From Thermodesulfatator indicus DSM 15286 (GTDB taxonomy: Bacteria; Desulfobacterota; Thermodesulfobacteria; Thermodesulfobacteriales; Thermodesulfatatoraceae): a DNA stretch of 64,000 nucleotides. The notes beneath the pieces were generated by a model. It worked only from the letters and a program-made list of their open reading frames with translations. It was not told the origin of the DNA and ran no database searches. Below are positions 1 to 64,000 of this stretch, one piece after another (the stretch's first letter is position 1; the number at the start of each line of letters is the position of its first letter). Position numbers and translations under genes: made by a program. The stretch lies in NCBI RefSeq assembly GCF_000217795.1, contig NC_015681.1:124001-188000 (forward strand), in the 5' to 3' direction.

Positions 1-805
1 AACCCACCCTCGTTGGTACGTTTACATTGAAAAGGAATTCCTGAAGGGCTTGTTTTACCTCGCGGTAAGAAAGATTATCGTAGCGCACAAAAGGAGCCAA
101 CAAGGTATCAAAATTAGAAAAGGCCTGAGCGCCAGCAGCTTCTCCTTGAAGGGTATAGAAAAAATTGACTATCTGACCAAGGGCGGTACGAAAGTGTTTG
201 GCAGGAGTTGATTCTACTTTGCCTGGCACTCCGCCAAAGCCCCTGAGTAAGAGATCGTAAAGGTCCCATCCTACGCAGTAAGGACCTAGGATACCAAGGT
301 CATGGACATGAAAATCTCCTTCACGATGACCTTCACCAATCTCAGCTGGGTAAAGCTTGGTAAGCCAATAACGGGCAACAACTGAAGAAGAAATGTGAAA
401 ATTAAGCCCCTGAAGGGAATAATTCATATTTGAGTTTTCCTGAACACGCCAGTCTTCCTGGGTGAGATAGTCTTCAATAAGGTTTATGCCGTCAACAATG
501 GCCTTACCAATTTCACGGGCTTGTTTGCGTTTTTCACGGTAGAGGATATAAGCCTTGGCAATATCTCCGTGGCCGTGGGCAATGAGAGTGTCTTCTATTA
601 AATCCTGAATTTGTTCTACGTGCGGAACGTTTCCAAACTTAAAAAAATTGCGGTAAAGCTTTAAAGCTACCTCATCGGCGATTTCTTCTGCTATTTTACG
701 GTCATCTTTACCAACGGCTTTTACCGCTTTAAAAACTGCACTGGCAATACGACGCCTATCAAAAGGCACAAAACTCCCATCACGCTTTCTAACTAAAGGT
801 TCCAT
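1..805 (-). CDS. nrdD: Anaerobic (class III) ribonucleoside-triphosphate reductase, 5' part
   Basis: The gene starts at 805 and runs off the left edge, leaving about 268 N-terminal residues. They open with an ATP-cone allosteric domain (RKRDGSFVPFDRRRI near residue 6). The start of the glycyl-radical reductase core follows, including NMNYSLQGLNFHISSS, GDFHVHDLGILGPYCVGWDL and FNVNVPTR. The family reduces ribonucleoside triphosphates to deoxynucleotides without oxygen, using a glycyl radical installed by NrdG. The radical glycine and the thiols lie outside the window. The ATG is preceded by a GGGGGTAGAG ribosome binding site. A probable NrdR operator lies just upstream. Identity is firm; completeness cannot be judged. 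Confidence 0.93.
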   Translation of the reverse strand, partial: MEPLVRKRDGSFVPFDRRRIASAVFKAVKAVGKDDRKIAEEIADEVALKLYRNFFKFGNVPHVEQIQDLIEDTLIAHGHGDIAKAYILYREKRKQAREIGKAIVDGINLIEDYLTQEDWRVQENSNMNYSLQGLNFHISSSVVARYWLTKLYPAEIGEGHREGDFHVHDLGILGPYCVGWDLYDLLLRGFGGVPGKVESTPAKHFRTALGQIVNFFYTLQGEAAGAQAFSNFDTLLAPFVRYDNLSYREVKQALQEFLFNVNVPTRVG

Positions 806-844
806 CTCTACCCCCTTGTTTTTGTGGAACTAAATGGCAAGCTA

Positions 845-892
845 ACCCATTTTGTTGTGGTTGTCAATTGCTACATACACAACATGTTGTAT
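845..892. promoter_or_regulatory. Putative NrdR operator (two boxes) upstream of nrdD
   Basis: Two 16-bp boxes lie between the nrdD start and 900. The first, ACACAACATGTTGTAT (877-892), has a palindromic core and resembles the known NrdR box. The second, ACCCATTTTGTTGTGG (845-860), is a weaker match. Their centres are 32 bp apart, about three helical turns, which is the spacing known for NrdR box pairs. NrdR represses ribonucleotide reductase genes. The rest of the 311-bp gap (806-1116) holds the terminator listed next and nothing else I can name. Confidence 0.45.
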
Positions 893-1043
893 CAATTGGG
901 CTTTAAACCTTTTACGCTAGCCTGGGTACTTAAGATACATTTTTTAAGTATCACCCTTAAAACAGTCAAAAACTTGTAAAAAAAACAGAAAACAATCTTA
1001 TTTTTACCGAGAAATTTCCCTTTGAGACAGGATTATAGGTTTA

Positions 1044-1070
1044 AAAAATGGCATTGGGGGTCACCCCCAA
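1044..1070 (-). terminator. Probable intrinsic terminator after the znuA-like gene
   Basis: TTGGGGG (1054-1060) and CCCCCAA (1064-1070) form a perfect 7-bp stem with a 3-nt loop. On the minus strand the stem is followed after four bases by a run of six T. This fits transcription termination about 50 bp beyond the end of the metal-binding protein gene at 1117. Confidence 0.6.
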
Positions 1071-1116
1071 GCCCCCGTTATCTTGCTCCCTATACAAACG
1101 CGGTTGTAGGGTTAAT

Positions 1117-2025
1117 TTAGTTCGGGCAAGAACATTCTAATCCGATACACAGATAGCGTAAATTGCGCCACATAAGATCCCAGAAACTAACTTTTTTAGA
1201 TATTTCTTCTTGGGTAAGAATAGCACCTGAGGATAGATAAAAGATTTGGGCTCCGGTTTCATGGGCTATTACTTCGGCAAATTTACGATACCGAGGTTCA
1301 TCATAATAAATAGCTTTTAAGCCTTCTTTTTTCATGATTTTGATAAGCTGATAGAGGGTTTTAGGGGTAGGTTCAGCTTCTGGGGAAAGACCAGCCAAGG
1401 CAACAAAATGCAAGCCGTAATTTTTTTCCCAATAACCAAAGGCCTTGTGACCAGCTAAAGGAACTATTTTTTTAGAACAAGAACTCAAACTTTTCACATA
1501 GGCTTCGTGTAAGGCTTTAAGCTTAGTCTGAGTCTCTTTGGCATTTTTTAAAAAAATATCTTTTTTGGTTGGAAATATTTTTCCAAAAGTTTGGGCTAAT
1601 CTTTCAACAAATTGTATGTCTCTAGGAAAATCAAGCCACACGTGAGGATCTAAACCATAATGGTGGTTATGGTTTCTATGAACGCGTTTCACTTTCTCAG
1701 GTAGCATAAAAATCACGTTTAGATTTTTAGAAGAAAAGCTGCCTAAAAAGTCATCAAGCCAAGGCTCAAGCCCGCCACCTACCGCTACTAAGACCTTGGC
1801 CTTTTTCATCATAAGTACATCTTGCGGCGTAATCTCCCAGGAATGAGGATCTGCCCCGGGAGGAAGTAAGAGCTTTACTTCTATTTCTTGGCCACCAACA
1901 GCTTTGGCCAATTCAGCCAGAGGAAAAATGCTAGCAACTACCAATGGCTTTTCTTGGGCCCTCCCCCATTTAGGAAGAAGCAATAAAAAAGTTAAACAAA
2001 TTATATAAAACCACCGCCGCTTCAT
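1117..2025 (-). CDS. ZnuA-type metal ABC transporter substrate-binding protein
   Basis: This 302-residue exported protein has a signal peptide (MKRRWFYIICLTFLLLL, cleavage near GRAQ). It belongs to the cluster A-I (ZnuA/TroA) binding proteins, which capture Zn2+ or Mn2+ in the periplasm for an ABC importer. The expected ligands are visible: His in ADPHSWE, His in LDPHVWLD, His in AGHKAFGYW, and an acidic residue in YYDEPRY. A short His-rich loop (HRNHNHH, about residues 116-122) precedes the second ligand, as in zinc-specific members. No permease or ATPase gene is adjacent. It lies 44 bp downstream of the thermolyte synthase gene and may be co-transcribed with it. Metal specificity is not settled. 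Confidence 0.88.
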   Translation of the reverse strand: MKRRWFYIICLTFLLLLPKWGRAQEKPLVVASIFPLAELAKAVGGQEIEVKLLLPPGADPHSWEITPQDVLMMKKAKVLVAVGGGLEPWLDDFLGSFSSKNLNVIFMLPEKVKRVHRNHNHHYGLDPHVWLDFPRDIQFVERLAQTFGKIFPTKKDIFLKNAKETQTKLKALHEAYVKSLSSCSKKIVPLAGHKAFGYWEKNYGLHFVALAGLSPEAEPTPKTLYQLIKIMKKEGLKAIYYDEPRYRKFAEVIAHETGAQIFYLSSGAILTQEEISKKVSFWDLMWRNLRYLCIGLECSCPN

Positions 2026-2069
2026 AGCTTTAAAATAGGAAGAGGTAACAAATTTGCAAGTCTAGAAAT

Positions 2070-3362
2070 TTATAGAGCCAGAGAGGCTTCATTTCGTGCC
2101 ACTAAATAAATAGTTAAAAAGACTCTAAAGTTACAAACCAGGGACAGAGTCCAGAAAAGCTCACGCCAAAGGCCCAGAATAACCATTATCATGGTCAAAA
2201 AAACTCTTTCATCTCTTTTTCCTGGAACTTTACTTAAAAAGGGAATATCTTCATAAATATCCCTATAAAAAGCACCTTTATATCTTTCTGCGGTATAACT
2301 CACCATAAAACTTCCAAATATAGCAGCTAAAGCCATGGCCTGATCCGATATAATTGAAGGTTGCCATAAAAGAAAAAGCCCTGCTAGAAAGCAAAAATCA
2401 ACCACTCGGTCAAGCACTGAATCTAGCCAACCTCCAAAGGCACTTTCCTTAAGGCTTACCCTGGCTATCTCTCCATCTATACCATCAAGGGCAGAGCTCA
2501 ATTGATAAAGAATAGCTCCAGCAACCGGACTCCAAAAAAGCAGTAAAGTCGCCAAAAGCCCCAAGGCAGTAGTAAAAATGGTGGCTTGATTAGGGGTTAT
2601 GTGGTTTATTAGCCTGGCACTTACCCAGGTAGAAAGACGACGGTTGATGGTGCGCGATATAAAACCGTCTCCTTTCCCTTTAACTGCCGACTTGAGCAAT
2701 AACTTAGTAGCCTTTCTCAAATCTTCAGGTGTATCTACATCCATCCAAAAGTAACCTGATACAAAACTGCAGCGTATTTTGGCAAACGAAAGTAACTCTG
2801 AAAGCGAAACCTCTGATTTTTGATTAATAAGTTCTTCTACCACCTTAAAAACATCTGGCTCAAGTACAAAAAAACCTGTATCAAAACCAGTATATTCTTT
2901 CAGCTCTTTGCCTAGGCGGATAATACGCCCGTTTTTACAGAGGGCCTTGGTTGCCTCTACATGGTCAATATACAGGCCCTTTTTATCTAGAATGGCTCCT
3001 TTTTTATTTAAAGCTTTGGCGAGAAAGGCTGGCTCATAAATATGGTCGCCCATGGTCAATACAAAGGGTCCGGAAACGTAATCTTTGGCTAAAAAGAACG
3101 AATAGCCGTTTCCTTTTTCAGGGAAGGGGTTTTCCACCAGCACTACATCGAACTGAGGGTTTTCTCTCAGAAATTTCTGGTAAAATACTCGATGTAAATG
3201 GTTTATAACCACGACAAATTTTTTGACTCCATTTCTTTTAAGGAGACATAAATGGCGATAGAGAAGCTCTCGGCCAGCCACTTTGAGAAGCGGTTTAGGA
3301 AAATTTTCTGTATAAGGGCGAAGGCGCGTTCCCAAACCTGCTGCCAGAATTACGGCTTCCAT
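2070..3362 (-). CDS. Bifunctional inositol-1-P cytidylyltransferase / di-myo-inositol-phosphate-phosphate synthase
   Basis: Two enzymes are fused in 430 residues. Residues 1-225 are a nucleotidyltransferase (AVILAAGLGTRLRPYTENF, then TMGDHIYE with the metal-binding Asp, and WMDVDTPEDL). Residues 235-430 are a membrane CDP-alcohol phosphatidyltransferase carrying the full motif D293-x2-D296-G-x2-A-R-x8-G-x3-D314-x3-D318, with several hydrophobic segments. This order matches the fused IPCT/DIPPS described in Archaeoglobus, which makes CDP-inositol and condenses it with inositol-1-phosphate toward di-myo-inositol phosphate, a heat-protecting solute. No inositol-phosphate synthase gene is in the window. 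A related phosphatidylinositol-type enzyme is a less likely alternative. The ribosome binding site CAGGAGGTTAACT fixes the start. Confidence 0.82.
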   Translation of the reverse strand: MEAVILAAGLGTRLRPYTENFPKPLLKVAGRELLYRHLCLLKRNGVKKFVVVINHLHRVFYQKFLRENPQFDVVLVENPFPEKGNGYSFFLAKDYVSGPFVLTMGDHIYEPAFLAKALNKKGAILDKKGLYIDHVEATKALCKNGRIIRLGKELKEYTGFDTGFFVLEPDVFKVVEELINQKSEVSLSELLSFAKIRCSFVSGYFWMDVDTPEDLRKATKLLLKSAVKGKGDGFISRTINRRLSTWVSARLINHITPNQATIFTTALGLLATLLLFWSPVAGAILYQLSSALDGIDGEIARVSLKESAFGGWLDSVLDRVVDFCFLAGLFLLWQPSIISDQAMALAAIFGSFMVSYTAERYKGAFYRDIYEDIPFLSKVPGKRDERVFLTMIMVILGLWRELFWTLSLVCNFRVFLTIYLVARNEASLAL

Positions 3363-3380
3363 AGTTAACCTCCTGAGAAA

Positions 3381-4217
3381 ATGGCTGACGAATTAAATAT
3401 AAGCACTCACCCGAGCGGGCCAATAATTTCTTTTCATCCTTTAGTGAAGGCAGACTATAATTTTTGGGCCTTTTCGGCCATAAATGACGAATTACTTTCA
3501 TATCTTTACCGGGCCAATATAGTTATCTGGCCCCAAGTCTTTCCTTCTCAACTCTACTTTTACGCTTGCCAAAAGGGGTTACGCAGCTTCCCTAATTACG
3601 ATATACGGTTCAAGTTTCCTGGTAAAAGTGGCCAGATGTTGCTTTTTAAGGCCCTTGATCTTCCTTATCCAAACACCATCTTTTTCCCAAAAATTGCGGC
3701 CCTCGGATCCCACCCAAACGCTATTAAGGTTAAAATTTTTTCTTATCCCTTTGTCCTCAAAACTGATGACGAACATGAAGGCCAAGGTGTTTTTCTTATA
3801 GAAAATGAAAGCGCCTGGCAAAGAGCCCTTGCTCGCATAAAACAGCGGGAAAGAGAAGGTAAGTTTGGTTTCCTAATGCAAGAATTTTTGCCTGTCCCCT
3901 ATGACCTGCGCGTGGTGGTGATAGGCCGTGAATTTTTTCCATTCTGGAGGGCACTTGGGCCTAATTTTAAAGCCAATTTAGCCCAGGGGGGCAAGGCTAT
4001 CCCTTGCCCAGATAAGACTCTTGAAAAAAAGGCCCTCGAACTTACCAAAACGCTTTGTTTTAAAACCGACATCAATCTGGCGGCTATTGATTTCCTGATT
4101 CACCCCGAAGACAGCCTACTTTTAAATGAGATAAATTTTGTATTTGGGAGGCGACTATTGGGAAAATCATTCAATAAATTGTTTTTTAAAGCCATAAAGG
4201 ACTTTATTGACTCTTAA
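3381..4217 (+). CDS. RimK-like ATP-grasp ligase
   Basis: This is a 278-residue protein whose C-terminal two thirds is an ATP-grasp fold: a nucleotide-binding Lys in FVLKTDDEHEGQGVF, LMQEFLPVPYDLRVVVIG, a glycine-rich NLAQGGKA, and a metal-binding LLLNEINFVFG. These resemble the RimK/LysX ligases, which join an amino acid or peptide carboxylate to an amine through an acyl phosphate. The N-terminal 80 residues carry no motif I recognise. It is transcribed away from the thermolyte synthase, with only 18 bp between start codons, so each promoter must lie in the other's coding region. No clear ribosome binding site precedes the ATG. Substrate unknown. Confidence 0.75.
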   Translation: MADELNISTHPSGPIISFHPLVKADYNFWAFSAINDELLSYLYRANIVIWPQVFPSQLYFYACQKGLRSFPNYDIRFKFPGKSGQMLLFKALDLPYPNTIFFPKIAALGSHPNAIKVKIFSYPFVLKTDDEHEGQGVFLIENESAWQRALARIKQREREGKFGFLMQEFLPVPYDLRVVVIGREFFPFWRALGPNFKANLAQGGKAIPCPDKTLEKKALELTKTLCFKTDINLAAIDFLIHPEDSLLLNEINFVFGRRLLGKSFNKLFFKAIKDFIDS

Positions 4218-4243
4218 TTCCCGCTTAAACAAATCTGAACTCA

Positions 4244-5284
4244 CTATAAAGCCCTGGGAAGCCAAACTTCTACCCTGGTTCCCTCTCCTTCAACACTGCT
4301 TATCTTAATTTTACCTTTGGCTTCTTTTATCCACTTTTTGATCATGGCCAGCCCCAGGCCTGAACCCTTTTTCTTAGTGCTAAAATAAGGTTCAAAAATT
4401 TTTTGGAGAAGCTCCTTTTTGATCCCTTTACCGTTGTCCTCAACAGAAATAACTACATAGTCACCCTCGTTAAAACTGTTAAGAGATATTTTGCCTGTAC
4501 CAGAAATAGCCTGAATGGCATTTAAAACTAAGTTAAGGATAATTTGTTCAAGTCTCCCTCTATTGATAAAAACCTCGCCAACATAGGGATTTAACAAGAT
4601 TTGAAAGTCTATTTCAGCTGGTACCAGGGCTTTAAGGAGAGATTTCATATCATGAAAAACTTGATTTATGTTAATAAGCTCAGGTTTTTTATTATTTTTG
4701 CCTATATCACAGAATTTTTCTGCTAATTCTGTTATATTTTCAAGAATAGTTCTTACTTTTTGACATTTCCGCTTTAAAAAAAGATTATTTTGGGCGTACA
4801 TCTCTAAAAGCTCTAGCTCACCCAGGGCAGCGGTAAGCATATTTTTTATATCGTGGCTCAAACCAGTAGCCAAAAGGCCAATGGTTTCGTAATAAACTCT
4901 TAGATCTTCAGCTAAAAAAGGATTATCTTTCGGATTTTCCAAAGCCAGGTGCCATAGGGCCTGAACTTTATCGTCTTTTATAACCGGACTCACCATTACA
5001 AAAAATTCTTTATCCAAGGCCTCAGCCTGCATAACAGCCCAACAAGTCTTTTTGGTTTCTAGAGCTTTTAGGGCCGGGCAATTTGACGGGGGATTTTTAC
5101 GACGGTGTATCAATTCATAGCAAATAAGTTTTTCTTTCTCACCAACAAGTTCTCGTAAAGCATTATTACCCCAGAGAATCCCAAACTCCGGTGAAAGGAG
5201 AAAAAATAGCTCCGGGATATGAGACAACAATTTTAGTACTTTCTCGTCGTCCATCCTCTTTATTTTCGACACGTAAAAAGACAA
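4244..5284 (-). CDS. PAS-like sensor histidine kinase
   Basis: The protein is 346 residues and cytosolic, with no membrane segment. Residues 15-115 look like a PAS domain containing CYELIHRRKNPPSNCP, with Cys55 and Cys69; similar cysteine-bearing PAS domains are common in kinases of sulfate reducers and could sense redox or a metal. The dimerisation domain has the phospho-acceptor His144 in LSHDIKNML. The ATPase domain shows the N box (LNLVLNAIQA), VEDNGKGI and GSGLGLAMIKK. No response regulator is adjacent. It follows fabD with a 2-bp gap, so it is probably co-transcribed. The start used is TTG; an ATG at 5254 is an alternative. Confidence 0.85.
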   Translation of the reverse strand: MSFYVSKIKRMDDEKVLKLLSHIPELFFLLSPEFGILWGNNALRELVGEKEKLICYELIHRRKNPPSNCPALKALETKKTCWAVMQAEALDKEFFVMVSPVIKDDKVQALWHLALENPKDNPFLAEDLRVYYETIGLLATGLSHDIKNMLTAALGELELLEMYAQNNLFLKRKCQKVRTILENITELAEKFCDIGKNNKKPELININQVFHDMKSLLKALVPAEIDFQILLNPYVGEVFINRGRLEQIILNLVLNAIQAISGTGKISLNSFNEGDYVVISVEDNGKGIKKELLQKIFEPYFSTKKKGSGLGLAMIKKWIKEAKGKIKISSVEGEGTRVEVWLPRAL

Positions 5285-5286
5285 AC

Positions 5287-6198
5287 TTAAAAATTTTCCT
5301 CGGCGGGATTTTCCACGTTTCGAAGAGAAATTTTTTCTACAGGTAGAATCTTTTTAACCAGACCAGTTAAAACCGTTTTAGGGCCAACTTCTATAAAATC
5401 CCGTCCGCCCGCGGCAAAAATATTTTCTATCTCCTCCACCCAACGAACCGGGCTTTCAATTTGTTCGCCCATTAATTTTTTAATCTCATTTGGATCCTCT
5501 TCAGCTCTAGCTGAAACATTTGAGAAAAATATCTTTTGGGGCGAATGAAAAGGAATTTCTTTTAAAAAGGTCTTAAAGTCTTCAGCAGCTTGAGCCATAA
5601 GCGGGCTGTGGTAAGCCCCGCTTACTTTTAGTTTTACCACCCTTGCTCCGGCTTCCTTGGCAAGGCCTGCAGCGTAAGAAGTAGCTTCTTTTTCCCCAGT
5701 AATAACAATTTGAACCGGTGTGTTGTGGTTAGCAAGGGCCACTATCCCTTTTTCTCGGGCTTTTAAAAGGATTTCTTCGAGTTTTTGACGAGAAAGCCCT
5801 ATAACCGCATACATCTCACCAGGCCTTCTCTGAGCCTCGCGTTCCATTAACTCTCCGCGCTTCAAAACTAAGCGAAAAACATCTTCTAAAGAAACAATCC
5901 CTGCGCTGTAAAGGGCACTATATTCTCCAAGGCTGTGCCCACAAACAATTTCTGGTTCAAAATTTTGGGCTTTAAGTGCCTCATAGATAGCCAAATTAAC
6001 AGCCGTAAGAGCAGGTTGCAGGTTAAAAGTACGCGTAAGCTCTTCCATTGGGCCTTCAAAGCAGAGTTTTTTAATGGGAAGACCTGTTACCTTTTCAGCT
6101 ACCTCAAAAACGCGTTTGGCTTCAGAAAAATTGTCATAAGCAGCTTTTCCCATGCCAACGTATTGTGACCCCTGGCCTGGAAACATAAAAACTCGCAT
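5287..6198 (-). CDS. fabD: Malonyl-CoA:ACP transacylase
   Basis: FabD loads malonyl groups from CoA onto acyl carrier protein for fatty acid synthesis. At 303 residues it has the usual length. It shows the N-terminal MFPGQGSQYVGMG, the nucleophile elbow GHSLGEYSAL with the catalytic Ser, the conserved His in SGAYHSPLM, and the C-terminal EVGPKTVLTGLVKK. It begins 3 bp after the GcvH-like gene and ends 2 bp before the histidine kinase. Other fatty acid synthesis genes are not nearby, so the gene lies outside the usual fab cluster. Confidence 0.96.
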   Translation of the reverse strand: MRVFMFPGQGSQYVGMGKAAYDNFSEAKRVFEVAEKVTGLPIKKLCFEGPMEELTRTFNLQPALTAVNLAIYEALKAQNFEPEIVCGHSLGEYSALYSAGIVSLEDVFRLVLKRGELMEREAQRRPGEMYAVIGLSRQKLEEILLKAREKGIVALANHNTPVQIVITGEKEATSYAAGLAKEAGARVVKLKVSGAYHSPLMAQAAEDFKTFLKEIPFHSPQKIFFSNVSARAEEDPNEIKKLMGEQIESPVRWVEEIENIFAAGGRDFIEVGPKTVLTGLVKKILPVEKISLRNVENPAEENF

Positions 6199-6201
6199 GC
6201 C

Positions 6202-6633
6202 CTACTCCTCTTCTTCAAAATCAAAAGGTTCTTCGTCAATAAGAATTTCTTCTCCAGCTGTAACTTCTTCGTACTCGTCAGCTGTAAGAAGATCTTCAAG
6301 TTCATCAGGGTCTGAAAGTTTTACTTTAAGGATCCAGCCCTCTTCGTACGGATCTTCGTTGATTAAATCAGGCGAATCAAGAAGATCTTCGTTAATTTCT
6401 ACTACGTCTCCACTTACAGGAGCCACCAGATCAAAGACCCCTTGTGCTGATTCAATGCTTCCAAAAACTTCGTCTTTGATGAGCTCGTCTCCTTCGTCAG
6501 GTAGTTCAAGGTCAATAATCTCGCCAAGTTTTAGCTGGCCAAAATCAGTAAGCCCAACAAGCACGGAGCCACGTCCTTTCTTTTTAACCCAGAGATGATT
6601 TTCTGAATAAAGCCTGTCCTGAGGGATCTCCAT
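6202..6633 (-). CDS. GcvH-like protein lacking the lipoyl lysine
   Basis: This 143-residue protein aligns along its length with glycine cleavage H protein: YSENHLWVKKKGRGSVLVGL, DFGQLKLGEIIDLELPDEGD, APVSGDVVEINEDLLDSPDL and NEDPYEEGWILKVK. The normally lipoylated lysine of ESVKAAS is replaced: the sequence reads ESAQGVF, with Gln64 from codon CAA. It therefore should not carry lipoate in the usual way. The C terminus is very acidic (DEEPFDFEEEE). The ATG at 6633 has GGGAGGTG six bases upstream; a GTG at 6642 is less likely. It sits 3 bp before fabD with no glycine cleavage genes nearby. The role is unknown; a structural or regulatory H-protein paralog is the simplest reading. Confidence 0.85.
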   Translation of the reverse strand: MEIPQDRLYSENHLWVKKKGRGSVLVGLTDFGQLKLGEIIDLELPDEGDELIKDEVFGSIESAQGVFDLVAPVSGDVVEINEDLLDSPDLINEDPYEEGWILKVKLSDPDELEDLLTADEYEEVTAGEEILIDEEPFDFEEEE

Positions 6634-6662
6634 AAAATTCACCTCCCTAATAATTAGCTATC

Positions 6663-6675
6663 TCCGATTATCGGA
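6663..6675. promoter_or_regulatory. Palindrome upstream of the GcvH-like/fabD operon
   Basis: TCCGATTATCGGA is a perfect inverted repeat with a single central base, about 30 bp upstream of the GcvH-like start and within the moaA-gcvH intergenic gap. It could be an operator. No convincing -35/-10 pair can be assigned beside it. Confidence 0.3.
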
Positions 6676-6711
6676 ATAAATCGATTTTGGCAAGAGTGTT
6701 TAAAAATAAAA

Positions 6712-7683
6712 TTAACCTCCTATACTTCGCATAAGCCTTTTAGGAGATGTGTCAAGAGATCTCTGGGACGGCTTTCTTTGAATAGCCTTTAAAAAGGCTT
6801 CTTTAAGAGCCTCTTGAGGATTCTTTTGGTTTAAAAATGGTCTCAAGTCGATTTCTTCGTCAGAAAAGAGACAGAGACGCAAACGACCTTCAGGGGTTAA
6901 ACGCAAGCGATTACACTTATGACAAAAATGATTACTTATAGCTGAAATAAAACCTACACTGCCTTTAGCGCCAGGGAGAGTAAATACTTTAGCTGGACCT
7001 GCCCCTATTTTAGAGGCCGGGTGCAGCTCACCAAATACTTCTTTAAGCCTTTTTTCTATTTCTGAAACAGGCATAAAAAGATCTTCTTCCCACGGTGCCC
7101 CTGAGCCAATGGGCATAAATTCTATAAACCTGACTTCAAGAGGCTCTTTAAGGGTCAAACGGGCCATTTCAATGGCTTCGTCATCGTTTAGCCCCCGCAT
7201 AACCACCATGTTGATTTTCACCGGGGAAAAACCTACTTCTAAAGCCTTTTCGATTCCCGCCAAAACTTGGTTTAAAGCGTCTATCCCGCAAATTTCTTTG
7301 TACTTTTGAGGAGTAATGGCGTCTAAGCTTATATTAACCCGTTTAAGACCTGCCTTTTTAAGGTCTAAGGCCATAGAGGCAAATAGGATACCGTTTGTGG
7401 TTAAGGCCAGATCTTCAAGACCTGGAATTTGGGCCAGCGCCGCTACAAATGAAACTAAGTCCTTGCGTACTAAGGGTTCTCCACCGGTAAGACGTACCCT
7501 TTTGACCCCTAAAGATACCGCTACCTTAATAATTTGATAAAGTTCCTCGTAAGAAAGAATCTTTTCCGGGGGTAGTTTGGCAAAGGAATCTTTACTTGAA
7601 CAATAAAAACAGCGTAAATTACAGCGGTCTGTAACGGAAACGCGAAGATAAGTTATTTTTCGGCCATAAGAATCTATAAGCAT
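6712..7683 (-). CDS. moaA: GTP 3',8-cyclase (molybdenum cofactor synthesis)
   Basis: MoaA is the radical-SAM enzyme that opens molybdopterin synthesis by rearranging GTP. The 323 residues hold the SAM cluster motif (CNLRCFYC, residues 21-28), LTGGEPLVRKDL, the C-terminal second [4Fe-4S] site (CHKCNRL then LRLCLF), and a terminal double glycine typical of functional MoaA. The start overlaps the preceding DUF4416 gene by 10 bp, indicating translational coupling. MoaC acts next in the pathway and is not in the window. Confidence 0.96.
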   Translation of the reverse strand: MLIDSYGRKITYLRVSVTDRCNLRCFYCSSKDSFAKLPPEKILSYEELYQIIKVAVSLGVKRVRLTGGEPLVRKDLVSFVAALAQIPGLEDLALTTNGILFASMALDLKKAGLKRVNISLDAITPQKYKEICGIDALNQVLAGIEKALEVGFSPVKINMVVMRGLNDDEAIEMARLTLKEPLEVRFIEFMPIGSGAPWEEDLFMPVSEIEKRLKEVFGELHPASKIGAGPAKVFTLPGAKGSVGFISAISNHFCHKCNRLRLTPEGRLRLCLFSDEEIDLRPFLNQKNPQEALKEAFLKAIQRKPSQRSLDTSPKRLMRSIGG

Positions 7684-8204
7684 AACTTTAACTTTTCCTG
7701 ATAGCGCTTTCTAGCTTCCCTAAAAAGAGCCCTTACCTCTTCAGAAGCATAATCTGGATAAGTCCAGGGAAGAGACTTGAAATCACCTTTGGTGTAAATC
7801 ATGGTGACCTCACCGTAAACATAATCACCTAAATAAAGGCGGTGTGAAAAATTTTTAAACGTAACCAAGACTAACCTTTCCAACAAAAGATAGCCTGGAT
7901 CGATATTTACCTGGCGTTTATTCCCTTTGCTAAAGAGCTTTTCAAGCTTCCAAGCCAAATGTTTTATAGGGACAATTTTTTCCTGGGGAATAAGCCTTTC
8001 AAAAAAGATAAAACGCCTCACTAAATCTTTTCCAAACTCTTTTTCGTAATAATCAGTCCAGTCAAAAGGGATCAAAGGACTTTTAAAATCTATAGGCCCC
8101 AAATTATCGGTAAGTTTTTGGCTCACTTTCTCTATAATGCTTTCATCTCGAGCAAATATACTAAAAAATAACTGCGCTGGAGCAGGTTTTTGAGGTTCAC
8201 TCAT
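7674..8204 (-). CDS. DUF4416 family protein
   Basis: This 176-residue soluble protein matches my recollection of the DUF4416 family, found mainly in sulfate-reducing and related bacteria and without an assigned function. Conserved-looking stretches include PFDWTDYYEKEFG, FFERLIPQEKIVPIKHLAWKLE, NIDPGYLLLERLVL and RIYLGDYVYGEVT-like sequence near residue 122. No catalytic motif is evident. It overlaps both neighbours (8 bp with the zinc protein, 10 bp with moaA), so all three are probably made together. Confidence 0.75.
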   Translation of the reverse strand: MSEPQKPAPAQLFFSIFARDESIIEKVSQKLTDNLGPIDFKSPLIPFDWTDYYEKEFGKDLVRRFIFFERLIPQEKIVPIKHLAWKLEKLFSKGNKRQVNIDPGYLLLERLVLVTFKNFSHRLYLGDYVYGEVTMIYTKGDFKSLPWTYPDYASEEVRALFREARKRYQEKLKLCL

Positions 8205-8415
8205 CTTTTTTGTTTTCGTTTTTAAGGTCTATTTTCTGGGCTTCCTCTTCGAGCATGATAGGAATACCGTCTCTTACTTCGTAAAGCAAGGAACATTTAT
8301 AGCAAACAAGCCCTTGACGTGATTCATCAACCGTAAGGTCTCCTTTACATTTAGGACAAGCCAGTACCGCCAAGAGTTCCTGCGGTATAAGGCTTACAAA
8401 AAGCCCGCCAAACAT
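8197..8415 (-). CDS. Trm112-like zinc-ribbon protein
   Basis: This is a 72-residue protein of the Trm112/YcaR family. Two CxxC knuckles (CPKCKGDL and CYKCSLLY) frame a small zinc ribbon, followed by the characteristic YEVRDGIPIMLEEEA. Eukaryotic and archaeal Trm112 proteins activate methyltransferases; bacterial members are mostly uncharacterised. The ATG is set by CAGGAGGCG. It heads a probable operon with the DUF4416 gene and moaA. Confidence 0.85.
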   Translation of the reverse strand: MFGGLFVSLIPQELLAVLACPKCKGDLTVDESRQGLVCYKCSLLYEVRDGIPIMLEEEAQKIDLKNENKKDE

Positions 8416-8564
8416 ATGCGCCTCCTGTTTTTGTTTAGCTTAAATCTAATTTCTTTTGGAATCTAGGCAACTATATCTAAATTACAGAATTATACGGAAA
8501 TTACAGGATTATACGGGAGCTTCACCTCCAAGCCCTACAGATGGGTGAATGATGTTTACGGGGT

Positions 8565-8593
8565 TTAGCGTTTGGGGTAACCCCAAACGCTAA
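8565..8593. terminator. Perfect 14-bp hairpin after the efflux operon
   Basis: TTAGCGTTTGGGGT and its exact reverse complement flank a single base, 32 bp beyond the RND gene end. No T run follows on either strand, so it may be a factor-dependent end, an RNA-stabilising stem or a protein site rather than a classical terminator. It occupies the 210-bp gap at 8416-8625, which holds no other feature I can support. Confidence 0.5.
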
Positions 8594-8625
8594 GCAATTA
8601 AGTACCTATTTAGGTCTCCATTACA

Positions 8626-11600
8626 TCATTTACGACTTACCAAAGCGCGAACTTTTTCCAGGAACACATAAAAAAGCGGCACATAAACAAGGGTAAGAAT
8701 GGTACCCACCAGCAGTCCACCTATGGCCACCACCGCTAGAGGCGAAAGGCGCTCAAGACCTATAGCCCGTTCAGCGGCGATAGGGATCATGCCCGTAATA
8801 GTGGAAAGGGCGGTCATCAAGATAGGCCGCGTTCTGGCCCGAATAGCTCCTTCAACGGCTTCTTTCAAATCTTTTCCTTTTTGGCGGGCCTTTTCAATAA
8901 AGTCAAGCAACAAAATAGAATTGTTAACCACCACACCTGAAAGAAGGATCATGCCCATGGAAGCTGGCATACAAAAATGCCTGTCCACCAGCAAAAGCCC
9001 CCAGATCGCCCCAATTAGAGCCAGAGGAATAGCCACCATGATAGTTATCGGATGTCTAAAAGACCTGAAAGTAGGCACCAGAGAAAAATAAAGCAAAATC
9101 AACGAAAGGATAAGGGCATCTTTTAACCTGGCAAATGATTCCTTCATCGGCTTTACTTCGCCTTCCTGCGAAAGTTTATAGCCTGAAGGGACTTTCAGAT
9201 CAGACAAGGCCTTCCCTACCCCTTCTTGGATATGGCTTATGGCCGTCTTACGACGATAACCCAGCACATCAATAACCGGAGAGAGATTATCCCGCACAAT
9301 GACACTTCTTACGAAATCTTTTTCCACCGTGGCTAATTCTTTCAAGGGTACGGGACCTTTAGGCGTAGGCACCATGTAATTTAAAAGTGACTCAAGAGAG
9401 TCCCTTTCGTAGGGCAAAAAGCGCACTTTAATGACGTAAGGACGCTCTTCTGGAACCCTCCAGAAGGAAGCCTTGCCACCAGAAAATCCCATGGCCATTT
9501 CACGGGCAAGAATTTCTGGAGTAAGGCCGTAAAACGAAAGCTTTTCAAGATTGGGTTTTATCAAAAACTCCTGGCGGTCAAAATCCCAGGTATGAGAAAG
9601 ACTCACCAGCCCAGGCACTTTGTATAAGCGGTTTTCTATTTCTAGAGCCAGTTTGTGAAGAATACGAGGATCACTCCCTGAAACCATTACATCAACTGGT
9701 GCGGCAATAGAAGAAAGAGGAGTGGCACCAAACTCAAACACGTGTAAGGTTTTAAGGCCTGGTATCTTTAAGAATTCGCTGTAAAGGTGATTTTCTATCT
9801 GCCAGATATTTTCTTTACGGTGAAAACGATCTACAAAATGTACGGTTATCATTCCCTGTCTGGGCGTGCGATCAGCACCAAAACTTATTACCCCAGGCTC
9901 TGACCCCATGACCGTGGCCATACGAATAAAACCCGGATAATTTTCTAGGGTATTTTCCATTTTACGGATTATTTTTTCCGCTTCTTCAATAGGAGTATTG
10001 GGAGTGACTTCAAAAGATATCTTTACGATCCCTGTATCCATGGGAGGCATGAGGTCTCGCCCCACCAGAGGCATAATCTTTTTCACACTGATAACCATGA
10101 GAAGCACCGCCGGCATGATAAGCACTACCTTGTAGCGCACCCCAAACCTAAAGAGCGTCAAATAAAACGCCCTGAATTTTTCAAGAAATCCTTCGCTTAC
10201 ACGGGAAAGAAATTTTTCAAACCGCGAGGGTTCGCCAGCTCGTAACACATAGGGCGCAAGAAGCGGGATTATAGTTACCGAAACGATGTAAGAAGCCGTA
10301 AGCGCCATGGTTAACACCATGGCCAGGGGCCGCAAAATCTTTTCCACGTATCCACCGACAAACATGATGGGAATAAGCACAAGGATAGTGGTAAAAGTGC
10401 CAGAGAGGTCGGCCAGCATTATCTCCTGCGTGCCTGAGATAGCGGCTTGCCTGGGAGAAAGGCCCTTTTCGCGCAGATGGCGTTCTATATTTTCGGCTAC
10501 TACTATGGAGTCATCAACCAAAAGACCCACAGCCAGAATAACCGCAGTCATGGTAACAATGTTCAACTCCAGGCCAAAGAGCTTCATTAGAAAAAAGGTG
10601 AGAAAATAAGTTACAGGAATAGACACCGCCGCTAAAAGTGTGGCCCGAACTCTGGCCATCAAAAGAAAGATAACCGCTACCGTTAGAATAATAGCATCAC
10701 GCAAGGCTCCTATAAGGTTAGAAAGTGAGGTCTTAATAATATTTTTCTGGGTATCAGCTATAGAAAAAGAAAGCTCAGGATACTGGACCTTAAGTTTTTT
10801 TAAAGCCTTTTCCGCGGCCTCAATAGTGGCCATGACGTTGCCATTCTCGGGCCTTAAAACATTTAGCCCAATGGCTGGCCTTCCGTTGCCGTGAAAAAGG
10901 CTATTTCTATCTTCATGAGAAAGAGTTATACGGGCAATGTCTCCCAGACGAATGGATTTGCCTTTTAGCGGAATAGTAAGGTCTTTAAGTTCCTCTGGCC
11001 GGGCAATTTCTCCAGGAATCTTTATAAAGATTTCTTGCTCATTAGACCTTATAATGCCAGCAGGCCAGTTGGTATTTTGTGAGGCAAGGGCGGCGGCCAC
11101 GTTAGCCAGGCTCAGCCCATAACGAGCCAGGGTGTCTCTTTCTATTTCAACCCTTACCTCTGGCTGATAGCCTCCAAAAATTTCTACGTCTCCAATCTGG
11201 GGGACATTTAAAAGGGAGGGCTTAATGTATTCCTCGGCCAAGCGTCTTACTTCTGAAAGAGTAAGATTAGAGCCTTCTTTAGGGCTTATAGCCACGGTCA
11301 TCACCGGATTGGTGACGTCACTGACCTTGAAAATACGTGGAGGTAAAAGGCCTCTTGGTAAGTCACTGAGAATGCGGTCAAGGGCTGAAGAAACGTCAAC
11401 CTGAGCGGCAGAAAGCCCTTTTTCGTATTCAAACTCTACTGAGAGCACACCTACGCCGTCTCGAGACACAGAACGCACTTTGCGCACCAGAGAAAGGGTA
11501 GCCAGCTCTTTTTCAACAGGGATTACTACTTCCTTTTCTACGTCTTCAGCCGAAGCCCCGGGCAAAGAAAGCACTACCACTATTTGGGGATAGTTGGCGT

Positions 11601-11715
11601 CTGGAAAAAGGTTAAGAGGGAGCTCCCTGAAACTCTTAATCCCTAAAACTACCCCCAGGAACAAGAGGGCAAGTATTAGATGAGGCCATTTAAGGTAACG
11701 TTCTACAAAGGTCAT
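8626..11715 (-). CDS. RND-family efflux pump, inner-membrane subunit
   Basis: This 1029-residue transporter has the RND layout of two repeats, each with one transmembrane helix, a large periplasmic loop and a bundle of five or six helices. Visible signatures are the N-terminal FPDANYPQIVVVLSLPGAS, AVILAVGLLVDDSIVVAENI (proton-relay Asp pair, about residue 400) and GMILLSGVVVNNSILLLDFI in the second half. The family pumps drugs, metals or lipids out by proton exchange through an outer-membrane channel. The sequence resembles AcrB/MexF more than CusA, but the substrate cannot be read. It is the last gene of the operon, 10 bp after the cupin. Confidence 0.93.
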   Translation of the reverse strand: MTFVERYLKWPHLILALLFLGVVLGIKSFRELPLNLFPDANYPQIVVVLSLPGASAEDVEKEVVIPVEKELATLSLVRKVRSVSRDGVGVLSVEFEYEKGLSAAQVDVSSALDRILSDLPRGLLPPRIFKVSDVTNPVMTVAISPKEGSNLTLSEVRRLAEEYIKPSLLNVPQIGDVEIFGGYQPEVRVEIERDTLARYGLSLANVAAALASQNTNWPAGIIRSNEQEIFIKIPGEIARPEELKDLTIPLKGKSIRLGDIARITLSHEDRNSLFHGNGRPAIGLNVLRPENGNVMATIEAAEKALKKLKVQYPELSFSIADTQKNIIKTSLSNLIGALRDAIILTVAVIFLLMARVRATLLAAVSIPVTYFLTFFLMKLFGLELNIVTMTAVILAVGLLVDDSIVVAENIERHLREKGLSPRQAAISGTQEIMLADLSGTFTTILVLIPIMFVGGYVEKILRPLAMVLTMALTASYIVSVTIIPLLAPYVLRAGEPSRFEKFLSRVSEGFLEKFRAFYLTLFRFGVRYKVVLIMPAVLLMVISVKKIMPLVGRDLMPPMDTGIVKISFEVTPNTPIEEAEKIIRKMENTLENYPGFIRMATVMGSEPGVISFGADRTPRQGMITVHFVDRFHRKENIWQIENHLYSEFLKIPGLKTLHVFEFGATPLSSIAAPVDVMVSGSDPRILHKLALEIENRLYKVPGLVSLSHTWDFDRQEFLIKPNLEKLSFYGLTPEILAREMAMGFSGGKASFWRVPEERPYVIKVRFLPYERDSLESLLNYMVPTPKGPVPLKELATVEKDFVRSVIVRDNLSPVIDVLGYRRKTAISHIQEGVGKALSDLKVPSGYKLSQEGEVKPMKESFARLKDALILSLILLYFSLVPTFRSFRHPITIMVAIPLALIGAIWGLLLVDRHFCMPASMGMILLSGVVVNNSILLLDFIEKARQKGKDLKEAVEGAIRARTRPILMTALSTITGMIPIAAERAIGLERLSPLAVVAIGGLLVGTILTLVYVPLFYVFLEKVRALVSRK

Positions 11716-11725
11716 CTAGCTTTCC

Positions 11726-12040
11726 TTATAGTGGCGGAGCAATGGCTACGAGGATACGCATGTCAGTTTTGGCTTCCACACCGTGAGGTTCATTTATGGC
11801 ACAAATAAAAATGTCGCCAGCCTTAGCCGGAGTTTTGGCTCCTTCGGCCCCTAGAAAATAGCCTTCACCTTCCAAAACAAGAATGCTTAACTCTCCCTCA
11901 ACCGAATGCGAATGCACAGGAAACTCTTCACCGGCTTTTATATTGAAATTAATGATCCGAAAATACGGAGAATCATGAACCAAAAATTTGTTAAGGGCCT
12001 TGTCAAATACACGGGTCTCGTCAAGATTAAATACTTTCAT
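11726..12040 (-). CDS. Small cupin-domain protein
   Basis: A 104-residue single-domain cupin. The metal-binding motifs are partly kept: FPVHSHSVEGELSILVLEGEG (two His and a Glu) and CAINEPHGVEA (His). Such proteins bind small molecules or act as sugar-like sensors or simple enzymes. It is embedded in an efflux operon, overlapping the membrane-fusion gene by 14 bp and ending 10 bp before the pump gene, so it is made with the pump. A role in sensing or modifying the pumped compound is inference only. Confidence 0.8.
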   Translation of the reverse strand: MKVFNLDETRVFDKALNKFLVHDSPYFRIINFNIKAGEEFPVHSHSVEGELSILVLEGEGYFLGAEGAKTPAKAGDIFICAINEPHGVEAKTDMRILVAIAPPL

Positions 12041-13139
12041 CGTGGCCTCCTTTAATTGGAATAACTTTTTGGCCAGGGTAAAGTCTTAGAAGCAGCCCTG
12101 GATCTCCCACTACTACCTGATCGCCTTCATTAAGCTTTCCTGAGGCAACCACCTGGCCTTTGCTCTGGCCAAGAACCCTTACAGGGATGAACTTAAGCCT
12201 GCCTTTTTCTACCACGTAAACTCCCTGGGACTTGCCAGGCACCAGGGCTTTGGCCGGCAAGAGAAGCCCTTCAAGATTGGCCAAAACCAGATCCACTCCT
12301 AAAGAGGCCCCGCTTGGCAGGGAAAAAGGCCTCTTCTTTAGCCTTATCTCCACGGTAGCCAGGGCTTCTTTAGAGACCGCTGGATAAACCTTATAAACCG
12401 CGGCGATTTTTTGCCTGTCCCCAAGCGAAATATAGACCCTGTCACCAGGAACGATTGAGGCCGCCTTCTCCTGGGGTATGTTTACCAAAAGACGATAACC
12501 TGCTTTAGGATCTTCAAGAGTTATAAGGGGAGCTCCAGGGGTAGCCATGTCACCTGGATTTTTAAAACGCCTGGTAACTACTCCAGAGAAGGGAGCCTTA
12601 ATAAAGGCATAAGAAAGATTAACTTTAGCCGCTTCTATTTCCTGCTTAAGCTGTTCTACCCTTGCGAGAGCGGCTTGATAGGCAGCTTTAGAAAGGTCAA
12701 AGGCCTCCTGGGAAATAGCTTCATGCTCAAGAAGCTTTTGGTTGCGTTCAAAAATACCCTTACGCACTAAAAGTTCTGTTTGAGCCGAGGCCAATTGTGT
12801 TTTAAGAACGCCGAGCTTGGCTTCAATATCCTTGGCCTCTATCTCAACCAAAAGTTCTCCCTTTTTAACCTTATCCCCTTCATATTTGGTAATCCTTAAA
12901 ATGTAGCCAGATATCCTGGTGGCGATGTTAGCCTCGTGCACAGGGGTGATAGTTCCCAGATAATGTTCACGTATTTCAAGCGTACCCTTAGTTACCTTCG
13001 CTACTTCAACGGGTAAAGGGATTTTCTGGGGCGGTTTAACACTTTGGATAGTCTCTTTTTTGAGTTTGACCACTCTAAAAGCCCCGAAAATCAAAAGAAA
13101 AACCACCAACAATATTAGAAAAGGTTTAAGCTTATTCAT
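12027..13139 (-). CDS. RND efflux periplasmic adaptor (membrane fusion protein)
   Basis: A 370-residue HlyD/AcrA-type adaptor that links the inner-membrane pump to the TolC channel. The order is an N-terminal anchor helix (FLILLVVFLLIFGAF), a split biotinyl-lipoyl domain (RISGYILRITKYEGDKVKKGELL and SYAFIKAPFSGVVTRRF), an alpha-helical hairpin between them (about residues 105-165), and beta-barrel and membrane-proximal domains. The start overlaps the tolC-like gene end by 8 bp. Confidence 0.92.
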   Translation of the reverse strand: MNKLKPFLILLVVFLLIFGAFRVVKLKKETIQSVKPPQKIPLPVEVAKVTKGTLEIREHYLGTITPVHEANIATRISGYILRITKYEGDKVKKGELLVEIEAKDIEAKLGVLKTQLASAQTELLVRKGIFERNQKLLEHEAISQEAFDLSKAAYQAALARVEQLKQEIEAAKVNLSYAFIKAPFSGVVTRRFKNPGDMATPGAPLITLEDPKAGYRLLVNIPQEKAASIVPGDRVYISLGDRQKIAAVYKVYPAVSKEALATVEIRLKKRPFSLPSGASLGVDLVLANLEGLLLPAKALVPGKSQGVYVVEKGRLKFIPVRVLGQSKGQVVASGKLNEGDQVVVGDPGLLLRLYPGQKVIPIKGGHDESI

Positions 13140-14439
13140 TTAAAAACTCCTTGGCTATTTGCCCGGTGGCCAGTTCAAAGGAAATAGTGGCGGTGTTAAG
13201 GTCATAATAGGCCTTTAGAAGGTTTGATTTAGTGCGCAACCAGGCTTCCTGGGCCTGCAATAAGTCATTGATAGAACCCGCTCCGGCCTGATAGCGGAAA
13301 GCCTCTCTCTTGTATGCTTCTCTGGCAAATTCTTCAGCGGCTTTAAGGCGGTTCACCTGGCTTTTGGCGGAGTTAATCCGGCTAACAGCTGAAATTATCT
13401 CCTGTGAAGCGGCAAGTCTCAGACTTTCAAGTTCTTCTTTAGCGGCAAGCCAAAGGGCCTGTTTTTCTTTGACTAGATTTCTTTTTACCCCGGAATCAAA
13501 TATTGACCAGTTTAGCCGCACACCAGCCACCCACACTTCTTCATCGTTATTAAGTCCGGCCCCTGCCCGCCTTCCGTAAGAAGAAAAGGCAGAAAGAGTT
13601 GGCAGATATTCCCTTTTGGCCCGCGAAATAGCGGCTTCCGCCTGTTTAACCTTAAGTTTAGCGGCTTTGACATCAGGCCTCTGGTCTAAAAATTTATCGG
13701 CTGAAAAAGGATTAAAGTCCAGTTTTTTAGAGGGCTCTAGCGCAGAAGACACTTCAAAACTGGTATCCTCAAGACCAATAACCAGAGCAAGAAGCTTTTT
13801 AGCCAGGCGCAAGTTGTTTTCACTGGCCAAAAGTAAGGCCTTTTCTTCTTCTAAGGCCCTTTTAAAGTAAAGGAGATCAAGTTTGGCAATTTTACCCACC
13901 TGGTATTTTAAACTGGCATCACGGTATTGCTTTTCAAGCAGGCGGTAAAGTTCTCTCTGGGCCTTAGCAAGATTTTTAAGATAGAGCACCTGAAAGTAAA
14001 GTTGCTTTACATTGGCTATAAGATCTTCAGTTGATTGCCTTAAAAGGCTTTGCCTAATATTGATTTCAAGGTCTTTAATCTTTACTTCCTGAGCTACCCG
14101 CCCACCTTCGTATAAGGGAAAAGTGGCCTCAACCTGCCAGAAATAAATATCCCGACTAAAGGGCGGGAACTGGCCTGGCCCTTTTATAGAAGTTATAGTG
14201 ACCGGATCATTATGGCGTTCGGCTTGAAGAATAAGATTAGCCTTTAACCAGCGGTTAGCGCTGGTAGCTTTTTTGGCAAAACGAGAAGCTTTCAAGGCGT
14301 CTTTCTGGGCCTTTATTGAAGGATGATGTTTAAGCGCAAGCCTTATAGCTTCTTCTAAAGAAAGACTTTTTTGGGCCATCCCTGTGAGTGGGCTCATCAG
14401 GATAAAAATTAGGCTTAAAAAGCATATCGTCCTTTTCAT
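13132..14439 (-). CDS. TolC-family outer-membrane efflux channel
   Basis: A 435-residue exported protein with a signal peptide (cleavage near GMAQ) and the internally duplicated outer-membrane efflux protein fold: LSLEEAIRLALKHHPSIKAQ at the start of the mature chain, two long helical repeats, and YRYQAGAGSINDLLQAQ-like sequence in the second repeat. It forms the trimeric exit duct of the pump. The ATG overlaps the regulator's stop codon by 4 bp, so the regulator and channel are translationally coupled. Confidence 0.92.
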   Translation of the reverse strand: MKRTICFLSLIFILMSPLTGMAQKSLSLEEAIRLALKHHPSIKAQKDALKASRFAKKATSANRWLKANLILQAERHNDPVTITSIKGPGQFPPFSRDIYFWQVEATFPLYEGGRVAQEVKIKDLEINIRQSLLRQSTEDLIANVKQLYFQVLYLKNLAKAQRELYRLLEKQYRDASLKYQVGKIAKLDLLYFKRALEEEKALLLASENNLRLAKKLLALVIGLEDTSFEVSSALEPSKKLDFNPFSADKFLDQRPDVKAAKLKVKQAEAAISRAKREYLPTLSAFSSYGRRAGAGLNNDEEVWVAGVRLNWSIFDSGVKRNLVKEKQALWLAAKEELESLRLAASQEIISAVSRINSAKSQVNRLKAAEEFAREAYKREAFRYQAGAGSINDLLQAQEAWLRTKSNLLKAYYDLNTATISFELATGQIAKEFLNE

Positions 14440-15071
14440 GCCAAGCCCTCGATGCCCTTGAGAGAAAAAGAAACAACATGCTCTATCAAAAACTTTTCAA
14501 AGTGAGCATCAAACTTTTGGCCGGTAACTTCTTGCACCTTGGGGCGAGCGAAATTGAAATAAAGAATCTGAGCTAGAATGCTAAGCACGGCCATGCGCAT
14601 TTTTTCAGGAGGAAGAGAAGGCAAGTAAATTTTTAGTGCTTCTTCAAAAGAGACTAGAAAAGGATTTAACGCTTCTTCCACGATAAGTTTTAAAATACTA
14701 GACGGCCTAACCATCTCCCTTGCCAGAAGTTTAAAGTGAATTTCACGTTCTTCTTCTGTTAGTGGCCCGGAAATTATGGCTTTAGCAAAAGCTCTAATCA
14801 CTCCTTCTAAGTTAGGGTCATCATCCTTGAGATTTTTTTCAAAGGTTTCTTTAAGGCGTTTGGCCCGTTCTAAAAAACGAGTTTGGAAAACTTCAAGATA
14901 AAGACCTTCTTTAGAACCAAAGTAGTAATTTATAGCCCCGAGGTGTACTTTGGCCTGGCTGGTTATCTCTCGCACACTCACCCCCTTAAACCCCTTTTCG
15001 GCAAAAAGTCTCTCAGCCACCTCAATGAGCCTTTCTTTGGTGCCGAATTTATCCGAAAATTTATTTTTCAT
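14436..15071 (-). CDS. TetR-family regulator of the efflux operon
   Basis: This 211-residue repressor has an N-terminal TetR helix-turn-helix (TKERLIEVAERLFAEKGF, VSVREITSQAKVHLGAINYY) and an all-helical ligand domain resembling the CerR/DUF1956 type. It is the first gene of the pump operon. I chose the ATG at 15071 rather than an upstream in-frame start at 15161 because the HTH begins normally here and a good promoter with an inverted repeat lies immediately before it. The promoter places the transcript start at or next to the ATG, so translation may be leaderless. Autorepression is the expected mode. Confidence 0.88.
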   Translation of the reverse strand: MKNKFSDKFGTKERLIEVAERLFAEKGFKGVSVREITSQAKVHLGAINYYFGSKEGLYLEVFQTRFLERAKRLKETFEKNLKDDDPNLEGVIRAFAKAIISGPLTEEEREIHFKLLAREMVRPSSILKLIVEEALNPFLVSFEEALKIYLPSLPPEKMRMAVLSILAQILYFNFARPKVQEVTGQKFDAHFEKFLIEHVVSFSLKGIEGLA

Positions 15072-15107
15072 ACAAATGTATGTATCAAACACTTGTTCGA
15101 AAGTCAA
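15069..15107 (-). promoter_or_regulatory. Promoter and probable TetR operator of the efflux operon
   Basis: On the minus strand, TTGACT (15102-15107) and TACATA (15079-15084) are separated by 17 bp. The -10 region overlaps ATACATACATTTGTATG, which contains the inverted pair ATACA/TGTAT. The known AcrR operator of Escherichia coli begins with a similar TACATACATT sequence. The operator reaches into the start codon, consistent with autoregulation by the first gene. Confidence 0.55.
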
Positions 15108-15187
15108 GAAAAAATTTTTAGCTGAGCTTGGGACAAGCAAAGCGGTACCGAACAGGATCAAAGCGCTTTGCAGGAAGTTCTTTTAAG

Positions 15188-15223
15188 AATCCTAGATTCC
15201 CGCTTGAGCGAGAATCTAGGATT
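15188..15223 (-). terminator. Long hairpin ending the six-gene operon
   Basis: AATCCTAGATTC (15188-15199) pairs perfectly with GAATCTAGGATT (15212-15223), and an inner CGCT/AGCG stem extends it to about 16 bp. It starts 7 bp after the TPR gene stop, between that gene and the efflux promoter. No clear T tract follows. It probably ends or protects the 3' end of the upstream operon. Confidence 0.6.
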
Positions 15224-15229
15224 AATTGG

Positions 15230-15838
15230 TTATTTCTTTAAATAGTTTTTGGCCACTATGTTTTCTGGAGACAAAAGAAGAACCTGACGAAAAACACGCC
15301 TGGCTTCGTTTTGTTTCCCTTGCCACCATAAATCCTGGCCAAGTTCTACTAAAAATAAAACGCTAGTAGGATAGCGCTGCAACATTTTTCGCATTACTCG
15401 CTCAGCGTGATCCGCCTTGTTTTGAAGACGCAAAGCTATGGCTAATCGCAAATTTCCGTAATAATTATATGTATCTTCTCTTATTAGCCTTCTCATAAGC
15501 TCTTCTACTTTAGGCCAGTTTTTCTGAGCCATATATGGCAATGATAATCCTAAAAGAGCTTCAAAAGAACTTGGTTTTATGCTTAAAGCCTTTTCATAGT
15601 AATCAATTGAATTTCGATATTTCCCAGCCAGATAATAAAGCCATCCTAGTCTCAAATTAACCAGATAAAATTTTGGATATTTTTGATATACAGGCAAAAG
15701 AGCATCAATAGCATCTTGATAAGAGGCCATTTTTTCGTAGCGATATGAATCACGAAAAGCCTGCTGAACATTTAAAGCTAAAGCCGAAGAGCCCATCAGA
15801 AAAAAGGTTAAAACGAGAGTAAATAGAACTTTTTTCAT
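15230..15838 (-). CDS. Periplasmic TPR-repeat protein
   Basis: A 202-residue protein with a signal peptide (cleavage near ALALN) and about four tetratricopeptide repeats, clearest in YRNSIDYYEKALSIKPSSFE and NEARRVFRQVLLLSPENI. These repeats form a helical scaffold for protein contacts. It is the last gene of the six-gene operon, 17 bp after the outer-membrane protein, and is likely a periplasmic partner of that protein or of the peptidase domain encoded upstream. No catalytic motif is present. Confidence 0.8.
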   Translation of the reverse strand: MKKVLFTLVLTFFLMGSSALALNVQQAFRDSYRYEKMASYQDAIDALLPVYQKYPKFYLVNLRLGWLYYLAGKYRNSIDYYEKALSIKPSSFEALLGLSLPYMAQKNWPKVEELMRRLIREDTYNYYGNLRLAIALRLQNKADHAERVMRKMLQRYPTSVLFLVELGQDLWWQGKQNEARRVFRQVLLLSPENIVAKNYLKK

Positions 15839-15855
15839 AGTAACCTCCTCAACTT

Positions 15856-16773
15856 TTAAAAACTACCGCCTAGGCTTAAAGTTACAACTGTTTGACCTAC
15901 ATTATCATTAAAACCTGAATGTTTAAGCCACTCTTGAGACAAATTAAGAGCAACTCTTAACTTAGTAGTAACCTTACGACCTACCTCAAAAGAAAAACCA
16001 CCCAAATATTCGTCAGACAAGTTATAAACAACAAATCCTTCATTTTTTACAGCAAAAACCTGTTTTCCAATCCAGGCCGAAATTTTAAAATCAGTCAATC
16101 CTATATAAGTGCTAAAATACTGTTCAAAAGAAAAATTATTTTTATCAAAGGAGCCAACATAATCGTTAAGAAGGATAAAATAAAAACGGGATTCACCATA
16201 AATTCTTTTACCTAAAGCCGCAAAAAAGTAGCCAAAACGAGGGCTAAACTGAAATACTCGCAAATCATTACTGGCAACAGAAGCAGAGCTTTTCTTTTTA
16301 TTAGACGTGGTACCTTTAGCAACAGTATCTATAGAATTATAAAGAGAATAAGCAAACTCCAAACCAATATTCCAGCTATATGGTTGATAATAAAGCCCTT
16401 TGAAATAAATAACTTTACCATTATCAGTGAGCTGATCATCAGTGTTAATATAATGAAAACCAACCTTAAAAACATGATTTTTGAGAATTTGGTCAGTATT
16501 AGAATAGAGAACAGTAAAATCAGTCTGGGACAAATCGCTCTCTGTTTTATAATTTATCTTTGTCTGAGACAAAGCTAATTCTAAAGAATGAATATAACTA
16601 TTCTTAAAGGCCAAATAACCCGTAGTAGACCATCCATTATCTTTTATTTGAGAATTCTCAAAGTTAATGTAAGTCGTATATAAACTGGCGTAAGTATTCC
16701 AATCTTGAGCCCATACTTTTCCTGTAAACGATACTCCCAAAATTATGAGAAATACTAAACACAACTTTTTCAT
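15856..16773 (-). CDS. Predicted outer-membrane beta-barrel protein
   Basis: A 305-residue protein of no family I recognise. It has a signal peptide (cleavage near KVWAQ) and a mature chain rich in alternating aromatic/polar strands such as YASLYTTYINFENSQ, EFAYSLYNSID and RIYGESRFYFILLNDYV. It ends in an aromatic-terminated strand (VGQTVVTLSLGGSF), the usual barrel-assembly signal. A short Lys/Ser-rich stretch near residue 160 would be a surface loop. The start overlaps the stop of the transporter-peptidase gene by 4 bp. It may be the outer-membrane passage for the product of the operon. Confidence 0.7.
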   Translation of the reverse strand: MKKLCLVFLIILGVSFTGKVWAQDWNTYASLYTTYINFENSQIKDNGWSTTGYLAFKNSYIHSLELALSQTKINYKTESDLSQTDFTVLYSNTDQILKNHVFKVGFHYINTDDQLTDNGKVIYFKGLYYQPYSWNIGLEFAYSLYNSIDTVAKGTTSNKKKSSASVASNDLRVFQFSPRFGYFFAALGKRIYGESRFYFILLNDYVGSFDKNNFSFEQYFSTYIGLTDFKISAWIGKQVFAVKNEGFVVYNLSDEYLGGFSFEVGRKVTTKLRVALNLSQEWLKHSGFNDNVGQTVVTLSLGGSF

Positions 16774-18965
16774 AAAACCCTCCTTAAAGAAAATTTCTTA
16801 TCATTACTAATAAGGGTAACTTCTTGTACAAAACCTTTTAAAGGATCTAATATTACCTGAGTTTTTATTTCTTCTCCTCCCTGGGCAATCTTTCCTTCTA
16901 TTCGGTTCGGAGCAGAAAATTTATAAATACCCTTAATTTCTGCCAGACGATGATTAAAAGAGGCTAAAAAGGTATAAAGGGCTCGTTTCAACCGGCTGTA
17001 AAAGGTCTCTAAAGGTAAAAAATCTTCCCAGATAAGGCCTTTCTGGTACACCAGTGGCATTCTAGGAAAAGCTAAAAACAACATGCGAAACCACACGGCG
17101 TTTCCGTCTTGGCGCAAGAAATAAAAAGTGCCTTCAAACTTATTAAAATAAAGTGAGTTGTGATTTTCGGCCAAATAATATGTGCCATCGGTATCCATCT
17201 GAACTTTAAAATTCACCTGTTTTTGAGGAACGTCATTTACCAGAAACTCAAAAATAATTTCCTGGTCAAGCACTAGTGACATCATGTTTTCCATGGCCTT
17301 ATCTGGATAAAGACCCTGGACCTGTTCTCCCTCTTCAGGGATATCATTGGCTTTGTAAATCAAATCGGTGTCTTTTAAAACAGCGTAATGTACAAAACTA
17401 AACGGTTGCGTAGGAGCCCCAAGTTCTGGGGTAAGCTGTACTTGAACGTGAAGATGGGGTTGAGGAGAATAACCTGAGCTTCCGCATTGCCCTATAATTT
17501 GCCCCTGTTCTATCCATTGTCCTTCTTTTACCTTGACAGAGCCCTTCCTCAGATGAGCCAGTAAAACATAAAAGCCCCTTTCATCGTAAATCAAAACGTA
17601 ATTCCCCCAATTTTGGGTTTCGTTTACGGCCCCTGGGGGATTGTCTTCTATATCATTAGCTAGACTTACAACACGCCCCCTAACTGGAGAAAGAACAGGT
17701 TTGCCAAAACAATAGTAATCATCAAGATGGGCTCCTTCACCGCGATAAGTCCGGCCTTGGTCGTCAGTGATTACAAAATCAACGGCATAACGCCATATTC
17801 CTTTATGGGTCCAGGGACCATCAAAAGACTGCCATACCGTCCACTCTCCGGCCACAGGTAAACTTAAAGTACGCAATGTTCCGGGGAATCTGGCTAAATA
17901 AGACAAATAATGGTCTAAAGTCCGTTCAGGCGATCCTCTATAATAAGAGGCCAATAAGGGAAAACCTGCCAAACCCAAAGTATATAACAAGGAAAGAACC
18001 ACCACGTTAAAAGGTAAAGTAAAGGAAGGGATACCGTACTGGGCCCAAAAAAAAGTAGCAGCATCTAAAAGGAAAGGAGAAATGGCCACTGATAAGGCCG
18101 CAAGAACATAACTTCGGGGACTGGGGATAAGAAAAACCCCTCCAATAGCCATGGCTATTAAGCTAAAATTAAAGGCCCCTAAGTTACTAGCGGCCTGATA
18201 AATAGAACCTTCAAGAAAAGACAAAATTAAAAGGCCTAAAAAATAACCTCCCACTGCCAGAATAAATAAAATACGGGAAGCGAAAAAAATAACGGTTAGA
18301 AAAATAAGTCCGCCTATAAAATGGGGACAAAAAAGCAAAGCTCCTAAGGATTGTGTTAACCCTAAAAGCCAGATGGGGAGATGGTCAGCAATATCTGTAA
18401 GAAATGGCCACCAGGGTTTAAATTCGGAAAACAAGAGATTGCTATACTTATAAGAGGCCAAATATATAGCTGTACTTATTAAAACAAAAGGGATGTTAAG
18501 TACTGGCAATCGGAAAAAAGAATAGAAAATATTAGCTAATCCAAAAGTAACTATAAAGGTCAAAATTCCAGCGGCAACTATTAAGAAAAAGCTAAAAAAA
18601 GAAAGCTTAAACAAATAGCCTATAGATAGTCCTACTAACAAAGGGTTATAAGTATAAAAACCGGAACCGCGAAATATTTTTTTCAAACCCAAAAACCTGG
18701 CAAACTCATAAGCCGCTAAAACACATAAAAGACCAGATAAACCAATATTAGGATAAATAAAAGTAGCGGCTAATAGCAATAAACCTAGCCAAAAGTTCTC
18801 AAAGAAAAAAATCTCAGAATAACTGTTGGCTATGGTTCTAAAGTAACCCCAAAAAGAACGAAGTTTCTTTAAGATCAGATTATTAACAGTCTTTAAGTGT
18901 TTTTGTTCTTCTAAAGTTATTTCTTTTTGGGCGAGCCTTTGATTGCTTTGTAAATTTACTTTCAT
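16770..18965 (-). CDS. Urea-transporter-family membrane domain fused to an M23-like peptidase domain
   Basis: The 731-residue product has two parts. Residues 45-335 hold roughly ten membrane helices in two repeats with hallmarks of the SLC14/UT urea channels: YNPLLVGLSIG, then in the second half SLGALLFCPHFIGGL, FASR and NLGAFNFSLIAMAIGGVF. Residues 360-570 resemble M23 zinc peptidases, with THKGIWRYAVDF as first ligands, PVLSPVRGRVVSL, LLAHLRKGSVKVKEGQ and the HLHVQVQ His pair. About 160 C-terminal residues are unassigned. UT proteins pass urea or similar small amides; M23 enzymes cut peptidoglycan bridges or glycine-rich peptides. It sits 7 bp after the decarboxylase gene. Confidence 0.78.
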   Translation of the reverse strand: MKVNLQSNQRLAQKEITLEEQKHLKTVNNLILKKLRSFWGYFRTIANSYSEIFFFENFWLGLLLLAATFIYPNIGLSGLLCVLAAYEFARFLGLKKIFRGSGFYTYNPLLVGLSIGYLFKLSFFSFFLIVAAGILTFIVTFGLANIFYSFFRLPVLNIPFVLISTAIYLASYKYSNLLFSEFKPWWPFLTDIADHLPIWLLGLTQSLGALLFCPHFIGGLIFLTVIFFASRILFILAVGGYFLGLLILSFLEGSIYQAASNLGAFNFSLIAMAIGGVFLIPSPRSYVLAALSVAISPFLLDAATFFWAQYGIPSFTLPFNVVVLSLLYTLGLAGFPLLASYYRGSPERTLDHYLSYLARFPGTLRTLSLPVAGEWTVWQSFDGPWTHKGIWRYAVDFVITDDQGRTYRGEGAHLDDYYCFGKPVLSPVRGRVVSLANDIEDNPPGAVNETQNWGNYVLIYDERGFYVLLAHLRKGSVKVKEGQWIEQGQIIGQCGSSGYSPQPHLHVQVQLTPELGAPTQPFSFVHYAVLKDTDLIYKANDIPEEGEQVQGLYPDKAMENMMSLVLDQEIIFEFLVNDVPQKQVNFKVQMDTDGTYYLAENHNSLYFNKFEGTFYFLRQDGNAVWFRMLFLAFPRMPLVYQKGLIWEDFLPLETFYSRLKRALYTFLASFNHRLAEIKGIYKFSAPNRIEGKIAQGGEEIKTQVILDPLKGFVQEVTLISNDKKFSLRRVL

Positions 18966-18972
18966 AAATCAG

Positions 18973-20325
18973 CTAGGACTTTTTTAATATAAGCCTTTCG
19001 GGAAGACGTTCTCTATCTACTACATCATTTAAGTTTTCAGCTTCTCTAATAACGTCAACTTGGCCGTCCTCCCCTACTAGAACTACCGCCGGACGATAAC
19101 GAATAAATTGCATCCATTGAGTAACGTTATAAGCTCCAACAGGAGAAAAAATAAGACGGGTACCTCTAGGTAAAGGAGGTAACTGGACATTTTCGGCAAC
19201 TACATCTATATTCATACAAAGGGGGCCATAAATTACACAGGGTTCTGCTGGGCCCGAAATATCTTCTTCAAGTTCTATTTTAAAATTATACCAAAATGCT
19301 GTAAAAAGAATATTAACTCCAGCATCTACTACATAAGAACGAGTACCATCTGGCAAGCGTTTGCTAGCATGTACAGTAGTAATCAAAAAACCAGCTTCAT
19401 CTACTATAGCTCTACCTGTTTCTAAAATAAGTTTAGGAAAGTCATTAGGTTTAAGTTTTGATAACAAAGTATCACAAATAGCTTCGGCAAAATCTTCTAA
19501 AGGAGGAACAGCCACTTCTGGTGACAAATAAATTCCTTTCAACCGATTACGAGAAGGGAATCCGCCTCCGATGTCTAAATATTCTATTTTTAAGTCAAAA
19601 TTATCTTCAAGTTCATAAGCGAAATCTACCATCTTTTCTATAGCTTTGGCATACGCTCTAGGCTCAAGCAAAAAAGTACCCAAATGACAATGTAGGCCAT
19701 TTAATATCAGTTTACCACCTGAAACTAACCTTTTAGCAGCATCTAAAGCCTGGCCTGATTCCAGATTAAAACCAAAACGCGTCCACTGAGGACTTATCCC
19801 CGTATCCATATTCAGGCGAATACCTACTTTGATAGGCTGTCCCAATTCCTCGGCAATTTCTTCTAAATCATAAATCTCGTCAAAATGGTCAATATTTATA
19901 ATCGCTCCTTCCTGAACCGCTGTCTTAAGGGCTGATAAGGGCTTGTATGGACCATTAAAAATTATTTCAGAACCAGGAACACCTAATCTGCGAGCCTTTT
20001 CATATTCAAACTCCGAGACAACCTCTGCTGTCTCTCCTTCCTGATGTAGGATGGCACAAATAGCATCTAGATAATTAGTTTTATAAGACCAGGAAAACTG
20101 GACATTTGGGTATCTCGTAGAAAACATTTGATAAATTTGACGATATTTCTCTCTTAATCGCCTTTCAGAAAAAACAAAAAGAGGAGAGCCAAATCTAGAA
20201 ACCAAGTCGCTAATAGGTACTCCGTCTATTTCTGGACGCAAATGGCGACCATAAACAGAACCAAATTTATTGCTAAGTCCTACTTGAACCTTTTTTATGA
20301 GTGGCTTTTCGTAAGGTTCTTTCAT
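18973..20325 (-). CDS. PLP-dependent (fold type III) amino-acid decarboxylase, DAP decarboxylase-like
   Basis: A 450-residue enzyme of the alanine-racemase-fold decarboxylases. The PLP lysine lies in FSWSYKTNYLDAI, the pyridoxal-stacking region in GLHCHLGT, the phosphate site in IEYLDIGGGFPS and LILETGRAIV, and the catalytic Cys-x3-Asp of the partner subunit in YGPLCMNIDVV. The family decarboxylates meso-diaminopimelate, ornithine, arginine or related amino acids. The divergent N terminus and the neighbours (PqqD-like, ATP-grasp, transporter) argue against an ordinary lysA role. Its substrate may be an amino acid that the adjacent ligase attaches. It lies 17 bp after the ligase gene. Confidence 0.85.
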   Translation of the reverse strand: MKEPYEKPLIKKVQVGLSNKFGSVYGRHLRPEIDGVPISDLVSRFGSPLFVFSERRLREKYRQIYQMFSTRYPNVQFSWSYKTNYLDAICAILHQEGETAEVVSEFEYEKARRLGVPGSEIIFNGPYKPLSALKTAVQEGAIINIDHFDEIYDLEEIAEELGQPIKVGIRLNMDTGISPQWTRFGFNLESGQALDAAKRLVSGGKLILNGLHCHLGTFLLEPRAYAKAIEKMVDFAYELEDNFDLKIEYLDIGGGFPSRNRLKGIYLSPEVAVPPLEDFAEAICDTLLSKLKPNDFPKLILETGRAIVDEAGFLITTVHASKRLPDGTRSYVVDAGVNILFTAFWYNFKIELEEDISGPAEPCVIYGPLCMNIDVVAENVQLPPLPRGTRLIFSPVGAYNVTQWMQFIRYRPAVVLVGEDGQVDVIREAENLNDVVDRERLPERLILKKS

Positions 20326-20342
20326 AACCGTTCTCCTTTAAA

Positions 20343-21383
20343 TTAAGTTTCACCACGCGTTACTATTTTCTGGAAAACATCCATATCAGTAACCAAATCG
20401 TAAGTGTAACGTATATAAAGACGCCCAGCTTCGTATTCAGAATGGGTCTCAACAGGTTGACCTAATACCTTTTTGACCATTCTTGCTGGAAGATTAATAC
20501 CCGCTCCAGTGGCAAAGTATAACCAAGCTGGAAAACGAGGGTTTATCTCAATCAGATAAATACGATCCTCAGTGGCTATACATTCAAGTTCAAAAGCTCC
20601 TCGCCAGCCAGTTTCACGCAAAAACTTCTGCGATGACTCAAGTAAAACATCATGTTTTATGGTTACTCCTGTCCATATCTTGCCAAGAGAAGTGATCCAG
20701 AGTTTTTTGATGGCCATCATACCTAAAGAACCACCTTCTCCATCGCCTACACCTACTACATTTAATTCCTCACCTTGAATGACTTTTTGAACCAGAACCG
20801 GATATCCCCATTCTTCTACGATTTTATAGAAAACTCCTTCGGCTTCGGCAAAAGTGTGCACCCGATAAGCCTTATAAAAAAGGCCTTTTATCATAGCGGG
20901 AAAGCCTATGCGATCAAGCGCTTTCATGAGGTCTGAATATGAAGAGACTTGTTCTGTTGGAGGAACAGACAGGCCAAGGCGAGGGGCCATTTCCATTAAT
21001 CGCTGTTTAGAACGTAGCTCAAATTGTTCCCAGGTAGGAAGAAAGGTCTTGATCCCTCTAGATGACAATTCCTGTTCCCCTTTAATGAAAAGGGGAAGCT
21101 CAGCATCTAAGGTGGGAATTACCACCTGAAGACCAGTAACATCTTGAATATAAAAAAGTCTGGCCAAATAATCTTCTTCAGCGCTTGAGGGATAGGGCAT
21201 AATAAAAGATTTATCAACCAGCCAATCAAGATATATTCCTGGCTCCATAGCATCATAAGCCAGGCCTAAGGCCTTTATTGTTAGAGAAGAGTCTTCTTTT
21301 AAACTTCTGATGACCCCTAAACCCGGGCCTGGATTATCAACAGCGTTAATGCCTGAAACGGCCACTACTATTTCTTCAGACAT
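20343..21383 (-). CDS. ATP-grasp ligase (carbamoyl-phosphate-synthase-like)
   Basis: A 346-residue ATP-grasp enzyme. Residues 1-110 are a pre-ATP-grasp Rossmann-like domain (IVVAVSGINAVDNPGPGLGV). Residues 115-310 hold the ATP-binding domain: RSKQRLMEMAPRLGLSVPPT, FPAMIKGLFYKAY, VQKVIQGEELNVVGVGDGEG, and the metal-binding FELECI plus YLIEINPRFPAW. Such enzymes couple a carboxylate to an amine or thiol via an acyl phosphate. It lies between a PqqD-like gene (11 bp) and a decarboxylase gene (17 bp), suggesting that it modifies an amino acid or peptide. The substrate is unknown. Confidence 0.85.
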   Translation of the reverse strand: MSEEIVVAVSGINAVDNPGPGLGVIRSLKEDSSLTIKALGLAYDAMEPGIYLDWLVDKSFIMPYPSSAEEDYLARLFYIQDVTGLQVVIPTLDAELPLFIKGEQELSSRGIKTFLPTWEQFELRSKQRLMEMAPRLGLSVPPTEQVSSYSDLMKALDRIGFPAMIKGLFYKAYRVHTFAEAEGVFYKIVEEWGYPVLVQKVIQGEELNVVGVGDGEGGSLGMMAIKKLWITSLGKIWTGVTIKHDVLLESSQKFLRETGWRGAFELECIATEDRIYLIEINPRFPAWLYFATGAGINLPARMVKKVLGQPVETHSEYEAGRLYIRYTYDLVTDMDVFQKIVTRGET

Positions 21384-21394
21384 AAAAACTCCCT

Positions 21395-21631
21395 TTAAAT
21401 AAGTTTATAGTGCCGAAGCTGCTCTAAAAAATCCGTTACATCACGTTCAGCAGTTTCGGTATCAACTTCAAAATGTTCTGGCAATTCGTTTATTATTTCT
21501 TCAGGAGTTTTACCTTCTTTGAGTTTTTGAAGGATCCATAAGCCTACACGATTGGTGGTGAAGCTATTGCCAGTGACAGGATCAAAAATAAAGCCTTCTT
21601 CATTTATAGCTAAACGTTTTAATTTATCCAT
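21395..21631 (-). CDS. PqqD-like protein (peptide-recognition fold)
   Basis: A 78-residue protein with the PqqD pattern: GFIFDPVTGNSFTTNRVG, then LKEGKTPEEIINEL, then ERDVTDFLEQLRHYKLI. PqqD-type domains are winged-helix folds that bind leader peptides and present them to modifying enzymes. This is the first gene of the six-gene operon. No obvious precursor-peptide gene lies within the operon or in the 275-bp gap upstream, so either the peptide is encoded elsewhere or this member binds another partner. AAGGAG precedes the ATG. Confidence 0.8.
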   Translation of the reverse strand: MDKLKRLAINEEGFIFDPVTGNSFTTNRVGLWILQKLKEGKTPEEIINELPEHFEVDTETAERDVTDFLEQLRHYKLI

Positions 21632-21663
21632 GAGAAACTCCTTGACAAAACTTGGCTATAGTC

Positions 21664-21691
21664 ATAATAACTTTCAACCTTTTTCTAGCAA
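21664..21691 (-). promoter_or_regulatory. Candidate promoter of the six-gene operon
   Basis: On the minus strand, TTGCTA (21686-21691) and TATTAT (21664-21669) are spaced by 16 bp, about 32 bp upstream of the PqqD-like start. No operator-like palindrome is visible beside it. Confidence 0.4.
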
Positions 21692-21720
21692 ATATTTAAA
21701 AATGAATCAAAAAAATTTGA

Positions 21721-21766
21721 GACTGCTTCGTCGGCGAGACGGCCTAATCGCAGAGACGAATTAGTT
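21721..21766. repeat. Possible decayed REP/MITE-like hairpin
   Basis: GACTGCTTCGTCGGCGAGAC followed by a GGCCTAATCGCAGAGACGAA segment resembles the GACTGCTTCG...CGCAGTGAC core seen at 34098, 45508 and elsewhere. The copy is short and diverged. Confidence 0.3.
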
Positions 21767-21848
21767 TTGGCCAAAGATTGACAGCAGCTAAAAAATTATC
21801 TCCTTTTATGAGAATTGTAAAAACCAAGCACAAACTTAATCTGCCACG

Positions 21849-21877
21849 TTGAATTTTGTGGGTTCAGGTGGTATAAG
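21849..21877 (+). promoter_or_regulatory. rpsA promoter
   Basis: TTGAAT (21849-21854) and TATAAG (21872-21877) are separated by exactly 17 bp and lie about 30 bp upstream of the rpsA start. The strong site AAGGGAGGTCG follows before the ATG. Confidence 0.6.
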
Positions 21878-21906
21878 GTGCAGTCAAATTAAGGGAGGTC
21901 GAGGCC

Positions 21907-23610
21907 ATGGAAAATGTTATTGAAAACCAAAATCAAGCTCCGGAAGAAAGCTTTGAAGAGCTTTTAGCCGGAGAAATCAAAACTATTTCCCGGGGAGAAG
22001 TTCTCACCGGAAAAGTTTTGAGAGTGGACCCTGAGTGGGTCTTTATCGACATCGGTTATAAGAGCGAAGGTGTTGCCCCTACTACAGAATTTACGGGGCC
22101 AAATGGAGAAGTAAAGGTCAAACCTGGAGACGAAGTAGAAATTCTTATTGAAAATCTCCGCACCCCGGATGGTATGGTGCGAGTAGCTTATAAAAAGCTT
22201 CAACGTCGTCGGGCCTGGAACAAGATTGAACAGGCGCAAAAGAATAAAACACCCTTAGAAGCATATGTTTTAGAAAGAATTAAAGGCGGTTTTGCGGTTG
22301 ATATAGAAGGCTTAAAGGCATTTTTACCTTTTTCACAGGCCTTTTTAAAACCTCCCAAAAACCCTGAAGAAATTATTGGTACTACCCTTAAAGTTGAAGT
22401 GGTGAGTGTGGATCGCAAGAAAAATAACGTTGTGGTCTCCCATCGCAATTATTTAGAAAAAGAAAGTGAACGACGCAAAAAAGAATTACTCGAAAACCTT
22501 GAAGAAGGTCAGGTGCTCGAAGGTACTGTAAAAAGCATTACGGACTACGGTGTCTTTGTTGACTTAGGAGGAGTAGATGGTCTTTTACACGTTTCTGATA
22601 TTTCCTGGGGACGTGTTAAACATCCGTCCAATTACTTCAAAGTGGGAGACAAAATCAAAGTCAAAGTCATCAAATATGACCGGGAAAAAGAAAAAATAGC
22701 CCTTGGTATTAAGCAGCTAACCCCTGATCCTTGGGAAACCGTGGCTGAAAAATATCCTGAAGGCAAACGAATTGAAGGCAAAGTTGTCTCCCTAACTAAC
22801 TTTGGGGCCTTTGTTGAGCTTGAGCCTGGTGTAGAAGGGCTTATCCACATCTCTGAACTTTCTTGGACCAAGCGGATCAAACATCCTCGAGATATCCTGG
22901 AAGTGGGAGACAAAGTAGAAGTAGTTGTGCTAGGGGTTGATAGTGAAAACCGTCGGGTTTCTCTCTCTCTAAAGCAAGTAGAACCTAATCCCTGGGATGT
23001 GCTGGTGGAACAGTTCTCTGAAGGCATGGTAATTGAAGCACCTGTAAAAACGGTCACTGATTTTGGTGTTTTTGTAGAGGTTATGGAAGGAATTGACGGC
23101 TTTATCCACGTTTCCGATCTATCCTGGGGTAGAATAAAACACCCTTCTGAAGCTTACAAACCAGGTGATATGATTCAGGCGGTAATACTCAAAATTGACC
23201 GTGAAAAAGAAAAACTAGCCTTAGGTGTTAAACAGCTCACCCCTGATCCCTGGGAAAGTGTACCGGAGAAATATCCTGTAGGGAGCGTAGTAACCGGTAA
23301 GGTATCAAATGTTACTGATTTTGGTGTTTTCGTAGAACTAGAAGAAGGTGTGGAAGGTCTTGTCCACGTCTCTGAAATCTCAGACAAAAAAGTAAAAACC
23401 CCTGTAGGTATGTTTGAACCCGGACAAGAAGTAAAAGCTAAAGTAGTAAAAATTGAACCGGAATCTCGTCGAATCGGACTTTCCATCAAAAAACTCAAAG
23501 AAGACGAAGAAAAGAAAGAATACCAAGAGTTTAGTAAAGGCTCGCAAAAAGGAAGTATAACCCTTGGGGCTATTCTTAAAGAGACTTTAAACTCTGGAAA
23601 AACAAAGTAA
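21907..23610 (+). CDS. rpsA: 30S ribosomal protein S1
   Basis: A 567-residue protein with six S1 RNA-binding domains beginning near residues 34, 118, 203, 290, 375 and 462. The last four share the YGVFVDLGGVDGLLHVSD pattern. S1 brings mRNA to the 30S subunit and supports initiation on weak ribosome binding sites. The length is normal for proteobacterial-type S1. It has its own promoter and a strong terminator, so it is probably transcribed alone. Confidence 0.97.
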   Translation: MENVIENQNQAPEESFEELLAGEIKTISRGEVLTGKVLRVDPEWVFIDIGYKSEGVAPTTEFTGPNGEVKVKPGDEVEILIENLRTPDGMVRVAYKKLQRRRAWNKIEQAQKNKTPLEAYVLERIKGGFAVDIEGLKAFLPFSQAFLKPPKNPEEIIGTTLKVEVVSVDRKKNNVVVSHRNYLEKESERRKKELLENLEEGQVLEGTVKSITDYGVFVDLGGVDGLLHVSDISWGRVKHPSNYFKVGDKIKVKVIKYDREKEKIALGIKQLTPDPWETVAEKYPEGKRIEGKVVSLTNFGAFVELEPGVEGLIHISELSWTKRIKHPRDILEVGDKVEVVVLGVDSENRRVSLSLKQVEPNPWDVLVEQFSEGMVIEAPVKTVTDFGVFVEVMEGIDGFIHVSDLSWGRIKHPSEAYKPGDMIQAVILKIDREKEKLALGVKQLTPDPWESVPEKYPVGSVVTGKVSNVTDFGVFVELEEGVEGLVHVSEISDKKVKTPVGMFEPGQEVKAKVVKIEPESRRIGLSIKKLKEDEEKKEYQEFSKGSQKGSITLGAILKETLNSGKTK

Positions 23611-23635
23611 ACTTTAAAAATCCTTTGAGAAATAT

Positions 23636-23667
23636 GGGGGAGTAATCTCCCCCTGCTTTCTTTTTAA
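23636..23667 (+). terminator. Intrinsic terminator of rpsA
   Basis: GGGGGAG and CTCCCCC form a perfect 7-bp stem around a TAAT loop (23636-23653), followed by TGCTTTCTTTTT. It lies between rpsA and sppA. Confidence 0.85.
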
Positions 23668-23676
23668 GAGGCAAAG

Positions 23677-24552
23677 ATGTCCGTTCGAAAATTTTTTACA
23701 AATCTTTTAGCCTTTTTAGGCGGAATTTTCCTTTTTTTCTTGATTTTGTTTGCTATAAGCCTTTTTCTTTTATTTAAAGGAGAACCTACCTTTTCTTCTG
23801 GGCCTAAAATAGGGTTAATTGAAATAAAAGGGGTTATCTCGGAGGCAGATAAACCTTTAAAAGAAATCAGGCAGTTTGCACGAAACAAACACATAAAGGC
23901 CGTAGTAGTACGTATTGAAAGCCCCGGGGGAGCGGTGGGAGCCTCTCAGGAACTCTATCTTGCCCTTAGAGAACTCTCTAAAGAAAAGCCTGTAGTAGCC
24001 TCTATGGGCTCGGTAGCGGCCTCAGGGGGGCTTTATGTAGCTCTTGGAGCCCAAAAAATAGTAGCCGCTCCAGGCACCATAACAGGAAGTATCGGGGTTA
24101 TGATGCAAGTCCCTAACCTCAGCAAGCTTTTAGAAAAGATTGGCATTGAAGCCACTATTCTAAAAAGTGGTCCCTATAAAGACACTGGCAATATGTTTCG
24201 GCCTTTAAGAGAAGATGAAAAAAAAATCCTATATCAAACTATTAATGATATTTATCAGCAGTTTGTAAAGGCCATAGAAGACTCGAGAGGTCTTAAAGAA
24301 GCTGAAATCAAAAAGTTCGCAGATGGGCGCGTTTTTACCGGTCGGGCTGCTAAAGAATTTGGCCTAGTAGATGAACTTGGAAACTTAAACGATGCCATCA
24401 AACTAGCTGCTAAAATGGCTGGCCTGAAGGGTTATCCAGAAGTAGTCTATCCTTCTAAAGAAAAATTATGGGAACGCTTTCTAGTAGAACAAAAACTTAG
24501 TCAAAGTTTGGCTGTTCTCTTTTCTCCTCTTTATATAATGAAGTGGCAGTAA
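23677..24552 (+). CDS. sppA: Signal peptide peptidase SppA (single-domain)
   Basis: A 291-residue membrane serine protease of the S49 family that clears cleaved signal peptides. One N-terminal helix (FLGGIFLFFLILFAISLFLL) anchors it with the catalytic domain outside. The nucleophile Ser lies in SVAASGGLYVALGA, the lysine base in LKSGPYKDTGN, and TGSIGVMMQ is conserved. It is the short, single-domain bacterial type that assembles as a ring. The stop codon is directly followed by the HU-GppA gene (2-bp gap). Confidence 0.93.
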   Translation: MSVRKFFTNLLAFLGGIFLFFLILFAISLFLLFKGEPTFSSGPKIGLIEIKGVISEADKPLKEIRQFARNKHIKAVVVRIESPGGAVGASQELYLALRELSKEKPVVASMGSVAASGGLYVALGAQKIVAAPGTITGSIGVMMQVPNLSKLLEKIGIEATILKSGPYKDTGNMFRPLREDEKKILYQTINDIYQQFVKAIEDSRGLKEAEIKKFADGRVFTGRAAKEFGLVDELGNLNDAIKLAAKMAGLKGYPEVVYPSKEKLWERFLVEQKLSQSLAVLFSPLYIMKWQ

Positions 24553-24554
24553 TT

Positions 24555-25769
24555 ATGAACAAAAGCGACTTAGTAGATATACTTTGGCGAGAATTTCCCG
24601 AATTTAGACGCCGAGACCTTGAACTTATTGTAAACCTCCTTTTTGAAAGATTAACTCAGGCCTTAAAAGACGAAGAACGCATCGAAATACGCGGGTTTGG
24701 AAGATTTATTGTTAAACGACAAAAAGAGCGCTTTTTTAAAAATCCCAGAACAGGCGAAGAACAGATCATTCCTACTCGTAAAAGAGTTATTTTTAAGGTT
24801 GGTAAAGACCTTAAAGAAAGACTTAATCAACATGCTTTGGCAAGCATTGATCTGGGCACCCAAACTTTCAGATTACTTATTGGCAAAGCCTCTGAAGGCG
24901 ATTTTAAAATCCTTTTAAAAGAACGTTTTAACGTACGCCTAGGCGAAAAGCTGACTAAAGAAGGGCGAATTTCAGAAAAGGCTCATGAAAGAGGAATTAA
25001 AGCCCTTAAAAAAATACGCCTATTGCTTGATAAAGCCGAGGTAAAAGAAGTTTTTGCCGCTGGCACCGAAGTTTTTCGCAAAGCCCAAAATGCTGACTAT
25101 TTTTTAGAACAGGCCCAAAAAATTTTAGGTACACCTGTAAAAATTCTAAGTCCAGAGGAAGAAGCCCTTTATACGGCTAAAGGCGTTCTTTTTAGCCTTA
25201 AACCAGAAAGTTCCCCTGTTCTCATTATAGATGTAGGAGGGGGTAGCACTGAATACATTCTTTGCCATCATGAAAAGCCTATAAAAATTGGAAGCCTCAA
25301 ATTAGGTGCCGTAACCCTAAAAGAAAAGTTTTTCCCTTCTGATGACATCCCCACTTCAAAAGAAATGGAAGAGGCTAAAAATGAAATTACGAACTTTCTT
25401 GAGGAAATAAAGTATTTGTCACCAGCACCTCATTCTTTGATTGCTACGGGAGGCACAGCAACTTGTTTAGCCGCTCTTGCCCAGGGGCTTGAACGTTACT
25501 CACCTGCTAAAGTACACGGTTATTTTTTAAAAACTGAAAAACTAAAAGAACTTGTACAAAAACTGGCCAGTCTTTCTTCATCTGAAATAAAGTTTTTAAA
25601 AGGCATGGAAGAAGGCCGGGAAGATATAATTTTACCTGGAGCATTAATTTATTCGGCTTTAGCGGATATTTTAAATAGCAAAGGTTTTTTAATAAGTGAA
25701 ACAGGAATTCTCGAAGGGTTGCTCTTGCATCTTATAGAAAAAAGACCCATTATTTCTGAAAATATTTAA
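24555..25769 (+). CDS. HU/IHF DNA-binding domain fused to Ppx/GppA phosphatase
   Basis: This single 404-residue reading frame joins two families. Residues 1-93 are a complete HU/IHF chain (MNKSDLVDILWREFPEF, IEIRGFGRFIVKRQKERF, NPRTGEEQIIPTRKRVIFK). Residues 95-404 are a Ppx/GppA phosphatase (SIDLGTQTFRLLIG, LIIDVGGGSTEYIL, LIATGGTATCLAAL), which hydrolyses exopolyphosphate or pppGpp. No stop or ATG separates them; a TTG at the junction could start a separate phosphatase. The sppA-ihfB neighbourhood is common in related bacteria, so an ihfB-like gene seems to have fused with the gene after it. Sequencing error at the junction is possible but not needed, as both domains are intact. Confidence 0.85.
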   Translation: MNKSDLVDILWREFPEFRRRDLELIVNLLFERLTQALKDEERIEIRGFGRFIVKRQKERFFKNPRTGEEQIIPTRKRVIFKVGKDLKERLNQHALASIDLGTQTFRLLIGKASEGDFKILLKERFNVRLGEKLTKEGRISEKAHERGIKALKKIRLLLDKAEVKEVFAAGTEVFRKAQNADYFLEQAQKILGTPVKILSPEEEALYTAKGVLFSLKPESSPVLIIDVGGGSTEYILCHHEKPIKIGSLKLGAVTLKEKFFPSDDIPTSKEMEEAKNEITNFLEEIKYLSPAPHSLIATGGTATCLAALAQGLERYSPAKVHGYFLKTEKLKELVQKLASLSSSEIKFLKGMEEGREDIILPGALIYSALADILNSKGFLISETGILEGLLLHLIEKRPIISENI

Positions 25770-25772
25770 AAA

Positions 25773-25895
25773 CGACCTTTGAATTTAGATTGCTTAGAGC
25801 CCGGTTGCGAGCGGAGTATAGCTATCCGCTCCTCACAATGGCCAGCTACTTTAGTCACTGCAAGCCCTTAAGGGCGAAGCAGTCTAATTTTAGAA
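25773..25895. repeat. REP/MITE-like repeat, decayed copy
   Basis: The stretch starts with CGACCTTTGAATTTAGATTG, close to the left end of the elements at 34070 and 43470. It continues with two hairpin-prone segments (ATTGCTTAGAGC...GCGAGCGG and GTCACTGCAAGCCCTTAAGG, then CGAAGCAGTCTAA). It fills most of the gap before guaB. Confidence 0.55.
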
Positions 25896-25918
25896 AAAAT
25901 TAAAAAAGGGGTGATACA

Positions 25919-27388
25919 ATGTTAAATCTTCCTATAGAGGAAGCCTATACTTTTGATGATTTACTACTTTTACCGGCTGAGTCTCACGTTTTACCCAAAG
26001 ACGTTGACCTTAAAACCAAAATAACTCCAAAGATTACACTTAATATTCCTTTACTTTCAGCGGCCATGGATACAGTTACCGAGGCTCGCATGGCCATAAG
26101 CATGGCCAGAGAGGGCGGTATTGGTATTATTCATCGCAACATGTCTATTGAACAGCAATGCCGTGAAGTGGAAAAAGTTAAAAAGTCCGAGTACGGCATG
26201 ATTATTGACCCGGTAACCGTAGGGCCAGATGTTTCCATTCGTGAAGTCTTAAAAATTATGGAAGAATATCGCATTTCAGGTGTCCCTGTGGTAGAAGGCC
26301 CTGAAAAAAAATTACTGGGGATAGTGACTAACCGCGATCTTCGTTTTGAAACTCAGTTGGATCGCCCGGTTCGCGAGGTAATGACCACTGAAAACCTGGT
26401 AACCGCTGGCCCTGGTATTTCCCTTGAAGAAGCCAAAACAATTCTCCACGAACACCGTATTGAAAAGCTGCTCATAGTTGATGAAAACTTCCATTTAAAA
26501 GGACTAATTACCATTAAAGACATAGAAAAGTTAAAGAAGTACCCTAATGCCTGCAAAGACGAACTGGGCCGCCTGCGCGTGGGAGCTGCTGTTGGCGTTG
26601 GCCCTGAAAGATTGGCCCATATAGAAGCCTTACTAAAAGTGGGCTGTGACGTAATTGTTATTGACTCAGCCCACGGGCACTCCAAAAACGTAATTGAATC
26701 TATAAAAGACATAAAAGCCCACTTTCCTGACTGTAACCTGATCGCCGGAAACATTGCCACCGCAGAAGGCGCTGAAGCCTTAATCAAGGCAGGAGCTGAC
26801 GGCATAAAAGTAGGTGTAGGGCCTGGTTCTATTTGCACCACCCGCATTGTTGCCGGTGTAGGAGTGCCTCAATTGTCTGCTATTCATAACAGTGCCACGG
26901 TGGCCAATAAATACGGTATCCCGGTTATCGCTGACGGTGGTATCAAGTTCTCTGGAGACATTACCAAGGCCATTGGATCAGGCGCTCACGCGGTGATGAT
27001 CGGCTCACTTTTTGCCGGTACCGATGAAGCCCCTGGCGAGATGATCCTTTACGAGGGTCGCACTTATAAGGTTTACCGCGGCATGGGTTCGCTTGGAGCC
27101 ATGATGAAGGGAGGCGGAGAAAGGTATTTCCAAAAGGCCGACTCCCCGGCTAAATTCGTTCCTGAGGGTGTAGAAGGAAGGGTCCCCTATCGTGGTCCGG
27201 TATCAGGGATGATTTATCAACTTATGGGTGGCCTTCGCTCTGGAATGGGCTATTGTGGTTGCAAAAATATTGAAGAACTCCGCACTAAAGCGCGTTTCGT
27301 AAGGATTACACCGGCAGGCCTTCGCGAAAGTCACGTACACGACGTAATCATCACTAAAGAAGCTCCGAACTACTGGATTGGTCGCTAA
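25919..27388 (+). CDS. guaB: Inosine-5'-monophosphate dehydrogenase
   Basis: GuaB oxidises IMP to XMP with NAD+, the committed step to GMP. The 489-residue chain shows the TIM barrel split by two CBS domains (about residues 95-210). The catalytic Cys loop is in [22 protein letters not shown] phosphate binding in [12 protein letters not shown], and the flap in [18 protein letters not shown]. An AAAGGGGTGA ribosome binding site precedes the ATG. guaA is not adjacent. Confidence 0.97.
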
Positions 27389-27394
27389 AAAAAT

Positions 27395-27450
27395 TAACTT
27401 CCCCTTCTATTTTGCCGAAAAGAATAAAAAACAAATAGAAGGGGAAGTTA
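27395..27450. promoter_or_regulatory. 18-bp perfect stem-loop covering the pilC ribosome binding site
   Basis: TAACTTCCCCTTCTATTT (27395-27412) is the exact reverse complement of 27433-27450, leaving a 20-nt loop. It starts 7 bp after guaB ends and finishes one base before the pilC ATG. The only Shine-Dalgarno-like bases (AGAAGGGG) lie in the right arm. It may end guaB transcription and, in read-through RNA, hide the pilC start. Confidence 0.6.
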
Positions 27451-27451
27451 T

Positions 27452-28660
27452 ATGCCAGTATATGAATGGGTGGGGAAAAATCCTGCTGGAGAAATAGTAA
27501 AAGGAACCCTTGAAGCCCCGGACGAAAAGATAGTCCGCATCAAATTAAGACGTCAAAAAATAACTCCAGTAAAAGTAAAGGCCAAAGGCTCAGGCTTTTT
27601 AGCACGTCTCAGCACCCCTAAGAAAGTAAAAGCAAAAGAAATAGTTGTTTTCACCAGACAGCTTGCCGCCATGCTTGAAGCCGGGCTTCCTTTGATTCAG
27701 GCCCTTGATTCGCTTGCCCACCAACAAAAAAACCCCTATTTCAAAGAAGTAGTTTTTAAAATCAAAAAAGCGGTAGAAGAAGGAACACCTTTTTCTGAAG
27801 CCCTTAAACAGTACCCCAAAATATTTGATAAATTCTATTTTCATATGATAGAAGCCGGCGAAAGCAGTGGAAATTTAGAACTTTCTCTGAAAAGACTGGC
27901 CACTTACATGGAAAAAAATCTGGCCCTTAAAGCCAAAGTTAAAAAAGCCATGATTTATCCTTCTATTGTGCTCTTTGTTACTGTAGTAGTTTTGAGCATA
28001 ATCATGCTTTTCGTAGTCCCTACCTTTGAAAAAATGTTTTCAGAAATGGGTAAGGCCCTCCCCTTGCCTACTCAAATTGTTATTGAGGCCAGCCGTCTCA
28101 CTAAAACTTATTTCCCCTTTTTCATAGGAGGAACTATTATTTCCGTATTTCTTTTGAGACAATACTACCGTACAGAAAAAGGCCGGCTACATATAGATGC
28201 CCTGCTTCTTAAGCTTCCACTTTTCGGAAATCTCTTTCGCAAAGTAGCCGTTGCTCGCTTTTCGCGAACTTTGAGTACCTTGATAATGAGTGGCGTCTCT
28301 ATAATTGACGCCTTAACCATTGCCGCCAAAACCGCTGGAAACGTAGTAGTAGAAAGGACCATCAATCAAGTACGGCAAGCTGTTCAAGAGGGACAATCAA
28401 TTGCTGACCCTCTTTCTAAAAGCAGTATTTTCCCTTATATGGTAGTACAAATGGTAACCGTAGGTGAAGCTAGTGGTACTCTTGAAAAAATGCTTGATAA
28501 AGTAGCTGAATTTTTTGAAGAAGAAGTGGACAATACTGTTGATGCCATGGCCCAGATGATTGAACCGGTAATGATCGTGTTTTTAGGAGTGGTAATCGGG
28601 GGAATTATTGTCTCACTTTATCTTCCTATCTTCAAACTCGGAGAAGTAGTAGCTGGATAA
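27452..28660 (+). CDS. Type IV pilus / type II secretion inner-membrane protein (PilC/GspF)
   Basis: A 402-residue GspF-family protein: a short N-terminal ARM-like domain (YEWVGKNPAGEIVKGTLEAP), then two copies of the T2SSF domain (residues 70-195 and 270-395) with three membrane helices (VLFVTVVVLSIIMLFVVPTF, FPFFIGGTIISVFLL and [20 protein letters not shown]). PilC couples the assembly ATPase to pilin insertion. It stands alone here, with no pilB, pilT or pilin genes nearby, so pilus or secretion use cannot be told apart. Its 3' end overlaps the opposing DUF434 gene by 48 bp. Confidence 0.9.
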   Translation: MPVYEWVGKNPAGEIVKGTLEAPDEKIVRIKLRRQKITPVKVKAKGSGFLARLSTPKKVKAKEIVVFTRQLAAMLEAGLPLIQALDSLAHQQKNPYFKEVVFKIKKAVEEGTPFSEALKQYPKIFDKFYFHMIEAGESSGNLELSLKRLATYMEKNLALKAKVKKAMIYPSIVLFVTVVVLSIIMLFVVPTFEKMFSEMGKALPLPTQIVIEASRLTKTYFPFFIGGTIISVFLLRQYYRTEKGRLHIDALLLKLPLFGNLFRKVAVARFSRTLSTLIMSGVSIIDALTIAAKTAGNVVVERTINQVRQAVQEGQSIADPLSKSSIFPYMVVQMVTVGEASGTLEKMLDKVAEFFEEEVDNTVDAMAQMIEPVMIVFLGVVIGGIIVSLYLPIFKLGEVVAG

Positions 28661-29320
28661 ATAAGGCCATCTGTACCCCTCCTCCTCCAATATTGAGGCG
28701 GCCAGGTCAAAGGCCGCCTCGGCTCTATCTAGCAAAGCAGCATCACTTGAGGCCAGCAAAGAAACCCCTATCAAGGCTTTGTCAGCTGATGAAGTAAGGA
28801 TTACCTCTCCCAAAATACCCTCTTTTTCAAAAAACTCGCGCAATTTGGCGGCCAATTCTCCACTTCGTGAAAGCGGTTTATCCAGATAAATTTCTACCCT
28901 TTTAGGACGTAATTGTTTAAGTTTCCTTAATAAAAGCAAAATGGCCTTTTCTGAAACTTCATTAGGAGTAAACTTAGGTGTAAGCTTTCCCAGATCCCTT
29001 ATAAAGCCATCATCGCACATAAAAACCGGAAGCCCTGCCAGGGCCGACCTGATAGTGGTAAGAACATTAAAACCGTCAATGTAAAGGATTTTGTTCTTTA
29101 AATACGCAGGGTCTTTCTTTTTTGAGAGGCGCAATTGAGCCTCTAATTGAGAAAATACTCCCCTCTTTAAAACTTCTCTTTCCAAAGCACTTAGCTGCCA
29201 GCGGTTGGCTAAAAAGTTAATAGAGGCTTCTTTATGATAACCCCGCTCAAGGAGATAGCGTAAATCTTCGGCTATTTCTCTTAGAAGCTCCCACCGTAGG
29301 TTAAAGCCCTTCTTTGGCAA
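28613..29320 (-). CDS. DUF434 family protein
   Basis: A 235-residue protein of the DUF434/DUF5616 type. An N-terminal helical part ([30 protein letters not shown]) precedes a Rossmann/NYN-like part with [20 protein letters not shown], acidic [10 protein letters not shown], and [16 protein letters not shown]. The pattern of Asp residues recalls metal-dependent nucleases, but the function is not established. The start appears to be TTG, overlapping the dnaJ-like gene by 20 bp, so the two are co-translated. The 3' end overlaps pilC on the other strand. Confidence 0.78.
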
Positions 29321-30275
29321 GTTTCTTAATCAAATCCTTTTGTTCTTTAGTTAAAGTTTTAGGAACTTTAATGTTTATCCTGACAAACTGGTCCCCTTTA
29401 CCACCAGATTTATCGGGAAGACCAAGGCCTCTTAGTCTCAGTTTGGCCCCACTCCTCGTGCCCGGGGGCACTTTTACCCTTACCTTTTTTCCGTATAGAG
29501 TGGGGACTTCAATAGTAGTACCTAAAACGGCCTCAGAGAACTTTATTTCATGGTCACAGATAATATTTTTACCATCACGTTCAAAAATGGGATGCTCTTC
29601 AATCTTGACTTTGAGATAAAGATCCCCTCGTCGCCCGTGAGGACCGTAGGTTCCCTGAGCGGGAATACGCAATTTCTGGCCGTCTTCTACACCTTGAGGA
29701 ATTTTGACTTTAATACGTTCGGCTTTACCAGTTGGGGCGATAGATATTATCTTTTCCGCTCCCTGGGCCACTTCTTCAAGGGTTACCGGGAGTTCTAAAA
29801 CAACGTCCCCATTCGAAACAAAATCTCTTTCAGCATGTTTGGTGCGGTATGATTCTTTGCCAAACCATTCTTCTTCTGGAGACGTTCCAAATACTTGACT
29901 AAAAAGATCACCAAGATCTATTCGGAAACTAGTACTACCCCGTCGCTTTCCTCCAAAACCAAAAAAACTACCCAAGTCAAAACCAACTCCTAAATCACGA
30001 AAAATAGATTCAAAATCAAAATCTCGAAAAATATCTTCTTGCGTATAACGACGGTGAAATTCTGTAGAACCGAATTGATCATATTGACGGCGTTTTTCTG
30101 GATCGGAAAGGACGGCATAGGCCTCATTTATTTCTTTAAAACGTTCTTCAGCTTCTTTATTACCTTTATTGCGGTCAGGATGATATTTAAGAGCCAGGCG
30201 ACGATAAGCCTTTTTTATCTCTTCTTGGGTAGCGTTTCGCGAAACCCCTAAAATCTTGTAGTAATCTTTGGCCAT
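29301..30275 (-). CDS. DnaJ-family co-chaperone without zinc finger (CbpA type)
   Basis: A 324-residue Hsp40. Residues 1-70 form the J domain ([27 protein letters not shown] with the DnaK-stimulating HPD). A Gly/Phe-rich linker follows (residues 75-125, [15 protein letters not shown]), then the two C-terminal substrate-binding domains ([39 protein letters not shown]). The four CxxCxGxG repeats of DnaJ are absent, making it a type II J protein such as CbpA. It delivers unfolded clients to DnaK. Confidence 0.92.
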
Positions 30276-30312
30276 AACCCCTACCCGCTCAAATATTCGC
30301 AGAAAAAGTTAA

Positions 30313-30333
30313 AGTTTTTTAACAATTAGTCAA
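30313..30333 (-). promoter_or_regulatory. Weak promoter candidate upstream of the dnaJ-like gene
   Basis: A consensus-like -35, TTGACT (30328-30333, minus strand), lies about 55 bp upstream of the start. The best -10 is TTAACT at about 15-bp spacing, which is poor. No CIRCE heat-shock operator is visible. Confidence 0.3.
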
Positions 30334-30375
30334 GGATAGAACAAAAATTATGGTTAAGATAATAAATAGAAAGGC

Positions 30376-30449
30376 CCCCTGTGGGTTAAAGAGGGATGGA
30401 GGTGGGTATCTGGTTGTTGAGGGTGGAGTTGAGGGGTAACCCACAGGGG
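30376..30449. repeat. 13-bp inverted repeat with 48-nt G-rich loop
   Basis: CCCCTGTGGGTTA (30376-30388) pairs perfectly with TAACCCACAGGGG (30437-30449). The enclosed plus-strand sequence is rich in GG/GGG runs. It lies in the 590-bp gap between the dnaJ-like gene and waaA, followed on the plus strand by T-rich sequence. It might be a small structured RNA or a mobile-element remnant; no family is recognised. Confidence 0.45.
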
Positions 30450-30624
30450 AACCAAAGCTTTTTCATTTTTCACTTTTCACTTTTTAATTTTATTTATTCT
30501 CGATAACTAAAATATCATCTTCCTTTTGTCAAGTAGTCTACTATGAAATATCACTTTTAGTCGGGATCGTCAAAAGATAATTTAAGCATTTTTCGTTCTT
30601 ATTTTTATCAAGTCTTTTGATATT

Positions 30625-30843
30625 GAGACCATTGAAAAACCGTTAGATTGCTTCGCTCCGCTCGCAATGACAAACTAAAAGAAGCACGCTCACCAACTTA
30701 CCACCAACCATCTATCACTGGCCAGTTACTACCCTGTCACTGCGAGCCCATTTCCTTCCGGTCTCTGCGAGAAGCCGGCCTCCATCCTGTCACTGCGAGG
30801 AGCGCGTATGCGCGACGAAGCAGTCTCAGGACAAGCGAAGCAT
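30625..30843. repeat. REP/MITE-like repeat cluster
   Basis: The left part begins GAGACCATTGAAAAACC and continues AGATTGCTTCGCTCCGCTCG, matching the left end and core of the elements at 34070 and 45478. The right part holds two GTCACTGCGAG units and ends CGACGAAGCAGTCTC. It appears to be two decayed copies side by side and fills the rest of the gap before waaA. Confidence 0.55.
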
Positions 30844-30865
30844 TCTCTTAAAAGCTTTCATATAA

Positions 30866-32086
30866 CTATTTATGACCTAAAAATTTTTCTAAATAGGCTA
30901 CGTATTGTTGAGAAACCCCTAAAAATTCTTTTTTTATGGCTAAAGCTTTATCTTTTAAGTCTTTTTGTTGACAAACTATCTTATTCCATAAGTCAGCAAT
31001 GTTTTTCGAGTTATCTATTTTAAAACCTATTTGTTTTTCAATAAGATATTCGGCCAAATCGGAGATACTCTCCACATAAGGCCCAAAACACACAGGAAGT
31101 CCAAAAACTAAAGGCTCAAAAAGATTATGACCGCCCACAGGAACTAGGCTTCCCCCAACAAAAGCAACGTCTCCTAGAGAATAGAGAGCTGCTAGTTCTC
31201 CTAAAGTATCGACTACTATTACTTCAGAAGCAGAAGGATTACTGCGCTTTGATGCTTTAAAGCCCTTTTCCCGGGCAAGTTTTAGCAATTCTTCAGCGCG
31301 CTTTGGATGGCGTGGACAAAGAACCAAAGAACCCCTCCCAAAACGCCTAAAACCCTCAAATAAAAGCTCTTCTTCTCCTGGGTGAGTTGAGCCACATACG
31401 ATTACGGGCCTTTTTAGGAATGGCCCTAATTCAGTTTTTAGCCTGGCTATTTTTTCTTTAGATGGTGGAGGTATTTCGTATTTTAAGTTGCCAAAGAAAA
31501 AGATTTCTCTTTCAGGTAAAAGTTTTTTTAAGCGTTCAGCATCACCTTTGGTAGCGGCCCCAATAAAAGAAAAAGACCCAAAAAGCAGGTCTTTCAAAAT
31601 GGGAATTTTGTTAAGCCTCTTAAATGATCTTTCAGATAAAGCGGCATTAACCAAAACCAAAGGGATATCTCTTCTCTTAATTTCACCTAAAAGACCAGGC
31701 CATATATCTGATTCTACCAAAATAAAAAGGGCTGGGTGAAAACTTTTTAAATACTTTCTGATGACAGTGTAAAGATCAATCGGGCCTGGCCATATAAGGT
31801 CTGCTAAGTTTTCGGCCCGTTTGAGGGCCTGTTGATAACCACTGGCGGTAGCCACGGTAAAGACCAAAAAATATCCGGGTAAATTTTCCCGCAAGGCTTT
31901 AAGCAAAGGAATAGCGGCTTGCACTTCTCCTACTGATAAGGTATGAATCCAGATAACCTGTTTGGTGTCAGGGATTAATGGGGGGTTTAAACGTTTGTTT
32001 AAAAGGGCCCGTTTTTCTCTTTTAAAATGTGAACCGAGATAAAATGGCCAGGTAAATATCTGGGTAGCAAAATAAAACTTTAACAT
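30866..32086 (-). CDS. waaA: 3-deoxy-D-manno-octulosonic acid (Kdo) transferase
   Basis: WaaA adds Kdo to the lipid A precursor, founding the lipopolysaccharide core. The 406-residue chain has an N-terminal membrane-associated segment, the acceptor-domain motif VIWIHTLSVGEVQAAIPLL with its catalytic Glu, LVNAALSERSFKR, VCGSTHPGEEELL, and the GT-B donor site FVGGSLVPVGGHNLFEPL. It proves a lipopolysaccharide-type outer membrane. The ATG lies only 4 bp from a palindrome whose minus strand reads TATAAT, so the transcript may be almost leaderless. It is divergent from acsA. Confidence 0.93.
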   Translation of the reverse strand: MLKFYFATQIFTWPFYLGSHFKREKRALLNKRLNPPLIPDTKQVIWIHTLSVGEVQAAIPLLKALRENLPGYFLVFTVATASGYQQALKRAENLADLIWPGPIDLYTVIRKYLKSFHPALFILVESDIWPGLLGEIKRRDIPLVLVNAALSERSFKRLNKIPILKDLLFGSFSFIGAATKGDAERLKKLLPEREIFFFGNLKYEIPPPSKEKIARLKTELGPFLKRPVIVCGSTHPGEEELLFEGFRRFGRGSLVLCPRHPKRAEELLKLAREKGFKASKRSNPSASEVIVVDTLGELAALYSLGDVAFVGGSLVPVGGHNLFEPLVFGLPVCFGPYVESISDLAEYLIEKQIGFKIDNSKNIADLWNKIVCQQKDLKDKALAIKKEFLGVSQQYVAYLEKFLGHK

Positions 32087-32089
32087 CAG

Positions 32090-32104
32090 AGGCTATTATA
32101 GCCT
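32090..32104. promoter_or_regulatory. Palindrome between waaA and acsA
   Basis: AGGCTATTATAGCCT is a perfect inverted repeat with one central base in the 45-bp divergent gap. It contains TATAAT on the minus strand and TATTAT on the plus strand, so it could be overlapping -10 elements, an operator or both. No strong -35 is visible for either direction. Confidence 0.35.
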
Positions 32105-32131
32105 GATAAACCCAAAAAAGAAGGAGGTTTC

Positions 32132-34039
32132 ATGTCTAACGCCCACAATTATGACACACAAATTGATCATCTTCTAAAAAGTACTGAAAGATTTTCTCCC
32201 CCTACTAAAGTTTTAGAAGAGGCTTTTATAAAAGATTACGACTCTGTTTATGCCTACTCAATTAGAGATCCAGAGGGCTTTTGGGGGCAAATTGCCTCAG
32301 AGCTTGCCTGGTTTGAACCATGGCAAAAGGTAAGAGAGATAAATCTACCCTACCATCGCTGGTTTGTAGGCGGAAAAACAAACATCACCTTAAACGCCCT
32401 TGACCGCCATGCTGATTCCTGGAGGCGCAATAAAGTAGCCGTAATCTGGCTTTCTGAAGAGGGAGAAGAACAAGTCGGCACATACGGCCAGCTTAGAGAC
32501 AGAGTTAACCAGTTTGCTAATGGACTCAAATCATTAGGTGTCGGCAAAGGTGATCGGGTAGTCATTTACATGCCTTTAACCATTGAAGGTGTTATCGCTA
32601 TGCTAGCCTGTGCTCGTATCGGGGCCATTCACTCGGTAGTTTACGCCGGCATGGGAGCCGGAGCCCTGCGTTCTCGTATTGAAGATTGTCAGGCTAAGAT
32701 TGTGATATGTTCTGACGTGACTTTCAGACGTGGCAAGGTGGTAAGACTTAAAGCCGTAGTTGACGAAGCCCTTGAAACACTAGACTTTGTCGAAAAAGTA
32801 ATAGTCCACCGTCGCACAAGCCCACCCATTGAGCTGGAAGAATGGGAAGTTGACTTCTGGGAACTTTTAAAAAGTCATTCCCATCGTTGCCAAGCTGAAG
32901 TCATGGATGCCGAAGATCCATTATTTATACTTTATACTTCGGGAACAACCGGGAAACCTAAAGGCGTGGTCCATGTTCATGGTGGATATATGGTAGGCAC
33001 TTATTATCTTTCCAGAGCCTTTTTCGATTTAAAAGACCAAGATGTCTATTGGTGCACATCTGATATAGGCTGGATAGTAGGGCATTCTTTTATTGTTTAC
33101 GGACCACTCTGTGCCGGGGCTACTATTCTCATTCGCGAAGGAGCCCCTGACTATCCCCATCCGGGCGTTATCTGGGAGATGGTACAAAAATACGGTGTCT
33201 CCGTAATGTTTACCGCCCCCACCGCTCTCCGTATGTTTATGCGCTTTGGCAAGGAACACATTGAAAAATATGATAGGTCAACCTTAAGAATTCTAGCCTG
33301 TGCCGGAGAACCCCTGAATCCTGAAGCCTGGCGCTTTGCTCAGGAAATAATCCTTGAAAATCAAGGTTATTGTATAGATAATTTCTGGCAAACTGAGGTA
33401 GCTGGGCCTGTTTTAGGTACCCTTCCCTGTCTTTCAGCTAAACCAGGCTTTGCGGGAAAACCTTTGCCTGGAGTGCTGGCTGACGTGGTTGATGCCGAGG
33501 GACGTTCTCTCCCAGCAGGTAAAGGCGGATATCTCGTTCTGAGACAACCTCTGCCTTACATGATGCGCACTATTTATAATGACCCGGCCAGATATGAATC
33601 TTACTGGAAAGAAATTCCCGGTTGCTACAAAACTGGAGATATTGCTGTTTGCGATGAGGAAGGCTATTTCGCCGTGTTAGGAAGGGCAGACGACGTACTA
33701 AACGTAGCTGGTCACCGTATTGGGACGGCAGACCTTGAATCAGCCCTGGTTAGTCATCCAGCCATTGCCGAAGCTGCGGCCATTGGACTTCCAGATGAAG
33801 TAAAAGGGGAACGCATCAAAGTCTTTGTAGTTTTGAGAGAAGGGAAAAAGCCCTCTGATGGCTTGAGAAAAAGCATCATCAAACACGTACGCAAAGAATT
33901 AGGGCCTATTGCTACACCTTCTGAGGTGGTTTTTGTTGATAAACTCCCAAAAACGAGAAGTGGAAAGATAATGCGTCGCTTATTACGGGCTCGAGAGTTA
34001 GGGCTTCCTGAAGGAGATACCTCTACCCTTGAAGATTAA
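32132..34039 (+). CDS. acsA: Acetyl-CoA synthetase (AMP-forming)
   Basis: A 635-residue acyl-adenylate-forming enzyme that converts acetate, ATP and CoA to acetyl-CoA. It shows the N-terminal ACAS domain (residues 35-90), the AMP-binding P-loop YTSGTTGKPKGVVHVHGG, the acetate-pocket region DNFWQTEVAGP, the hinge VLGRADDVLNVAGHRIG, and the C-terminal KTRSGKIMRRLL with the lysine that is acetylated in homologs. AAGGAGG precedes the ATG. Propionate or another short acid cannot be excluded as substrate. Confidence 0.95.
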   Translation: MSNAHNYDTQIDHLLKSTERFSPPTKVLEEAFIKDYDSVYAYSIRDPEGFWGQIASELAWFEPWQKVREINLPYHRWFVGGKTNITLNALDRHADSWRRNKVAVIWLSEEGEEQVGTYGQLRDRVNQFANGLKSLGVGKGDRVVIYMPLTIEGVIAMLACARIGAIHSVVYAGMGAGALRSRIEDCQAKIVICSDVTFRRGKVVRLKAVVDEALETLDFVEKVIVHRRTSPPIELEEWEVDFWELLKSHSHRCQAEVMDAEDPLFILYTSGTTGKPKGVVHVHGGYMVGTYYLSRAFFDLKDQDVYWCTSDIGWIVGHSFIVYGPLCAGATILIREGAPDYPHPGVIWEMVQKYGVSVMFTAPTALRMFMRFGKEHIEKYDRSTLRILACAGEPLNPEAWRFAQEIILENQGYCIDNFWQTEVAGPVLGTLPCLSAKPGFAGKPLPGVLADVVDAEGRSLPAGKGGYLVLRQPLPYMMRTIYNDPARYESYWKEIPGCYKTGDIAVCDEEGYFAVLGRADDVLNVAGHRIGTADLESALVSHPAIAEAAAIGLPDEVKGERIKVFVVLREGKKPSDGLRKSIIKHVRKELGPIATPSEVVFVDKLPKTRSGKIMRRLLRARELGLPEGDTSTLED

Positions 34040-34069
34040 GCTTGTCAAAAAATAAGCTTTACATTATGA

Positions 34070-34209
34070 GAGACCTTTGCAAAATATCTTATTCAAGAGA
34101 CTGCTTCGCCCATACGGGCTCGCAGTGACACCTGAGAGAGTCATTGCGAGGCTGCGCCAGCAGCCGAAGCAATCTCAATCTACATTTTCCTTAATTTTGC
34201 AAAGATCTC
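34070..34209. mobile_element. MITE-like element, copy A
   Basis: This 140-bp element has terminal inverted repeats GAGACCTTTGCAAAAT and GAGATCTTTGCAAAAT (one mismatch). It is flanked by TATGA on both sides (34065-34069 and 34210-34214), a likely target duplication. The interior contains two hairpin-prone blocks (GACTGCTTCGCCCATACGGG...; TCATTGCGAGGCTGCG...CGAAGCAATCTC) and no coding sequence. It is nearly identical to the element at 45478. It fills most of the 206-bp gap between acsA and paaK. Confidence 0.8.
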
Positions 34210-34245
34210 TATGAGCAATTTAAAAGAAAAAGATAAGGAGGTCTT

Positions 34246-35553
34246 ATGGATCGGCATAAAAAAGACTTTTTACCCCGTGAGGATTTGGAAGCTATCCAAC
34301 TCAAGCGCTTAAAAGAAACTGTTGAGAGGGTATATCATCTGGTTCCTTTTTATCGTCAAAAGTTTGACGAAGTCGGCCTAAAACCCAAACACATAAAGAG
34401 TCTTGATGATCTCAAAAATCTTCCCTTCACCACCAAGCAGGACTTGAGAGATCACTATCCCTTTGGGTTATTTGCTGCTCCTTTAGACCAGATCATAAGA
34501 ATCCATTCTTCTTCAGGCACTACGGGCAAACCAACCGTGGTGGGATATACGGAAAATGACCTGAAAGTCTGGACTGAGGTTATGTATCGCACTTTTAAAA
34601 TGGCCGGTGTCGGCCCGGGGGATGTGGTTCATAATGCTTATGGTTATGGCCTTTTTACCGGTGGTCTTGGCTTTCATTATGGAGCAGAAGCCGTAGGCGC
34701 CGCGGTAGTTCCCTCAAGTGTTGGCTTTACCAAAAGACAGCTTATGCTTCTTAAAGACTTTGGAGCCACTATACTTTGTTCTACTCCTTCTTACGCTTTG
34801 CACCTGGCCGAGGTTGCTAAAGAAGAAGGATATGATCCCCCAAAAGATTTTCTTTTAAGGGCAGGTTTCTTCGGCGCTGAACCAGCCTCTGAAGGGCTTC
34901 GCCAAGCAGTGGCTGAAGCCTGGGGGATAAAATACTTTGAGTGTTACGGACTTTCTGAAATTATCGGCCCAGGGGTGGCCGCAAGCTGCCCTGAAGGAGA
35001 GCTGCACATATTTGAAGACCACTTTATCCCGGAGATAATAAATCCTGAAACCGGAGAAGTACTCCCCGAAGGAGAAGAAGGCGAACTCGTGTTTACAACT
35101 GTTTCCAAACAAGGGCTTCCTATAATTCGTTATCGCACTAAAGACATAGCAAGCCTTTACAAGGCCCCGTGTAAGTGCGGACGCACCATTTTGCGAATGG
35201 GCCGTATTCTTGGCCGAACAGACGATATGCTCATTGTTTCAGGGGTTAACGTCTTTCCCTCACAGGTGGAGCATGTGCTCACACAGGTGGAAGGCCTTAC
35301 CCCTAACTACGTAATCGTAGTTGACAAACGCGGTGTATTGGATGTGCTTGAAGTCTGGGTAGAAGTAGATGAAAGGGTTTTCACTGGAGATATTGGTTCG
35401 CTAGAGAACCTAAAACGCAAGCTTGAGGAAGAACTGGCCAACGCTTTATTCTTGAGGGCCAGAGTTAAACTCGTTGAGCCAAAGACCCTTGAGCGTTCTA
35501 TGGGGAAGGCCAAACGAGTGGTTGACCGCCGCGAACTTAAAGACATAGCTTAA
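34246..35553 (+). CDS. Phenylacetate-CoA ligase family enzyme
   Basis: A 435-residue PaaK-type AMP-forming ligase: [19 protein letters not shown] (P-loop), [58 protein letters not shown] and the hinge [20 protein letters not shown]. In anaerobes these enzymes act on arylacetates from aromatic amino acids. The next gene encodes an ACT-domain protein 12 bp downstream, a pairing often seen beside indolepyruvate oxidoreductase genes, though those are absent here. AAGGAGGTC sets the start. The exact acid is unproven. Confidence 0.92.
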
Positions 35554-35565
35554 AAGGAGGCCAAA

Positions 35566-36012
35566 ATGAGAGGTAAATACGCTATAAAACAGCTATCCAT
35601 TTTTCTTGAAAATCGTAAAGGACGTTTAAAGGAAGTTACCAGGGTGCTGGCCGAGGCCAATGTGAACATAAGGGCTCTGGCCCTGGCTGAAAGTGCGGAG
35701 TTCGGTATCCTTCGCCTGGTAGTGGATAATCCGGAAAAGGCTCGCTCCGTCCTTTCTTCAGAAGGCTTTACCGTTAAAGAACAGGAAGTCTTTGCCGTAG
35801 AAGTCCCCGATAAGCCAGGAGGTTTTTACCAAGTGGTTAAAGCCCTCACTGAGGCCGACATAAACATTGATTACACCTACGCCTTTGTGGGTGGAAAAGA
35901 CTCGGCCATTCTTATCTTTAAAGTGCCCGACCATCTCTTTGAAAAGGCACTAGAAGTAGTCCATAAAGAAGGTATAAAACTGGTAGAACCTATTTTCTTT
36001 TACGGGAAATAA
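35566..36012 (+). CDS. Tandem ACT-domain amino-acid-binding protein
   Basis: A 148-residue protein made of two ACT domains, residues 5-70 (KQLSIFLENRKGRLKEVTRV) and 72-145 (VFAVEVPDKPGGFYQVVKAL). Each has the beta-alpha-beta pattern that binds amino acids at dimer interfaces. It has no catalytic domain. The position directly after the paaK-type gene suggests that it senses an amino acid and tunes the ligase or its pathway, which is inference. Confidence 0.88.
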   Translation: MRGKYAIKQLSIFLENRKGRLKEVTRVLAEANVNIRALALAESAEFGILRLVVDNPEKARSVLSSEGFTVKEQEVFAVEVPDKPGGFYQVVKALTEADINIDYTYAFVGGKDSAILIFKVPDHLFEKALEVVHKEGIKLVEPIFFYGK

Positions 36013-36016
36013 TTAA

Positions 36017-36035
36017 AGGGGGCTTTGTGCCCCCT
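36017..36035. terminator. Bidirectional terminator between ACT gene and ligA
   Basis: AGGGGGC and GCCCCCT form a 7-bp stem around TTTGT, followed on the plus strand by CATTTATTCTTTTTT. The stem sits between two convergent genes, 4 bp from each end. Confidence 0.8.
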
Positions 36036-36038
36036 CAT

Positions 36039-38129
<2,091 letters not shown>

Positions 38130-39227
38130 CTATTTTTGAGACGAAGTATCCTCGGAAGTTCCATTATTTGATTTAAGCACTTTTTCTTGGGTCTCAAGGG
38201 TTTTTTCTTTTTTCGTCGTGAGAGATTTTCGTGGCCTTATACCCCGCTGGTAAATGTCAACTGCTCGCTCGTGTTCTCTTAAAGTTCGGGAAAAATAATG
38301 AGTTCCGTCTCCCTTAGAAACGAAGTAAAGATAATCTGTTTTAGCGGGATAGAGCACCGCTTTTATAGAGGCTTTTCCAGGATTACAGATAGGACCTGGA
38401 GGAAGCCCAGGATAAATGTAAGTATTGTATGGATCACGGTAACGCAAATCCCGGTAACGCAAACGACTGTAAAAACGCTTTACCGCATACCGCACAGTAG
38501 GGTCTGACTGAAGTTTCATGCCACGCTTAAGACGATTCCAGAAAACACTAGCAATAATTGGCCTTTCCTGCGGCATAACGGCTTCTTTTTCAACGATAGA
38601 GGCAAGGGTGACTACTTCTTTTACCGAAAGACCTAGCTCTTTGGCCCGTTCGGCAAATTCGCTGTTCCAGACTTCCCAAAAGCGTTTTATCATCGTGGCC
38701 ACAATGAGACGGCAGCTTATTCCTCGCCAGAAAGCGTAAGTATCGGGAAAAAGAAAACCTTCAGCCGTATCTCCTGGAATGTTAAACTTCTTGAGAAATT
38801 CTTTGTCTTGAACTACCTGAAGGAAATCATTTCGAGAACAAAGACCAGCTTTATCCAGTAAACGGGCAATTTCGTAGATATTATAGCCTTCGGGAATAGT
38901 GACATAATGGGTAACAACTCGGCCCTGGACGAGAGTTTCTAAAATTTTTGCTAAAGGCTCTCGGGGGCTTAGTTCATACTCGCCGGCTTTTATTTGGTTG
39001 GTGAGGCCCAGGCGGTAAGTTTCAAAGATGAAAATCCATTTGTTTTTTATCAGGCCTTCTCTTTCCAAAAGAGAAGCAATTTTTTTTAAAGGTGTGCCTG
39101 GTTCAATAAAAATAATTTTGGAAGGAGTGTCTTTATCCGTGGTTACGGGCAAAGTGAGCTCGTAATACCAGGCGCCAACATAAAGAACAACTAGGGATAT
39201 TACTAAAAAAGATAAAATTTTTGACAT
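38130..39227 (-). CDS. mltG: Endolytic murein transglycosylase MltG
   Basis: MltG is a YceG-family inner-membrane protein that cuts nascent glycan strands and ends peptidoglycan elongation. The 365 residues have an N-terminal anchor helix (ILSFLVISLVVLYVGAWYY), a LysM-like part (FIEPGTPLKKIASLLEREG) and the catalytic domain with Glu in ASIVEKEAVMPQERP, followed by FWNRLKRGMKLQSDPTVRYA and YNTYIYPGLPPGPICNPG. A Lys/Thr/Ser-rich tail of about 40 residues extends beyond the domain. Confidence 0.95.
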   Translation of the reverse strand: MSKILSFLVISLVVLYVGAWYYELTLPVTTDKDTPSKIIFIEPGTPLKKIASLLEREGLIKNKWIFIFETYRLGLTNQIKAGEYELSPREPLAKILETLVQGRVVTHYVTIPEGYNIYEIARLLDKAGLCSRNDFLQVVQDKEFLKKFNIPGDTAEGFLFPDTYAFWRGISCRLIVATMIKRFWEVWNSEFAERAKELGLSVKEVVTLASIVEKEAVMPQERPIIASVFWNRLKRGMKLQSDPTVRYAVKRFYSRLRYRDLRYRDPYNTYIYPGLPPGPICNPGKASIKAVLYPAKTDYLYFVSKGDGTHYFSRTLREHERAVDIYQRGIRPRKSLTTKKEKTLETQEKVLKSNNGTSEDTSSQK

Positions 39228-39305
39228 AACACTATTTTAGCCCCTTAACTTTTGGTTGCATATAAAACTCTTAATGCTAGATTTTAGCAACACAAGGAGG
39301 GAGAA

Positions 39306-39926
39306 ATGATAGATGAACAAAAATTGGCTATCTTAGAGAAAGAAGCTAAAGAAAATCCGAAATCTATTTTTGCCCATCACCGTCTGGCTATAGCTTACTG
39401 GCAAGCAGGAAAGACTGAAGACGCCTTAAAAACCTTTAAATATCTTTTGGAATTAGACCCACCCAACTTTGAAGTTCGCGTCAACCTGGGCACCCTTTTG
39501 GCCCAAATAGGCAAGCTTGAAGAAGCTAAAAAACACTTTGAAATAGCGCTAAAGGCTTATCCCAAATCAGCCGAAGCTCTAGTGAATTTAGGTTTGGTGA
39601 ATTTTCACCTGGGCAACCTTGATGAAGCCCAGGAATATTACCTTAAAGCCCTAGAAGTCAGACCTAACTGGCCACCTGCCCTCGTAAATCTTTCTACCGT
39701 TTACATTGAACAAAAAAAATATAAAGAAGCTGCCGAGTGCTGTGAAAAAGCTATTTCTTCTGACCCTAATTTTTCCATGGCTTATAATAATTTAGCTGTA
39801 GCCTACTATCACCTAGGAAAGATTAAAGAAGCACGTGAAGCTCTGGAAAAGGCCAAAAAATTGGGCTATCCCGTATTAGAATCCTTGGAACAAATGATCG
39901 CGGAAGCCGAAAATGCTAAAAGCTAA
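39306..39926 (+). CDS. TPR-repeat protein
   Basis: A 206-residue cytosolic protein of about five tetratricopeptide repeats, for example IFAHHRLAIAYWQAGKTEDA, VRVNLGTLLAQIGKLEEAKK and MAYNNLAVAYYHLGKIKEAR. There is no signal peptide or enzymatic domain. It begins a three-gene run with the HEAT-repeat-like and second TPR genes (overlap 14 bp, then 3 bp gap). The adjacency suggests a shared complex. GGAGGGAG precedes the ATG. Confidence 0.85.
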   Translation: MIDEQKLAILEKEAKENPKSIFAHHRLAIAYWQAGKTEDALKTFKYLLELDPPNFEVRVNLGTLLAQIGKLEEAKKHFEIALKAYPKSAEALVNLGLVNFHLGNLDEAQEYYLKALEVRPNWPPALVNLSTVYIEQKKYKEAAECCEKAISSDPNFSMAYNNLAVAYYHLGKIKEAREALEKAKKLGYPVLESLEQMIAEAENAKS

Positions 39927-40992
39927 ACCAGTTCTTTGCCCTTTTTGTGGACACCCGGTGGCTCCACCTCAAAACCTCGGGTTTCAATTTTCTGACTTTG
40001 ACGCCGGCTTTTGTGACTGCGGAGCGGTTTATGTAAGCGATGTTACCGGACATAACCGGGGAGCAGCCTTTGTAGAGGCTCTTCTTTTAGCTTGTGGCGG
40101 TAACTGGGACCTAGCCTGGGAACTTGAACCTGAAGCAGACTACCAGGAACAGGTTGTTGAGCATTATGACCAAAAAAGTCACCAGGTTTTTGGAGATCCT
40201 TCTGACCGCGTAAATGTAAAAGGGGTTCTTATTTTCTTACGTTTATCGGATGAATTGAGAGATCTTTCGGCAGAAAAGATAGCCGAGATTAAAGCCTCTC
40301 GGCGAACTAAAGAATCTCCACCGCCGGGCTTTAAACCTAAAAGATTGCGCCGACAAGAGATAGAAAAACTATTGCATGAAAATAGAGAAAAGGAAATTGT
40401 TTATCATTGTCGCTTTTTGCCAGTTAACCTTAGCACTTTGCGTAAAGTTCTTTATAGTGCAGACCCCCTTTTACGCTGGAGGGCTGTTGTTACTATGGGA
40501 GAAGCGGCTCAGGCCGTACTTAAAACTAGACCTGATATAACCGCCGATTTAATAAAAAGGCTTATCTACTCTAGCGCAGATTCAGCCGCTTCGGCCTGGG
40601 GAGCCCTTGAAACTGTTGGTGAAATAATAAGACGTGAGCCTGGGCGTTTTAGCCTTTTTGTTAAAAATCTCTTAGCTTTTCTCAAATATCCAGAGTTTAG
40701 ATCAGGAGCTCTTTGGGCCCTTTATCGTATCGCCCAGGGGAAACCTTCTTTGATCAAAAATGAACGCTACTGGATCATTTTGGATTTATTAAAAGATCAA
40801 GAACCTATAGTAAGGGCCTTAGCCACTATGGTATGTCAGTATGCGAGGATAATAGAGGCGTTACCTGCCTTAAAAAACCTGTTAGAAGATCAGGATATCG
40901 TGGAAATCTTTAATCCTGAAGAAAAAAATTTTAAAAAGGTAACTGTTGGCGCTCTAGCTAAAGAAGCTATTAAAACCTTAGAAAGGACTTAA
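39913..40992 (+). CDS. DVU0298-like protein with zinc-site N terminus and HEAT-like repeats
   Basis: A 359-residue protein resembling a family named after Desulfovibrio vulgaris DVU0298. The N terminus has paired cysteines (LCPFCGHPVAPP, FCDCGAVYVSDV) suited to a zinc site. The C-terminal 180 residues look like HEAT/PBS-lyase-type helical repeats (LLRWRAVVTMGEAAQAVL, AASAWGALETVGEIIRREPG, VRALATMVCQYARIIEALPA). No known catalytic activity. It lies between two TPR genes and probably works with them. The family name is from memory. Confidence 0.65.
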   Translation: MLKAKPVLCPFCGHPVAPPQNLGFQFSDFDAGFCDCGAVYVSDVTGHNRGAAFVEALLLACGGNWDLAWELEPEADYQEQVVEHYDQKSHQVFGDPSDRVNVKGVLIFLRLSDELRDLSAEKIAEIKASRRTKESPPPGFKPKRLRRQEIEKLLHENREKEIVYHCRFLPVNLSTLRKVLYSADPLLRWRAVVTMGEAAQAVLKTRPDITADLIKRLIYSSADSAASAWGALETVGEIIRREPGRFSLFVKNLLAFLKYPEFRSGALWALYRIAQGKPSLIKNERYWIILDLLKDQEPIVRALATMVCQYARIIEALPALKNLLEDQDIVEIFNPEEKNFKKVTVGALAKEAIKTLERT

Positions 40993-40995
40993 AAC

Positions 40996-41646
40996 ATGAA
41001 TGAGAAAGAGAAAATTTTAGAAACTATCGAAAAAAAGTTTGGCAAGGCTGAACAAACCGAAACACAAGTCCCAGAGAAAGAATTGGATGATATTACTAAG
41101 GCTCGCAAATGGTATGAAGAAGCCGAAATTATGTGGGGGCAAGGAAGGAGCCTTGACGCCTTGGAACGCTATGAAGAAGCCTTGAAAATATTTCTGGAAA
41201 ATAAACTCTGGCGTGAAGCGGCTAACGCAGCGGAAAAGATCGGCGATGTCAAATTCTGGCGGGAAAGATATGAAGAAGCTCTTAAACCGTACAAGATGGC
41301 CATGGATATCTGTGAAGAATTTAACGACGAAATAAGCGCTGCCCTTATGGCGGAAAAAATCATTTACACATACCAAAAACTCGATCAGCCAGAAAAGGCT
41401 TTGCCTTATTTTTATCGCACTTTAGAAATAGCTGAGAAATTTGGCGATGCACACCGGGCAGCTCGCTCTATGGTAGGGATTGGGGATATACAAAAATACC
41501 GCGGTGACTTTCAAGCGGCCCTTGAAGCCTATGAAATTGCTTTAAAAATTTATAAAGGCTTAGGCTCTCTAGAGCAAGCCCAATTGGTGCAACAGGCTAT
41601 CGACTCACTGCGTAAGGAGCTGGACACCGGGAAAACGTCCTCTTAG
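40996..41646 (+). CDS. TPR-repeat protein
   Basis: A 216-residue soluble protein. A charged N-terminal tail (residues 1-35) precedes about four TPR units, including MWGQGRSLDALERYEEALKI, EEALKPYKMAMDICEEFNDE and AARSMVGIGDIQKYRGDF. It starts 3 bp after the DVU0298-like gene. Its last 42 bp overlap the opposing YkgJ-like gene. Function unknown; scaffold role likely. Confidence 0.83.
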   Translation: MNEKEKILETIEKKFGKAEQTETQVPEKELDDITKARKWYEEAEIMWGQGRSLDALERYEEALKIFLENKLWREAANAAEKIGDVKFWRERYEEALKPYKMAMDICEEFNDEISAALMAEKIIYTYQKLDQPEKALPYFYRTLEIAEKFGDAHRAARSMVGIGDIQKYRGDFQAALEAYEIALKIYKGLGSLEQAQLVQQAIDSLRKELDTGKTSS

Positions 41647-42183
41647 AGCAGCGGGTAAAGGAACTCTTATTTTACCCCCGTCTGGAGCGATTTTATCCGA
41701 AAGGGACGCCAAACGTTCCAGAACCTTTTCAAAATATACAGTGGGGTAACTTTTGCCAGGCTCAAAGCCCGAAAAGCCGCAAACAAAAGTTTCTCCAGCA
41801 ATAAGGATGGGAATGCCGTAAAGGCGACAGGTAGCCGGCCGTGCTTCGTAAAGATCACAGCGTTTTTGGTCATTAAGTAACGGGCAGCGAATTTTTATAG
41901 CCGAAATAACAAAGGGATTAAGCACCGCAGGCTTTTTACGCAGCCACTCTTTTTCATATTTTTCTACACGGCGCAAAATTTCCCGCCTAACCCCTCTGGG
42001 TTTCCGGGTAAATTCACGATAAATAAGAGCCGCTTCGGCAAGGGATAGGTCAAATAAGGCGTAACAACAATCCACACAACCTGGTTTACACCGCACTTCC
42101 TTGGGATAGCGCTTCTTGGTTTCGTGAAAGGCCTTTTCTATTTCGGTAAATATCTCGTTAAGCCCTTGCCAAATGGCCTGCAT
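41605..42183 (-). CDS. YkgJ-type cysteine-cluster protein
   Basis: A 192-residue protein of the CxxxCxxCC family thought to bind a metal or Fe-S cluster. The conserved cysteines are in CKPGCVDCCYALFDLSLAEA and IRCPLLNDQKRCDLYEARP with ATCRLYGIP. The family is widespread and uncharacterised. It is transcribed with FmdB-like upstream (15 bp gap) and converges on the TPR gene with a 42-bp overlap. Confidence 0.85.
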   Translation of the reverse strand: MQAIWQGLNEIFTEIEKAFHETKKRYPKEVRCKPGCVDCCYALFDLSLAEAALIYREFTRKPRGVRREILRRVEKYEKEWLRKKPAVLNPFVISAIKIRCPLLNDQKRCDLYEARPATCRLYGIPILIAGETFVCGFSGFEPGKSYPTVYFEKVLERLASLSDKIAPDGGKIRVPLPAALRGRFPGVQLLTQ

Positions 42184-42198
42184 TGCGGAACCCCAGCT

Positions 42199-42441
42199 TT
42201 AACGAGAGTACCCCGGCAAATTTAAATGGGCACAAGTACCAGACTCACATTTTTGAGTGGTGACCGTAGGCTTTGAAGTGCTGGAACCCCCTGTAATTAC
42301 CGCCCCAGTAACACTCATAAGCCGTTTTATGCGAGGGCTATTACATTCCTCACAACGTACAGAATCAATTTCATCTCGGCTTTTCAAAAGGACTTCAAAT
42401 TCCTTACCGCAATCTTCACAAATAAATTCGTATATCGGCAT
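42199..42441 (-). CDS. FmdB-family zinc-ribbon protein
   Basis: An 80-residue regulatory-type zinc ribbon: MPIYEFICEDCGKEFEVLLK and VRCEECNSPRIKRLMSV give the CxxC pairs, followed by a Ser/Thr/Gly-rich tail with two further cysteines. The family is common beside formamidase and other genes with no fixed role. AAGGAGGAG precedes the ATG. Confidence 0.9.
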   Translation of the reverse strand: MPIYEFICEDCGKEFEVLLKSRDEIDSVRCEECNSPRIKRLMSVTGAVITGGSSTSKPTVTTQKCESGTCAHLNLPGYSR

Positions 42442-42506
42442 AAACTCCTCCTTAAAACATTAGACGCTTATTAGGTTAGAATGCCACAGCCAAAAGTCAA
42501 TAAGTT

Positions 42507-42572
42507 GGGACAGGCAAAAATTTTCAGGTCTCCCAAAATTCTGCCGATAAAAGGGACAGGCAAAAAAATTTT
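42507..42572 (+). repeat. Paired GGGACAGGC repeats upstream of the first RAYT
   Basis: GGGACAGGCAAAAATTTT begins at 42507, and a second copy with seven A residues before TTTT begins at 42553, 46 bp later. The second runs directly into the AAGGAGG ribosome binding site of the transposase. The same paired arrangement precedes the second transposase gene. Confidence 0.8.
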
Positions 42573-42585
42573 AAGGAGGTCTCTT

Positions 42586-43449
42586 ATGCCACGTATCCCA
42601 CGTTTTTTCATGAATGATCCACGAGCCGCTTATCATATAATTTCCCGCACCGCCCTGCCCGGCCACAACGTACTCGGACCTGAAGAAAAAGATCACCTAC
42701 TCAATCTTATTAGCTGGCTCTCGCAGGTCTATTTCGTAGAAGTCTATAGCTTTGCCATCATGGGTAACCACTTCCATCTCCTCTGCCGCATGCTCCCTGG
42801 AAACCAGTTCTCTGACGAAGAAGTGAAACAACGCGTCAGGCTCTACTACGGCAAGAAACGCAAAATTTTCTTCTATGAAGATATGCTCAAAAAATGGAAA
42901 CAAAGGCTTGGCAATCTTTCTCGATATGTTCAGGACATTAAACAACGCTTTTCACGCTGGTATAACAAGCGCGTTGACCGCAAAGGTTACTTCTGGGCTG
43001 ACAGGTTTAAGTCCGTAATCATTGAAACCGGGGAGGCTTTGCTCAACTGCCTGGCTTACATAGAGTTAAACCCGGTGCGGGCTGGGATTGTGGAAAAGCC
43101 GGAAGATTATCGCTGGTGCTCGCTGGGATACAGGTCAAGAATAGGGACAGGCAAAACTTTTCTCTCGCTTGATATAGGCCTTCCACGGTATGAAGGAAAA
43201 AGCGAGAAAAAGAGATTAGAACTTTTGCGGGAGTTTATTTATGGCAAAGGCGAGATTAGTGAGCCAGAAAGTGGGACAGGCAAAAATTTTAGACAGAGGA
43301 CCAGGTACTTTAGCGAAAGCTTGGCCATAGGAAGCAAAAGTTTTGTAAAAGAGACAGCCGTAAAATTAAAGAGGTTTCTTGGGCTCAGAAGAGAAAGAAA
43401 AACTAAAAATATAAAAGATTTTACGGAAAAAGAGATGGCTTTCATATGA
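42586..43449 (+). CDS. REP-associated tyrosine transposase (RAYT, Y1 family), copy 1
   Basis: A 287-residue HUH-type single-strand transposase. The metal-binding HUH motif is MGNHFHLLCRM (His62, His64), and the likely nucleophile is Tyr126 in FSRWYNKRVDRKGYFWADR, followed by AYIELNPVRAGIVEKPEDYR, typical of RAYTs. These are domesticated IS200/IS605 relatives linked to palindromic repeats. I chose the ATG at 42586, preceded by AAGGAGGTCTCTT, over an upstream ATG because copy 2 starts the same way. Two GGGACAGGC repeats lie inside the coding region and are translated as GTGKTF and GTGKNF. The C-terminal third has diverged from copy 2. Confidence 0.9.
   Translation: MPRIPRFFMNDPRAAYHIISRTALPGHNVLGPEEKDHLLNLISWLSQVYFVEVYSFAIMGNHFHLLCRMLPGNQFSDEEVKQRVRLYYGKKRKIFFYEDMLKKWKQRLGNLSRYVQDIKQRFSRWYNKRVDRKGYFWADRFKSVIIETGEALLNCLAYIELNPVRAGIVEKPEDYRWCSLGYRSRIGTGKTFLSLDIGLPRYEGKSEKKRLELLREFIYGKGEISEPESGTGKNFRQRTRYFSESLAIGSKSFVKETAVKLKRFLGLRRERKTKNIKDFTEKEMAFI
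43144..43160 (+). repeat. GGGACAGGC repeat inside RAYT copy 1
   Basis: GGGACAGGCAAAACTTTT-like sequence lies in frame within the coding region. The equivalent codons in the second transposase (56064) carry the same motif. Confidence 0.7.
43273..43290 (+). repeat. Second GGGACAGGC repeat inside RAYT copy 1
   Basis: GGGACAGGCAAAAATTTT is identical to the copy at 42507 and is absent from the equivalent place in the second transposase gene, suggesting a later insertion or a loss there. Confidence 0.75.
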
Positions 43450-43469
43450 GCAAAAATTTTAATTTTCTA

Positions 43470-43590
43470 GAGACCTTTGAAACATAAATTGAGATTGCTT
43501 CGGCTGCTGGCGCCTTGCAATAGGGATCCCTTCGCTACCGCTCGGGACAGGGATTGCTTCGCCACTTTGTGGCTTGCAAGACTGTGGTTT
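43470..43590. repeat. MITE-like element, decayed left part
   Basis: The sequence starts GAGACCTTTGAAACATAAAT, matching the left terminal repeat of the elements at 34070 and 45478. It then has GAGATTGCTTCGGCTGCTGG and ATTGCTTCGCCACTTTGTGG blocks. No right terminal repeat follows. It lies 20 bp after the first transposase gene. Confidence 0.6.
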
Positions 43591-43739
43591 TTGTCAAGCA
43601 CTTTGAGCTTCCATTTGCCATTTTTTGTAATTATAAATTGTTGGTAGGGAGGTCCTTCCAGGTTTAGCCTTGTATGTGGAAAGTAAAAAATTGTTCAGTA
43701 ACTTATCAACTATCAGCCATCTTCTATTGGCCATCTGCC

Positions 43740-43800
43740 ATTTAGTCACGGCGAGCTCTATTTTCCCTGTCACTGCAAGCGAAGCGAAGCAGTCTATTAA
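43740..43800. repeat. REP-like half element
   Basis: TTTAGTCACGGCGAGCTC and CTGTCACTGCAAGCGAAGCG with GAAGCAGTCTATTAAT resemble the right half of the MITE interior. Together with the preceding copy and about 150 bp of unassigned AT-rich sequence it makes up the 369-bp gap at 43450-43818. Confidence 0.5.
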
Positions 43801-43818
43801 TAAAGCATTTGGTAAAAT

Positions 43819-45405
43819 TTAATAACTGAGGTTCCGCATTAATTGGGCTAACGAAACCTTAAAAATTCTGGTTTCCCCTTCCCCTTTAAAAAGGTCTCCT
43901 TCTACTACAGCTATATAAACATTGCCTTTAAAACTAAACACCGCCTGGACACTACCCTGAAAACTTTGCCGCCAGAAAAAGAGTTGATAACCTTCGCGAG
44001 TATAAAAAAGCACGCCCACTGTAGAACGTTTAGCTCCTGAAACAATGCCTCCAAGGAGGCCAAATTCGTTATAGGGAATCAAAACTCTTGGCCACTCCTG
44101 CCACTTAACAACCCACGGATTAGGCCAGATATAAATCTTCTTGGGAGTTTTTATTGAGGTCTCTGGATAATCCATAAAAACATATTGAATTCCTGCACCA
44201 AATTTTACACTGGAACTCCAAAGTCTCTTTTTTCCCTGATAGATTACTAGTCTGCGTCCTTCATTATAAAAACCTGTTTCTAATTTCTTATCCAAATTGA
44301 GATCAGTCCAAAAGGCTCCGAATATTCTAAAACCCGAAGGTATTTTTATACTTTTTTCTTTCTTTAAGTCTTTTCCATCTATTTTGAAAGTAAAGACTCC
44401 GTAGCCATAAAAATTTTCACTATCAAAACTCTGGCCTATAAGCGTTTCCTTAATACCGTCCGAATTAAAATCAAAAAATCGCAAGATATAAGGTGAGTCT
44501 TTGGTAACTTTGACAAAATTTTTGCCAGTAAATTTTATAATTCGGGATTTAACACGTTTCCCGTCAAATATGTTTAAAGCTATTAAACCATCTGGACCAA
44601 CGGAAAAGTTTATTAAATTACCAAAGCCATGGTAGGCATAAACAAAGTGTTCGCGACCTTTCAAACGCTGCAAATAAATCTTTCGTTTAGTGAGAGAAGC
44701 TACATAAATGGTCTGACCAAGAGGTAGCACATCTAGGTGATAAACTATCTCTCGTAAACGCCCTATTAATTGGTAAGGACGTGCTTTTTCTAATGGCCTT
44801 GATTCCTGATATGCGGGTTGCGCAGAAAGGGTGTAAACCCCCAGAACATGGCCATCGCTATAAAAATAGAGAAAGTTATTTTCAGCCACAAAAAGTACTC
44901 TTTGAGTCCCTTTAGGAATAGCTTTACGAGAAGTGACTTTTTCGTAAGGCTGCCATTTTAGCTTGGGATAGCTAGCCCTTAATCTCTCGTAAATAGGAAA
45001 AGCCTTGCCAGTTAAATCAAAAAAGAAGGCCCTAACCCCTGCCAGGCGTTCAGCTCTGGCCCCGGTTGATATGGTACAACCTGGCGAAAGGCAAAAAACT
45101 TTTAATACCGAATAGGTTGGAAAGACCTGAATAATTTGGGCTCGGGCCGCTGGTTTTTCCTGATAACCTAGAATTTTTCCAGTATCAGGATCGACTATCG
45201 GTTCGCCTTGTTGATAAATCAACCACCATTCTCCTACCTTTAAGCCTTTGTTGGTACCAACATTTAAGAAAAACTGCCCTTCCTGGGCTATGACTTTGGC
45301 GGAAAGAGGAGAAAAATCTTTGAATAATTGATCTATAGATGGAGCAGCCAGAGATATCTTGGTAAAGGCAAAAATACCCACCAGCAAGATAAAAATTTTT
45401 CTCAT
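43819..45405 (-). CDS. Exported protein with FG-GAP-like repeats
   Basis: This protein has 528 residues from the ATG at 45405, which has a GGGAGGAC site and opens a clean signal peptide (MRKIFILLVGIFAFTKISLA). An in-frame extension to 45504 would enter the MITE and is not used. Residues 25-110 look like a small beta domain (VIAQEGQFFLNVGTNKGLKV). The rest is predominantly beta and includes FDFNSDGIKETLIGQSF and FWTDLNLDKKLETGFYN, Asp-rich loops like those of FG-GAP/integrin-type propeller repeats that bind calcium. A beta-propeller in the periplasm or outer membrane is likely. Family and function not recognised. Confidence 0.7.
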   Translation of the reverse strand: MRKIFILLVGIFAFTKISLAAPSIDQLFKDFSPLSAKVIAQEGQFFLNVGTNKGLKVGEWWLIYQQGEPIVDPDTGKILGYQEKPAARAQIIQVFPTYSVLKVFCLSPGCTISTGARAERLAGVRAFFFDLTGKAFPIYERLRASYPKLKWQPYEKVTSRKAIPKGTQRVLFVAENNFLYFYSDGHVLGVYTLSAQPAYQESRPLEKARPYQLIGRLREIVYHLDVLPLGQTIYVASLTKRKIYLQRLKGREHFVYAYHGFGNLINFSVGPDGLIALNIFDGKRVKSRIIKFTGKNFVKVTKDSPYILRFFDFNSDGIKETLIGQSFDSENFYGYGVFTFKIDGKDLKKEKSIKIPSGFRIFGAFWTDLNLDKKLETGFYNEGRRLVIYQGKKRLWSSSVKFGAGIQYVFMDYPETSIKTPKKIYIWPNPWVVKWQEWPRVLIPYNEFGLLGGIVSGAKRSTVGVLFYTREGYQLFFWRQSFQGSVQAVFSFKGNVYIAVVEGDLFKGEGETRIFKVSLAQLMRNLSY

Positions 45406-45477
45406 AAAAGTCCTCCCAGGTTTTAATTGCCTAAACTTTAGGCCAAAACTCATGATTAGGCAAAAGTTTTTTAAAAC

Positions 45478-45651
45478 GAGACCTTTGCAAAATATCTTAT
45501 TCAAGAGACTGCTTCGCCCATACGGGCTCGCAGTGACACCGTAAGATAGTCATTGCGAGGCTGCGCCCAGCAGCCGAAGCAATCCTTGTCGCGAGGCGAC
45601 ACAGTCGCCGTGGCGATCAATCTATGTTTTCCTTAATCTTGCAAAGATCTC
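45478..45651. mobile_element. MITE-like element, copy B
   Basis: This 174-bp element starts GAGACCTTTGCAAAATATC and ends with the inverted partner GAGATCTTTGCAAGAT (read on the minus strand). It is flanked by TAAAAC on both sides (45472-45477 and 45652-45657), a probable target duplication. The interior matches copy A almost exactly through the first 60 bp and then carries an extra segment of about 34 bp (TTGTCGCGAGGCGACACAGT...). No coding sequence is present. Confidence 0.82.
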
Positions 45652-45727
45652 TAAAACTAAAGAAATTTGCCTTTTGCCTAGAAAGAATTAATTTCTAAAG
45701 AGGAAAATTTAAGCTGGAGGCGTAAAA

Positions 45728-46030
45728 ATGGCGATATATTATGAAATGAAGATTATTTGCGAAAAAGTAGGCTTAACCCCTAAAACCTTGCGCGTGTGGA
45801 TGGAAGAAGGGCTTATTTCGCCACGCCGTGAAGGCAGGCGCTACCTATTTGACGAAGAAGACCTAAAGCGCCTCCTTCTAATAAGACGCCTAAGAGATGA
45901 TTTAGGAGTAAACTTGGCTGGCATTGACATTATTTTGCAATTATTAGACAGAGTCCAAGAACTAGAAAAAGAGATTGAGCGTCTTAAAGGCGCTTTGGGA
46001 GAAGGTTGTCCTCCAAGGCTTATAAGCTAA
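45728..46030 (+). CDS. Small MerR/HspR-like regulator
   Basis: A 100-residue winged-helix protein: IICEKVGLTPKTLRVWMEEG, RRYLFDEEDLKRLLLIRRLR, then DDLGVNLAGIDIILQLLDRV and a short coiled coil. The pattern recalls HspR and the chaperone modulator CbpM more than metal-responsive MerR proteins, as no effector cysteine is present. HspR-type repressors control dnaK operons, but the neighbour here is comEC, overlapped by 25 bp if a TTG start is used. Target unknown. Confidence 0.82.
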   Translation: MAIYYEMKIICEKVGLTPKTLRVWMEEGLISPRREGRRYLFDEEDLKRLLLIRRLRDDLGVNLAGIDIILQLLDRVQELEKEIERLKGALGEGCPPRLIS

Positions 46031-46044
46031 GTCCTTTACAAAAA

Positions 46045-48243
46045 ATGGCCCTTTTCTGGGCCGGCGGGCTTTTTCTGGCCTGGGAAAGGGCTTTTATTCT
46101 TGCGCCTTTACTTTTAACACTTTTGCTGATCAGCCGGCTTAATTGCTCAAAATTTTGGCCTTTTTGTCTGGCCGGGCTTTTAGCTTTCTTTTTGGGCTTA
46201 AAAATCTTCCCACCGCCGCAAGAGATTAATCTTAAAAAAAGTAAGGGCGAATTTATTTTTTTACTTGAAAGCCCGCTTATTCCCGGTGAATGGGCCCAGC
46301 GTGCAGAAGCAAAACTTATCCCTTCAAAAGAAAAGGCTATACTCTATTTTCCCACTTATATTCACTTAAACCCTGGTGAAAAATTTAAAGCTTACACTAC
46401 CTTGAGGCCTCCACGCGGACATCTAAACCCGTTTTCTGGAAGCCTTGCCCGCCAAAAATTAGCCCAGGGGTTTAAATTTACCGGCTATGTACGAAAAGTA
46501 GAAAAACTTGAACAAGTAGAAAAAAAGCCCATAGCTCTCCTTAGAGCGAAACTATTTACCTTTGCCGAAAATCTTTCTCCGCAGGCCAGAGGGCTTTTTG
46601 AATGCTTAATCCTTGGCGAAAAAAGAAATATTCCCTTATCGCTCAGGGAAAAATTTGAAAAAACCGGGCTTTTCCATCTCTTAGCGGTTTCAGGGTTACA
46701 TATCGCCATTTTGTTCGGGCTAATTGTTTTTGTTTTTCGTAAAATCTTGTTGGTATTGCCAACTAACATCATAACCAGGCTTCTCAACAAGTTTACGGCC
46801 AAACAATGGTGCTATTTGCTGGCCTTTCCTCTGGTTCTGGCTTATGTTTTAGTTTCCGGGCCAAGCCCTTCAGCTTTAAGGGCCTTCGTAATGTTTACTC
46901 TCTACGGGCTGGCCCTCTGGTGCTGGCGTGAGATTCGCGGGTTTGACCTCCTGGCCTTAGCCGTAATTTTAATCCTTCTATTTCAACCAGAGGCCGTGGG
47001 CTCTCTTTCTTTCAGGCTCTCAGTAAGTGCCGTAATCGGGTTACTTTTGGCCCATCGTCTGCTCAAGAGATTGCCTGAAAACTTAAATCCTGTAGTCAAC
47101 TATCTGGTAAATGGCCTGGGGTATTCCCTGGCGGCGAGTCTTTTTACAGCCCCTTTTATTTTCTGGTTGAAGGGCTCAATTTCACCCTGGGCACCTTTGA
47201 CAAACCTAATTGCTATTCCCCTCTGGGGATTTTTAGTACTTCCCCTTGAGTTTTTAGCGACCGGCACCGCCCTACTGGGGCTCTCCTGGGCCAAAGTACC
47301 CGCTGAACTTGCCGCCAAAGTGATTTCCTGGCCCATACTCCCGCTCCCCCAGATAACAGCGCCTTATCCTATAGGCGCCTTTTTGTTAACCTTTCTTTTG
47401 TTGGCCATCGCCCTGGCTATGGTCAAAATAAACCGTCGGTTTGCTTTAGGGATAGGCCTGTTTACACTGGCCTTAGGGCTCTGGTTCTACCGGGCCAACC
47501 AGGAACTCTCTTACGTAATGATTTTAGACATAGGCCAGGGAAGTTGTGCGGTAGCCAAAAACACGGAAAAAGGTGTCATTTTGTTTGACACTGGCCCGGC
47601 CCGAGGCCCTTACGACAGCGCTATCTTCGTAACTCTACCTCTACTTCATAAAATGGGAATCTTGCAGGTTCAAACCATAGTTATTTCTCACTTCCAGGCA
47701 GACCACGCTGGCGGTCTAAAAAGTATTCTTAAGGAATATCCCCAGGCCCAGGTCTTTAGCCCCGAAAAAATTCCCGGCCAATTAAGCCAGCTTCACTTCT
47801 ATCCGGCTAATAGCTTTTTCAAAGGTAATGACTCGAGCCTGGTGAGCAGGCTCAATCTAAAAGGCTTTACCTTTCTTTTCCCTGGAGACATAACCCGAGG
47901 GCGGGAATTAACTCTCATCAAAGAGAATATAAAAGCTGACGTTTTAATTTTGCCGCATCACGGTTCAAACACGTCATCAAGTTATCCTTTTCTCAAGAAA
48001 GTAGAACCGATTTTGGCTATTTCATCTTCCCGCTGGCAAAAACACCCTTCAAAAAAGATCTTAAAGAGGCTTGCGGACCTGAACATACCCCATTACGGCA
48101 CCAAGACCTCAGGCGCTCTAACGGTCTTTGTAGAAAATGGCCGCATTTTCTTGTGCGAAGAAGTTAAAAGGCGTAAAGCCCCTCTTTTAATGAGGGCGTT
48201 GTGGCCTTATCTTAGAACTGGATGCACGGAGGTGAAAATATGA
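46045..48243 (+). CDS. comEC: ComEC/Rec2-family DNA uptake protein
   Basis: A 732-residue protein from the ATG at 46045; a TTG at 46006 would add 13 residues. The order is two N-terminal helices, a DUF4131 segment, a competence-domain membrane bundle (GLFHLLAVSGLHIAILFGLI, VSGPSPSALRAFVMFTLYGL) and a C-terminal metallo-beta-lactamase domain (MILDIGQGSCAVA, SHFQADHAGGLKSIL, LPHHGSNTSSS). ComEC forms the inner-membrane channel for single-stranded DNA, and its C-terminal domain is proposed to degrade the other strand. In this domain the usual SHxDxDHxGG reads SHFQADHAGG. Full length suggests potential competence, although only pilC-type genes of that machinery are nearby. The stop overlaps archease (ATGA). 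Confidence 0.92.
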   Translation: MALFWAGGLFLAWERAFILAPLLLTLLLISRLNCSKFWPFCLAGLLAFFLGLKIFPPPQEINLKKSKGEFIFLLESPLIPGEWAQRAEAKLIPSKEKAILYFPTYIHLNPGEKFKAYTTLRPPRGHLNPFSGSLARQKLAQGFKFTGYVRKVEKLEQVEKKPIALLRAKLFTFAENLSPQARGLFECLILGEKRNIPLSLREKFEKTGLFHLLAVSGLHIAILFGLIVFVFRKILLVLPTNIITRLLNKFTAKQWCYLLAFPLVLAYVLVSGPSPSALRAFVMFTLYGLALWCWREIRGFDLLALAVILILLFQPEAVGSLSFRLSVSAVIGLLLAHRLLKRLPENLNPVVNYLVNGLGYSLAASLFTAPFIFWLKGSISPWAPLTNLIAIPLWGFLVLPLEFLATGTALLGLSWAKVPAELAAKVISWPILPLPQITAPYPIGAFLLTFLLLAIALAMVKINRRFALGIGLFTLALGLWFYRANQELSYVMILDIGQGSCAVAKNTEKGVILFDTGPARGPYDSAIFVTLPLLHKMGILQVQTIVISHFQADHAGGLKSILKEYPQAQVFSPEKIPGQLSQLHFYPANSFFKGNDSSLVSRLNLKGFTFLFPGDITRGRELTLIKENIKADVLILPHHGSNTSSSYPFLKKVEPILAISSSRWQKHPSKKILKRLADLNIPHYGTKTSGALTVFVENGRIFLCEEVKRRKAPLLMRALWPYLRTGCTEVKI

Positions 48244-48659
48244 ACCCAGGATACGAAACCTTTGAACACGGAGCTGATATTGGCGTGCGCGGCATCGGCA
48301 AGACCCTGGAAGAAGCCTTTATCAATGCGGCCAAGGCCTTATTTAGCCTGGTAGTTATAAATCTTGAAGAGGTAAGACCCGAGCGAGAGGTTTCCTTTGA
48401 AATTTCGGCGGACACCTTAGAAGACCTTTTCGTGGAATGGCTTAATCGTCTCCTTACCGAAGCCGGCATGGAAAACTTGGTTTTCTGCCAGTTTGACTGT
48501 AAAATAGAAAATTTAAACCTCAAGGGACAGGCCAAAGGCGAACCCATAGACGAAGAACGCCACGAATTAGGCGTGGAAGTCAAAGGCGCTACCTACACCA
48601 TGTTAAAGGTTGAAAGAGTAAACGATCTCTGGATAGCCCAGTGTGTAGTGGACGTGTAA
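48240..48659 (+). CDS. Archease
   Basis: A 139-residue archease, recognised by YETFEHGADIGVRGIGKTLE with the metal-binding acidic residues, LEDLFVEWLNRLLTEAGMEN and a C-terminal VVDV. Archease activates the RNA ligase RtcB by helping guanylation and metal loading. The ATG at 48240 overlaps the comEC stop codon and follows GGAGGTG; an ATG at 48222 is less likely. No rtcB lies in the window. Confidence 0.93.
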   Translation: MNPGYETFEHGADIGVRGIGKTLEEAFINAAKALFSLVVINLEEVRPEREVSFEISADTLEDLFVEWLNRLLTEAGMENLVFCQFDCKIENLNLKGQAKGEPIDEERHELGVEVKGATYTMLKVERVNDLWIAQCVVDV

Positions 48660-48661
48660 AT

Positions 48662-50221
48662 ATGCCTGATATTCCCGTAGCCCGGGAAATAGAACTTAAG
48701 CTTAATGAGCCCTCTTTAGCTAACCAGCTGGCTGATGAAGCCCGCGTGAGACAGAAACTCACCGAAATTCTGGGTGAAGAACCCAAAATTCCACTCGGTG
48801 TCTTAAGGCAACTTCCACAGGTTTTGCGAGATAACAATTTCGGCGTTAAAGCCCGCCTTCTTTATGACGGAAGCGTCTGGCACCTTGCTGAAGTGCTTTC
48901 ACCTCGTACCCAAAAGCCGTTTCTAGGCCTCGGCATTGACCTGGGAAGCACAGGCATTGTTATGTATCTTTTTGATTTCCTTTGCCTGGAAGTAATCAAA
49001 GAACATCATTTTAAAAATCCCCAAATCCCTTTTGGCGAAGATATTCTTAACCGCCTGCATTTTGCCGACAAACCCGAAAGACGAAAAAAAATCCACCAGG
49101 TAACTATTGAGGCCTTGCGCACGGAAACGCAAAAACTTCTTGATGATTTACCTGAGAACACGCTCTACTACGTGGCCATCTGTGGCAACACCACCATGAG
49201 CCATTTTCTGTTGAACCTTGAGACCAGACATCTTTACCGTGAACCTTATATCCCTGCCGCTAGTTGGATAGACACTTTGAAGTTAAGCGAATTAAACCTC
49301 CCGGGCCACCAGGAAGGGCTTCTTTTTGTTTTCCCCAACCGGGGAAGCTATTTCGGCGGAGACCTGCTGGCCGGAATTCTTGCTACCGGCCTTCACCAAC
49401 GCGAAGAAGTAAGCATCCTCATTGACGTGGGCACCAACGCTGAAGTGGTTCTGGGTAACAAAGACTTTTTGCTGGCCACCGCCGGCGCTGCTGGCCCGGC
49501 CTTAGAAGGCGGTATTCTTACCTGCGGCATGCAGGCCGCTCCTGGGGCCATCTCACGGGTGCACATTAAAAAAGGGCCTTACGCCCTTGAGTTTGAAACC
49601 ATTGCCGGGGAAAAACCTAAAGGCCTTTGCGGCTCAGCGGTAATAGACCTTCTTGCCCAGATGTTTTTAGCTGGTCTTATTGATCAGCGCGGCAAGTTTC
49701 TCACTGAAAAGTGGCCGGAGAGATTCAAAAAAATAGAAGGCGAGCTCGCTTTTATACTAGTGCCGGCTGATGAAAGCGCTAGCGGTAAAGAAATTTACGT
49801 AACTCAGGGAGAAATTAAAAGCATCATCCGTTCAAAAGGGGCTATGTACACCATACTTACCGTCCTCTGTCAGAGTGTGGGGCTAACTTTTGACGATATC
49901 GCAAGCTTTTACATTGCCGGAAGCTTTGGCAATTATATTGACCCGGAGATGGCGAGGCTCATTGGCATGATTCCAGATGTGCCCCTTGAGCGCTTTAAGG
50001 CCATAGGTAACGCCGCTGGCGCCGGGACTATCGCCTTTTTAAAAAACAAAGACGCTTTTAGGGAACTCAAAAAAATACTTAAAAACCTCACTTATCTTGA
50101 AATGAATGTTCAGCCAGAATTTATGCAACTTTTAACCGGAGCCCTATTTCTCCCACATACCAACGAAAATCTATTCCCCAATGTTTTAAAAAAGCTCAAT
50201 TCAGGGACAGGCAAAAATTGA
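48662..50221 (+). CDS. RACo-like ASKHA ATPase without ferredoxin domain
   Basis: A 519-residue protein of the DUF4445/RACo family, which uses ATP to reactivate corrinoid proteins. It shows the actin-like ATPase motifs GLGIDLGSTGIVMYL, CGNTTMSHFLLNL, SILIDVGTNAEVVLGN and FYIAGSFGNYIDPEMA. The usual N-terminal [2Fe-2S] ferredoxin domain is missing: the first 85 residues contain no cysteine. It would need an external electron donor or may have a different client. The last codons (SGTGKN) come from a GGGACAGGC repeat at 50204. It begins 2 bp after archease. Confidence 0.83.
   Translation: MPDIPVAREIELKLNEPSLANQLADEARVRQKLTEILGEEPKIPLGVLRQLPQVLRDNNFGVKARLLYDGSVWHLAEVLSPRTQKPFLGLGIDLGSTGIVMYLFDFLCLEVIKEHHFKNPQIPFGEDILNRLHFADKPERRKKIHQVTIEALRTETQKLLDDLPENTLYYVAICGNTTMSHFLLNLETRHLYREPYIPAASWIDTLKLSELNLPGHQEGLLFVFPNRGSYFGGDLLAGILATGLHQREEVSILIDVGTNAEVVLGNKDFLLATAGAAGPALEGGILTCGMQAAPGAISRVHIKKGPYALEFETIAGEKPKGLCGSAVIDLLAQMFLAGLIDQRGKFLTEKWPERFKKIEGELAFILVPADESASGKEIYVTQGEIKSIIRSKGAMYTILTVLCQSVGLTFDDIASFYIAGSFGNYIDPEMARLIGMIPDVPLERFKAIGNAAGAGTIAFLKNKDAFRELKKILKNLTYLEMNVQPEFMQLLTGALFLPHTNENLFPNVLKKLNSGTGKN
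50204..50219 (+). repeat. GGGACAGGC repeat forming the RACo-like C terminus
   Basis: GGGACAGGCAAAAATT ends in the TGA stop of the ASKHA gene, so the repeat supplies the last residues (GTGKN). Confidence 0.7.
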
Positions 50222-50313
50222 CCAAATTATTTCTTTTTGTTTATTATTCTTGCCAAGCTTTTATCCTTGAATTAGAAAGCCTTAAATAAGTTTTGTATAA
50301 AAGGGGGATTTTT

Positions 50314-52902
50314 ATGTCTCGCACGCTCAAACTGAAGATAGCCTTGGTTGTCGTGCTAACTATTATTTCTGTACTTTTGGTCTTACCTTCATTTTGTCCC
50401 AATCTCCCCTCTTGGTACTACAAATACATTTACAAACACCGTCTCAAGCTCGGTTTAGACCTCCAGGGTGGGATGCACTTAGTACTCAAAGTTGATATTG
50501 ATAAGGCCATTCAAAACGCCTTAAATGCCTCAGTAAAAGACTTACAACAAACCCTTGCCAGAAAAGGCATTAGAGTCACTTTTGCTGAAAGAAAAAATCC
50601 CAAAGAAGCGGTTCTTGTTTTCCCAAATAAAGAGGCCCTTGAAAAGGCTAAAGAAATAATAACCAAAGACTTTCCTTCTTTGAGTATTGTACGTGAGCAA
50701 GAAGGGAAATTCCCTCGTCTAGTGGTAACTCTTTCAGAAAAACAAGTAGCCTTTATAAAGGAACATGCCGTTGATCAATCCCTTGAAATAATTCGCAATC
50801 GTATTGACCAATTTGGAGTAACTGAGCCGGTAATCGTTAAAGAAGGTGAAGATAAAATAGTTGTCCAGCTCCCTGGGGTAAAGAACCCAGAGCGGGCTCT
50901 AAAACTTATCGGCCAGACGGCCCAGCTTGAATTTCGCCTGGTTGACGATGAAGCTATGTCTCGCATAGATGTGGCCGCTTTAATAGATAAAGCTATAAAA
51001 GAAGGCCGCCTTAAGCCGAATGCTTCTCGTGAAGAAATAAACCGGGTATTAAGACCATACATTCCCCCTGATACAGAAGTCTTCTTCCTGGTAGAAAAAG
51101 ACCCTCGCACTGGTCGAGTTATCAAACAGCCTTTGCTTTTAAAGAAACAAGTCTTGCTCACCGGCGATATGGTTAAAGATGCCCGGGTAAGAATCGGCGG
51201 CCCCTATAATGAACCCTATGTAGCCCTTGAATTTACCGACCGCGGGGCCCGTATTTTTGAAAGAGTAACCGGTGAAAATGTAGGCAAAAGACTTGCAATT
51301 GTACTTGACGGAGTAGTTCGTTCTGCTCCGGTGATCCGGGAAAAAATTTCAGGAGGCCAGGCCCAGATAACCGGGGCATTTACTTACGAAGAAGCGGCTG
51401 ACTTAGCCATTGTTCTTAGGGCTGGTGCGCTCCCTGCACCGGTAAAGGTCATCCAGAACATTACTGTAGGGCCAAGCCTTGGGCATGACTCCATTAAGAA
51501 GGGCTTAACCTCAGGCCTAATTGGCGCGGCCCTGGTAATACTTTTTATGATTGTTTATTACCGCTTTGCCGGCCTGGTGGCAGATGTGGCTATTCTTTTG
51601 AACGTGCTTATGCTACTTGCCGCCCTTTCTCTCCTGCAGGCCACTCTTACTCTTCCGGGCATTGCCGGTATTATCTTGCTGGTAGGCATGGGAGTTGATT
51701 CAAACGTGCTCATTTTTGAGCGCATGCGTGAGGAGTTGCTCCTTGGGCGTTCACCACGGTCGGCTATATTTGCTGGCTATGACAGAGCCTTCTGGACTAT
51801 TATTGACGCTAACGTAACTACCTTGATTACCGCCCTTGCTCTTTTCTTGTTTGGAACCGGGCCAATCAAAGGTTTTGCTGTAACCCTTTCCACTGGTATC
51901 ATTATCAACCTCTTCACTTCTATTTTTGCCACCAGAACTTTCTATGAGCTTCTTATCGCTAAAGGGAAAATTCCTAAAATCAACTTCATGACCGTCATTA
52001 AGGAAACCTCCTTTGACTTTATGGGTTTCCGTAAATACGCCGCTATTTTTTCAGGTGCGCTTGTTCTTTTGGGTATTATTGGATCTATCCAGATATACCG
52101 GGGAGCAGCCAATCTGGGAGTAGATTTTAGTGGAGGAGTACTTGCTTATTATCGGGCAGAAAAACCTTTCAAACTAGATAAAATTAGAAAAGCTCTAAAA
52201 GACGCTGGAATTACCGGGTTCTCTCTTCAGGATGTAAAAAATGAAAACATGCTTTTAGTCAAACTTCGTAAAAAAACAGAAACTGTAGGGGACTTAGAAG
52301 CTCAGGTAAGAAAAGTTTTACAAGAAAAATTCCCTACACTTAAGTTTAAGCTTGAGGGCAAAGAAGAAATAGGCGCGGCTGTAAGTAAAGAGTTAAAACA
52401 CAAGGCCATTTTAGCTATTGTTATTTCCTTTGCCGGGCTGTTAATATATCTTGCCTTTCGCTTTAATCTGAATTTTGGGCTAGCTGCGGCAGCGGCTACT
52501 ATGCACGATGTCTTGGCTGTAACCGGACTCTTTTATCTCTTTAACCGTGAGATCTCTTTGTTATTCGTCACCTCTTTGCTCACCCTGGCAGGGTATTCTC
52601 TCAACGACACTGTAGTAGTTTTTGACCGTATCCGCGAAAATATAAAGAAATATCACGGTAAATTGAGTTTTGTTGAAATTATAAACAAGAGCATTAACGA
52701 AATGCTTGCCCGTACTATTATCACCGCTGGCACAACACTTATCGTAGTTCTGGCTATTCTTTTCTTTGGTGGAGTAGTACTGCGCGATTTTGCTTTAGCA
52801 CTGGCTATTGGTATTGTTGTAGGGACTTATAGCTCGATCTTTGTGGCCAGCCCAATTGTTTACTGGCTACAAAAAGGAAAAACTCCTGAAATAAAAAGCT
52901 AA
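50314..52902 (+). CDS. secDF: Fused protein-export subunits SecD-SecF
   Basis: An 862-residue fusion of SecD (residues 1-555) and SecF (570-862), each with six membrane helices. Signatures are the SecD N terminus YKHRLKLGLDLQGGMHLVL, the P1 domain with IIRNRIDQFGVTEPVIVKEG, IAGIILLVGMGVDSNVLIFE, and the SecF LGVDFSGGVL and SLNDTVVVFDRIRE. The pair uses the proton gradient to pull secreted proteins from SecYEG. Such fusions are known in Bacillus but are less common here; yajC is not adjacent. GGGGGATTTTT and the ATG at 50314 fit better than an upstream start at 50293. Confidence 0.95.
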   Translation: MSRTLKLKIALVVVLTIISVLLVLPSFCPNLPSWYYKYIYKHRLKLGLDLQGGMHLVLKVDIDKAIQNALNASVKDLQQTLARKGIRVTFAERKNPKEAVLVFPNKEALEKAKEIITKDFPSLSIVREQEGKFPRLVVTLSEKQVAFIKEHAVDQSLEIIRNRIDQFGVTEPVIVKEGEDKIVVQLPGVKNPERALKLIGQTAQLEFRLVDDEAMSRIDVAALIDKAIKEGRLKPNASREEINRVLRPYIPPDTEVFFLVEKDPRTGRVIKQPLLLKKQVLLTGDMVKDARVRIGGPYNEPYVALEFTDRGARIFERVTGENVGKRLAIVLDGVVRSAPVIREKISGGQAQITGAFTYEEAADLAIVLRAGALPAPVKVIQNITVGPSLGHDSIKKGLTSGLIGAALVILFMIVYYRFAGLVADVAILLNVLMLLAALSLLQATLTLPGIAGIILLVGMGVDSNVLIFERMREELLLGRSPRSAIFAGYDRAFWTIIDANVTTLITALALFLFGTGPIKGFAVTLSTGIIINLFTSIFATRTFYELLIAKGKIPKINFMTVIKETSFDFMGFRKYAAIFSGALVLLGIIGSIQIYRGAANLGVDFSGGVLAYYRAEKPFKLDKIRKALKDAGITGFSLQDVKNENMLLVKLRKKTETVGDLEAQVRKVLQEKFPTLKFKLEGKEEIGAAVSKELKHKAILAIVISFAGLLIYLAFRFNLNFGLAAAAATMHDVLAVTGLFYLFNREISLLFVTSLLTLAGYSLNDTVVVFDRIRENIKKYHGKLSFVEIINKSINEMLARTIITAGTTLIVVLAILFFGGVVLRDFALALAIGIVVGTYSSIFVASPIVYWLQKGKTPEIKS

Positions 52903-52936
52903 GAGCCGGGGCGCTATGCCCGGCTCTTTTATTTTT
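52902..52936. terminator. Terminator between secDF and the Lon-like gene
   Basis: AGAGCCGGG and CCCGGCTCT form a 9-bp stem around an 8-base loop, followed by TTTATTTTTTTTC. It serves the plus-strand secDF transcript and lies against the stop of the convergent protease gene. Confidence 0.9.
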
Positions 52937-55346
52937 TTTCTTCTTTGGCAAAATCTCTGGCCAATTTGGCTAATTCTCTAAGTTTTTGGTCAACCAGATA
53001 AAAAATTGTCCCTTCTGGATAAGTACCATCGGGTTTTCTTTCACCAGCTGGTTTTCCTGTAAGAATTTCAATACCCTCTTCCACCCGGGAAATGGCCCAA
53101 ATGTGGAATTGCCCTTCCTCTATAGCCTTAACAACTTCTTTATCAAGCATGAGTTCTTTGACATTAGCTTGTGGGATTATAACCCCTTGCTTTCCGTTAA
53201 GACCTTTAGCCTTACAAACTTTATAAAACCCTTCAATTTTTTGATTAATGCCCCCTACAGGTTGAATATCACCTTTTTGGCTAACCGAGCCAGTAACAGC
53301 AATGCCTTGATATATAGGCACTCCTGACAGAGCAGAAATAAGGGCGAAAAGCTCGGCACTTGAAGCCGAGTCACCATCTACCAGGCCATAACTTTGTTCA
53401 AAACATAAAGTGGCGGTAAGGGTAAGGGGTTTATCGTGAACGAATCTTTCCCGCAAAAAGCCAGCAAGAATTAATACACCTTTAGTATGGATTTTCCCGG
53501 AAAGATCTGCTTCTCTCTCAATGTTAACAACTCCTTCTTTGCCGAGAGAAATATTGGCCGTAATGCGCGTTGGACGGCCAAAAGAGTAATCACCTAAGTC
53601 ATAAACCGAAAGGCCATTTATGCTCCCACATAGCTCTCCGTCCACCTGGATTTTAATAATGTCTTTTTCAATCATTTCTTGAAGACGTTCTTCAGATAGA
53701 TTGGCTCGAAACTTTCTTTCATTGATAGCTTTTTCTATATGAAAGGCATTTATAGCCTCTTTTTGTTCTCGTTTGGCCCAGAAATGGGCTTCTTTGAGTA
53801 CATCTTGAATAACAGGGAGTTCAAGGGAAAGTTTGTCTTGGCGGCCAGCCAGCTCACAGGAGTATTCTACAATTTTGGCCAGGGCATCGTTTTCCAGAGG
53901 AAGTAGTTGATTATGTTTCACCATGGCCGCTACGGCCTGTAAAAATTGTCTCGTGGTTTCTTCGGTACGGTCAACCCAGCGGTCAAGATGGGCTTTTACT
54001 TTAAAGACTTCTCTAAAATTTTCATCGTAAATATAAAGTAGATGATAAATGAAAGGGTCTCCCTGGAGAACAACCTTGGCCCGAAAAGGAATAGGCTCTG
54101 GCTTCAATGTTTTGGTAGTAAAAAGACCAATTTGTTCAGCCAGGTCTTCCAGGTAAATTTTGCGGGTCTTTATAGCCCTTTTTAAGTTTTCCCAGCTAAA
54201 GGGATACTTTAATAGGTCAAGGGCTCGCACAATAAGAAAACCACCATTGGCCTTGTGAAGGCTTCCAGCCTTAAGCATGGTAAAATCTGTTATGAGAGCG
54301 CCAAACTGAGCCTTTCTTTCAATAGTGCCAAAAAGATTGGTATAAGTGGGATTGGGTTCAAAAATAACCGGTGCTCCCTGGCATTCCGAGTTATCCACAA
54401 ATACGTTTACTTCATAACGGGTAAAAGAAGGTTGCGCTGGGGGCATAGGAAAAGGCATGGGTGGTTGAGGGGCAGGCTTCTGACGAAAATCATCTAAGTG
54501 CTTGATAATATCTTCTTGAACCTCGTTTAAAAAGGAAACTACACCCTTTGTGGTAGCGTATTTTTCCCGAAGTTCCTGAATAAAACTTCCTACTACATTT
54601 AGGGCCACTTCTCGGTCAAGTTCTTTGAGTTTCTGGCGCAAGTCTTTTTCCAACTGTTGAATACGTCTGGCTGTGGCGTTAAGCTCTTTTTGCAGGAATT
54701 CACTTTTACGTTTTAAATTCTCTTTTACTTCTTCAGGGAGTTCTTTTACATCCTCAGGAGTCATAGGGGTACCATCTGGTTTGGCAGGAATAATCATCAT
54801 ACCAAAAGGCTCTACATTTAAGATGAAACCTTCGGCCTTTACTTTTTGTTCAAGTTCTTCAAATATCTTAGCCCTAGTGACATTGAATTCGCGAATAATT
54901 TGTTCTTTTTTGGTAATGTAAGCTTCACTTTCAAAGGCCTCGGGAATCTTTTGCCGAAGAGTTTCAATAAGATCAGCCATATCTTTTTGAAATTCTCGGC
55001 CCTTACCAGGCGGAAGTTCAAGGGCTTTAGGAACATCTGGGTCTTTAAAGTTATAAACATAGCACCAGTCAGAGGGGGTTGGTCTTTCGCGGGCTTGACT
55101 TTCCACTAGAGCACGCGTGATGTAGCTTGTACCAAGCTCAGGAGTACCGGCCACGTACATGTGAAAATCTAAGTCTTCAAAGTTTAGACCAAAATCAAGT
55201 GCCCTTATAGCTCTTTCCTGGGCCATTATTGGTTTTTCAGTCTCAAGAGTTTCTAGAAGTTCTTCAAATGAAGTAACTTTCAGATCAGAGGGGGCAACTG
55301 TTAACCTCACTTCTTCTGGCTTTAAGGTTTTTACTGTAACTGTCAT
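52929..55346 (-). CDS. LonC-like (AAA_32) protease with degenerate P-loop
   Basis: An 805-residue protein of the Lon-like group with a divergent AAA region and a C-terminal Lon protease domain. The catalytic dyad is present: Ser660 in VDGDSASSAELFAL and Lys703 in GGINQKIEGFYK, 43 residues apart as in Escherichia coli Lon. The Walker A region reads VAGTPELGTSYI, lacking the lysine. A related Meiothermus LonC is known to work without ATP. A coiled-coil insert (residues 170-280) and a Pro-rich patch (PQPPMPFPMPPAQP) interrupt the AAA part. The ATG at 55346 with GGAGGAG is preferred to 55406. It probably removes damaged proteins. Confidence 0.9.
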   Translation of the reverse strand: MTVTVKTLKPEEVRLTVAPSDLKVTSFEELLETLETEKPIMAQERAIRALDFGLNFEDLDFHMYVAGTPELGTSYITRALVESQARERPTPSDWCYVYNFKDPDVPKALELPPGKGREFQKDMADLIETLRQKIPEAFESEAYITKKEQIIREFNVTRAKIFEELEQKVKAEGFILNVEPFGMMIIPAKPDGTPMTPEDVKELPEEVKENLKRKSEFLQKELNATARRIQQLEKDLRQKLKELDREVALNVVGSFIQELREKYATTKGVVSFLNEVQEDIIKHLDDFRQKPAPQPPMPFPMPPAQPSFTRYEVNVFVDNSECQGAPVIFEPNPTYTNLFGTIERKAQFGALITDFTMLKAGSLHKANGGFLIVRALDLLKYPFSWENLKRAIKTRKIYLEDLAEQIGLFTTKTLKPEPIPFRAKVVLQGDPFIYHLLYIYDENFREVFKVKAHLDRWVDRTEETTRQFLQAVAAMVKHNQLLPLENDALAKIVEYSCELAGRQDKLSLELPVIQDVLKEAHFWAKREQKEAINAFHIEKAINERKFRANLSEERLQEMIEKDIIKIQVDGELCGSINGLSVYDLGDYSFGRPTRITANISLGKEGVVNIEREADLSGKIHTKGVLILAGFLRERFVHDKPLTLTATLCFEQSYGLVDGDSASSAELFALISALSGVPIYQGIAVTGSVSQKGDIQPVGGINQKIEGFYKVCKAKGLNGKQGVIIPQANVKELMLDKEVVKAIEEGQFHIWAISRVEEGIEILTGKPAGERKPDGTYPEGTIFYLVDQKLRELAKLARDFAKEEKK

Positions 55347-55421
55347 CGTTAGAGCTCCTCCGTATCCGTAGTGATGCTGCGTTTGAAATATCTTATCACG
55401 TTGCACAGCAAGAAACAGTTA

Positions 55422-55485
55422 GGGACAGGCAAAATTTTAAACTCGGCAAAAATATTCCGATAAAAGGGACAGGCAAAAAAATTTT
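55422..55485 (+). repeat. Paired GGGACAGGC repeats upstream of the second RAYT
   Basis: GGGACAGGCAAAATTTT starts at 55422 and a longer-A copy at 55466, 44 bp apart, mirroring the pair at 42507-42572. The intervening bases share CGATAAAA before the second copy. Confidence 0.8.
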
Positions 55486-55505
55486 AAATTTTAAGGAGGT
55501 CTCTT

Positions 55506-56357
55506 ATGCCACGTATCCCTCGGTTTTTCATGAATGATCCACGAGCCGCTTATCATGTAATCTCCCGCACGGCCTTGCCCGGCCACCATGTCCTCGGCGA
55601 TGAAGAAAAAGAACACTTGCTCCATCTTATTAGCTGGCTCTCGCAGGTCTATTTCGTCGAAGTTTATGGCTTTGCCATCATGGGTAATCACTTCCATCTC
55701 CTCTGCCGTATGCTCCCTGAAGACCAGTTCTCTGACGAAGAAGTAAAACGCCGTATCAGGCTCTACTATGGCGAAAAATGCAAAATTTTCTTCTATGAAG
55801 AGATGCTCAAAAAATGGAGACAAAGGCTTGGGAACCTTTCACGCTACGTCCAGGACATCAAGCAGCGCTTTTCACGCTGGTATAACAAACGCGTTGACCG
55901 CAAAGGTTACTTCTGGGCTGACAGGTTTAAGTCCGTAATCATTGAAACCGGGGAGGCTTTGCTCAACTGCTTGGCTTACATAGAGCTAAACCCGGTGCGG
56001 GCAGGAATTGTAGAAAAGCCAGAGGATTACCGCTGGTGCTCGCTGGGATACAGGGCAAGAAAAGGGACAGGCGAGAATTTTCTGTCGCTTAACTTGGGGC
56101 TCCCGCGGTATGAAGGAAAGAACAAGAAAGAGAGATTTGAACTCTTGCGTAAGTTTGTTTACGGAAAAGGAGGGATCGGATCGAAAAATTTAGGCAAAGC
56201 CAATAAATTTAGATATAGATCACGTTATTTCACCGAAAGTATGGCAATTGGTTCACAAAATTTCGTCAACCAAGTGGTTAAAAAAGTTAGTAATCTTTTG
56301 GGACTTAGACGAACTCGAAAGTCTAAACACCTTTTTGAAAGTCTATATTCAAGCTAA
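55506..56357 (+). CDS. REP-associated tyrosine transposase (RAYT, Y1 family), copy 2
   Basis: A 283-residue paralog of the gene at 42586, near identical over the first 220 residues and different in the last 60. HUH is MGNHFHLLCRM, and the candidate Tyr lies in RWYNKRVDRKGYFWADRFKS. The same AAGGAGGTCTCTT precedes the ATG. One GGGACAGGC repeat is translated as GTGENF. Both copies look intact, so recent duplication or copying is likely. No terminal inverted repeats or target duplications define an insertion sequence, as expected for RAYTs. Confidence 0.9.
   Translation: MPRIPRFFMNDPRAAYHVISRTALPGHHVLGDEEKEHLLHLISWLSQVYFVEVYGFAIMGNHFHLLCRMLPEDQFSDEEVKRRIRLYYGEKCKIFFYEEMLKKWRQRLGNLSRYVQDIKQRFSRWYNKRVDRKGYFWADRFKSVIIETGEALLNCLAYIELNPVRAGIVEKPEDYRWCSLGYRARKGTGENFLSLNLGLPRYEGKNKKERFELLRKFVYGKGGIGSKNLGKANKFRYRSRYFTESMAIGSQNFVNQVVKKVSNLLGLRRTRKSKHLFESLYSS
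56064..56080 (+). repeat. GGGACAGGC repeat inside RAYT copy 2
   Basis: GGGACAGGCGAGAATTTT lies at the codons corresponding to 43144 in copy 1, with two base changes. Confidence 0.65.
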
Positions 56358-56361
56358 AAAG

Positions 56362-56832
56362 CTATTTTTTAGCTAGGCGAAACACTGCCTTGAGTTTAAA
56401 CATTTTTTTGGCCGGGAAATGGCGAGGGCTAAAACCTGTTTCTTGAGCAATTCCCTCAAGTATTTTCTCTACAATGGGCCAGTCCTTGGCCACCAGGGTA
56501 AACCAGATATTAAATTTGTGTTTTCTTAGATAACAGTGTGTAACTTCTGGCCGCTTAGCAATTTGTTGAGCTATTACCTCTTCCTTATCTTCTGGAACTG
56601 ATAGCGCACAAAGAGTAGTAACAAATCCGAGTTTTCTAGAGTCAATACTTGCTCCAAAATGGCGTAGTATACCCTTTTCCTTAAGCTTTGTTAAACAGGC
56701 AAGGGTTTCTTCAGCAGTGAGACCAACCCTTGCCCCGATTTCGGTAAAAGGCTCTTTTGTGAGAGGAAAATCGTCTTGGATTATTTCTAGAAGTTTTTTA
56801 TTAAGCTCGTCTAACTCGTACTGATTAGACAT
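56362..56832 (-). CDS. ahbB: Siroheme decarboxylase subunit, AhbB-like
   Basis: A 156-residue Lrp/AsnC-type protein of the AhbA/B family, which converts siroheme to didecarboxysiroheme in the alternative haem pathway of sulfate reducers and archaea. It has an N-terminal winged helix ([20 protein letters not shown]) and a ferredoxin-like core with [20 protein letters not shown] and the C-terminal [16 protein letters not shown], closest to the AhbB subunit as I recall it. The AhbA partner is not in the window. It overlaps greA by 8 bp. An ordinary Lrp regulator is the alternative. Confidence 0.75.
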
Positions 56833-57295
56833 CTATCTTAACTATTTCGTATGTTTTCACCCCTTTTGGGGTTTGAACCTCTACCTCATCGCCTTCTTCT
56901 TTACCAATTAACGCTCGTCCAATAGGCGAAGTAACTGAAATTTTTCCGTTTTCAACGTCTGATTCATAAGGACCAACCAACTGGTAAGTTTCTTCTTCAT
57001 CAGTATCCAGGTTTAAAAGAGTTACTTTGACTCCAAACTGCACTCTGGAAGGCGGAGTCTTGGGGATATCAACCACTTCCGCCCTAGCCAAACGGTCAGA
57101 AAGTTCCTGAATACGCCCTTCAATGTGGGCCTGCTTTTCTTTAGCAGCATGATACTCGGCGTTTTCAGAAAGGTCCCCGTGGGCCCTAGCCTCTTCTATA
57201 GCTTTGATAACTTTTTGACGTTCAGTAGTTTGAAGACGGCGCAATTCTTCGCGAAGCTCTTCATAACCCTGTCTAGTCATAGGGATTCTTTCCAT
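56825..57295 (-). CDS. greA: Transcription elongation factor GreA
   Basis: A 156-residue GreA that rescues backtracked RNA polymerase by stimulating transcript cleavage. The coiled coil ([20 protein letters not shown] to [20 protein letters not shown]) carries the acidic tip Asp/Glu in GDLSENAEY. The globular domain has [20 protein letters not shown] and [25 protein letters not shown] places the start at the second ATG (57295). Confidence 0.96.
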
Positions 57296-57498
57296 AAACT
57301 CCTCCACCCAAAATATTTTTCAGTTTTATAAAAAGTAACGAATGGTCTTAATTCAATATCAGGCTAATTAACCTTCTCTCTAAGTACAGCTAAAAATTTG
57401 TTCTAAGCAATCTCAACTTTAACTTACCCAGACAAATGAAGAAAACCCTCGCATAGTACTTCGAACAAACCCAAAACCCAAAAATTACAATAAAAAAA

Positions 57499-57519
57499 CC
57501 GCACAAAAAATTTGTGCGG
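57499..57519 (-). terminator. Intrinsic terminator of the ubiA operon
   Basis: CCGCACAAA and TTTGTGCGG pair perfectly around AAA. On the minus strand the stem is followed by seven T residues. It lies 33 bp beyond the ubiA-like gene. Confidence 0.9.
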
Positions 57520-57551
57520 TAAAAATTAAGATCAAATTTAAACAAATTTAA

Positions 57552-58403
57552 TTAAAAGAGCAAGGCTAAAGCTGTGGTTAAAAATAATACCACACTTATG
57601 GCTCCATTAAAAGTAAAAAAAGAAAGATTAAGACGACTTAAATCTTGAGGGCTTATTACCACCCTTTGAGCCACAAATAGGGCCAAAGTAATTCCTAAGC
57701 CTACATAATAAATCCAGGACAGATGGGCAAGGATCCCTACCATGGTAAAAAAAGAAAAAGCCAAGGTATGGAAAACCGCTGAGATAAAAAAAGCCTTTTT
57801 TCGACCAAATTTGGCAGGGATAGATTTAAGCCCGGCCTTACGGTCAAATTCTTCGTCAAGGCAGGCGTAAAGGATATCAAAGCCTGCTACCCAAAAAACT
57901 ACCCCCAGAGAAAGCACCAAGGGAACTAAGTCAAAAGAAGGCTTAACGGCGATCCAACCAGCTAAAGGAGAAATCCCTATAGCTAATCCCAAAAATACAT
58001 GACAAAGCCAGGTAAAACGCTTGGTATAAGAGTAAGCCAATACAATAAAAAGAGCGATAGGTGAAAGCTTAAAGGTGAGAGGATTCAGGCCCCAAGCACA
58101 GACAAAAAAGATAATAACCGCCACAAAAAAGAATAGCCAAGCTTCTTTTTCGTCAACCAGTCCGGCTACAAGCGGTCTATCTTTAGTTCGAGGGTTTTGG
58201 GCATCAAAAGGTAGGTCTACAATGCGGTTAAAGGTCATAGCCGCTGTACGGGCTCCCGCCATGGCTCCCAGAATAAGTAAGCACTTTTCTAAAGAAGGAA
58301 CACCACCTGCAGCTAAAAAGGCTCCAGTGAAAGCAAAAGGCAGGGCGAAGATAGTGTGTTCAAATTTTATCATATCAAGAAGGATCTTTATCTTGCGCCA
58401 CAT
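57552..58403 (-). CDS. UbiA-family prenyltransferase
   Basis: A 283-residue membrane prenyltransferase with eight or nine helices and both Asp-rich motifs: FNRIVDLPFDAQNPRTKDRP and DILYACLDEEFDRKAGLKSI. It attaches a polyprenyl chain to an aromatic acid. As the neighbour of a ubiX-like gene in an anaerobe, it probably serves menaquinone synthesis (the MqnP role of the futalosine route) rather than ubiquinone. The ATG at 58403 overlaps the UbiX stop as TAATG with GGGGG upstream; a start at 58421 is also open. Confidence 0.88.
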   Translation of the reverse strand: MWRKIKILLDMIKFEHTIFALPFAFTGAFLAAGGVPSLEKCLLILGAMAGARTAAMTFNRIVDLPFDAQNPRTKDRPLVAGLVDEKEAWLFFFVAVIIFFVCAWGLNPLTFKLSPIALFIVLAYSYTKRFTWLCHVFLGLAIGISPLAGWIAVKPSFDLVPLVLSLGVVFWVAGFDILYACLDEEFDRKAGLKSIPAKFGRKKAFFISAVFHTLAFSFFTMVGILAHLSWIYYVGLGITLALFVAQRVVISPQDLSRLNLSFFTFNGAISVVLFLTTALALLF

Positions 58404-58966
58404 TAGCTTAACCCCCGCCATCGTTTTAGATTTTCTATTTCAATTCCTAGGAACTCAGCCAATCTTTTAGCGAAAAAATCAACCATTTCCTGGATATTCT
58501 TAGGATTGTGATAAAAAGCTGGCATGGCCGGATAAATAGTAGCCCCAGCAGAGGCAGCTAAAAGCATATTTTTAAGGTGAATTTCATTAAATGGGGTCTC
58601 TCGCACCACCAGAATAAGCGGGCGCCTTTCTTTAAGCATTACGTCTGCAGCGCGACTTATCAAGTTTTTGGCAAGCCCGTGAGCAATAGCCGCAAGAGTT
58701 CCCATAGTACAGGGAACAATCACCATGGCCCCATAATTGGTAGAACCACTGGCCGGTGGAGCTCCTATTTCGTGTTCGCTGTAAAGCCTTTCAGTAAGGT
58801 CTAAAAGCTCTTCAAAAGAAAGCCCGGCTTCTAAAGGTAATACCTTTTTCCCGGCATCAGAAATAATAGTTTCCGTGGCCACGCCTTGTTGTTTTAAAAG
58901 TTTTAAAAACGAAACCGCGTAAGGGCTCCCACTGGCTCCAGTTATAGCTACCAAAACTTTTTTCAC
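58403..58966 (-). CDS. ubiX: UbiX-family flavin prenyltransferase
   Basis: A 187-residue flavoprotein that makes the prenylated FMN cofactor of UbiD-type decarboxylases. Conserved parts are VAITGASGSPYAVSFLKLL, ASGSTNYGAMVIVPCTMGT, RAADVMLKERRPLILVVRET and PAMPAFYHNPKNIQEMVDFF. A partner UbiD is not in the window. It is coupled to the ubiA-like gene downstream. Confidence 0.93.
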   Translation of the reverse strand: MKKVLVAITGASGSPYAVSFLKLLKQQGVATETIISDAGKKVLPLEAGLSFEELLDLTERLYSEHEIGAPPASGSTNYGAMVIVPCTMGTLAAIAHGLAKNLISRAADVMLKERRPLILVVRETPFNEIHLKNMLLAASAGATIYPAMPAFYHNPKNIQEMVDFFAKRLAEFLGIEIENLKRWRGLS

Positions 58967-59019
58967 AAGTACTCCTAAAATATTTATTCGCTTTTGTTTT
59001 AATCCAAAAACTTAAAACC

Positions 59020-60159
59020 TCAATTGTTAAAATAGCTTTGCCTGTCCCTTTGTTTTTCCGCCTCAGCGCGGGCAAGCTGGTCACAACGTTCGTTTTCAGG
59101 ATGCCCTGCATGGCCCTTAACCCAATACCAATCTACCTGGTGTTTGCTAGTTAGCTCGGCCAGTTTTTGCCAGAGATCCTGGTTTTTGACAGGCTTTTTG
59201 TTGCTGGTGCGAAAACCATTTTTTAACCAGCGGGGAAGCCACTTTGTAATGCCGTCTTTTAAATAGCGCGAGTCCGTATAAATTTTTACCTGACATGGCC
59301 TTTTTAGGCTTTCTAAAGCCGTAATGGCCGCCATAAGCTCCATGCGGTTATTGGTAGTATGGGGCTCACCACCGGTGATTAACTTTTCTTGACCCTTATA
59401 CCGTAAAATAGCAGCGTAACCTCCCGGGCCAGGGTTCCCTAAACAAGCTCCATCTACAAAAATCTCTACTTCTTCCTTTAGTTTCGCCCCTTCTTCGAGC
59501 TCTTTAAGGATCTCAATGCCTGCGCTGGTGCCAAGGCGTACCGCCCCAGCTTCAATTAGAGCCAACGATTGCTCAAGGGTCTTAATACCCCCTGAAGCCT
59601 TTACCTTAATGCGTCCATAGGCACGTTTAGCTAAGATTTTTACATCATCAACCGTAGCTCCTCTTGGGCCAAAGCCCGTAGAAGTTTTGACATAGTCAAT
59701 CTGGGTCTCGGCCAGAATATCCACCAGGGCCTCCATTTCTTCGCGGTTAAGATAAGCGCATTCAATAATGGCCTTTAGCACAGTATTGGGGAGGGTAGCC
59801 CTAAGCTCCTGGGCTTCAGCGGCCACAAATTCAAACCTTCCTTCTTTTACCCATCGAAGGTTTATGACAAAATCCAGTTCATCAGCGCCTAGAGTTACTA
59901 ATTCTTTACCTTCGTAAGCCTTAACTGAAGTTATTTGAAAACCTAAAGGGAAACCTATCACTGAACAAACTTTTACCGAAGATTTTTGGAGCAGTTCTCT
60001 GGCTAGGGGCACAAAAGTTGGAGCCACGCATACCGCCGCTACTTCGTATTTTTTAGCCGATTCACAAAGGGCTTTAATATCTCTAGCAGTAGCGGTAGGT
60101 TTTAGTAAAGTAAGGTCAATGTATTTGGCCAAATCTTTTACGGAGGTAATTTTTTTCAT
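59020..60159 (-). CDS. Fusion of deoxyribose-phosphate aldolase (DeoC) and ribonuclease HI
   Basis: One 379-residue frame holds two enzymes. Residues 1-225 are DeoC, which splits deoxyribose 5-phosphate, with the Schiff-base Lys158 in [13 protein letters not shown] and [12 protein letters not shown]. Residues 231-370 are RNase HI, which cuts RNA in RNA-DNA hybrids, with Asp236 ([14 protein letters not shown]), Glu274 (NRMELMAAI), Asp296 (IYTDSRYL) and Asp360. The linker is only about five residues. The last residues ([10 protein letters not shown]) derive from a GGGACAGGC repeat. The start codon overlaps that of the divergent sirC-like gene. Both active sites are intact. Confidence 0.9.
59029..59048 (-). 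repeat. GGGACAGGC repeat forming the DeoC-RNase H C terminus
   Basis: On the minus strand GGGACAGGCAAAGCTATTTT lies in the last codons of the fusion gene. It is the only reverse-oriented copy found in the window. Confidence 0.6.
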
Positions 60160-60799
60160 GGCTAAATATTATCCTATCTTTTTAAAGATTGAACAAAAAT
60201 TATGTGTGGTGATTGGCGGCGGCAAAGTAGCCGCTCGCAAAATTAAAACTCTCCTTGAAGCTGGGGCCAAAGTCAAGGTTATTTCCCCAGAAGTTATCAG
60301 AGAAATAGAAAAACTTAGCGAACAGGGCCAGGTAGAATGGATAAAACGCCCGTACCGAAAAGGCGATTTAGAAGATGCCTTTCTGGTTTACGCTGCCACT
60401 GACGACCCTACCGTGCAAAAGCAAGTCTTTGCTGAGGCCGAAGAAAAAAACATTTTTTGCAACGTGGTAGATAAGCCTGCCCTTTGTTCCTTTATAGTAC
60501 CCTCGATTGTAAAAAGAGGAAAACTTCAGATTGCCATATCCACCTCTGGAGCAAGCCCTGCCCTGGCCCGGAGATTAAGAGAACAATTTGAAGAGACTTT
60601 TGGCCCGGAATACGCCGAATATCTAGAGTTAATGGCCCGCTGGCGTGAAGAAATTCTTGCTCGTGACCTGTCTGAAAAAGAGAAGCGCCAAATTTTTGAA
60701 CAACTGGTTCTGGCCCCTGTACCCTTATGGCTTAAAAGGGGCGAACGCCATCATGTCAAATCTTTGGCTAAGACTTTTAATCTCTCTTTTGAGGAATGA
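60158..60799 (+). CDS. Precorrin-2 dehydrogenase / sirohydrochlorin ferrochelatase-like protein
   Basis: A 213-residue protein of the SirC/Met8/CysG N-terminal family that oxidises precorrin-2 to sirohydrochlorin on the way to siroheme and, through the Ahb route, haem. It shows [52 protein letters not shown] and [23 protein letters not shown] lies 10 bp before the ATG at 60158. The start codon shares two bases with the divergent deoC-rnhA start. AhbB encoded at 56362 would act later in the same pathway. Confidence 0.9.
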
Positions 60800-61311
60800 G
60801 CCTTAGATATAAAGCTACTTTTAGAGTAAAAGATTTTCTTTTTACCGCTTTATGGGATGAAGACGGCCGCCTCTGGCACCTTACTTTTGGGGCTAGACCT
60901 GCAGGCGCCTTTCTAAACCGCCTGCCAAAAGGATATTCTTTTACCGAAGCCCCAATATCTTTTAAAAAGTCTCTTGAAAAAGAGCTTTTGGCCTACTTTT
61001 CAGGCCAAACTAAAACTCCGGTTTATCCGACTTTTCTCTCAGGGAGTTCCTTTGAAAAAAGGGTCTGGCTGGCCCTCCTTGAAATTCCTTTTGGCGAAAT
61101 TAGAACTTACGCCTGGCTTGCCCAAAAGATAGGTTTTCCAAAGGCTTTGCGAGCAGTAGGCCGGGCCCTTTCAAAAAACCCTCTACCTATTCTTTATCCC
61201 TGTCATAGAATCGTCGCCAAAAGCGGCCTTGGTGGTTTTAGCAGTGGCCTGGAGATAAAGAAAAAACTCCTGGCTATTGAAGGAATTCATGTCAATAGTT
61301 TGACGTTTTGA
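60796..61311 (+). CDS. Methylated-DNA--protein-cysteine methyltransferase
   Basis: A 171-residue repair protein of the Ogt/MGMT family, which moves methyl groups from O6-methylguanine to its own cysteine. The active site is LYPCHRIVAKSGLGGFSSGL, with the Arg-finger helix in LRAVGRALSKNPLPI and a winged-helix FPFGEIRTYAWLAQ-like stretch upstream. It overlaps the sirC-like stop codon (ATGA), indicating a two-gene operon. Confidence 0.94.
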   Translation: MSLRYKATFRVKDFLFTALWDEDGRLWHLTFGARPAGAFLNRLPKGYSFTEAPISFKKSLEKELLAYFSGQTKTPVYPTFLSGSSFEKRVWLALLEIPFGEIRTYAWLAQKIGFPKALRAVGRALSKNPLPILYPCHRIVAKSGLGGFSSGLEIKKKLLAIEGIHVNSLTF

Positions 61312-61418
61312 CCGAAATTTTTGGGCTCCTCTCTTAGTCAATCCTTTTAAAAGGCTCTATTTTGCTTCTTTCTTTTTTTGGCATCTACTTTGCAAATCAT
61401 ACGCGCAAGGAGGTAGCT

Positions 61419-61904
61419 ATGGCCGAAAAAGAAAAAGACCAACAGGAAGAAAAGAAAGGTGGCAAAAAGTTATTATTAATAATTATCGTCGGAGTGGTTT
61501 TATTGCTGGGTGGAGCAGGTGGCGCCTACTTTTTTCTTTTTGCCAAAAATAGCCCTCCTCCCGAAGAGGTCGAGAAACAGCAGCAACAGTCTGAACCAGA
61601 GGTAGGGCCTTTTCTTCAGCCTGACCCTTTTGTAGTCAACCTGGCCGACCCAACCGGTCAGCGCTATTTAAGAGCCAAAATCACCATAGAGTTCAGAGAC
61701 GACAAAGCTTATCAGATGGCTAATGAGCGTCTCCCACAGATAAACGATGCCATCATTATGGTGCTCTCAAGTAAAACCGTAGAAGAGGTCTTATCGCCTG
61801 AAGGAAAACTTGAACTGCGTCTTGAATTAATAAGAAAGTTAAACGAAATCCTGGGGCCAAATAGTGTAAGGAATATTTATTTTACTCAATTTGTGGTGCA
61901 ATAA
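61419..61904 (+). CDS. fliL: Flagellar basal body-associated protein FliL
   Basis: A 161-residue single-pass protein: a charged cytosolic N terminus (AEKEKDQQEEKKGGKK), one helix (LLLIIIVGVVLLLGGAGGAY) and a periplasmic domain with DPFVVNLADPTGQRYLRAKI and a C-terminal VRNIYFTQFVVQ. FliL surrounds or stabilises the stator units. AAGGAGG lies before the ATG at 61419, so the upstream ATG at 61362 is not used. First gene of the flagellar run, 2 bp before fliM. Confidence 0.93.
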   Translation: MAEKEKDQQEEKKGGKKLLLIIIVGVVLLLGGAGGAYFFLFAKNSPPPEEVEKQQQQSEPEVGPFLQPDPFVVNLADPTGQRYLRAKITIEFRDDKAYQMANERLPQINDAIIMVLSSKTVEEVLSPEGKLELRLELIRKLNEILGPNSVRNIYFTQFVVQ

Positions 61905-61906
61905 AT

Positions 61907-62884
61907 ATGAGTGAACTTCTCTCACAAGAAGAAATTGATGCCCTTTTAAGCGGTATAGACGAAGGGGCTGTTGATACCACCCCTGAACAGCCCGATTATG
62001 CCGACAAAGACATTCGCCCCTTCGACTTCCGTAACTATACCGTATCGGCCCGGCTTAAAATGCCAGGCCTTGAGGTGGTAAATGACTACTTTGCCCGAGG
62101 TTTTAGAGGCACTCTTTCTTCTCTTTTACGCGAAGTAGTAGACATTATTGCTTTACCTATAAAACTTGAGCGCTTTAAAGACTTTTTAAATCGCATCCCA
62201 GTTCCAGCTTCACTTCATATCTTCAAACTCGAGCCTTTACGTGGATACTGCCTGCTAAACTTTGAAAGCCGTCTGGTTTTTACTTTTGTAGAACGCTTTC
62301 TCGGGGGAAGCGGGCGTCGCATGCTACGGGTTGAAGGCCGCGAGTTTACCATCATTGAACAGCGTCTCATCAAACGGGTAGTTGAGGCCGCCCTTAGTGA
62401 ACTTGAAAAGGCCTGGCGAGGGATTCATCCTGTAAAACCTCAATATGTACGCAGTGAAATTAATCCTCAGTTCGCCAGAGTCCTTCAACCTGATGAAACT
62501 GTAGTGGTATGCACCTTTAATTTGGAACTTGAAGACCTTAAAGGCGAACTCCTTCTCTGCTACGGCCTGGGCACTTTGCAGCCAGTTAAAGCCAAACTTT
62601 ACTCGCCGTTTCAAAGCGAGGAAGACGCCGACCCTTACTGGCGCGAACAGCTTGAAGAAATCATTCGCTCAGTAGTAGTTGATATTTTAGTGCCTTTAGG
62701 AAGTGCTGAAGTCTCTGGGAAAGACGTCCTTGAATTAAGTGTAGGAGACATAATTGAGCTTGATGCCAAGATAGACCAGCCTTTGCCGGTCTATGTAGAG
62801 GGTATCCAGAAAATGCTCGGAGAGCTTGGTATTTACCGGGGTCGCAAAGCAATAAGGGTAATTGAATTCTTAAAAGAGGAGTAA
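61907..62884 (+). CDS. fliM: Flagellar motor switch protein FliM
   Basis: A 325-residue C-ring protein. The CheY-P-binding N-terminal segment reads LLSQEEIDALLSGI. The middle domain includes the conserved GGSGRR loop (ERFLGGSGRRMLRVEGREFT), and the C-terminal SpoA domain covers residues 240-320 (VEVSGKD-like, VGDIIELDAKIDQPLPVYVE). The presence of the CheY-binding peptide implies chemotactic control. Confidence 0.97.
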   Translation: MSELLSQEEIDALLSGIDEGAVDTTPEQPDYADKDIRPFDFRNYTVSARLKMPGLEVVNDYFARGFRGTLSSLLREVVDIIALPIKLERFKDFLNRIPVPASLHIFKLEPLRGYCLLNFESRLVFTFVERFLGGSGRRMLRVEGREFTIIEQRLIKRVVEAALSELEKAWRGIHPVKPQYVRSEINPQFARVLQPDETVVVCTFNLELEDLKGELLLCYGLGTLQPVKAKLYSPFQSEEDADPYWREQLEEIIRSVVVDILVPLGSAEVSGKDVLELSVGDIIELDAKIDQPLPVYVEGIQKMLGELGIYRGRKAIRVIEFLKEE

Positions 62885-62887
62885 ACC

Positions 62888-63466
62888 ATGTCTGACGAAC
62901 TACGCCAAGACGATATTGATGCTCTTTTGAATCAAGAAGAACCTAAAGAAGAACCTAAAGAAGAAACTCCACAGGCTGAAACCCAGGCCGAAGACAAAGC
63001 TGGGCAAGAAGCAACGCAGCCGGATCTTGGCGATGCAGAGGCTGATCTTCTGGCTCAGTGGGAAGAGGCCTTGCAAGAAGCCAAAGAGACGGGAAGTACT
63101 TCATCTGAAGCCGAAGATACACAAAAGTCGGCTAAAGAACAACCAGAGGCCTCTCAGCCGGACTTTGAAGAATTTAAACCAGGAGGCAATGAAACCGAAG
63201 GCCACCCAAACCTTGAGTTTATCTTAGATATTCCTCTTGAGATATCTGTAGAAATCGGCCGTACCAAAATGATTATTAATGACCTTCTCAAGCTATCACA
63301 GGGGTCAATCATTGAGCTAAACAAACTGGCCGGAGAACCGGCTGAGATTTACGTGAACAAACGGCTTATGGCCAGAGGCGAGGTGGTAGTGGTAAATGAC
63401 CGCTTTGCCGTAAGGCTTACAGAAATAATTTCTCCTCAAGAAAGGGTAAGGCAGCTGGGCTCATGA
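62888..63466 (+). CDS. fliN: Flagellar motor switch protein FliN with long acidic N terminus
   Basis: A 192-residue FliN, longer than the typical 100-140. The N terminus repeats the short LRQDDIDALLNQEE seen in FliM/FliY-type proteins and is followed by about 90 acidic, Gln/Ala/Pro-rich residues (EEPKEEPKEETPQAETQAED). The C-terminal SpoA domain is canonical (LEFILDIPLEISVEIGRTKM, LSQGSIIELNKLAGEPAEIY, VNDRFAVRLTEIISPQERV). The N-terminal motif could bind a CheY-like protein, as in FliY. Confidence 0.95.
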   Translation: MSDELRQDDIDALLNQEEPKEEPKEETPQAETQAEDKAGQEATQPDLGDAEADLLAQWEEALQEAKETGSTSSEAEDTQKSAKEQPEASQPDFEEFKPGGNETEGHPNLEFILDIPLEISVEIGRTKMIINDLLKLSQGSIIELNKLAGEPAEIYVNKRLMARGEVVVVNDRFAVRLTEIISPQERVRQLGS

Positions 63467-63732
63467 ACGAGTTAACGCTTTATTTGCAAGTGCTGGGAGT
63501 AACCTTTATCCTTTGTGCCCTTTTGGTGGTGGGGTTATGGGGTCTTAAACGGCTCAAACTCACCAAAGGTGAATTAGCAGGAGAAATAAAACTTCTAGCT
63601 TATCGACCATTAAATCCCAAAGCTCAATTAGCTCTTATTGAAGTATTTGGAGAGAAAATGCTTATTGGCCTGGGTGAAAATGGGCCTAAACTCATTCGCC
63701 GCTGGAAAAAAGATGAAAAGACTGACGCTTAG
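63463..63732 (+). CDS. fliO: Flagellar biosynthesis protein FliO
   Basis: An 89-residue membrane protein: one helix (LQVLGVTFILCALLVVGLWG) and a short basic/beta domain (IKLLAYRPLNPKAQLALIEV, FGEKMLIGLGENGPKLIRR). FliO helps assemble the FliP-FliR export gate. The start overlaps the fliN stop (ATGA), and the 3' end overlaps fliP by 20 bp. Confidence 0.88.
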   Translation: MNELTLYLQVLGVTFILCALLVVGLWGLKRLKLTKGELAGEIKLLAYRPLNPKAQLALIEVFGEKMLIGLGENGPKLIRRWKKDEKTDA

Positions 63733-64000
63733 TTTAACAACTACAGTTTTTCTGTTGGCTCCGAAAATAGCTTCAGCTATTACTTTGCCTACAGTGCGCT
63801 TTGGCCTGGAACAAACCAAGGGGCCTGAACAGATGGCCACCGTGCTCCAGATCTTACTCCTTCTCACTGTTCTTTCGGTGGCTCCGGCCCTACTTCTTAT
63901 GGTTACTTCTTTTACGCGCTTGGTTATTGTCTTTTCCCTCTTACGCCACGCGCTTGGCACACAACAAACTCCACCTAACCAGGTGCTTATTGCTCTTGCC
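63713..64000 (+). CDS. fliP: Flagellar export-gate protein FliP, 5' part
   Basis: The first 96 residues are present: a signal peptide (MKRLTLSLTTTVFLLAPKIA) and the start of the FliP core, ILLLLTVLSVAPALLLMVTS followed by FTRLVIVFSLLRHALGTQQT and PPNQVLIALA. FliP forms the central pore of the type III flagellar export gate. The gene continues past the right edge, and fliQ and fliR are expected beyond. Confidence 0.95.
   Translation, partial: MKRLTLSLTTTVFLLAPKIASAITLPTVRFGLEQTKGPEQMATVLQILLLLTVLSVAPALLLMVTSFTRLVIVFSLLRHALGTQQTPPNQVLIALA

Follow-up and report, generated by a model that had tools for sequence, protein, structure and literature searches.

Urea transporters (UTs) are passive channels for small neutral molecules of urea size; they are bidirectional, the known ones take in urea, and their channel is much too narrow for a peptide to pass. 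The fold has both of its termini on the same side of the membrane, by homology the cytoplasmic one, and an M23 domain in the cytoplasm would be unusual. Diamine-modified peptidoglycan anchors the outer membrane in Selenomonas and Veillonella, and BtrJ of the butirosin BtrI-BtrJ-BtrK set is an ATP-grasp enzyme. Rhizoferrin is made by two routes, from free putrescine or by way of citrylornithine, and the decarboxylase FigC falls in a clade with SbnH, AcsE, MccE, and BtrK that is unrelated to polyamine making (PMC7857480).

The locus described here lies in a window of 64,000 nucleotides from Thermodesulfatator indicus DSM 15286 and encodes, in a single operon, a PqqD-family protein, an ATP-grasp ligase, a PLP-dependent decarboxylase, a UT channel fused to an M23 domain (UT-M23), a barrel, and a tetratricopeptide repeat (TPR) protein. 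Our reading, which we hold tentatively and at somewhat less than even confidence, is that the operon builds a small decarboxylated amide and moves it across the envelope, with a substrate, a product, and a direction of transport that we infer from the sequences.

Organization of the operon

Six genes occupy the minus strand at 15230-21631 (Table 1), as an earlier note on this DNA had described, with successive gaps of 11, 17, and 7 nt, a 4-nt overlap between the UT-M23 and barrel genes, and a final gap of 17 nt. Five of the six starts follow a purine-rich motif of Shine-Dalgarno type (AAGGAG, GGGAG, GAGGAGG), with AAGGAG standing upstream of the PqqD ATG, while the UT-M23 start has a weak motif only. 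The 36-nt hairpin that had been placed at the end of the operon is real (-26.4 kcal/mol, z = -5.7, equalled by none of 200 shuffles); it lacks a U-tract and is a possible 3' end or processing site. The same note had the operon begin at a promoter candidate at 21691. This site scores 9/12, but sites of this kind number 17 in the region against 17.1 expected by chance, and we therefore do not count a sigma70 promoter there as evidence.

Table 1. Features of the operon, in coordinates of the window.
Feature	Position	Strand	Description
PqqD-family small protein, first gene	21395..21631	-	78 aa; Pfam PqqD
ATP-grasp ligase	20343..21383	-	346 aa; Pfam ATPgrasp_Ter
Alanine-racemase-fold (type III) PLP decarboxylase	18973..20325	-	450 aa; Pfam Orn_Arg_deC_N + Orn_DAP_Arg_deC
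UT-M23 fusion	16770..18965	-	731 aa; Pfam UT + Peptidase_M23
Outer-membrane beta-barrel	15856..16773	-	305 aa; without Pfam family; structure model
TPR protein, Sec-type signal sequence	15230..15838	-	202 aa; Pfam TPR_2 and others
Hairpin 3' of the last gene	15188..15223	-	16-bp stem, 4-nt loop; folding against shuffles

The sister species T. autotrophicus showed none of the flanking S1, TetR, and TolC genes at its 22-kb locus, in keeping with the description of the operon as self-contained, and we rejected the flanking TetR and TolC genes as members of the system on this ground. No known RNA family or riboswitch was detected in 12.0-24.6 kb of the window. None of the six proteins matched a PADLOC defence model, and we rejected an anti-phage defence system on this ground.

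Conservation across bacterial phyla

The gene set recurs in over a dozen bacterial phyla, nearly always with the six genes together. Among 80 UT-M23 loci from many phyla, the decarboxylase and ATP-grasp genes lie directly upstream of UT-M23 in 62. In 64 further decarboxylase loci from sampled phyla, an ATP-grasp gene adjoins in every case, PqqD lies beside the ATP-grasp gene in 56, and UT-M23 comes next in 61; at loci L238, L241, and L243, UT-M23 was not seen in the 1.5 kb or less covered downstream. Genomes in which the genes are scattered retain the decarboxylase, the ATP-grasp ligase, and, where checked, PqqD, the exception being a 1.2-Mb MAG (G101) without decarboxylase and ATP-grasp. The order of PqqD, ATP-grasp, and decarboxylase is kept across phyla, so the objection foreseen earlier, that the genes might prove to be separate in all relatives, fails. 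Because the identical order recurs across phyla, the operon is far beyond chance, and the six genes are inherited as a unit. Decarboxylase, ligase, and UT-M23 have co-evolved: across 105 loci, pairwise distances correlate at 0.93 between decarboxylase and ligase, and at 0.92 and 0.90 between each of these and UT-M23.

Of the species sampled, about 11% in Thiomargarita's phylum and 9% in Melioribacter's phylum carry the decarboxylase, and many further phyla have it sporadically. In a scan of the collection, the decarboxylases of most carrier phyla were 63-72% identical to that of the window, which suggests one defined product across these phyla. Among plasmid-borne sequences no decarboxylase match reached 60% identity, the best of the matches listed being about 31% identical. 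A full-text search of the open-licence literature found no paper describing this widespread gene set, so that the pathway looks common yet seems to have escaped study.

The decarboxylase, the ligase, and their replacement

The nearest solved relative of the decarboxylase is N-citrylornithine decarboxylase (7kh2). K82, E302, R305, and C370 are invariant in 127 homologues, and at every position the C370-M-N-I-D motif is kept in at least 124 of the 127. The earlier reading would be undermined if the enzyme complemented lysA, and this is unlikely, because a separate LysA elsewhere in the genome scores 543 bits against TIGR01048 (cut-off 297.9) and the operon enzyme only 221; we rejected a LysA role. 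In LysA the catalytic Cys is followed by an acidic residue (CES/CET), whereas 126 of 127 homologues have Met371 at this position, and aligned DapDC sequences show CE where the operon decarboxylase has CM. The score of 221 bits also falls short of the FigC/FslC family NF041039 (>500 bits).

The predicted pocket differs from those of other decarboxylases at several positions. In an alignment at about 30% identity, on which the mapping rests, the acidic residue that binds the amine of the substrate side chain has given way to Met371, and T342, W345, and Y346 occupy the specificity-helix position of Asp or Arg in other enzymes; all four are near-invariant among homologues. Their FigC equivalents are M355 and T327/T330/Y331 (PMC7857480), the counterpart of W345 being a Thr on the same alignment. 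FigC H357, R387, and N389, the proposed citrate contacts (PMC7857480), correspond to I373, Q403, and mostly M405 (or L). Judged by residues, not by a tree, the enzyme sides with the alanine-racemase-fold decarboxylases unrelated to polyamine making, in that it lacks the specificity-helix Asp/Arg and has a non-acidic residue after the catalytic Cys. Because the residues that would contact a charged side chain or citrate are replaced, we favour a substrate whose distal group is blocked yet carries no charge. Citrulline, with an uncharged ureido group that would suit a urea-type channel, is a candidate substrate that is neither supported nor excluded, and a literature search was unhelpful.

The ligase matches ATPgrasp_Ter above the Pfam cut-off, and E265, E267, E279, N281, K126, and K166 are conserved in at least 97% of 148 homologues. 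In seven genomes, from Shewanella and others, the envelope genes are kept while the biosynthetic half is swapped for a fold-type-I decarboxylase of the lysine/ornithine/arginine family, a PRK06524-like ATP-grasp protein, and usually a C45 acyltransferase/hydrolase; the PqqD/ATP-grasp pair was not found in these genomes. The replacement decarboxylase is non-homologous to the type III enzyme of the operon. Since a non-homologous replacement supplies both activities, decarboxylation and ligation are suggested to be the conserved chemistry. With two non-homologous routes serving one envelope module, the same or a closely similar compound is expected.

The envelope proteins

The UT-M23 protein comprises a UT fold (residues 43-329), an M23 domain (~365-530), and a C-terminal beta-rich region (~533-731). 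Pfam UT matches at 233 bits over 2-290 of its 292 positions and Peptidase_M23 at 55.7 bits, which bears out the description of a channel fused to a zinc peptidase domain. The UT fold is complete: the model (pLDDT 90.9) gives a VIA Z of 33 to dvUT, and of about 14 to LytM, the M23 part having a fold like LytM/Csd/DipM. The zinc ligands H387, D396, and H471 are present in 128 of 128 homologues, and the catalytic-site histidines H504 and H506 in all homologue rows that reach so far. The position of pore Thr130 is Ser or Asn (Ser/Asn157, by alignment). Because the UT fold has its two termini on the same side, the M23 domain may face the cytoplasm rather than act as an envelope processor, and the charge pattern weakly favours cytoplasmic termini. 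The earlier suggestion, that the product is moved or processed across the envelope, did not take this topology into account, which argues for a cytoplasmic M23 domain.

The barrel and TPR partner predicted earlier are borne out by a 14-strand model of outer-membrane type (mean pLDDT 89) and by Pfam TPR_2. The barrel is porin-like, with an N-terminal signal helix, an even strand number, and a C-terminal Phe, and its structural matches (Foldseek/VIA) are CymA (Z 20.3), OmpG (Z ~19), and FadL. The TPR protein is probably periplasmic, because it has a Sec-type signal sequence, and its homologues carry a hydrophobic N-terminal signal. Its gene is kept in most loci, the Shewanella-type variant included, and at some (L067, L249) TPR and barrel are fused into one protein.

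A possible pathway

The amide could be made and moved in three steps. First, the ATP-grasp ligase would acylate a diamino acid, for example ornithine or lysine, on its distal amine with a carboxylic acid; alternatively, the distal end might be left uncharged in some other way. Second, the decarboxylase would strip the alpha-carboxyl from this distally blocked substrate, just as N-citrylornithine is decarboxylated by FigC/FslC, to give a mono-acylated diamine-type amide. Third, the amide would leave through the UT-fold channel, trimmed or gated by the M23 zinc domain, and the periplasmic TPR protein and 14-strand barrel would pass it through the outer membrane. PqqD would have an accessory part, in positioning or sensing the substrate or the product. 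The alternative cassette of Shewanella and a few other genomes would feed the same envelope genes, in parallel to the two rhizoferrin routes. From the earlier proposal of a route that makes and moves a conjugate, an amide-ligase-type enzyme, a decarboxylase that is not LysA, and an envelope module are retained, and the peptide product is not.

Several points count against this reading. The size or charge of an acyl-diamine may be too great for a UT channel; a cytoplasm-facing M23 domain, if the UT has its usual orientation, leaves the role of a secreted peptidase unexplained; and transport could run inward. A bolder version, which we regard as unlikely, is a so far undescribed line of export across the envelope, shared by over a dozen phyla: a UT fold with cytoplasm-facing M23, together with a 14-strand porin and a chaperone of TPR type, would serve interchangeable cassettes (PqqD/ATP-grasp/type-III decarboxylase or type-I decarboxylase/ATP-grasp/C45) that yield a diamine-type amide. 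This would possibly be a new kind of envelope exporter, and identifying the product would add a common bacterial metabolite and give a use to many UT-M23 proteins known by domain only.

Alternative readings

The PqqD-like protein matches Pfam PqqD at 62.1 bits (cut-off 23.4), and in known systems members of this family serve as RiPP recognition elements. It might present a precursor encoded elsewhere, to which the ATP-grasp enzyme would add an amino acid or ring, with decarboxylation of a peptide-bound residue, leader cleavage by M23, and export by UT, TPR, and barrel. PqqD does immediately precede ATP-grasp in most loci, and MccE (microcin C) and BtrK (carrier-bound Glu) are decarboxylases of the FigC clade that act on tethered residues (PMC7857480). 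Against this, a comparison of about 80 loci revealed no conserved short ORF beside the operon, just as the earlier note had seen no precursor in this one; we rejected an adjoining precursor, a distant one being possible, and no precursor with core repeats, as in graspetides, adjoins the ATP-grasp gene. The protein scores below the cut-off of every NCBIfam PqqD system, no PqqD was found in the Shewanella-type variant, and a peptide would not fit the UT channel. Several Pseudomonadota homologues join PqqD to a DNA-binding domain of TetR type (TetR_N), so that a sensor or adaptor role fits at least as well as peptide presentation. The lack of a short ORF, the unconserved PqqD C-terminus, and these fusions speak against the peptide product first proposed, and we consider it improbable.

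Decidedly improbable, too, is a route of uptake and use, in which barrel and TPR protein would capture a nitrogen compound, the UT would import a urea-like molecule, and cytoplasmic enzymes would use it. The direction of known UTs and the porin-like barrel (OmpG, CymA) are consistent with it, but an ATP-grasp ligase with a decarboxylase is a building pair rather than a breaking pair, the replacement variant carries a ligase too, and the operon has no urease or amidase.

We give little credence to envelope modification, whereby a diamine-type group would be joined to the cell wall, M23 would remodel peptidoglycan, and TPR and barrel would anchor the outer membrane. The conserved M23 metal and catalytic residues, the LytM-like fold, and the anchoring known from Selenomonas and Veillonella point this way; against it, M23 may not reach the wall, because both UT termini are cytoplasmic by homology, Pfam finds neither SLH nor any other wall-binding domain among the six proteins, and the decarboxylase pocket differs from those of lysine/ornithine decarboxylases. 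Just as little can be said for tethered synthesis in the style of butirosin, where the ATP-grasp enzyme would charge PqqD or some other carrier with an amino acid for decarboxylation and transfer of the amine: the three-part layout matches and BtrK decarboxylates carrier-bound Glu (PMC7857480), but PqqD is not of acyl-carrier fold and its homologues have no conserved C-terminal residue or evident attachment site, for which reason we rejected it as an acyl carrier.

Comparison with known systems

Our preferred reading, synthesis and movement of a decarboxylated amide, is closest to Francisella rhizoferrin synthesis (FigA/FslA NIS synthetase with FigC/FslC), in which distal-amine ligation likewise comes first and decarboxylation second. 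FigC is the nearest solved relative and shares the CM motif, and two alternative routes lead to one product, as is proposed here. The rhizoferrin ligase, however, is an NIS synthetase and not an ATP-grasp enzyme, the operon decarboxylase has lost the citrate-contacting residues, and UT-M23, TPR, and barrel stand in place of a siderophore receptor or MFS exporter. The butirosin BtrI-BtrJ-BtrK unit also combines a small protein, an ATP-grasp enzyme, and an alanine-racemase-fold decarboxylase, whereas the operon has a PqqD-like small protein instead of an acyl carrier, no BtrO/BtrH-like enzymes, and added envelope genes. With RiPP recognition elements it shares a PqqD domain above the Pfam cut-off, and differs in its sub-threshold NCBIfam scores, its missing precursor, and the TetR fusions elsewhere. 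UT-M23 has the complete fold of dvUT (3k3f) and UT-A/UT-B, yet carries the fused M23 and beta-rich regions and Ser/Asn at the Thr130 position, in an operon without urease. Finally, although its 14-strand barrel is nearest CymA/OmpG/FadL and it has no glycosyltransferase or synthase, the operon resembles the exopolysaccharide exporters PgaA, BcsC, and AlgK/AlgE in pairing a periplasmic TPR partner with an outer-membrane barrel.

Gene order and distribution of the operon

The six-gene operon described in the earlier note was confirmed in gene set, order, spacing (gaps of 11, 17, 7 and 17 nt, UT-M23 and barrel overlapping by 4 nt) and 3' hairpin, which lacks a U-tract. The promoter proposed at its start found no support, being one of 17 candidate sites where 17.1 were expected. 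The genome is a single contig of 2,322,224 bases (window, 124001-188000), with relatives in Thermodesulfatator and Thermosulfurimonas.

Features of the operon and other loci in the window
Feature	Coordinates	Strand	Size	Remarks
Six-gene operon	15230-21631	minus		
PqqD		minus	78 aa	first gene
ATP-grasp		minus	346 aa	second gene
PLP decarboxylase		minus	450 aa	third gene
UT-M23 (urea-transporter-fold channel fused to M23 domain)	16770-18965	minus	731 aa	fourth gene
Barrel		minus	305 aa	fifth gene
TPR		minus	202 aa	sixth, last gene
Hairpin	15188-15223			3' of TPR gene; 16-bp stem, -26.4 kcal/mol, z -5.7
Separate efflux operon	8626-15161	minus		directly downstream; AcrB-like RND pump, membrane fusion protein, TolC-like protein, CecR/TetR-type regulator
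ORF	43819-45504	minus	561 aa	TTG start; no Pfam match at E <= 1e-5

Within the order, the decarboxylase adjoins UT-M23 in the window and in 16/16 UT-M23-bearing relatives, and the remaining operon genes are present where the locus extends far enough. A wider UT-M23 scan (one genome per species) gave 322 coding matches, from which we retained 80 loci in Thermodesulfobacteriota, Aquificota, Campylobacterota, Verrucomicrobiota, Lentisphaerota, Planctomycetota, Gemmatimonadota, Ignavibacteriota, Calditrichota, Bacteroidota, Pseudomonadota, Myxococcota, Deferribacterota and candidate phyla, though a few of the MAG titles behind these assignments (Klebsiella and Akkermansia among them) seem unreliable. 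Within the sensitivity of BLAST, and with contigs often ending inside the locus, UT-M23 is immediately preceded by decarboxylase and ATP-grasp in 62/80 loci, and by PqqD as well in 55, bearing out the gene order that the earlier note proposed to search for; downstream come TPR (56 loci) and barrel (50), and the set is complete in 38. Two divergent operon versions, with UT-M23 only ~46-48% identical (L033 versus L087 and L099), occur in Thermodesulfatator and its order, which suggests separate acquisitions.

Sampling by decarboxylase (E <= 1e-100) found carriers in 7/338 genomes of Verrucomicrobia, 26/296 of the Melioribacter phylum and 37/349 of the Thiomargarita phylum, each count including a centre genome picked for carrying the operon. 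Among 64 of the decarboxylase loci from these phyla, ATP-grasp is a neighbour in all 64, PqqD in 56 and UT-M23 in 61; viewed more widely, barrel and TPR come next in most. Across 105 loci, decarboxylase, ligase and UT-M23 have pairwise distances that correlate with one another at 0.90-0.93; common descent by itself accounts for part of this. The whole unit has likely, if not provenly, spread horizontally, since in the decarboxylase tree Thermodesulfobacteriota cannot be explained by fewer than 4 changes. In genome G851, from the Melioribacter phylum, the decarboxylase appears twice with equal score (C1:2568-3917 and 3733984-3735333), near both ends of one contig, perhaps an assembly overlap.

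Replacement of the biosynthetic genes

Where UT-M23 stands alone (L053, L090, L096, L097, L112), decarboxylase, ATP-grasp and PqqD lie elsewhere in the same genome. The operon-type decarboxylase is absent from all five genomes checked of a further group, four Shewanella and L100, and operon-type ATP-grasp and PqqD from the subset of the five checked for them. Their order is UT-M23, (barrel), TPR, a fold type I OKR_DC_1 decarboxylase (865-916 aa), an ATP-grasp protein (~510 aa, PRK06524-like but under that model's cut-off) and a C45 acyltransferase/hydrolase, followed in Shewanella by a second barrel and TPR; G345 and G362 show parts of this layout as far as their contigs extend. Judged by sequence, decarboxylase and ligase thus give way to enzymes of matching reaction type that are unrelated or distantly related to them, and the envelope genes are retained. 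Because of this double replacement, which we take as the strongest clue, we read the operon's function as that of a decarboxylase plus an amide ligase. Other genomes of the Shewanella class carry the OKR/ATP-grasp/C45 set, whole or partial, with no UT-M23 nearby (L159-L163: a long OKR-type decarboxylase with the PRK06524-like ATP-grasp and/or C45 hydrolase), possibly a separate unstudied pathway.

PqqD and the envelope proteins

The earlier note read the product as possibly a peptide. Its proposed check for short ORFs beside homologues was run and revealed no precursor peptide conserved among the homologous loci, leaving the peptide reading unsupported. The operon PqqD is a true family member, yet falls below every system-specific cut-off, and peptide recognition is no likelier for it than a role as sensor or adaptor. 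The first operon gene of five Pseudomonadota loci (L254-L258) encodes a TetR-type protein with PqqD as its C-terminal portion; these TetR_N-PqqD fusions (263-272 aa, e.g. L255:4973-5791) are an unusual link to transcription regulators.

The predicted UT-M23 model (pLDDT 90.9) aligns with whole UTs (Z 33) and with LytM-type M23 domains (Z ~14), and the homologues consistently keep the metal-binding and catalytic residues of M23. The M23 domain may be cytoplasmic, since both UT termini share one membrane side, which is cytoplasmic in characterised UTs, and the charge pattern weakly agrees; no simple secretion model would explain such a placement. Modelled with 14 strands, the barrel most resembles CymA, OmpG and FadL; some loci encode TPR and barrel as a single protein. 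A Peptidase_S74 (endosialidase chaperone) protein follows the operon in L067 (L067:5015-6913), with relatives in 12 other loci (a 13-locus cluster), and is a possible surface partner.

The earlier proposal that a metabolite is made and moved across the envelope holds in outline, without its peptide version. Past the gene-level facts, the proposed mechanism (distal amide ligation, decarboxylation, then export via UT, TPR and barrel) is tentative, and we would put it somewhat short of an even chance.

Comparison with known enzymes and systems

The ATP-grasp protein retains the expected metal-binding E/N residues, and Lys82 (PLP), Glu302, Arg305 and Cys370 of the decarboxylase are invariant in 127 distinct homologues. 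Directly after the catalytic Cys, where ODC, ADC and DapDC have an acidic residue (PMC7857480), stands Met371, a feature common to FigC (M355), the N-citrylornithine decarboxylase of Francisella. The specificity helix carries T342/W345/Y346, compared with T327/T330/Y331 in FigC and Asp or Arg in other enzymes (PMC7857480). The proposed citrate contacts of FigC, H357, R387 and N389 (PMC7857480), are replaced by I373, Q403 and M405. This pocket pattern points to a substrate whose distal end would be blocked and uncharged. Because no known system was found with this gene set, and the operon did not qualify as a member of its nearest relatives, we rate the system as new, built from single parts that all belong to known families.
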